28,209 nt of DNA, taken from a virus. Positions 1-28,209 of the stretch are shown here, piece by piece; position 1 is the first letter of the stretch, and each line of letters begins with the position of its first letter. A program made the translations under genes and the position numbers. The DNA is taken from positions 1-28,209 of IMG/VR virus record IMGVR_UViG_3300042306_001913. One strand, 5' to 3'. The notes under the pieces were generated by a model. That model ran no database searches and was not told where the DNA came from. It saw nothing but the letters and a program-made list of their open reading frames with translations.

Positions 1-56
1 AAAAAACTTACAAAAAAATTACAAAAAGATAATAGTACAAAAGAACTAAGTTATTA

Positions 57-175
57 TCGTTAATAGATTGTAGATAAGGATATTAACAATGAAATCCTTG
101 ATATATATAGGTTTTAGGCTTTGTTGATATTGTTAATGCTATCCCCCAATATTATTTTTTTTACACTCTTATTGT
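57..175. repeat. Repeat half-element A, copy 1
   Basis: This AT-rich stretch of about 120 bp recurs at 9161-9275 with roughly 85% identity by eye (shared blocks include GATATATATAG, TTTGTTGATA and CCCCAATATTATTTTTTT). It contains a 24-bp imperfect palindromic core at 67-90, with arms ATTGTAGATA and TATTAACAAT around a 4-bp spacer. The same core type occurs at 1487-1510, 9172-9195 and 9377-9400. The rest of 1-365 upstream of the FGE-fold gene shows no gene. I see the repeat directly. An operator, a recombinase site or a mobile-element end are all possible. Confidence 0.75.
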
Positions 176-272
176 CTAGTTCGTTTATCTGGTTAGCACT
201 GCCCGTCAAATTGGCTTAATCCGATTTTGCTTGATTAAGTGCGGTGGGGAGCGGTTCGGATTGGCGATGATG

Positions 273-292
273 GGACGTGAGGATTATCCCCC
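273..292 (+). repeat. 20-bp direct repeat, left copy
   Basis: The 20-bp string beginning GGACGTGAGG and ending ATTATCCCCC is exactly repeated at 1358-1377. The two copies bracket the FGE-fold gene in the same orientation, 1085 bp apart. The repeat is directly visible; its role is unknown. Confidence 0.8.
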
Positions 293-365
293 AGCAAGAA
301 ATTAAAGTTTTAGTGAGTCCTGCTCATCAATTTTGTTAAAATACTAATACCAAGGAAAGGACATT

Positions 366-1322
366 ATGTTTAAAACCCCTACAGTAAACCTTCGCGGCGA
401 AATCATTAAAACTACCACCCACACTGCTAACTGTTTTACAGAAACTCTACCAAATAACGTTGACCTCGACATGGTATTTATACCTGATGGTACTTTTACA
501 ATGGGTTCTCCTAAAAATGAAAAAGATAGCCATAATAATGAACGTCCCCAACATAATGTAAAGGTTCCTCCTTTCTTCATGGGGAAATATCCCATTACTC
601 AAGGTCAATGGAAAGTGATTGCCACCAGAACAGATTTAAAAGTAAAAATAGACTTAGAAGAAGATCCATCTTATTTTAAAAAACCCTATCAAGATCAAGA
701 CAGAGAAATAGATAGATGGCTTAGACCCGTTGAAAGAGTCAATTGGTATGAAGCTGTAGAGTTTTGCCAGCGACTGTCTAAGCTAACGGAGAGAGATTAT
801 AGACTGCCTTCGGAGGCACAATGGGAATACGCTTGTCGTGCTATGACAGAACCCCTAGACCTCGCAAAAGGTGAATCTTACCCACCCTTTTACTTTGGAG
901 AAACCCTTACTGATAAGTTAGCTAACTATAATGCTTCTATAACTTATGCCTCGGAACCCAAAGGCGAAAATAAAAAGGAAACTATCCCCGTTGGTCAATT
1001 TCCCCCGAATGCTTTCGGATTATACGATATGCACGGCAACGTCTGGGAATGGTGTATGGATGACTGGCATGACAATTATGAAAATGCGCCTAGTGACGGC
1101 AGTGCTTGGCTTGATAATAATCAAGAGGAAAATCTTGATGCTGAAAATAGCTTAGAATCTACTGAAAAAGACGGAGATACTCCCTTTTTTGTCATGCGGG
1201 GCGGTTGTTGGTACCACAATCCAGATTTCTGCCGTTCTGCCAAACGCATCAACAACCGCCCCGACCTCTACGACTTCGACTACGGTTTTCGGGTAGTCTG
1301 TGTATTCGGGAAAACTCTCTAA
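366..1322 (+). CDS. FGE/SUMF1-fold variable protein (probable DGR target)
   Basis: A 318-residue protein with an FGE-sulfatase (formylglycine-generating enzyme, C-type-lectin-like) domain spanning about residues 34-315. Family landmarks are FIPDGTFTMGS near the start, RPVERVNWYEAVEFCQRLS, YRLPSEAQWEYACRA, NAFGLYDMHGNVWEWC and MRGGCW, ending YGFRVVC. The ATG is preceded by a good ribosome site (AAGGAAAGGA, 4 nt away). The last ~30 residues match the position and style of variable regions in cyanobacterial diversity-generating-retroelement targets: between GCW and YGFRVV most exposed codons are NNC (TAC, CAC, TTC, ATC, CTC, GAC), as expected from mutated AAC codons. No reverse transcriptase or template repeat is visible. 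Lying on the opposite strand next to the tail-tip gene, it may be a receptor-binding or displayed protein rather than a sulfatase-maturating enzyme. The fold is confident; the role is inferred. Confidence 0.88.
   Translation: MFKTPTVNLRGEIIKTTTHTANCFTETLPNNVDLDMVFIPDGTFTMGSPKNEKDSHNNERPQHNVKVPPFFMGKYPITQGQWKVIATRTDLKVKIDLEEDPSYFKKPYQDQDREIDRWLRPVERVNWYEAVEFCQRLSKLTERDYRLPSEAQWEYACRAMTEPLDLAKGESYPPFYFGETLTDKLANYNASITYASEPKGENKKETIPVGQFPPNAFGLYDMHGNVWEWCMDDWHDNYENAPSDGSAWLDNNQEENLDAENSLESTEKDGDTPFFVMRGGCWYHNPDFCRSAKRINNRPDLYDFDYGFRVVCVFGKTL
1206..1292 (+). other. Candidate DGR variable region (VR)
   Basis: Codons 1212-1283 of the FGE-fold gene encode the surface-loop residues that vary in DGR targets. 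The codons TAC, CAC, TTC, ATC, AAC, AAC, CTC, TAC, GAC, TTC, GAC, TAC all end in C, although the gene otherwise uses AT-ending codons freely. This is what adenine-specific mutagenesis of an AAC-rich template repeat would leave. The invariant frame (CRSAKR, NRPD, YGFRVVC) is intact. No template repeat is visible in the window. Confidence 0.6.
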
Positions 1323-1357
1323 CCCTTTTTCCCTTTTTCCCTTTTTACCCTTTACTC

Positions 1358-1377
1358 GGACGTGAGGATTATCCCCC
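1358..1377 (+). repeat. 20-bp direct repeat, right copy
   Basis: Exact copy of the repeat at 273-292. It lies 36 bp after the stop codon of the FGE-fold gene, so the pair delimits a cassette of about 1.1 kb. Confidence 0.8.
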
Positions 1378-1420
1378 TTACCTCATATCCAAAAAAGGGG
1401 AAGTTATTATATCTTCTTTT

Positions 1421-1511
1421 CTTTTTTTTCCGTAAAGCATCAACGGCATCAACAAAGCCTGAAACCTAGTCAGGGTAAAGGTTTCGATTGTTAATAAGGT
1501 TATTAACAATC
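1421..1511. repeat. Repeat half-element B, copy 1
   Basis: Recurs at 9308-9401 (shared AAAGCATCAACGGCATC, ACAAAG and CAGGGTAA). It contains a hairpin (GAAACCT 1461-1467 with AGGTTTC 1479-1485) followed by a perfect palindrome at 1487-1510 (ATTGTTAATAA, GG, TTATTAACAAT). In the second copy the hairpin sequence differs but pairing is kept. At 9161-9400 halves A and B lie next to each other; here the FGE-fold gene lies between them. Confidence 0.75.
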
Positions 1512-1649
1512 AAATTACAAAAGAACAGAAGATATATTTGATACAAAAGTACCCATAGTGACACTTGATGAACTGTCACACTTCGCCAACACCTGCCGAG
1601 AGAATCGATTTATATTAGAAAAGTAATCAAAACAAAGAGGACAAATCAA

Positions 1650-1910
1650 ATGAATACAACATTGGTAAATGAAAAAATGCTAATGCGTCGTAATGATTTA
1701 TTAGACGAGTCGAGAAAAACTCAAAAAGTTAGAATAGCGTGGCATTTTCCCAAAATTGAACTGGCAGAATTTATAGATCGCGAAAAAGAATTATCTGGAC
1801 ACGGAAAATGGTTTGATTATAGCGAAATAGCTACTCTTGAAGCTTGGGTTCGTAAAATGAATAAAGAATATGACGACATATTCCATTATCTTCAATTTTG
1901 TGAGAAATAG
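1650..1910 (+). CDS. Small hypothetical protein (86 aa)
   Basis: An unrecognised 86-residue, charged soluble protein with aromatic clusters (AWHFPKIELAEFID, GKWFDYSEIATLEAW, YDDIFHYLQF). It has no membrane segment or signal peptide and no motif I can name. The start is supported by AGAGGA about 8 nt upstream of the ATG. It converges on the tail-tip gene, with stops 71 bp apart. An inverted repeat GTGACA/TGTCAC lies 70-90 bp upstream. It is plausibly a real phage accessory gene because of its ribosome site and protein-like composition. Confidence 0.6.
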   Translation: MNTTLVNEKMLMRRNDLLDESRKTQKVRIAWHFPKIELAEFIDREKELSGHGKWFDYSEIATLEAWVRKMNKEYDDIFHYLQFCEK

Positions 1911-1981
1911 CTTGTAATTATGCCCCTAAAATTACATCTCGCTAATCCCACTATGTCAGGCGATAATGGTCTTGATTCCAA

Positions 1982-4282
1982 TCAAATAATCGTTGCCAGT
2001 GATTCTTTAAAAGGTACTGGATAGCTTGAATTTTGAAAAACCCGTACTGTATAAGCCGATTGGACTGACCCCCAATCGGCTATTTGTTGTGCCTCTGTAT
2101 AAACGACGCTTCGGGCTGACGATACTGACCATTCTCGTTTTACTGTGGACTCGTCGTAAATTCTGACTACATAGCTGTCCAATTCTCCTGCTGCGTAAGC
2201 AATGTCGATATAGTCGATCCAACGACCATCTAACCGCGTCCGTCGATACCAAGTAATAATTAAATCGTTATTATCTTTTTCCCCTCTTACAGCACAAGGG
2301 AAAGGCTTCAATCCTTCTAAGGTGATTGTGTGAGAAACTTCCTCCTCTATATCAGTTTCAAGTAATCCATTAGGAACTACTTTTAATAAATATTCTCGAT
2401 TAATATCAGAAAGATTTAAGGGGAATCGAACTAAATAATTAGTTAGTAACACAAATTTTTCCCCTGTTATATGCCTAGAAATGGCTGGTTCAGTTCCCTT
2501 GACTCCACGAATTGTATATGAAATATCAAATGTCAAGGGATTGTTGGACACAATAGCAGCATTTTTAAAAGCTACAATTTCTCCAGTAGAAAACCAACCT
2601 AATTGTTTGCCTGACAAAAATGTTTCAAGGGTAACTGGCTCTAATTGCCCTGAATTTATGCTTACTCGTATCCAATTTAAATCGTCAATAAAACTAGGAG
2701 AAGCGTTGTTAAAATTCGGGGAGAAGCTTAATACAGTACCAGTTACGCTGTTGGCAACATTACCAACAGCAAAATCATAGCTTAATCCGTTGTCATCAGA
2801 ATAAAATAATGCTCCTTTCCTAAAACTAGAGTTACCTTCAATTGCCACATAAATTCCTATATCTGTATCTCGGCTGTTAACTATTGGGCATTCAATAGGA
2901 ATAGCGTTAGCGCGTCCGTAGGGACGAGGAGTGTTATTGTCTGGCGGAAATTCGTTATAGGAACGAGGAGTGTTATTGTCTGGCGGAAATTCGTTATCTA
3001 TAGGAATATCTGGCAAATATCCTACTCCTTGAAATCGAGTAGCTTCAATTTCAATTAAATAATTTACGCCTCTTACTTTTTTCGTGATTTGCATCAATTC
3101 CTGATGATAATTGTTATTATCATTAGTAAAAATTACATCCCCAACCTTTAAATTTTCCCATGCTGGTAATAAAAACATTTTTGAAAAAGTTTTTGATTGC
3201 GTTTTCCCTAAAAAAAGAATTTTTGAGGCAATATTCATGAAAAACATATCTATATCTATTAGCTTAGTTTGAAAACTAAGCTCGTTTGTGTGAGTATCTG
3301 ATGGGTCTTTAGCTACTGCAGTAATAGGTTCATAATTTTTTAAAACATTTAGCCCAGATACCGTAACAGCACTGGGAGTTTCTCTAAAATGAGTCAGTTT
3401 TTTTTCATTAATGTCAATAGGATTTTCTCCAAATTTTTTAGACCCAAAAGAGCTTTTAGGGATAAAAATAGGATCAGATGATTGTTCTTGTCTTTTAAAA
3501 ATGATTTTATCTTTTGGCTCCCTTGCTACAATAAAAAAAGCTCTCATAAGTTCTTCTAACTGATCAGCAAAAGATGTCCCATCAAACAATAAATCAAATC
3601 CTTGAATTCGGTAATCATCAGGAATGTCAGTCACATCAATTTGATCGTCTGTTCTACTAGCTAATTCACAAATAGTTTTCAAAATATCTTTTATTTTTGG
3701 ATTGTTTCCACTTTCTCCAATCACTTCAACATCAATAGTAGGAAATCCAGTGCCATCATAATTAGCAATCGGATAATTATTAAAAATTAAAAAAGACATT
3801 CCAGTAAAAGCAGGTACTGGATTAGATTCTTTTGACTGAATTACTGACGATGGTGTAGTTTGATTGCCAGTATAAATAGTTGTATGCTCAATAAACTTTA
3901 GGCTTTTTTCGTCATTAGTTTCGGAATTGTAAACGAGGACGCTGTTCATCCAAACCCGCCTAACAGAGCCAATTTTTCTAGCAATTGGATAAGCGGCTGT
4001 CAAAAAATAAGTGTAAACTTCGGTAGTTTGCCCACCACCACCACCTTTTCCGCCTTGCCTTTCGGATGTGACGACTTCCTTAAGAGGAATCCCCCACATC
4101 ATAGTTAGCCCTTCTTTCCTCACCCTTCCAAAAGGATAGGATAGGCTTCTGCCGTATTCAGCATCGGGAACACCAGTATCCTCAATTTTTCCTTTTTGTT
4201 GGGTAGGGGGTTTAGGAGCAAATAGAGATAATAATAGGTTAGCTCCGATTCCTATCGCTACGGGAATGAGAAAATTAGCCAC
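1982..4282 (-). CDS. Phage tail-tip/baseplate hub protein (gpJ/GTA-host-specificity-like)
   Basis: A 766-residue structural protein at the distal tail, expected to close the tail tube and contact the host surface. The N-terminus starts with a hydrophobic segment (FLIPVAIGIGANLLLSLFA), then PFGRVRKEGLTMMWG, a Gly-rich loop (GGKGGGGG, about residue 80) and a long mixed alpha/beta region that resembles the putative phage-tail (PF13550-type) hub family: a DILKTICELA segment, DDYRIQGFDLLFDGTSFADQLEELM at about 220-245, then LLPAWENLKVGDVIFTND. The C-terminal third looks like beta-rich Ig/FN3-like modules (ITWYRRTRLDGRWI, RIYDES). The start codon is GTG with no strong ribosome site, so the exact start is uncertain. 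A 13-residue unit (NEFPPDNNTPR plus two residues) is duplicated at about residues 428-453. The gene lies below the tRNA and is separated from the rest of the tail cluster by accessory genes. Confidence 0.8.
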   Translation of the reverse strand: MANFLIPVAIGIGANLLLSLFAPKPPTQQKGKIEDTGVPDAEYGRSLSYPFGRVRKEGLTMMWGIPLKEVVTSERQGGKGGGGGQTTEVYTYFLTAAYPIARKIGSVRRVWMNSVLVYNSETNDEKSLKFIEHTTIYTGNQTTPSSVIQSKESNPVPAFTGMSFLIFNNYPIANYDGTGFPTIDVEVIGESGNNPKIKDILKTICELASRTDDQIDVTDIPDDYRIQGFDLLFDGTSFADQLEELMRAFFIVAREPKDKIIFKRQEQSSDPIFIPKSSFGSKKFGENPIDINEKKLTHFRETPSAVTVSGLNVLKNYEPITAVAKDPSDTHTNELSFQTKLIDIDMFFMNIASKILFLGKTQSKTFSKMFLLPAWENLKVGDVIFTNDNNNYHQELMQITKKVRGVNYLIEIEATRFQGVGYLPDIPIDNEFPPDNNTPRSYNEFPPDNNTPRPYGRANAIPIECPIVNSRDTDIGIYVAIEGNSSFRKGALFYSDDNGLSYDFAVGNVANSVTGTVLSFSPNFNNASPSFIDDLNWIRVSINSGQLEPVTLETFLSGKQLGWFSTGEIVAFKNAAIVSNNPLTFDISYTIRGVKGTEPAISRHITGEKFVLLTNYLVRFPLNLSDINREYLLKVVPNGLLETDIEEEVSHTITLEGLKPFPCAVRGEKDNNDLIITWYRRTRLDGRWIDYIDIAYAAGELDSYVVRIYDESTVKREWSVSSARSVVYTEAQQIADWGSVQSAYTVRVFQNSSYPVPFKESLATII
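2924..3001 (-). repeat. 39-bp in-frame tandem duplication in tail-tip gene
   Basis: Two near-identical 39-bp units (core AGGAGTGTTATTGTCTGGCG) encode two copies of NEFPPDNNTPR, which probably form a proline-rich linker between the hub and the C-terminal modules. The reading frame is kept. It could vary in copy number by slippage. Confidence 0.85.
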
Positions 4283-4316
4283 GGCTTTTTAAAAGATAGT
4301 ATTTTCTCTATTCTAA

Positions 4317-4389
4317 TAGGTTGAGTAGGAATCGAACCTACCTAAGACGAATTATGAGTTCGTTGCCTTAACCGCTCGGCCATCAACCC
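4317..4389 (-). tRNA. tRNA with CAU anticodon (elongator Met or Ile2)
   Basis: A complete 73-nt cloverleaf on the minus strand. The acceptor GGGTTGA pairs with TCAACCT (first pair G-U), the D-stem is GCC/GGC, the anticodon stem ACGAA/TTCGT is perfect with loop CTCATAA, the variable loop is CTTAG, and the T-stem GTAGG/CCTAC is perfect with loop TTCGATT. The discriminator base is A and no CCA is encoded. CAU may be read as Met, or as Ile for AUA if lysidine-modified; sequence alone does not decide. It lies 35 bp upstream of the tail-tip gene and 6 bp beyond the stop of the HigA-like gene, consistent with co-transcription. Confidence 0.93.
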
Positions 4390-4394
4390 TTGAC

Positions 4395-4805
4395 CTATTT
4401 AGGAAAAAATAAAGTAGGAGAGATATTAAAAAAATCGGCTAATTTTTGAACGTGAATATCTGTTATCTCTCGCTGTCTATCAAAAATATCATCTAGGATT
4501 GATTGATCCTCAAAAATAGATAATAAGTCTTGCTTTTGCAAGTTCTTTAGTTCTAACAAAAATTTCAATAGCTCAACTCCATAAATATCAGGTATTGGCT
4601 TTTGATTTTCCTCATACTCATAAATCAAAGTTCCTAAAACACTTAAATACTCCCTTTCTTCTATTGTCAATTGAATTTTATCTAATATGATTTTATCTAA
4701 AAAAGAACTGATAACTCTTTCCGTGTTTTCTAGCTCTTCCTTGTCGTAAATAGGACGAGGAGGGTATTGTTTTAATAATTCTAAGTATTTATTTGTATCA
4801 AACAT
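4395..4805 (-). CDS. HigA-like antitoxin / XRE-type helix-turn-helix protein, no toxin partner
   Basis: About 136 residues from the start I prefer (MFDTNKYLELLKQY). A longer ORF starts at 4838, but the family usually begins at this point and neither start has a clear ribosome site. The layout matches cyanobacterial HigA-type antitoxins: an N-terminal helical region (LTIEEREYLSVLGTLIYEYE) that binds the toxin, then a C-terminal helix-turn-helix (LLKFLLELKNLQKQDLLSIF through HVQKLADFFNISPTLFF). HigA proteins neutralise HigB mRNA-cleaving toxins and repress their own operon. No HigB-like ORF occurs on either side, so this is an orphan antitoxin that may counter a host toxin, or simply a regulator. 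It lies 6 bp upstream of the tRNA. Confidence 0.72.
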   Translation of the reverse strand: MFDTNKYLELLKQYPPRPIYDKEELENTERVISSFLDKIILDKIQLTIEEREYLSVLGTLIYEYEENQKPIPDIYGVELLKFLLELKNLQKQDLLSIFEDQSILDDIFDRQREITDIHVQKLADFFNISPTLFFPK

Positions 4806-5201
4806 AGTGTGACTGTAATCGCTGTAACTTTTTATCATAGGTCAAGTCTTTGATTTTGTCAATATGTTTGATTTTAAGTGGGTTGGGCTGGATTTGCACT
4901 AGCGTGGAATTAAATCTACAGATTAACTATATTAGATTTATTCTCTGTAAAAATTAAGATTACACCAAAAGGAATCTTTCCAAAAATTTATCAATTGTAT
5001 ATTTTTTTCAGCTATTAATTTTCGCCAAAGACGAAAATTCTCAAAAAAATTATACCATCCAAAAGGAACATCTTCTCTAAGGATAGTCCAAATAATAGGT
5101 AAATAGCTTTTGATAGTCATGACAGCAATCAAAAGGTAATAGTTTATTTGTTTAGTCTTTTTCGTGTCTTAATAGTCTTGACTTTATTTAAATCCTACCA
5201 C

Positions 5202-5396
5202 TTATTTTACATTTAACTTTTCAAAAGTTAATCCTAAACAAACTGCAACCCAAAGCCAAATATACCAAAACCTGAAAAACAACTCTGACCATGTTAGCTG
5301 TAAGTTGTTAAGTCTTATGACAGTAAATACACAGGTAAAAATAATTAAATTTACAGCCACTAATAAATAAGGTTTTTTCTGTTTTTTAGACTTCAT
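5202..5396 (-). CDS. Possible small two-helix membrane protein (64 aa)
   Basis: A 64-residue ORF with a basic start (MKSKKQKKPY), a first membrane segment (LLVAVNLIIFTCVFTVI), a short polar link and a second (FFRFWYIWLWVAVCLGL), ending KLNVK. Size and two-helix shape would fit a small phage membrane protein such as a holin-like or accessory protein, but there is no family motif and no convincing ribosome site. It could be chance in AT-rich DNA. Confidence 0.35.
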   Translation of the reverse strand: MKSKKQKKPYLLVAVNLIIFTCVFTVIRLNNLQLTWSELFFRFWYIWLWVAVCLGLTFEKLNVK

Positions 5397-5445
5397 TTTA
5401 GTTTAATTTTTTTAGGTGTTCTATGTTACTTTACTACAATTAAAG

Positions 5446-5580
5446 TTATTTGTCTATAGTTTTGATAAGAAAATAAATTAAATTTATCTTTTCTGCTGTC
5501 AGTGTTTTGATTTTCATTAAAATTTTTACTAATTTATCCTTAAGTTCTTTTTTAGTGGGTTCTGTGTCACTTGGTTCATA
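5446..5580 (-). pseudogene. ORF fragment next to the TnpB-linked repeats
   Basis: A minus-strand open frame of about 45 codons (beginning YEPSDTEPTKKELKDK, ending LIYFLIKTIDK, stop at 5446-5448) has no usable early start codon and begins where the outer 37-bp repeat ends. The Lys/Glu-rich helical composition looks protein-like. It may be the 3' remnant of a gene cut by insertion of the tnpB element, or chance. Confidence 0.25.
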
Positions 5581-5616
5581 CTTGCAATCTACTTAACAAG
5601 TCAAGCCGATTGTTAC
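5580..5616 (-). repeat. 37-bp direct repeat, outer copy (TnpB-linked)
   Basis: Identical to 5652-5688, with 35 bp between the copies. Read on the tnpB strand it runs from GTAACAATCGGC to GATTGCAAGT. It can form a small nested stem: CAATC with GATTG outside, ACTT with AAGT inside. The position downstream of tnpB matches where the right end and guide-RNA scaffold of IS200/IS605-type elements lie. Confidence 0.85.
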
Positions 5617-5651
5617 TATTAGTAGGGATTAGCTCTAAAAGCTTCTCTTTA

Positions 5652-5688
5652 ACTTGCAATCTACTTAACAAGTCAAGCCGATTGTTAC
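5652..5688 (-). repeat. 37-bp direct repeat, inner copy overlapping tnpB stop
   Basis: Exact copy of 5580-5616. Its first bases (on the tnpB strand) include the tnpB stop codon TAA at 5685-5687. That overlap is typical of TnpB omega-RNA scaffolds, which run through the 3' end of the gene. Two copies with a 35-bp gap also imitate a one-spacer CRISPR array. Confidence 0.85.
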
Positions 5689-7370
5689 CCAGTCTCCCAG
5701 AGTGTTAGCTGCGTATAGCCTGCGTTGACTGTTTGCGCGGGTTGCGAGTGGATCGACCTTTTCCTTGTTTTTTTCTTGGGTGTCACTGGCTCGGAGGTCA
5801 AAACCAGTAAGGTTTCGAGGGTTTCTTCGCCGAGTAACAATCGGCTGGACTTGTCAAGTAATTCCTCCTGCGCTGATTTCTTATCGAAATCCTTCAGAGG
5901 CTTAACTTCCCCAGTACAAGCCGGGTAGCTTCTTACGAAGGCTGCTTTCCCTAAGATGTTGATTGCGGCGGCCACATCTCTGGGTAAAGTACATCCACAC
6001 TCTAAACATTTATGGGTGCGGGTTGATAAACTTTTTTTAACACGATTGCCACAGCGAGGACAATCCTGACTGGTGTAAGCTGGTTGAACTTTGATAAACT
6101 CTCGGTTGGGAGTTTTCATTTTCGTTTCAAGAAAACCGGTTAATTGTCCTAAACTAGCATCAGCAAAGGATTTATTTAATCCCCCTTTGGCTTTCGCGTT
6201 ATTGCGTTCGTAGCCTTTACCGTCTTCTCTTTTTTTCGGTTTAGGTCGTCGCATTAAATTCTTTAAGTTGAGGTCTTCTACGGCTACAGCGCCATGATTT
6301 TTGACAATATCGGTACTTAGGGCATGATTAAATCCTTTGCGTTGTCTTGCTATTTTTTCGTGAGTTTTAGCAACTTTAGCACGAGTTTTAGCGAGATTTT
6401 TGCCGTCTTTATTTTCCCCTGCTTTATACTGTCTAGCGGTTTTTCTTTGCAGTCTTGCTAGTCTTTTTTGCTGTTTTCTATAGTATTTGGGCGGGTCAAT
6501 TTGTTGGCCGTCGCTGGTACTAATTATATATTCTAGTCCTACGTCAATACCGATTGCTTTATCGGAATCAGGTAGATCATCTACTTCAAATTCACCAAAT
6601 AGACTTAGATAATATCCCGATGGGTATTTGATAATTGATACGGTAGAGGCTTTTCTGTCACCCCATCGAATGTCTAAAATATTGTTGATAATCTTTAAAT
6701 CGCCTAATGTTTTACTACAGCTACCTATAGATATTTTATCCCCTTTTCTAACAGCGCAATTGCTGATCTCAGAATAAAGAGATTTAATTTTATCTTCTTT
6801 TCTTTTAAATCTAGGAAGTTTCCTGTCTAAATTCTTTTTATCGAGTTTGGTGTAAGCTTTCCAGGAATCAGCAAGCTTTTTTAAAACCCCTTGGACAAAA
6901 GCCATAGGGATGTCCTTGCATAGTTCTGGACATTTTTCTTTTGTAATACAGCCACATAACCCAAAATAATTATCAGATTTTAACCGCCGTTGAATAGGGA
7001 TATGAACAGGATAAGAGTAACCTGCTTTTTGTCTTTTTTCTCTAGCTATCTGTATTTTAACTTTTTGCTTGCCAGTTAAATATTTAGGGGTGTAAAGGGG
7101 ATTAGGAAGGGATTTACCTTTTTCGTTTTTCAGGGAGTCAATAAATTGAGGTTTTTTAGCTAAACGACGTTTAACCCGTTTAACTGGTTTTCCTGTTATT
7201 TGCTCAAGCTCGTCGTAATACTTATTAAGCTGATATTCCATCAGTAGCTCTAGCCCAAAATTCCAGACAGCTTTAAGCTCGTCCATCCAGCGATCAATAT
7301 AGGTTCGCTGAGTGGCATTAAGGTTAAGTTTTATGTCCGCAATAGTTTTTTTGACTAGCATGGCTTTCAT
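5685..7370 (-). CDS. tnpB: TnpB-family RNA-guided nuclease (IS200/IS605 OrfB-like)
   Basis: A protein of about 561 residues (start at 7370, where GAAGG lies 6 nt upstream; the frame is open to an ATG at 7388, but the promoter would start transcription there). Numbering from 7370, the RuvC triad is complete: D276 (GIDVG), E365 (VEDLNL) and D465 (RDVAAAIN). The zinc ribbon is CPRC at 437-440 and CLEC at 455-458. The N-terminal half is helical and basic, with a Cys-containing insert (LCGCITKEKCPELC), and there is a C-terminal extension of about 90 residues, so it is longer than the usual ~400. TnpB cuts DNA with a guide RNA made from the element's 3' end. No TnpA is present, so it may be mobilised in trans, domesticated, or a Cas12-like relative. 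Confidence 0.88.
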   Translation of the reverse strand: MKAMLVKKTIADIKLNLNATQRTYIDRWMDELKAVWNFGLELLMEYQLNKYYDELEQITGKPVKRVKRRLAKKPQFIDSLKNEKGKSLPNPLYTPKYLTGKQKVKIQIAREKRQKAGYSYPVHIPIQRRLKSDNYFGLCGCITKEKCPELCKDIPMAFVQGVLKKLADSWKAYTKLDKKNLDRKLPRFKRKEDKIKSLYSEISNCAVRKGDKISIGSCSKTLGDLKIINNILDIRWGDRKASTVSIIKYPSGYYLSLFGEFEVDDLPDSDKAIGIDVGLEYIISTSDGQQIDPPKYYRKQQKRLARLQRKTARQYKAGENKDGKNLAKTRAKVAKTHEKIARQRKGFNHALSTDIVKNHGAVAVEDLNLKNLMRRPKPKKREDGKGYERNNAKAKGGLNKSFADASLGQLTGFLETKMKTPNREFIKVQPAYTSQDCPRCGNRVKKSLSTRTHKCLECGCTLPRDVAAAINILGKAAFVRSYPACTGEVKPLKDFDKKSAQEELLDKSSRLLLGEETLETLLVLTSEPVTPKKKTRKRSIHSQPAQTVNAGYTQLTLWETG

Positions 7371-7397
7371 GAATCGACCTTCTTTCATTCTTATTTA

Positions 7398-7427
7398 AAT
7401 ATACCATAAGCTTTATAGAAATGTCAA
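7398..7427 (-). promoter_or_regulatory. Sigma-70-type promoter of tnpB
   Basis: On the minus strand, -35 TTGACA (7427-7422), an 18-bp spacer and -10 TATATT (7403-7398). Transcription would start near 7391, just ahead of the tnpB ribosome site. The whole box is an imperfect copy of the promoter at 7978-8007. Confidence 0.65.
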
Positions 7428-7436
7428 GTAAGAAGT

Positions 7437-7934
7437 CTAAAGATTTTTTGGGATACCAGTTCCCACATCAGAACCTATAGCCCAACCCTTATAAAAGTTA
7501 AAGGCAGTAGTATCAATATGAAGGGGAAACCCTAAAGCTTCCCAGTGTTCTAATAGTCTTAGTACATCAACAGTCTGAACCGTGTAATTTAATCCTGTTT
7601 CAGTGATGATAAATTTTTCAAAAATCTCTGGGGCAACTAAAACAGAACAATAGTTAGTGTCGTCAAATTTACCAGACTTTTTAGCTAATTCAGAAGTAAT
7701 TGCGATCAAAATTTCTTTTGTAAGTAATCTTTCTTGCGATATATTGCGACTATCTAAGCTATTCCAAGCGGTAAATTTAACAATATAATCAAATTTTAAT
7801 TCTGTTTGATCTTTGGCAATTTTTCCAGTTACTCCATAAACAGGAGCATTAAAATTTTGTTGCACTTCTGGAGAACCAGTTACTCCATAAACAGGAGCAT
7901 TAAAATTTTGTTGCACTTTTGGAGAATTAGACAT
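7437..7934 (-). CDS. Hypothetical protein with duplicated NFNAPVYG N-terminal repeat
   Basis: A 165-residue protein. Residues about 5-38 are two copies of a 17-residue unit (VQQNFNAPVYGVTG plus three). This Asn/Pro/Tyr/Gly motif is familiar from the N-termini of many cyanobacterial proteins, often ones tied to signalling or conflict systems, but I know no defined function. The remainder (about 40-165) is a mixed alpha/beta domain (FDYIVKFTAWNSLD, LLTKEILIAITSELAKKS, YTVQTVDVLRLLEHWEALG) that I do not recognise. A clear promoter (7978-8007) lies 44 bp upstream, and tnpB follows with its own copy of that promoter. Confidence 0.65.
   Translation of the reverse strand: MSNSPKVQQNFNAPVYGVTGSPEVQQNFNAPVYGVTGKIAKDQTELKFDYIVKFTAWNSLDSRNISQERLLTKEILIAITSELAKKSGKFDDTNYCSVLVAPEIFEKFIITETGLNYTVQTVDVLRLLEHWEALGFPLHIDTTAFNFYKGWAIGSDVGTGIPKNL
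7825..7926 (-). repeat. 51-bp tandem repeat (two copies) in the 165-aa gene
   Basis: Two adjacent 51-bp units (7825-7875 and 7876-7926) differ at very few bases and encode the duplicated 17-residue NFNAPVYGVTG block. The near identity at DNA level suggests a recent duplication. Confidence 0.9.
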
Positions 7935-7977
7935 AACTTGTAGTAAAAAAGATGCTAAACTATATTTGACTAACTTA

Positions 7978-8007
7978 AATCTACCATAAGCCTACTAGAA
8001 ATGTCAA
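7978..8007 (-). promoter_or_regulatory. Promoter of the 165-aa gene, overlapping the RHH start
   Basis: On the minus strand, -35 TTGACA (8007-8002), an 18-bp spacer and -10 TAGATT (7983-7978). The -35 box lies within the first codons of the plus-strand ribbon-helix-helix ORF at 8001, giving an overlapping divergent arrangement. A diverged copy lies at 7398-7427 before tnpB, with shared ACCATAAGC and AGAAATGTCAA. Confidence 0.6.
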
Positions 8008-8153
8008 ATGAAAATAAAGATAAAAATTATTATCCTCTTAACGTCCGTACATCAGAATCAGAAGAGAAAAAGCTAAAAAAATACTGTAAAGCCCGGAAGC
8101 GGTCAATAACCGAGGTAGTCCGGGAATTGATTAGAAGTTTACCCGATGACTGA
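8001..8153 (+). CDS. Ribbon-helix-helix (CopG/Arc-like) mini-protein, 50 aa
   Basis: A 50-codon ORF encoding MSNENKDKNYYPLNVRTSES followed by two helices (EEKKLKKYCKARKRS, ITEVVRELIRSL). The order is that of ribbon-helix-helix DNA-binding proteins: a short beta strand (YPLNVRT), helix A, a turn with Ser-Ile-Thr, then helix B. Such dimers repress promoters and often their own. The gene runs divergently from the 165-aa gene and overlaps its -35 box, and ends 31 bp before a strong terminator stem. No clear ribosome site is seen, so expression is unproven. It could control the two matching promoters at 7398-7427 and 7978-8007. Confidence 0.6.
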   Translation: MSNENKDKNYYPLNVRTSESEEKKLKKYCKARKRSITEVVRELIRSLPDD

Positions 8154-8183
8154 TACTCAAGGATGTTATTGGGATAGCTAACA

Positions 8184-8217
8184 TTAAAAGTGCCAGTTCA
8201 CAGACTGGCACTTTTAA
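8184..8217. terminator. Bidirectional intrinsic terminator
   Basis: A perfect 14-bp stem (TTAAAAGTGCCAGT with ACTGGCACTTTTAA) with 6-nt loop TCACAG. A-tract and T-tract at the ends make it functional on both strands. It lies between the plus-strand RHH gene and the minus-strand antirepressor-like gene, whose stop is at 8220. Confidence 0.88.
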
Positions 8218-8219
8218 CT

Positions 8220-8981
8220 TTATTCTCCGATTAATAGCTGACGGTTTCTAGCCTTAGAAAAAAGCTGCTTAACTTCCTTGAGGTTTTCGGTGGGGACATA
8301 GGATGCTTGATTAACTCGCAACCCCTGACACACTAAATGAGAGCGTCCATTCTTCTCTAACCAACGCTCTAACTCTCTTCCAGACTTGAATCCTAGTTCT
8401 TTCCCTAACTCAGCAGTAGAACGACCCTCAAAACTCACGTTTCGTCCGTTTTTACAGATAATTGTCTCGGTGACTTTTTCAACCTTCTCGATCACAATAT
8501 CTGGACGGCCATCTAACAAGGCTAAAACCTCAGCACCATGTATTAATCGAATTGCGTCACGCCGATCCATATAATAGGTTTTGGCTTTTGTCAGTTCTAA
8601 CTCAAGTTCTAATTCTCGAATACGTCCACTTTGAGCGGGGATTACTTCTTTAACGATGCGTTCGCATTCAAGAAAATATTTTCGGATCACTTTTCCCTGT
8701 TCCGTCCCGGCCATCATGCCCAGTGACTTAAAACAATCGATAGTCAGAAAGATTTGTTCGGTACGAGAAGCCGTCAAACCATTGCTGTGAGCGACACTCA
8801 TCCATTTGGATAAGTAGTCTGTTCCTGCATCAAAATTGCGAGTTAACTTTTTTCGGCAAGCTTGTTTACTTGAGTATCCCAACCATTGCCAAGCTAACTC
8901 AAAATCTACGGGGAATAACTCCCCACTGTCCACTAGAGACTGAGCAATTGATTGAGAAAACGGTACAATATCAATAGCCAT
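8220..8981 (-). CDS. Phage antirepressor-like protein (AntA/AntB or MSV199-type)
   Basis: A 253-residue protein. Residues about 25-115 match the N-terminal domain of phage antirepressors of the AntA/AntB-MSV199-Bro group: ELAWQWLGYSSKQACRKKL, FDAGTDYLSKWM, then FLTIDCFKSLGMMAGTEQGK and VIRKYFLECERIVKE. A coiled-coil stretch (RIRELELELELTKAKTYYMD) follows. The C-terminus looks like a DNA-binding or winged domain with TAELGKELGFKSGRELERWL. Antirepressors inactivate phage repressors or act as regulators; here a regulatory or host-takeover role is inferred. The start is firm: AGGAG lies 8 nt before the ATG. A possible extended -10 promoter and a GC-rich hairpin lie in its leader, and a terminator follows the stop. 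Confidence 0.78.
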   Translation of the reverse strand: MAIDIVPFSQSIAQSLVDSGELFPVDFELAWQWLGYSSKQACRKKLTRNFDAGTDYLSKWMSVAHSNGLTASRTEQIFLTIDCFKSLGMMAGTEQGKVIRKYFLECERIVKEVIPAQSGRIRELELELELTKAKTYYMDRRDAIRLIHGAEVLALLDGRPDIVIEKVEKVTETIICKNGRNVSFEGRSTAELGKELGFKSGRELERWLEKNGRSHLVCQGLRVNQASYVPTENLKEVKQLFSKARNRQLLIGE

Positions 8982-9012
8982 ATTGGACTCCTATTCAGTT
9001 AATGTGGTTAGT

Positions 9013-9031
9013 CCCCCGGTACTAACGGGGG
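9013..9031 (-). promoter_or_regulatory. GC-rich hairpin in the antirepressor leader
   Basis: CCCCCG (9013-9018) pairs with CGGGGG (9026-9031) around a 7-nt loop in very AT-rich surroundings. It lies between the putative promoter and the ribosome site, so it could affect leader stability or translation. No T-run follows on either strand, so it is not a standard terminator. Confidence 0.45.
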
Positions 9032-9041
9032 CATTACTACA

Positions 9042-9050
9042 ATTGTACCA
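9042..9050 (-). promoter_or_regulatory. Possible extended -10 promoter for the antirepressor-like gene
   Basis: The minus strand reads TGGTACAAT (9050-9042), an extended -10 element. A good -35 is lacking (CGTCAA at 17 bp). Transcription would start near 9035, giving a leader of about 55 nt that contains the 9013-9031 hairpin. Confidence 0.4.
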
Positions 9051-9098
9051 TTTCACATAGTTGCTTGACGATTCTAGTCAGTAGGAAGAAATAATCAG

Positions 9099-9132
9099 GG
9101 AAAGAGGATTAAAATAATCCTCTTTCTTTTTT
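9099..9132 (+). terminator. Intrinsic terminator (plus strand)
   Basis: GAAAGAGGATTA (9100-9111) pairs with TAATCCTCTTTC (9115-9126) around a 3-nt loop and is followed by TTTTTT. The T-run is on the plus strand, yet no plus-strand gene precedes it within the intergenic region. It may end a small unannotated RNA or protect against read-through. Confidence 0.7.
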
Positions 9133-9160
9133 AGTGTCCTATGCTGGCAGTCATTGTTAG

Positions 9161-9275
9161 ATTGTTAATAGATTGTAGATATTGTTATTAACAATAGAAC
9201 CCTTGATATATATAGCTTCTAGACTTTGTTGATACTGTTAACGCTATTCCCCAATATTATTTTTTTACGCTCTTA
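9161..9275. repeat. Repeat half-element A, copy 2
   Basis: Second copy of the element at 57-175, with the palindromic core ATTGTAGATA-(4)-TATTAACAAT at 9172-9195. Half-element B follows about 33 bp later, so here the two halves form a compact, gene-free unit. Confidence 0.75.
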
Positions 9276-9307
9276 CTGTTGAGGCTGTCTTTCCTTTTTA
9301 CCCCATT

Positions 9308-9401
9308 TTCTTTTTTCCTCTATAAAGCATCAACGGCATCTACAAAGTCCAAAACCGTTACAGGGTAACGGTTTTGGTTGTAGATAGGGTTATTTACAAT
9401 C
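9308..9401. repeat. Repeat half-element B, copy 2, with strong hairpin
   Basis: Second copy of 1421-1511. CCAAAACCGTTAC (9349-9361) pairs perfectly with GTAACGGTTTTGG (9365-9377) around loop AGG. Copy 1 has GAAACC/GGTTTC where this copy has AAAACC/GGTTTT, so one base pair changed on both sides. A core (GTTGTAGATA, 4 bp, TATTTACAAT) follows at 9377-9400. Confidence 0.75.
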
Positions 9402-9434
9402 TATCAACAATCCAACTTCCCACGGTATGGGTTC

Positions 9435-9728
9435 TTAGTTACGAGAAAAAAACTCTGGACATCTTTTTTTAGCGTTTTCAAGGATTTTCCTTATTCTTTC
9501 GTTGATAAAATAATCACGCCAAATATTAATTGGTTCGTACTGTGACCTCGAACTACTGTTCTGTTCAACGGCATATCTAATCGCTCCCATAGTTTCTCCC
9601 AGTGTCAGTCCAGACTTGAGATACTGACAAGTTCTTTTCTCAAGTATCTCTTGAGTTTGAGTATCGAGAGACAGTGCCACGGTAGGCATCATTCCTAAAA
9701 ACAATAAGCTTAAAGCAATCTTTCTCAT
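9435..9728 (-). CDS. Small secreted protein (97 aa)
   Basis: Begins with a clear signal peptide (basic MRK, hydrophobic IALSLLFLGMMPTVALS, likely cleavage near residues 19-21). The mature part of about 77 residues is helical, with two cysteines (CQYLKSG and RCPEFF) that could form a disulfide. No family recognised. It lies 18 bp downstream of the NlpC/P60 gene on the same strand, so probably the same transcript. An exported phage protein here might act on the envelope or in superinfection exclusion, but that is only inferred from position. Confidence 0.7.
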   Translation of the reverse strand: MRKIALSLLFLGMMPTVALSLDTQTQEILEKRTCQYLKSGLTLGETMGAIRYAVEQNSSSRSQYEPINIWRDYFINERIRKILENAKKRCPEFFSRN

Positions 9729-9746
9729 CGGGGTTATCGTAATTTT

Positions 9747-10181
9747 CTATGATTTTACCACTCCTGAAGCAGGTACTCGATAAACCAGTACAGGCGGGTA
9801 TTCATGAATATAGGTCTTCATCACGCCATTTATTGAGTCAGCATGAATATACTCCCCATCTCCTAAATAGATGCCTACATGACCATCTACCCCTGACTTA
9901 TGGAACATTAGAACATCACCTTTACACAGATCACCTTCAACCCTATCTAGTAAGCGATCAAGAAATTTGACTAAGAAGTTATTCCGGGGAATCCGTTCGT
10001 AGTTTTCAATAATGAAATCATGGGGCAAGAATCCGACTTTAATCCCCACGCCAGCGATAAATCCTACACAATCGGTTCCAATACCTTTGAGGGATTGACC
10101 ATGAAACCAGGGAGTACCGAGCCATTCAAGAGCTTCGGTAACAATTTGATTACCCAAAGAATCGTTTTTTAGTTCGTTCAT
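9747..10181 (-). CDS. NlpC/P60-family tail peptidase (gpK-like)
   Basis: A 144-residue papain-like cysteine peptidase covering one NlpC/P60 domain. The catalytic Cys is C38 in GTDCVGFI, the His is H101 in DGHVGIYLG, and a third polar residue is H113 in YIHADS. The TPWFHGQS segment before the Cys is typical. The family cleaves peptide stems of peptidoglycan (D-gamma-glutamyl-diaminopimelate bonds). In lambda-like phages the equivalent (gpK) belongs to the tail tip and follows the tape-measure and minor tail genes. The start overlaps the end of the tape-measure gene by 32 nt, which supports translational coupling. Confidence 0.88.
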   Translation of the reverse strand: MNELKNDSLGNQIVTEALEWLGTPWFHGQSLKGIGTDCVGFIAGVGIKVGFLPHDFIIENYERIPRNNFLVKFLDRLLDRVEGDLCKGDVLMFHKSGVDGHVGIYLGDGEYIHADSINGVMKTYIHEYPPVLVYRVPASGVVKS

Positions 10182-13100
10182 TTTGTGTATTTTCCCGTTC
10201 TTTTAATTGATTCAAACTATAACCCATATCATTCCGTGATTCTACAGTCACGTTATTGGTGTTATTAATTACCAAAGACTGATTAGAGTTATTGTTATTT
10301 GAGGTTGTGGAGTAATTAGGCTTACCCCCGACAAATCCCCCATTAGCATAGTTCTTAATAGGAGCATTATTTCTGTAGTCTAGATAAGCTTCTGTTTCTT
10401 TAGGGGTAAGAACCAATTCGCCTTCATTAGCTACGATTAATCGAGGTTTTCGGCCTCCCGACATTGCTCGTTCGCGCTGAAAAGCTGAAATGATATTTTT
10501 CTCTATCGGAGCATTGGCATCCCCAACTTTTCCACCATCACTAAATAGGCTGAATCCTGTACCTAGAGAAAAGGCAGAAGCCGGAGCAGAAGCAAAGCTA
10601 GAGGCTCCTATACTACCAAGTGACCCAATCGAACCAAGTCCGCCTAGTCCCCCACTAAAAATCCCTGTTATTCCACTAAGTAGCCCGTTAAATAAGCCAC
10701 CTCCGCCACCTCCCCCAAAAATAGAGGAAAAGATGTTACCTACTGGTTTAAAGATACTGTTTAGGGCATTAGTAAAGAAGTTGCCTACTGGCCCGATGAT
10801 TGCATTAAATACTGACTCAAATGCCTGAGTTATTGGTTTAGTAAAACCATCGATAGCAGAAGTTAGGGCATCGATAGCAGGCTTGGTAATACCCTCGACA
10901 AATTTAGTTGCAATATTTAAGCCAAGACTACTAAAAGCTGATCCTATTCCTTTTCCTTCTCTAATATCAGAGAAAAAGCTTTCAGCTGCGCCACGATTTG
11001 GAGAAGCGTCTAGCTCCGCTCGTTCTAACCTTAATTCTGCAAGCTTTTCCCATTCTGAGCGGATATTAGCTACAAAATCAGCGTATTGTGGTAAGTCTTT
11101 GTAAGGTTCTAAATAATCCTCTAGTTCTTCTTTTTCTTTTTGTAGGCTAATACGTTCGGCAAGGATAGCAGAATCATCAAATAGAGTCGGTCGGGATTGA
11201 TTCTCTAGCTTCAATCTTTGAACAGTTAAATCATTTAACCGATCACGGATACTCCTGACTGTATCTCTGGTTTTTCTAAACGATGCTTCTAAGGTAGCTA
11301 CTCCCTGATTCTTGCCTAATTGTTCAATTGCTTGATCAAGAATTGCTACCTGTTCTTTAGCTAATTCAGCGTTTTTAGCTAAAACCTCGATACTATCTGT
11401 CATTTCTTTGATAAATTCAGGGGGGAGAGCTATACCTTTTCTTTGAAATTCTCCTAAGATTTCTTTTATCGCGTCGCTGTATTTTTGTTGAGCCTCAGCA
11501 TTTAAAAGTAAAGTCCGTCGCTGGTCTTCTAGTGATTCAATCTGAGAGCGATATTGTCGAGAGACTTCTGTAGCACTCTTATTAATTTCTTCTTGTACTG
11601 TCAGATACCCTTTAGAGTTGATAGTCAAATCAGCGACATTCTCGGAAGCATCTCTTAAAGTACGTTCTAATGCACGGGCATCTTCCTCTTGCTGCCGTCT
11701 AAATTTCATTGATCTGTCAAGAGCATTGTTTAGATTTTGTTGCTCTTCTAGCCGTCTTAAGAACTCCTCAGCGTTTTGGTTGGCTGTTTCAGCGTTGCGA
11801 ATTTGATCAGCCGCTGCGCCAAGATTACCTGTAGGAAGATTAGGAACGGGCGGTAAATTAGGACTCTGGAAGTTAATCGGATTGTCTTTAAGAACCGGTG
11901 GTAAATCGGCGTCCCAGAAATTATCTTGATTTTGATTAGGTAGAGTCGGTAATTGGGCTATGGGTGGGGGACTACTAAATTCTGGGCCGCCTTTTCCTTC
12001 TTTTGTTTCTTCTTTTGTTAAAACACGGGCAGGAGAAGGGTTAGGGGTGGAGTCTTTAATGGATTGGCTAATTGCATTAGTAGCATTAGTTATTATTTTT
12101 CGATTATTTAGTTGATTGCCGTTAATGTTTGCATAAGCAGTTACAATATATTCTTTCCCATTAATGTTTACCAGTCCAACGTTACCAATAACTTTAGAGT
12201 TATTTCCAATTTTTCCGCCGATTTCATTATTATACTTAAAATTTCTTGTTTGCCTCAGAGATTGTTCAGCTAATTGACTTGCAGGATTTTGATTTTTAAT
12301 TAAAGACTGCATAGCTAACGTTACGTCTTGTGCTGTTGAAATGTTTGGAGTTCCACTGCCTGGTATATTTAAATACCTAGAAATAGTAGTGTTTTTATAA
12401 CCTTCTTTTTTGGCTAATTCTGTAGCTCTGGTTAGCCCACCTAGCTGATCAATTAAAACATTAGTTGCCGTATTATCTGACTTTTCCAGCATTAATTGTA
12501 TTAACTGTTCAACTGTTCTAACTTGATTGGCTTTTAATTGTCCGTGTGGATCAACCAAAGGCGATTTTATGGCGATAGCATCTTTTAAGGAAAGTTTTCC
12601 GCTTGTTATTTCTTTGGCAATCAAATCAGCAATAATAACTTTAATTGTACTAGCTGGCGACGCTGGGGGTGTTTGAGCATTTTTAGAATATACAGTTTTT
12701 CCGCCAACTTCTTGAACTAAAACAGATTGAATATTTTTTGGTAATCTGTTGGTGATTTGTTGCTGAACTGATGGAGAAGGGCTAGGGGTGGAAATTGATG
12801 GAGTGGGTGAACCGCCTTGATTTCTTCTGATTTGTTGAATACGGTTTAATGCCCCGCTGTTAGCAGGATTGCCGTCATATCGCAGTGCGCCTAGTTCTGC
12901 TTGAGTACGGGGAGCATTGGGTTGATATTTTCCTAAAGACTGTTCATAAACTTTCAACAAGTCTTCCATCCGTTTCATGCCTTGCCCGGGGTAATTAGCC
13001 CCTGGGAAAGATGCCCATTCTTTGCGGGTTGCGTTAATTGCCCCACGAATATCTCCCTTAAGAAGCTCGTCCAATCCACCTCTCATTAAAATACGGCTTA

Positions 13101-16100
13101 ATGCGACTAAATCTTGAGAGAAAGAAGAAAAATCTTTTAATCCTAATTTCGCTTTTTCTTCATCCCATGTAAAATCCATGATCTGGTATCTTCCAGATGC
13201 CGATGAAGTGGTTGATCCAAACGGGATTCTTCGGCGTGGATGGTCTGCAAAAGAACTAAATTGTCCATGGCCAAAAAGGGTGTTATATCCTTGATTTGGC
13301 ATCTTGGCAGTACCTTCTGCGTAAGCAATAACATCAAGAAAGGCTTTGACGCGAGGATTGTTTAAATGCTGAGATAATTCTTGACCGCGTGGTGTTAATC
13401 CTTTGGGAATTGAAGACGACTGTGGCGGTGTCGGCGGTAAAAACCCTCCCCCATTCCACACAGGAGCAGGGGTGAAATTACTGGGAGCCGGTAATATTAT
13501 TCCTTCCTTAGCTTTTCTAATTGCCTCAGCAGTTTCCTCTATACTTTTTACTAAGTCTTCTCCAGAAGTCTTGATATTTGGGGGAATAGCCACTAACTCA
13601 GAATTGATTAATTTAATTGGCTCTGGAAGTGTATTAAGATTTGTGACAATATCCTTGATTGATTGGGGAATAAAGCCTAATTCTTTATTGGTTTGTCGGA
13701 TTAAATCAGCTAGAGTACGATTGAGGTTTTCTTGAGTCCGTTTAATATCCTCAATCGTTCTCAGTCTATTTCTTTCAGCGTCTTGCTGTTGCTCTTGTAG
13801 ATTACGGATATTTCTTAGAGTAGAGATATAGGAAGTTTCTACTTCCTCGGTTCGGGATTGGAAGGTGCGTCCGCGACTGGCAAGGTCAGCTTGTCCCTGG
13901 ACAAATTCTAGGAAAATTTCACCTAATTCTTTACCAGCGTCGCTTGTACCGGGTATCAATAACCGATTTTTAACTTGCTGTACCCTGATTCTATCAGTCG
14001 TATCTAGTAACTGATTTTGGGCATTCAAGAGGTTCTTATCGAGTTCCCTGACTAAATCACTGTAACTTTCAGATAGGGAACGATTCTCTTTAAATGCTGA
14101 CAGTTGAGCGTCTTCAATCTGTCTTCTATAATCTTCAATCTGACGATTAAAGTCGATTATCTGACGGTCAAGGTTGCGGTAATAGTCTTGTATTTGTTCT
14201 TGCTGATCTCTTAAAGATAGTTCGGTTTCAGCTATTTGCTGTGTGATATTTGCAATAGCTGTTTTTACTGCTAAAGGATCATCTACGTTTAATACTAATT
14301 TTTCTTGCTCTAAGGCTAATTGATTATAAAGAGCCGCTAAGTTTATCTTGGTTTGTTCCAGTCCGTAGCTAATATTTTGACTGGAGGAGGTTTTATTAGC
14401 TAGATTAGTGAGTTGTTCTGCTTTAACAATTTCTCCACTAGCTTGTTTTTCTTGTATTTGTCTTTTCTTTCTTTCGACAATAATCTCCCGACTAATTTGC
14501 TGAATTTCTCTCTCAGTGTTTAAAATATCTCGTCGAGCAGTTGCGTATTCTTTAGCCTGATTTAAAATAGCTCTTAAAGCGGCGTTGTCTTTTAGGTCAG
14601 ATTCATACTGATCCATTATTTGCTGAATAGCATCAGGAGAGAGTAAATTTTCAGCAATTGCTTCACCAAAACTCGCTACATTTAGCTGTTTTAAGTCTTC
14701 TTTAAAGTAAGTGCTTAAAACTTTATTGGCAGATTCAGATAGCCTTTCGTTTAAAATATTAGAGATAGAGTTAGCTGAATTGCCTAAAGTGGCAATACGC
14801 TCTTTAGCAGTCTGTAAGCTTTCTTCTTGAACTTCAACATTAAACTGAAATTCATTAATTTTCCCTGATGCAAATTGTTGATTTAATCCAATTGAACGAC
14901 TTAAACTATTTCCTTCATTAGCAAAATTAGCATTAGCTCTTGTTCTTATAGCAAGATCAAAGGCAACTTGTAATTTTCTATATTCTTTTTCTTGGTCTTT
15001 TAGGACTTGTAGATAATCTTGTTCTGCTTTTTTTAGTTGACCAATTATAGTTTCGAGTTTTGTTTTGCGTTGTATGTAAGCATTTTCAGCTATATCTCCA
15101 TTCTTATAGCGTTGCTCTAAGGATGCTAACGCTATCTCATATTGTTGAAGGTCAGCAGTAATTCTTGACCCAACGGGACCTAACTGTTTATTAATTAGTT
15201 CCTGTTCTTGCCTCATTAAATCCTGCTCTCGCTGGTTAAATTCAGCTACAGATCGGTCGTTTCCTTTTGCGCTTGCAATTGTTCTTTCTGCTCTGACTAA
15301 AGTTAAATTATTTCTGATTTCTTGTAATTCAGATGAAAATTGCTTGCTACCTGAAAAATTAGATAAAGTGTCTTGATATTCTTTGAGATTTCCGACTCCA
15401 GTAGCCAGAGATTTATCAATGTTTTTTATATCTGCATAAAGTTTTTGTATTGCGTTACCTTGCTTATAATTATAAACAAAACCTCCTGTTATAACATTAA
15501 AAAACTTTTCTACTCCAGACAATTCCATATCAGGCAAAAAGCTTGCTAAGCCTTTGCGATTACTGTTATCGGTTTTGTTTTGCCAAGCATCAAGAGCTTT
15601 TTTAGACTCTTCTAGGGTTTTTACAGATTGTTTTAGTTCTTCGCTACCAGCATTTAATGCGTTATAAACAAGTTGAATACCAGTTATCACCGCAGTAGGA
15701 ATAATCAATGCTTTAATTAATCCTATTCCTGCTAAAGTAGCAAGGTTTATAGATACTTTTAGTTTACCCATTGCTGTAGCTGTAGATAGAGACGCTACTC
15801 CGGCAGCTTGTAAGGATGCACTCATAGCAGCACCGGCAACGGCTCCTAACCGACCCGCTGCCGCAAATTGCATGACTGATTTTCCTAAGAATCCCATGAC
15901 TGACAGTAACCCTGCGGCTCCCACTGATGCCACAGTCCCTAGATTGTCATTCAAGGTACTCAAGACGGCATTTAATGCCTGTAAAGCAGGGTAAGCGACT
16001 ACTCCAATTTTTTCCCCTAACTGCATTTGAAGCTGTTCGGTATTGTTCTGGAATCGAGAGATTTCCGATTGTAAAGTTTCAGTAGAAAGAGAAAGGCCTC

Positions 16101-19100
16101 CAGCACTCATCCGTTTATATTCAGCCGCTAATCGAGGTAAAACATCTTGTGCCAAGAGATTGCCTGCTGATGCTTGTTGATAAAATTGAGCAGTGGTCAG
16201 TCCCATTGATCGGGCGGCTACATTTAAAGCATCGTTTAACCCTCCTGACTCGCTCAATTGCTGTGTGAATTCTTCAACGGAAACAACAGCTTTAGAGGCT
16301 ATTTGCCCGATAGCTCTAAAAGATTCAGCTTGCTGTTGGGCATTGGTTTGTCGCGCTGCCAATGCCTCTTGGAATCCTTCAAAAATATTATCTGCCTGCG
16401 CTTGTAGTGGAGAATCAGTAGTAATTAATTTGAATCTGCTATAAGCAATAGCAGATTCTTTAAAGGATATTCCTAATTTGTCAGCCCTTGCCACTAAAGC
16501 GTCAAGAGATTGTTCTACGCTGCCTACACCGGCAAGATTTAAATTTAATTTAATTCTTTGTAACTCAGTAAAGGCAAGTAAAGAATCAGTAACAGCTTGT
16601 TGAATCCTAAAAGGAATATCGTCAATAGCAAAAAGTAGAGGTCGCAATAAAAATTCTGCTCCTTTGAAAAGAGCAAATCCCCCAATTGCCGCCATAGCAC
16701 CTTTACGAAGATTGATCATACCTCCTGTAGCGGCATTAAGTTCTTGGTCGAGAGTTCTAAGTGCTTTGCCACCAACCGAGAGGAAATTAATAAATCCGTC
16801 CGCTTGGGCAATAACGGCTTTTAGTCCAGTTACGATGCCGTCTGTAAAGCCACTAGAAACGCCCGCTTTTTCAATGCTATCGAGAGCGTTGAAAATGTTG
16901 TCTCGTTTTTTATTCCAGTCATCAAGAATTTCTTCTCTTGTTGTTTTTGGACGAGCGATGACAGTAGCTCGCTTCATCACTTGAAAAGCGCGGGGAGAAG
17001 CGAAAATCCCTGTGTTCATCGAGCCTTGAATCTCGTTGATAACCGCTAGGCGTTCCCCTCGGTCTAGTCCCATTTCTTTAACAGCTTGAAGAATCGCTTT
17101 TCGGGCTTCTTTTGACCTCGTCCCGACAAAAAAAGTAAAATCGCTTACCTCTTTATCGAATTGAGTCTCTAGCCTTAATCCGAAGCGAATATGACGCGCC
17201 CCTAACGCTAATCCTTCATAAAAAAACCGCATTGCTTTCATCGCTTTTTTAGATGGCGAAGCATTCCCCAATCCTTTATTTGTTGCATCAACTATTTCAA
17301 TTGCAGTTTGATAGGCTATTCTTTTGGCATCGTCGCTGTTTACTCCTATTTCTAAACCTTTCTCAAAATTACTGGCTCCTGCTTTACCAGCAACAAGCAT
17401 TAGTTCTGACATATCAGCGCCGATTGATTTAACAATTGTTCGCAATTTTGACTGTTCGTCAAGGAGTAATGCGCTTAACTCAAAAAATACATCTTTTTTC
17501 TGTTTGCCGCTAATTATAGATTCCCAAGCTTTATACAGCCTTTCAAATTCTGCAATGTTTTGCTTAAGGCTCCCTGGCATTATTCTTTCTTGTGCCATTT
17601 TGTCATCGCCAAACATTTTATCAAAATCACTAGCATCAGGTTTGTTTACTAGAATAGTGTCATGCAATTCTACTCCTTTCTGCGAAGCTAGTTCTATTAC
17701 ATCATTTTCGAAAGGTTTGGCGGTACGGCGATTATCTCCCCCTTGATTACTCCACCCAAAAGCTCCTGCTCCCGTTAAAAGAAAATCGTCCCACAATTGT
17801 CCTTCTACACCATAAGTCCATATATCTCCCGATGGTTCACCTATTTTATGTTTTTTGAAAAATTCTGGAATATTTACATCTTTTAAATATTCGCGAGTTT
17901 CATGATAGCGGCCTTGCCCACCTCCACGGTATTCCCCAGTTTTGTCATAGTGGCTGTATTCACTTGCACCACGTCTAAAAGAAGCTAGGCTGTCACCAGG
18001 ATGGAGAAACATTTTATCGGGATTAAATAACCCTTCTAAAGCTACTGGCTCAAAACCTCCGTAATTATAGACCGCCAATCTTGTTTCTGATTGTGTTCGT
18101 GGAAAAGCGTTTCCTTTCCAGACACCGTCTCCAATGAATTTATTAGCTGCGTTTTGATGCCACAACCCGTAAATAGGATTGACATTGCTAGAAATATCAT
18201 CAGGTCGCATTTGAGATTCAACTTCTTGCCTTAATCCTCTGTCTTTATTGCTATTAGGATGTAAAGCTTGATAACCATCTTCTAAAATACTTTCTAGATG
18301 TTCTCTTTTGGCATAAATTAAAAATTTTGCGTCTTGTTTTTGATTAAGTTGCAATCGTTCATTTACGTCTTGAAGAAACTTATCAAAAAATTGCACATAC
18401 AATTTTGCTTGTTCTTTTGTTCCTATTTCAAGCCCTCTTATCAAATTTCTACCCGCTTCTTTACCCTTCCAAGACGGTGAAGCATTCCCCAATCCTTTAT
18501 TTGTTGCGTCGATAATTCCAATCGCAACATCTAAAGCGTATTTTTCGCTATTATTATTTTGTAATCCAATATTTAACCCCTTAATATAATTTAACCCAGA
18601 CTGTTTGCCATCACTGGAAAACATCGAACTAATCGCTTCAAGGTTTTTTGCGAATACTGGAACGCCAGCACTTAAAGAAGATGCAATAACTTCAATGAGT
18701 TTGCGTCCGTAAATATTGTACTTTTCTTCTATATCGCCTAAATTAATGCCTAAAAAATCAGACGGATCAATTTTGCCAGTAGTTTGAACCTCAAGGTATT
18801 CAAGTATCTCATTAGGTCTGCGATTGTATTGGTCTGGTGTAAAGCTAGACAAAGGATTTGTTATTATCTCGCTTGGATTTCTCCAAAAAGCACCAGAGTC
18901 ACCTCTAGTAAATGTTGATCGGTTGGCAATTTTTGCTATATCGAGCATTATTTCAGCATCGCCATAGTAATCATTTCCTTTGATCGGTTCGGAAAAAGAG
19001 TTAATTGCGCTATAAGCAACAGGTTCTTTGAAAACTTGTTTTTCAAAATCAAATCTGTCTCTTCTTAAACTCCATTGATTAAAAGTAGGGTCTATTCCTT

Positions 19101-22100
19101 GTGTTAAAATAGCTTGGAGATTTGCAAAAGCTGTTTTATGTCCAGCGTAAAAATTAGATAATTGCTTAAGTCTAATACTAGCAGAAGCTAACGCATTTTC
19201 CGATGGCAAGCTTGATTCAATTAATCGTGTAGGGGTAGGATAAGAAATAATATCATTTTTTGGGGGTTCAACAGGAGTAAAAGTTTTTGATAGAGGGAAT
19301 TTGCTTAATTTTTTTTCTAGTAGCCCGTCAATTGGTTTACCTTCCCACCCCATCATTTTCGCTTCAACAGCTAAATCTTTTAAGTTAGGAATATTTACAT
19401 CAAAATAAGATTGAATAATTTTTTCAATATCGCCAAGTGATAAACCTGATTCAAATCCTTTAACAACTTCATTAGCTAAACTCCGAAAATCAAAAGAAGA
19501 AATTCCTTTTTCTATTCCAATTGCCACACCTTTAATTAGGTTTTCTCCCGCTTCTTCCCCCTTCCAAGATGGTGAAGCATTTCCCAGCCCTTTATCAATT
19601 TGATCTACTATTTTAAGAGCGTTCTGGTAGGCGATGTCGCTTGCGCTAGTATCCTTTAATCCTTTTTCTAAACCTTCATTAAGGTTCTTACCTGACTCCA
19701 AACCACCTTTAGCTAATTGAGGTACAATCTGTTTTAATTTGTCGTAAACAGCATCAGTAGCAGCTTTTGCTGTCATACCTTGCTCTTTAACTAATGTAAT
19801 TGCTTCATTAATAATGCTTGAAACTGGACTAGCTGTATTTTTAAGTTGATCAAAAACCCTTAATGCTTGTTCTGCTTGATCTGCAATTGCTTTATTTTCT
19901 TCTATGTTAATTTGATTACCCGCAGTTTGTAGTTTTGCGGCTTTTTTATCAGAAGTTAAAGAGCCAAATACCTGTTTATCGGCTACTATACGATTTCTTA
20001 ATGCAGACTGTACCTCAGCGCGAGTTAAAGTATCTGTTTGCTGTGTCGTGGATAATCCAAATAAATCAAATTGTTCTACAGTATCAACTGTACTAGCGTT
20101 CAACGTATCAATTAACTCTGAAACTACTGATTCGGTTACTTTCTTTCCTTTTTTCTCGAAATTTTCAATTAATTTAACTAACTCTCTTTGCTGAAATTCC
20201 TTAAGTCCACTGCCGCCAATCTGAACACCCCTAAGTTCAGGTATATCTCCACTGGCGACACGATCAAACAACTCCTGTGGTAATTGAGCTAACGCAAGTC
20301 CTTGAGAAGCTACTCGATCTCGCATCGGTATGCCAGCTTTTTTAAGCGATTCTTTGTCAGCTAGATTCATGTCTCGCAAAAACTTGGCTGCATCTATAGC
20401 TGTACCGCGTCCTTCTGCAATATTAATCATTGCCCCTTTAGCCCTAGCTTCTTGGGCTGACTGAGCATTTAACAATCGGACGGTAATATCTTTGACGTTT
20501 AAATCTTTGGCTAAATTAAGTCTATTATGTCCATTAACTACATAAACTTTCCCGTCTTTAGGATCGCGCCAAACACTGACAACTCCCGCTAAATCATCAT
20601 CCCATCTACCAACACCAGATAAAGAACCAGTCGATCCAGTTTTGCCGTGTACAAGTTTATACTGGAATCGTTCTGGATCAAGATTTAAGTCTGAGATCGG
20701 AAGTTTTCCTACCCAGCCAGGGGAAGTCGGGCTATTTTCTTGAGGAACCCTTTTTAACGGATTCGGAGTTTCAGTAACGCGTAAAGGAATATTCTCAGTC
20801 TGTAGATTGCTTGTAGATGCAGGTAAAAGAATATTCTTGGATTGTATCTGACTTTTGGCATTAAGTAACAGATTGTCAATTAAGGTTACAAAGCCGATTA
20901 AAGATTTATTAATACTTGTCGTATCAAATTCAGGGTTAGCTCTTATTGATGCAATACCCGTTTTAATTTTTTCTAATTGAGAGAAAAGGGTCTTTAAAGA
21001 TTGAATATCTTTATTAGTATTAATTTGTTGGGTGATGCTTTGTATGCCACTGCCAATTGTTTTAATAAAATCAGCGGAAATTTTTCTTGTTTCAACTTGG
21101 AATCCACTAAGTTCTTTTTTCCCTAATTTTGTTCTATCACTTGCTTTTGTTGTTAGTAAAAGTCGAGTTAGTTGGTCAGGGTTAAATTTTTCAGTTAACG
21201 ATTTCCATATTTCCTCTTTTCTGGCTCCTGCTCCTGATGCTGGTACGTCAATTCCTTGATCCCTGGCCAACCCTCGTAATTGTTTTACCGTGTAATATTC
21301 TGGGTTAATTGCCTTGATGTTAGCTGGAATAGGGTTGCTTGCTGGGAAGACCCTCTCATCGAAATATGGAGTTATTTCAGTGGTAATCAGAGAATCAGCT
21401 TTATTCTTTGCCGCTTTTAATACTTTCTGGGTTTTACCCTCAATTTTTTGCTGTTCTTCTTTGCTAATTAATTTAGGGACATTACTGGTAGCCGCTCCCA
21501 AGAGCTTCTTAACACCTTCACCGGCCATTAACGCCGATCCAGCAACTGCTCCCCCCTGCGATAGGACGCTGATAGTGCCGTTAGTTATTTCGGTTACAAG
21601 CTGCACTACTGCTTCCGTTAGCTGTTGCCCCACTCCAAACGGCAAGCCGCTAAAAGCTTGAGTCATTTGTGTGGCTACAGATTGGATCATTTCCCGACCG
21701 CCGGCACTCATCGCCCCTGCAAGAATATCTCGCATAGTATTGACAACCGTGGCATCTAGCCCCATCGGGAGAGCGTGGAGAGCGGCCGCACCCATAGCAG
21801 CCGTTCCCCCTACCTGAATAGCTTTTTTACCTATTGCAGCACCAGGTAAAGCCATTACTGGACGCTCTAAAGCTTGCATTACCGCATAAACGACTTGACC
21901 AAATTTAACAACGTCAAGAGATGTGTCTCGGAAAGCTTTTGAAAGTAGAAGGCTTGCTGTTTTTAATTCTCTTACAAGAGTTAATTGTAGTAATTCTGCA
22001 AAATCTTCATTCCCGCTAAGGTACTGAATTTCTCCCGATTTATCAGGAGTACCAAGTCGTGAAGCTAAAACATCTTCTAATTTTGATTTAGCTGCTACAG

Positions 22101-25100
22101 CTAAATCATTAAGTTTTTGTGGTTGATTATCTAGAATTGGTTGTTCTTTTTTTTGTTCGGGAGTATCTATTTTTGCGAAAACAGTTTCTTTAGTAGGCAA
22201 AGAAAAATCACTAACGATTTGCTTTAATAAAGTTGGTGTATATGAACCTAATGGAATTGCTTCTCCTGTTACTACAGGAGAAAGAAGAGTCTCGTTAATT
22301 TCTCTTTTCTGAGGGATAATGGCTGATTTTTGTCTGGCATTAGAATCAGAAACTTGAGTAGCAAAAGGTTTTGAGTAGCCAGATTGAATTGCGCCTATTA
22401 TTTTAAGAGGATCCATCAATCCGTAATAGTTAGAATCAATGATTGCTCGCTGAATAGTAGTAATTCTATCGTTAAATTTATCACTGCTAGTCGGATCAAC
22501 TTTTGCATTTCCGAGATCAATTGAAGTAATTCCACCTTGTGCAAAAAATACATTTGCTGCAGCTAAATCATTATGAACAACACCCATTTCCTGTAAAGAT
22601 GCTCCAAGTTGTCCTACTTGTCGATATAGAATAGATGCAGCTTTATTAAAACGATTGTGTTCTTTTTTAGCAGATGATTGTAATTCTTTGGTTAATACTT
22701 TTAGCTCTTCGATTTTAGTCGCATCTTTGTTGTCTATAGCTAACTCTAATGCTTTATTAGCTTCCTGTATTTTTTGCTGAATTTCTTTGTAAGGACGTGC
22801 AATTCGATCAAGTATTTCTTTTAAAGGACGACCTTGTGTTCTTTCAGTAATTAAAGCCTGACCTGGAACTGCTTTGTACAATAAAGGAGACAAACGACCT
22901 TGTAATTTCTCATAAGCCTTAATTTCATTTTCTGACGCAATTTTTGTCGCTCCTATTGGGTCAAGATCAGTTTTATAAACAAGATTATCTGAAAGAAGAG
23001 CAACGGCTCCAAGAAATCCTGTACCAATTTTTTTGATTTCAGAAATACCAGGAAGAATTTCTTTACCTACGGCATCAAGAAGTTTGTTGTAAGCTAAAAT
23101 AGCTGATTGCTTTTTTAGAAAAATTTCAGGAACAGCAACCTGTAATTGTCTTATTTCTTCTTCTTTTGGTAGTGTTGATGTGTCAAGGCGTGTATTTAGA
23201 AAACTTGTTAATTCTCCAGAAAACTCATCAACTTCAAAAGTTTTTATACTGTCTTTGGTTTTTTGCGATAGTTTTCCTCCTGTCTTAATAAATTCATCAG
23301 CAACATCAGCTATTTTTTTGTATGCTTCAACAATTTTTTTTGTGTAAGTTTGCCCAAACGTACTTTCTTCAGAAGTAAACCACGGTATTGTTTCGGTTCT
23401 AATCTTTTCTGTCCGTCTTTTAACTTCGTTAGGCTCTAAATTTCCGGCATACCAGCTAGGAATATTAGCAAGTTTTCCTGATTTAAATTCTAATAATGCG
23501 CTGTTTATACTTTTTGCTTCTTGTTGATACTTTTGATACCCAGCAAAATCTTGAGGATTTTCTGGTAAATTTGCACCCCCTTGTCTAAATTTTTCAGCTA
23601 TAAATGGAACTAAAGGTTCCATTAAACTTTTTAAAGCTTGTGACACAGGCTGTAATTCTTTTGTATCAAAAGAAGATATAAGACGAAGCCCTTCGAAAAA
23701 CTTTGCAATAAATCCTTCTACGCTTACGTTAGGACTGCCACTGCTGTATCCTTGCAAGAATCTATGATAAGGTAGAGTCTTATCAAATTCCCCTGTTTCT
23801 TTAAGTGACTTTAATTGTAGAGTCGATCCCAATACTTCATATAGCTTATCGCCTGCATGAACAACTTTTGATTGTTGACCTGGGGTTATATCTGGCTGTT
23901 CAGCATTAATAGTCTTATAAAATAAATCTAGAAAAGGTTGTTTTTTAAATAAATGTTTTTGGTGGTGATTTGATAGCCCAAAAGGAGTATCACTTTCAAT
24001 TGAGTGGAATTGGTTAGTATTGACTCCAATTCCTAATAACTTGGCAAACCCGAGAGGGTCTCCACTTAGCAACGCTGCATTAAATCCTTTAGGTGTATTT
24101 TGAGTAAAATTAAGAAAGGGATAAGCCATGGCTAATGCGCGTGGCTGCATTCCCAAATATGCTGCTGTTTGACTATACTGAAGGTTATCTGCTCCTCCTA
24201 AAGAATAGCTAACAACGCTGCCTTTTTTACCCTGTTCTTCAGCTAATCTGGTATTGGCTATTGCTTGCGCTGCGGCTGTAGAATAACCAAACGGGTTAAT
24301 AGCGTTTACTACCTGCCGAAAAGCGTTAATTGCTGTATCTATGGTTTCTCCAGCAGCAAAATCAGGGGCAATCTCAGCTATTTTATCCCTAATCATTTTT
24401 TCTAAAAGATTAGGGTTTTGTTTATCAGTATCAGTTTCAGGATTTTCTACAGGAATAAATCGTTTATTAGGAGCTAATAATTCAATTGATTGAGTAACTT
24501 GTCTGCCACCCTGACCTCCCTTAAATTGCGCTCCTCCAATGACACTAACTACATCTTCCCCCTCTCTTAGTAATGGAAAACCTGCTTTTCTTTCGTTGTA
24601 ATATTTTTGGCTTTCTACTGATGTTCTATAAGACCTCATCCCTTGTATAAATTTTAATAAAGGAGCCATTTCTTGAATAAAAGAATTAACAAATCCTTTT
24701 AATACTTGTGTTTGTGGCTGTGCGTCAACTAAAAACTGAGCTATGGCTTTTTTCCCCGCTTCTCGCGGCTTGATACCAGGATTTTCCGATTCTATTTTTT
24801 GTAATACTTGTTGATAAATTTTATTTAACTCAGAATTTTCTTTAATTAATCTCAGACGCTCCAGTGGTTTATTTGCAGGCACTAATGCGATTTCTTGTAA
24901 TTTTTGAAGCCTTTCTGTAGTTTTACCTACTTCGGTGCGAGGAAAAGAAGCTTGTGTAGCTTTTTTTATACTTCCTGACCTGAAAAATTCTGATAAAAAC
25001 GTTTCATATACTTGGTTTTTACCAATTAATTGTTCATCAATTTTTGTTATTGCGGATTTAATTTTTTTAGCTGTATTTTTAGCTGATGTTACGCCTATCT

Positions 25101-25662
25101 CTTCTGCAAAGGATTGACCTAGTTTCTCGAAATAACCAGTAACCATGTCATCAAGAACTCGTCCCGCAAGTTTAAAAGGAGACATTAAAATGCGGCCAAT
25201 TGCGCCTGCAACACCTCCTTTGCTAGAGGATATCCTAATTTCTGACGATATCCGAGAAGTAGATCGATCAATCGCTTTCTCTACTCGATCTTGATACCCA
25301 GAAAACCGATGCTCAACAACAATTTTAGAGGGTGTTCTTATCTCTACTGATATTTTTTTTAATTCACGCAACTCTTGGTTAAGAGAAACTAATGCGTCAT
25401 CTTCAGCAAATACTTTAATAGGATTTGCTTTGTAAAAATCAACTGTTTTCTTGAGGTCAACTCTTTTTAAAAGTAAATGACTATTTAGCCCATAAAGCTG
25501 ACGGTCATCGACGCTAACTTTAATTTTTAGTGGAGTCGTGCCAAGTTTAGTAACACGACGCTCTAGGGAAGAAAGCTGGTCTTTAGCCGATTTAATACCG
25601 CTATCATATTGGGCTGTATTTAGCCCTAGACCGATTTCTAAAGTACCAAGTGATAAAGGCAT
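10150..25662 (-). CDS. Giant multi-enzyme tape-measure protein (~5170 aa)
   Basis: Sets tail length and is ejected on infection. I place the start at 25662: AGGGGAG lies 8 nt upstream and the ATG overlaps the preceding stop by one base; the frame itself is open to 25710. Residue numbers below use this start. Tape-measure-like N-terminus (GLNTAQYDSGI, about 13-23). Alpha/beta-hydrolase-like region about 455-600 (S487 in YSLGG, D535, His cluster near 565). Kinase-like domain about 880-1080 (K897, H1030-N-D1032, N1037, D1049-L-G). SAP-like motif about 1455-1495. ParB/Srx-like domain about 1650-1800 (VNGHNRL, H1712). Three GLGNASPS repeats near 2028, 2391 and 2796, with two ART-like candidates between them. 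Tape-measure core about 2985-3200, hydrophobic segments to about 3335, long coiled coils to about 4055. GH104 lambda-lysozyme-like domain about 4095-4250 (E4116). Serine beta-lactamase-like domain about 4315-4530 (S4338-T-I-K, S4395-D-N, K4484-I-G). Gly-rich C-terminus. Typical tape measures have 700-2500 residues. No internal frameshift was seen. Confidence 0.93.
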   Translation of the reverse strand: MPLSLGTLEIGLGLNTAQYDSGIKSAKDQLSSLERRVTKLGTTPLKIKVSVDDRQLYGLNSHLLLKRVDLKKTVDFYKANPIKVFAEDDALVSLNQELRELKKISVEIRTPSKIVVEHRFSGYQDRVEKAIDRSTSRISSEIRISSSKGGVAGAIGRILMSPFKLAGRVLDDMVTGYFEKLGQSFAEEIGVTSAKNTAKKIKSAITKIDEQLIGKNQVYETFLSEFFRSGSIKKATQASFPRTEVGKTTERLQKLQEIALVPANKPLERLRLIKENSELNKIYQQVLQKIESENPGIKPREAGKKAIAQFLVDAQPQTQVLKGFVNSFIQEMAPLLKFIQGMRSYRTSVESQKYYNERKAGFPLLREGEDVVSVIGGAQFKGGQGGRQVTQSIELLAPNKRFIPVENPETDTDKQNPNLLEKMIRDKIAEIAPDFAAGETIDTAINAFRQVVNAINPFGYSTAAAQAIANTRLAEEQGKKGSVVSYSLGGADNLQYSQTAAYLGMQPRALAMAYPFLNFTQNTPKGFNAALLSGDPLGFAKLLGIGVNTNQFHSIESDTPFGLSNHHQKHLFKKQPFLDLFYKTINAEQPDITPGQQSKVVHAGDKLYEVLGSTLQLKSLKETGEFDKTLPYHRFLQGYSSGSPNVSVEGFIAKFFEGLRLISSFDTKELQPVSQALKSLMEPLVPFIAEKFRQGGANLPENPQDFAGYQKYQQEAKSINSALLEFKSGKLANIPSWYAGNLEPNEVKRRTEKIRTETIPWFTSEESTFGQTYTKKIVEAYKKIADVADEFIKTGGKLSQKTKDSIKTFEVDEFSGELTSFLNTRLDTSTLPKEEEIRQLQVAVPEIFLKKQSAILAYNKLLDAVGKEILPGISEIKKIGTGFLGAVALLSDNLVYKTDLDPIGATKIASENEIKAYEKLQGRLSPLLYKAVPGQALITERTQGRPLKEILDRIARPYKEIQQKIQEANKALELAIDNKDATKIEELKVLTKELQSSAKKEHNRFNKAASILYRQVGQLGASLQEMGVVHNDLAAANVFFAQGGITSIDLGNAKVDPTSSDKFNDRITTIQRAIIDSNYYGLMDPLKIIGAIQSGYSKPFATQVSDSNARQKSAIIPQKREINETLLSPVVTGEAIPLGSYTPTLLKQIVSDFSLPTKETVFAKIDTPEQKKEQPILDNQPQKLNDLAVAAKSKLEDVLASRLGTPDKSGEIQYLSGNEDFAELLQLTLVRELKTASLLLSKAFRDTSLDVVKFGQVVYAVMQALERPVMALPGAAIGKKAIQVGGTAAMGAAALHALPMGLDATVVNTMRDILAGAMSAGGREMIQSVATQMTQAFSGLPFGVGQQLTEAVVQLVTEITNGTISVLSQGGAVAGSALMAGEGVKKLLGAATSNVPKLISKEEQQKIEGKTQKVLKAAKNKADSLITTEITPYFDERVFPASNPIPANIKAINPEYYTVKQLRGLARDQGIDVPASGAGARKEEIWKSLTEKFNPDQLTRLLLTTKASDRTKLGKKELSGFQVETRKISADFIKTIGSGIQSITQQINTNKDIQSLKTLFSQLEKIKTGIASIRANPEFDTTSINKSLIGFVTLIDNLLLNAKSQIQSKNILLPASTSNLQTENIPLRVTETPNPLKRVPQENSPTSPGWVGKLPISDLNLDPERFQYKLVHGKTGSTGSLSGVGRWDDDLAGVVSVWRDPKDGKVYVVNGHNRLNLAKDLNVKDITVRLLNAQSAQEARAKGAMINIAEGRGTAIDAAKFLRDMNLADKESLKKAGIPMRDRVASQGLALAQLPQELFDRVASGDIPELRGVQIGGSGLKEFQQRELVKLIENFEKKGKKVTESVVSELIDTLNASTVDTVEQFDLFGLSTTQQTDTLTRAEVQSALRNRIVADKQVFGSLTSDKKAAKLQTAGNQINIEENKAIADQAEQALRVFDQLKNTASPVSSIINEAITLVKEQGMTAKAATDAVYDKLKQIVPQLAKGGLESGKNLNEGLEKGLKDTSASDIAYQNALKIVDQIDKGLGNASPSWKGEEAGENLIKGVAIGIEKGISSFDFRSLANEVVKGFESGLSLGDIEKIIQSYFDVNIPNLKDLAVEAKMMGWEGKPIDGLLEKKLSKFPLSKTFTPVEPPKNDIISYPTPTRLIESSLPSENALASASIRLKQLSNFYAGHKTAFANLQAILTQGIDPTFNQWSLRRDRFDFEKQVFKEPVAYSAINSFSEPIKGNDYYGDAEIMLDIAKIANRSTFTRGDSGAFWRNPSEIITNPLSSFTPDQYNRRPNEILEYLEVQTTGKIDPSDFLGINLGDIEEKYNIYGRKLIEVIASSLSAGVPVFAKNLEAISSMFSSDGKQSGLNYIKGLNIGLQNNNSEKYALDVAIGIIDATNKGLGNASPSWKGKEAGRNLIRGLEIGTKEQAKLYVQFFDKFLQDVNERLQLNQKQDAKFLIYAKREHLESILEDGYQALHPNSNKDRGLRQEVESQMRPDDISSNVNPIYGLWHQNAANKFIGDGVWKGNAFPRTQSETRLAVYNYGGFEPVALEGLFNPDKMFLHPGDSLASFRRGASEYSHYDKTGEYRGGGQGRYHETREYLKDVNIPEFFKKHKIGEPSGDIWTYGVEGQLWDDFLLTGAGAFGWSNQGGDNRRTAKPFENDVIELASQKGVELHDTILVNKPDASDFDKMFGDDKMAQERIMPGSLKQNIAEFERLYKAWESIISGKQKKDVFFELSALLLDEQSKLRTIVKSIGADMSELMLVAGKAGASNFEKGLEIGVNSDDAKRIAYQTAIEIVDATNKGLGNASPSKKAMKAMRFFYEGLALGARHIRFGLRLETQFDKEVSDFTFFVGTRSKEARKAILQAVKEMGLDRGERLAVINEIQGSMNTGIFASPRAFQVMKRATVIARPKTTREEILDDWNKKRDNIFNALDSIEKAGVSSGFTDGIVTGLKAVIAQADGFINFLSVGGKALRTLDQELNAATGGMINLRKGAMAAIGGFALFKGAEFLLRPLLFAIDDIPFRIQQAVTDSLLAFTELQRIKLNLNLAGVGSVEQSLDALVARADKLGISFKESAIAYSRFKLITTDSPLQAQADNIFEGFQEALAARQTNAQQQAESFRAIGQIASKAVVSVEEFTQQLSESGGLNDALNVAARSMGLTTAQFYQQASAGNLLAQDVLPRLAAEYKRMSAGGLSLSTETLQSEISRFQNNTEQLQMQLGEKIGVVAYPALQALNAVLSTLNDNLGTVASVGAAGLLSVMGFLGKSVMQFAAAGRLGAVAGAAMSASLQAAGVASLSTATAMGKLKVSINLATLAGIGLIKALIIPTAVITGIQLVYNALNAGSEELKQSVKTLEESKKALDAWQNKTDNSNRKGLASFLPDMELSGVEKFFNVITGGFVYNYKQGNAIQKLYADIKNIDKSLATGVGNLKEYQDTLSNFSGSKQFSSELQEIRNNLTLVRAERTIASAKGNDRSVAEFNQREQDLMRQEQELINKQLGPVGSRITADLQQYEIALASLEQRYKNGDIAENAYIQRKTKLETIIGQLKKAEQDYLQVLKDQEKEYRKLQVAFDLAIRTRANANFANEGNSLSRSIGLNQQFASGKINEFQFNVEVQEESLQTAKERIATLGNSANSISNILNERLSESANKVLSTYFKEDLKQLNVASFGEAIAENLLSPDAIQQIMDQYESDLKDNAALRAILNQAKEYATARRDILNTEREIQQISREIIVERKKRQIQEKQASGEIVKAEQLTNLANKTSSSQNISYGLEQTKINLAALYNQLALEQEKLVLNVDDPLAVKTAIANITQQIAETELSLRDQQEQIQDYYRNLDRQIIDFNRQIEDYRRQIEDAQLSAFKENRSLSESYSDLVRELDKNLLNAQNQLLDTTDRIRVQQVKNRLLIPGTSDAGKELGEIFLEFVQGQADLASRGRTFQSRTEEVETSYISTLRNIRNLQEQQQDAERNRLRTIEDIKRTQENLNRTLADLIRQTNKELGFIPQSIKDIVTNLNTLPEPIKLINSELVAIPPNIKTSGEDLVKSIEETAEAIRKAKEGIILPAPSNFTPAPVWNGGGFLPPTPPQSSSIPKGLTPRGQELSQHLNNPRVKAFLDVIAYAEGTAKMPNQGYNTLFGHGQFSSFADHPRRRIPFGSTTSSASGRYQIMDFTWDEEKAKLGLKDFSSFSQDLVALSRILMRGGLDELLKGDIRGAINATRKEWASFPGANYPGQGMKRMEDLLKVYEQSLGKYQPNAPRTQAELGALRYDGNPANSGALNRIQQIRRNQGGSPTPSISTPSPSPSVQQQITNRLPKNIQSVLVQEVGGKTVYSKNAQTPPASPASTIKVIIADLIAKEITSGKLSLKDAIAIKSPLVDPHGQLKANQVRTVEQLIQLMLEKSDNTATNVLIDQLGGLTRATELAKKEGYKNTTISRYLNIPGSGTPNISTAQDVTLAMQSLIKNQNPASQLAEQSLRQTRNFKYNNEIGGKIGNNSKVIGNVGLVNINGKEYIVTAYANINGNQLNNRKIITNATNAISQSIKDSTPNPSPARVLTKEETKEGKGGPEFSSPPPIAQLPTLPNQNQDNFWDADLPPVLKDNPINFQSPNLPPVPNLPTGNLGAAADQIRNAETANQNAEEFLRRLEEQQNLNNALDRSMKFRRQQEEDARALERTLRDASENVADLTINSKGYLTVQEEINKSATEVSRQYRSQIESLEDQRRTLLLNAEAQQKYSDAIKEILGEFQRKGIALPPEFIKEMTDSIEVLAKNAELAKEQVAILDQAIEQLGKNQGVATLEASFRKTRDTVRSIRDRLNDLTVQRLKLENQSRPTLFDDSAILAERISLQKEKEELEDYLEPYKDLPQYADFVANIRSEWEKLAELRLERAELDASPNRGAAESFFSDIREGKGIGSAFSSLGLNIATKFVEGITKPAIDALTSAIDGFTKPITQAFESVFNAIIGPVGNFFTNALNSIFKPVGNIFSSIFGGGGGGGLFNGLLSGITGIFSGGLGGLGSIGSLGSIGASSFASAPASAFSLGTGFSLFSDGGKVGDANAPIEKNIISAFQRERAMSGGRKPRLIVANEGELVLTPKETEAYLDYRNNAPIKNYANGGFVGGKPNYSTTSNNNNSNQSLVINNTNNVTVESRNDMGYSLNQLKERENTQNERTKKRFFG

Positions 25663-26114
25663 TAGCTTTTCTCCCCTACTAATTGAATTATTTCGTCGTA
25701 TAGTCCGCAATCGACTATTATCTGAGTGGCGAAGACTGGCACTTGGCCAGCTTGCATAGCTTTTAACAGAATTTGAGCGGTTTCTTGATCAAGAAAATAT
25801 TTTTTATTTTCTTTAAACCGGAAAGGAAGAAAATCACTGGGTTTTGGAGGTTGAGACTGTGATTTTTCTTTTGATTGAGCCATTAAGTAAATGTTAACCA
25901 TGGCGGCAATCTGACTGACTGTGTCTGATAGTGAATTAATCTCTTCACATTTGACTTTTTGAATCCCTGAATATTTTTTCAGGATTAACCAGTCTGGCCA
26001 CTCTTCCCACTCTTCGATAGGCAATCCCCATGCACACCATTTGTAATAGATTTCTTCCCAATTAATGGGGTTAGCGATTGCCTCTAACCGCGCATTAATT
26101 GCGTTATCTATTCG
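25662..26114 (-). CDS. Tail-assembly chaperone extension made by -1 frameshift (gpT-like)
   Basis: This segment has no credible start of its own (the first candidate is a TTG at 26024 without a ribosome site). The frame is fully open upstream to 26114, exactly where the preceding chaperone gene carries a slippery A-AAA-AAC. A -1 shift there yields a fusion of about 410 residues: 260 from the upstream gene plus 150 here, beginning RIDNAINARLEAIANPINWE and continuing into LPIEEWEEWPDW. The sequence is Trp-rich at first, then has a Gln/Pro linker (SQSQPPKPSDF) and a helical end. This is the G/GT architecture of siphovirus tail chaperones, which coat the tape measure during assembly. Its stop overlaps the tape-measure start by one base. 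Confidence 0.8.
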   Translation of the reverse strand, partial: RIDNAINARLEAIANPINWEEIYYKWCAWGLPIEEWEEWPDWLILKKYSGIQKVKCEEINSLSDTVSQIAAMVNIYLMAQSKEKSQSQPPKPSDFLPFRFKENKKYFLDQETAQILLKAMQAGQVPVFATQIIVDCGLYDEIIQLVGEKS

Positions 26115-26893
26115 TTTTTTTCGTCATCCTCCGTTGGCTCTGATTCTGGTTTTTCAGGCTCTGGTTTCTCAGTTTCTGGGTTTTGCCACTGGGTTATGTC
26201 TTGCCAGAGATAGTCTTGATAGAGTCTCACTACCATAAATTGAGACAGATCATTAATGTCTTGTATGGTGAAATCAACAGAAGACTTATCCTTGAGCTTA
26301 ACTACGCGGCGAGGGCTTCCAAGAAAGTTAGCTAATAAGGCTCTATTGTAAGTTTCATAGGTTGTTTCCCGATCCTTAAATAAAGCGTTTAATTCATCAA
26401 GATAAGGCTCTACAAGTTCTATAGATTCTCTTGTTAGTTCTCTTGTTTTTTTGCGATTATTTAAAATTGATTGCTGTACAATAGCGGCAGTTTCTACTTT
26501 TTGTTCTACGCTGTCAGATTTTACCCCGTCAAGGGCATCAACCATGACCTGTTCAATTCGTTCTCGGATCGAACCGTCGTTAACTACTACTCCTTCAATT
26601 TCAGCAGTGGATAGTCCCGTTTTTTGCCCGATAGCTTTAATTTTCTCAAGATAAGCTTTGTCAGCTTTTTCCCGTGCCTCTAAGTATTCCTTGACTGTTT
26701 CATTTTCCTTTGGATTAATCCCGTATCGTTTTAAGAACTTAATCCCAATTTCCCCATTTTCTTCAGTGGCAATTGTATCTATCTTTTCTAATAAAGCATC
26801 ATTGTCTTGGATATAATAAAGCCACTCTTTTTTTAAAGGAAAAAAGAATGTTTCATTAAATTTCAATTTGCCTAATACGCTTAACTTCGCCAT
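26108..26893 (-). CDS. Tail-assembly chaperone (gpG-like)
   Basis: A 261-residue acidic, helix-rich protein directly upstream of the tape measure, the position of gpG in lambda-like phages. Long helices dominate (VKEYLEAREKADKAYLEKI, RERIEQVMVDALDGV), then a C-terminal domain (DFTIQDINDLSQFMVVRLYQ) and a repetitive acidic tail (PEPEKPESEPTEDDEKNE). I recognise it by position, composition and the frameshift signal, not by a named motif. The ATG is preceded by AAGG about 9 nt upstream. The last codons GAA-AAA-AAC contain the slippery site. It overlaps the 97-aa gene by 38 nt. Confidence 0.75.
   Translation of the reverse strand: MAKLSVLGKLKFNETFFFPLKKEWLYYIQDNDALLEKIDTIATEENGEIGIKFLKRYGINPKENETVKEYLEAREKADKAYLEKIKAIGQKTGLSTAEIEGVVVNDGSIRERIEQVMVDALDGVKSDSVEQKVETAAIVQQSILNNRKKTRELTRESIELVEPYLDELNALFKDRETTYETYNRALLANFLGSPRRVVKLKDKSSVDFTIQDINDLSQFMVVRLYQDYLWQDITQWQNPETEKPEPEKPESEPTEDDEKNE
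26114..26120 (-). promoter_or_regulatory. Slippery heptamer A-AAA-AAC for -1 ribosomal frameshift
   Basis: On the minus strand the zero-frame codons GAA-AAA-AAC contain a canonical X-XXY-YYZ heptamer, two codons before the stop TAG (26110-26108). The -1 frame is open for 150 codons to the stop at 25664-25662. I checked each codon between 26120 and 26022 and found no stop. Confidence 0.88.
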
Positions 26894-27149
26894 TTATTTT
26901 TACCTTTTGATTTCTTTTTGCACTTTGTTCAGTATTGAGCCACAGAGGATCAAGGGTTACAGATACCTGTATTCTTTCTTGATTTTTTGTTCCGTCTGGT
27001 GGCTCGATTAATATCTTTTCTTGCTGACTTATTTCTCGATCAAACGTACCGAAAGAAAACCAGAGGTAATTATTGATTATTCTAGAATTGACTAACATTA
27101 CCTCTTGGTCTTCATCGACAAGGAGTTTAACTATTTTAATTGAGGTCAT
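26856..27149 (-). CDS. Small phage protein between tail tube and chaperone (97 aa)
   Basis: A 97-residue, beta-rich, basic protein (MTSIKIVKLLVDEDQEVMLV, WFSFGTFDREIS, VKINGEVKRIRQIEI) with no motif I recognise. It overlaps the tail-tube candidate upstream by 14 nt and the chaperone downstream by 38 nt, indicating a translationally coupled tail operon. It is likely structural or an assembly factor by position only. Confidence 0.7.
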   Translation of the reverse strand: MTSIKIVKLLVDEDQEVMLVNSRIINNYLWFSFGTFDREISQQEKILIEPPDGTKNQERIQVSVTLDPLWLNTEQSAKRNQKVKINGEVKRIRQIEI

Positions 27150-27867
27150 CAGCTACATTAGGAGAGAATGGCGACGTTGCCATCGGTTTAATGTCAAACA
27201 CATTGCCACTAATAGTTAGAGTTACGTTTCCTTGTAGGTAATTGCCTTTTTCACCACTAACATTTTGGCTAACATTTGTCTGAAAACCTAAGCCGCCGCG
27301 CTGTCCCATATAGACAATTTCGAGATAAATTCGATCACCTCTTTGCTCTGCAGCTTTTACAATTTCATATCCAGGATCACCAAATACAAGCGGACCCGAT
27401 ACCGACCCAGTACTCATGATTTCGGAGATAAATTTCTCCACCGCCATTTCACTAAAGACGGAATCAGTAACCTCAGTAGAGGAGGTGTCAACGTTAAAGG
27501 TCTTGGCGCTCAAAAAAGGAACCCAAGATTTAATCGTGCATTTTTGAGCGGGAGTAGCAAGGGTAGCAGCAATTTTGGAAGGTTCGATCTGGATTGCTGT
27601 CTGGGTTACTGTCGTCGTTTTTGTTCGGACGACCACATAATCACCGGCAGTCCCCACATAAATTAAAGTGCCAGCATATAAAATTCGGCCAAAACCCCCA
27701 GTCGCCACGGTAAGAGTGGAATCACCTAAGACGATTGCACCACCTAAATCGGCTACTCGTGTGGAAGGTTCCTCTCCAAAACCATAAGTACCAGAGATAA
27801 AAAATTGCGTATCACGGCTAGGGGTGAGGTTGTCACTCCGATTTAACTCTAAAATCTGATTGGACAT
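27136..27867 (-). CDS. Major tail tube protein candidate (gpV-like)
   Basis: About 243 residues from the ATG at 27867; a GTG at 27876 would add three residues, and neither has a clear ribosome site. The protein is beta-rich with segments typical of tail-tube subunits: an early GDSTLTVATGGFGRILYAGT, AKTFNVDTSSTEVTDSVFSE (a common tail-tube block) and a C-terminal sheet (YLEIVYMGQRGGLGFQTNVS, then GNVTLTISGNVFD). Tail-tube rings stack around the tape-measure protein. The place just upstream of the chaperone and tape-measure genes fits well. Confidence comes from position plus fold-like pattern, not a diagnostic motif. Confidence 0.75.
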   Translation of the reverse strand: MSNQILELNRSDNLTPSRDTQFFISGTYGFGEEPSTRVADLGGAIVLGDSTLTVATGGFGRILYAGTLIYVGTAGDYVVVRTKTTTVTQTAIQIEPSKIAATLATPAQKCTIKSWVPFLSAKTFNVDTSSTEVTDSVFSEMAVEKFISEIMSTGSVSGPLVFGDPGYEIVKAAEQRGDRIYLEIVYMGQRGGLGFQTNVSQNVSGEKGNYLQGNVTLTISGNVFDIKPMATSPFSPNVADDLN

Positions 27868-27892
27868 TCTAATCACTGACTAAACTTTTCTA

Positions 27893-27921
27893 GTTATATT
27901 GTACTATAAAAGATTAGTAAA
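27893..27921 (-). promoter_or_regulatory. Possible promoter ahead of the tail-tube gene
   Basis: On the minus strand, TTTACT (27921-27916), a 17-bp spacer and TATAAC (27898-27893), with an overlapping TACAAT just upstream. It sits in the 62-bp gap between the tail-tube gene and the upstream partial gene. It is a weak match and phage-specific sigma use is unknown. Confidence 0.35.
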
Positions 27922-27929
27922 TGTGTACT

Positions 27930-28209
27930 CTAGAAGCCTAAAAGTCTAGCAGTGGTAATTTTAAAGGTCGCTTTTGGTCTGATAATCCCTTCGGGGGTTT
28001 TGGTATAAGGAGTTAAGTGAGGCTGATCTAGAAAATTCCAGTAGCGAGAAGATTTAAGCCTTTCAATCACTGGTGTTAGGGATTTCTCTAGATTGTACTG
28101 TTTTAGGGTAATGCAATAGTTATTTATACCTACGGTATATCCTAGTAAATTTTCGTGATAAGGATTAGGCTCTCTTTGAATAATTGCTTCGATGCCGCTA
28201 TTAGGTTTT
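27930..28209 (-). CDS. Partial gene at the tail-terminator position (3' end only)
   Basis: A continuous open frame enters at the right edge and ends at the TAG at 27932-27930; 92 codons are visible and the 5' end is outside the window. The visible part includes GIEAIIQREPNPYHENLLGY, INNYCITLKQYNLEKSLTPV and a C-terminus ATFKITTARLLGF. Lambda-like phages place the tail terminator/completion gene immediately before the tail-tube gene, so that is the best guess. I do not recognise a family motif. Confidence 0.65.
   Translation of the reverse strand, partial: KPNSGIEAIIQREPNPYHENLLGYTVGINNYCITLKQYNLEKSLTPVIERLKSSRYWNFLDQPHLTPYTKTPEGIIRPKATFKITTARLLGF

Follow-up and report, generated by a model that had tools for sequence, protein, structure and literature searches.

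The locus and the anatomy of the element

The window analyzed here, a viral record of 28,209 bp, contains two copies of an element of about 245 bp, termed sites I and II (Table 1). Each copy consists of a half A followed by a half B in reverse-complement orientation, forming an imperfect inverted repeat in which the two oppositely oriented halves flank an A/T-rich spacer. At site II half A is homologous to the reverse complement of half B, and at site I a single gene lies between the arms. Each half is itself an array of iterons with the consensus TGT-NN-AT (TGTNNAT), laid out as direct outer copies 11 bp apart, an everted pair within a palindrome (P1) and a tandem core pair 9 bp apart, with a loose dyad (P2) placed between P1 and the core. 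The whole element folds with about -70 to -84 kcal/mol. Long-range pairing between A and B was considered as a functional structure and rejected, as there are fixed differences between the halves, for which homologous arrays are the better reading.

The starting point was the P2 hairpin of half B at site II, which a preliminary description had correctly placed within one half of a repeated element. Its arms, CCAAAACCGTTAC (9349-9361) and GTAACGGTTTTGG (9365-9377), enclose the loop AGG (9362-9364) and form a stem of 13 bp, longer than the six pairs originally recognized. As single-stranded DNA the segment 9349-9400 folds with -15.6 kcal/mol (z -7.0), and none of 200 shuffled sequences folds equally well. 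The palindrome described beside the hairpin as a 24-bp one does adjoin it; in this copy, however, the arms TTGTAGATA (9378-9386) and TATTTACAA (9391-9399) carry one mismatch. In half B of site I P1 is perfect, as a 26-mer.

Table 1. Coordinates of the element and neighboring features in the window
Feature	Position	Strand	Remarks
Half-element A, site I (left arm; iterons, imperfect P1, P2, core)	57..144	+	HMM match 81 bits; repeat D1
FGE-sulfatase-like cargo gene between the arms of site I, 318 aa	366..1322	+	PF03781, E 3e-57
Half-element B, site I (B1, right arm)	1433..1518	-	HMM match 82 bits
P2 dyad of B1, GAAACC 1461-1466 / GGTTTC 1480-1485	1461..1485	-
P1 palindrome of B1, perfect, GATTGTTAATA-AGGT-TATTAACAATC	1486..1511	.
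Tail protein gene C8, B side of site I	1982..4282	-	phrog_4271, E 4e-88; within the segment inverted in one lineage
RHH-like protein, 50 aa	8001..8153	+	PF01402, 18.6 bits, below the 20.5 cut-off; homologues in 41 loci
Antirepressor-like gene, 253 aa, A side of site II	8220..8981	-	PHROG anti-repressor Ant, E 1.3e-7
Terminator-like hairpin outside the element, site II	9097..9129	+	served as control
Half-element A, site II (left arm)	9163..9248	+	HMM match 77 bits
Half-element B, site II (B2, right arm; holds the hairpin)	9322..9408	-	HMM match 79 bits; aligned with 68 others
Core of B2, tandem direct iterons CTTTGTAGATGCCGTTGATGCT	9326..9347	-	near-invariant alignment columns; used for the search pattern
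P2 dyad of B2, 13-bp stem, loop AGG	9349..9377	-	perfection peculiar to the window copy and close kin
P1 palindrome of B2, imperfect; two everted iterons	9376..9401	.

Four syntenic sites in a group of uncultured siphophages

A core pattern derived from the four halves in the window was used to scan IMG/VR and returned 72 stretches, of which 71 carry A and B halves and one (L048) is a chance match; two protein-based scans supplied further loci. The element-bearing genomes are 82-90 kb uncultured siphophages, and wherever both ends and the flanks are readable the inverted A...B pair occupies the same gene junctions. With A on the left, the four syntenic operon junctions are: 1) site I, C12(-) / A B / tail gene C8(-); 2) site II, antirepressor C19(-) / A B / C26(-), NlpC(-), tape measure(-); 3) site III, C3(+) / A A' B B' / C0(+); and 4) site IV, a C3-like or Bro-N gene(+) / A B B' / next gene(+), the last being seen in all seven long records. 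Transcription thus enters the element from B at sites I and II and from A at sites III and IV. Among the matches listed, four of the seven long records (G001, G003, G004 and G006) have all four sites, two others have at least three each, and the rearranged G007 retains at least a hybrid element and two sites. In G006 the arms of site I lie at opposite ends of the record, which suggests a circularly permuted map.

Outside this group the element was not recovered: blastn at E 0.01 against 50,697 phage and 72,556 plasmid records (named phages and plasmids) gave no match, and a scan of host genomes gave ten exact pattern matches in ten unrelated bacteria, a chance-like outcome. As none of these ten has a real half-element, no host was found. 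Two host cues, a TnpB about 31% identical to cyanobacterial plasmid proteins and an octamer in L044 that we take to be HIP1-like, are weak, and we therefore name no host. The literature searched held no existing description of the element, and within that literature the 245-bp element is a previously undescribed multicopy regulatory-type array.

Several other features were noted at these loci. The frame 10150-25710 on the minus strand (5186 aa) probably encodes the tape measure protein. Recent in-frame tandem duplications of 51 bp (7825-7926) and 39 bp (2919-2996) lie within predicted genes, and a 37-bp exact direct repeat (5580-5616, 5652-5688) with an inverted copy (5833-5860) is found beside and within a TnpB-like gene, where it is possibly an element end or a guide RNA region. 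In L030, tandem repeats of CTAATGTTCGGAGCTTG (9230-9310) lie just beyond the A side of site III.

Variation in P2 and P1

The two B copies of the window differ in their stems by a single exchange of A-T for G-C (AAAACC/GGTTTT at site II and GAAACC/GGTTTC at site I), as originally reported, and this paired change had been taken as a sign of selection on a DNA cruciform or RNA stem. From the related phages 68 distinct B and 44 distinct A sequences were collected. The pairing statistics use the 68 distinct full-length B copies in a gapless alignment, which with window B1 added from a shifted start has 69 rows of 74 nt; the alignment of A halves has 43 rows. Copies that misfit the gapless frame were left out, namely cut-off B copies and, at site III, the diverged inner A' and some of the outer A halves. 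Since the copies are related, P values from shuffles are not probabilities of independent events.

At the pair that differs between the window copies the 68 sequences have AT 21 times, GT 21, GC 16, AC 8 and GG 2, so that 37 are Watson-Crick pairs against 31.7 expected from independent arms. The other five pairs of the stem show almost no association (observed/expected 55/55.6, 68/68, 60/60.4, 41/38.8 and 66/66). Of the 68 copies, 18 have all six pairs of the stem intact, where 11.4 would be expected (sd 2.7, P 0.014, with arms re-paired randomly and relatedness ignored), an excess that is weak at most; allowing G-U pairs raises the count to 37 (expectation 33.1) for one strand and 24 (17.3) for the other. 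Stems of 11 bp or more occur in three of the 68. At P2 pairs 27-33, G-T (49 cells) and A-C (42 cells) mispairs are about equally common and close to expectation, so neither strand shows preservation of wobble pairs, which disfavors the RNA version of the earlier proposal. The further copies collected thus do not conserve the stem, the very finding that the preliminary description had named as speaking against its claim, and selection for a P2 stem is not supported.

The P1 palindrome behaves differently from P2 in that its arms match in 42 of 68 B copies against 24 expected, and two of its positions are clearly associated (49 observed vs 29.6 expected and 47 vs 34.0). By site, matched arms number 13 vs 13.4 expected at site I, 7 vs 4.6 at site II and 2 vs 2 at site IV, and at site III 13 vs 6.2 in the inner copies (n=16) and 9 vs 6.6 in the outer ones. 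In the A halves P1 is mismatched in 35 of 43. Taking P1 and P2 together, paired changes fill 72 cells against 32.9 in shuffles, and most of these come from P1. The excess of matched arms, overall and in the inner copies of site III, could also come from selection for dyad symmetry or for pairing.

Probable template switching and exchange between copies

A pairwise screen for copies that differ by an exactly inverted segment (at least four differences) recovered such inversions among B pairs at the center of P1 (55 of 2278 pairs) and of P2 (8 of 2278) and nowhere else; none was seen among the 903 A pairs. In L025 and L047 five of six differences amount to one inversion at the P2 center, and between L133 and L033 P1 has been inverted, mismatched arms included. 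The terminator-like hairpin at 9097-9129 offers a control: 32 of 38 loci (six of ten distinct sequences) have all 12 bp of its stem intact, and it too has copies that are identical but for an inverted loop (L111 vs L108; L197 vs L203). Exchange between copies is indicated by site I of L133 and L134, which has an extra B of the site II type, and by an A half with a B-like center in L038. Template switching is described as homogenizing arms and inverting spacers (PMC8604942) and as making compensatory pairs in one event (PMC8794818). Hence the paired changes probably reflect template switching and exchange between copies rather than selection of a stem; as these processes explain both the loop inversions and the paired arms, selection on pairing is not needed.

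Conserved iterons and regulatory neighbors

In the alignment of 69 B copies the motifs ATTGT..ATA....TAT..ACAAT and TTTGT..AT are invariant or nearly so, whereas P2 and the NN positions of the iterons vary. Invariant iterons around a variable P2 form the pattern to be expected of a protein-binding array rather than of a stem. Twelve of the 20 occurrences of TTGTHRATA in the window lie within about 470 bp of half-elements, against about 2.7 expected in the whole window, and the spacings between same-strand occurrences cluster at 9, 11 and 53-54 bp. The suggestion that the palindrome binds a dimeric protein fares better in this light, as its almost invariant arms look like a site for a dimeric or tandemly bound protein; the recombinase proposed as one such protein found no counterpart, neither tyrosine (PF00589) nor serine (PF00239) recombinases being detected in any of the seven long records, which may be incomplete.

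On the A side, three of the four sites adjoin antirepressor or related genes: Ant/Rha at site II, a Bro-N or 234-aa C3-like protein at site IV and a related 174-aa protein at site III. The C3-like neighbors of sites III and IV had no match to a regulator family, and C12, the A-side neighbor of site I, is not a known regulator. Other DNA-binding proteins encoded nearby are a PadR-like, a 67-aa Cro/C1-like and an RHH-like protein. In L012 and the rearranged records the antirepressor C19 is absent and the gene for the 50-aa RHH-like protein still adjoins A of site II; this protein is a candidate binder only. Some neighbors vary in domain content. The site II antirepressor has an exchanged N-terminal domain, Ant-like in the window and Rha (PF09669) in L038, and a Bro-N gene in L192 takes the place of the 234-aa gene of other records at site IV. 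Lysogeny and a classical repressor are unproven, because no integrase was found in the seven long records. A gene beside C12 in L197 (2597-3604) matches PF18897 (recombination directionality factor-like).

Rearrangement junctions and cargo

In the tally of C8 loci (REARRANGEMENT; n=85, counted as loci, some of which share one contig) 51 have the standard order with C12 downstream, 27 are unreadable and seven, from seven contigs, are inverted. In these seven, NlpC and the tape measure gene are in the opposite orientation and the tail/regulator segment of about 8 kb between sites II and I is flipped. The inversion, which concerns window 57-9408, was noted at L197 1851-2300, in L201-L203 and in L126 and L184, together with a hybrid element at one junction and loss of the antirepressor gene. 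A hybrid element in G007, G013, G014 and G017 consists of A(II), the spacer and the core of B(II), with a switch inside P2 to A(I); at the other end of the inversion, B(I) is cut off inside P2 (L126, L128 and L172) or absent. The four hybrid junctions are nearly identical, which suggests one ancestral event. Because real rearrangement junctions fall inside the element, a role in recombination at the DNA level retains some standing.

Cargo turns over at site I, where most relatives have no gene between the arms. The FGE-sulfatase-like gene of the window is flanked by a 20-bp direct repeat, GGACGTGAGGATTATCCCCC (273-292 and 1358-1377), and L015 has a gene-less site.

Weighing the explanations

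With roughly even chances, we consider the element to be an array of several operator or boundary sites at four operon junctions, to which a DNA-binding regulator of the phage would bind, and also a recombination junction. A structured RNA (a conserved P2 stem acting as attenuator, terminator or antitermination site) would fit the very stable fold of the window copy, the folds of the B halves, which on both strands are better than those of shuffled sequences (mean z about -3), and the position of the elements between genes read in one direction. It is improbable, however, given that the stem is perfect in so few copies, that five of its six pairs are almost unassociated and that wobble pairs are not preserved. 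Further, the A halves lack a stable fold, and the halves face opposite ways, so that one transcript would read one half backwards. No U-tract follows the hairpin, and a test for intrinsic terminators in 9322-9408 found no terminator-like site, the scan locating such sites at 9097-9129 and 8911-8924 instead; the former, with its mostly perfect stem, is a separate structure outside the element. Nor does Rfam give a match at gathering score other than a tRNA elsewhere (best 20.5 bits, E 0.77, vs 40). A DNA cruciform or site-specific recombination site for programmed inversion of the tail/regulator module is unlikely but has more to recommend it: the II-I segment is inverted in seven contigs, one and the same hybrid element with its junction inside P2 recurs in four records, B(I) is cut inside P2 in three loci, and inversions center on the palindromes. 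Against this, recombinases of the two families sought are missing from the long records, the four junctions may go back to one old event, the loss of C19 in the hybrids means that this is not a clean switch, an unrelated hairpin shows loop inversions as well, and short identical blocks common to A and B may be enough for homologous exchange.

Iterons belonging to replication origins or to a partition centromere would account for direct and everted AT-rich iterons with helical spacing, an A/T-rich spacer and four copies per genome, and we hold this reading to be about as improbable as that of a structured RNA. Four origins would be unusual, no initiator was identified, GC skew does not clearly switch in the window at 0-1.5 kb or 9.2 kb, and the ParA-type ATPase (PF13614) of an N15-type plasmid-prophage centromere was found in none of 12 records. 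Least probable by our estimate is a non-autonomous, MITE-like transposon with optional cargo, a possibility brought to mind by the long imperfect terminal inverted repeats and by the cargo genes between the arms of site I. All readable loci have the element at only the same four gene junctions, it was not found in the plasmids searched or in the host-genome scan, it has iteron arrays for arms, and insertions elsewhere that carry a target duplication were not observed.

Relation to known systems

The immI region of phage P22 contains ant together with the small RHH repressors Arc and Mnt. The present loci recall it in having an RHH-like protein of about 50 aa beside an antirepressor-like gene and repeated short sites, but here the RHH-like gene is convergent with the antirepressor and scores below the Pfam cut-off, and the arrays are four and distant. 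Boundary sequences between phage modules are likewise comparable, as the element too is a place where gene content changes and within which junctions lie, though in this case the boundary takes the form of an inverted-repeat array that is present in several copies in one genome and also permits inversion.

The SPBRE repeats of the Bacillus phage SPbeta are several intergenic copies in one phage that were first recognized in silico and are bound by MrpR (PMC10516654). The likeness lies in repeats that recur between genes at several places of a single phage genome, with a phage regulator as the likely binder; the SPBRE is a 15-bp motif, whereas the halves here measure 74 nt, contain several iterons each and stand as inverted pairs on either side of a spacer, and a protein resembling MrpR was not identified. 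The stoperators of L5-clade mycobacteriophages are single 13-bp sites, numbering up to 30 in a genome and mostly oriented one way with respect to transcription (PMC6550527). The element shares with stoperators repeated sites outside promoters, spread over the genomes of related phages, with sequence drift between phages. It differs from them in forming four near-symmetric arrays that are read from either side; a check of the stoperator type found no single main orientation relative to transcription.

Functional and evolutionary implications

Under the operator or boundary reading, a phage regulator would bind the iterons of the A and B halves, and the array would act on transcription at the operon junctions by analogy with repeated repressor sites in other phages. 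The repeats may double as recombination junctions, as a by-product or in a second role, in the turnover of cargo and in the one module inversion. A more ambitious version, which we regard as a long shot, is that of one dedicated phage system whose regulator binds all four arrays, silences or insulates operons, brings the arrays together and promotes exchange between inverted halves. If so, the tail-hub/antirepressor module could flip or swap cargo via exchange between inverted half-elements, and a single DNA element would serve both regulation and programmed rearrangement, with no classical recombinase involved.

The case also indicates that apparent covariation between two copies can mislead, as template switching in replicating palindromes yields paired changes and flipped loops without selection of a stem. 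In this respect the uncultured phage group provides many clean examples plus a nearby control hairpin, and its array flags the position of regulator genes and of a rearrangement junction.
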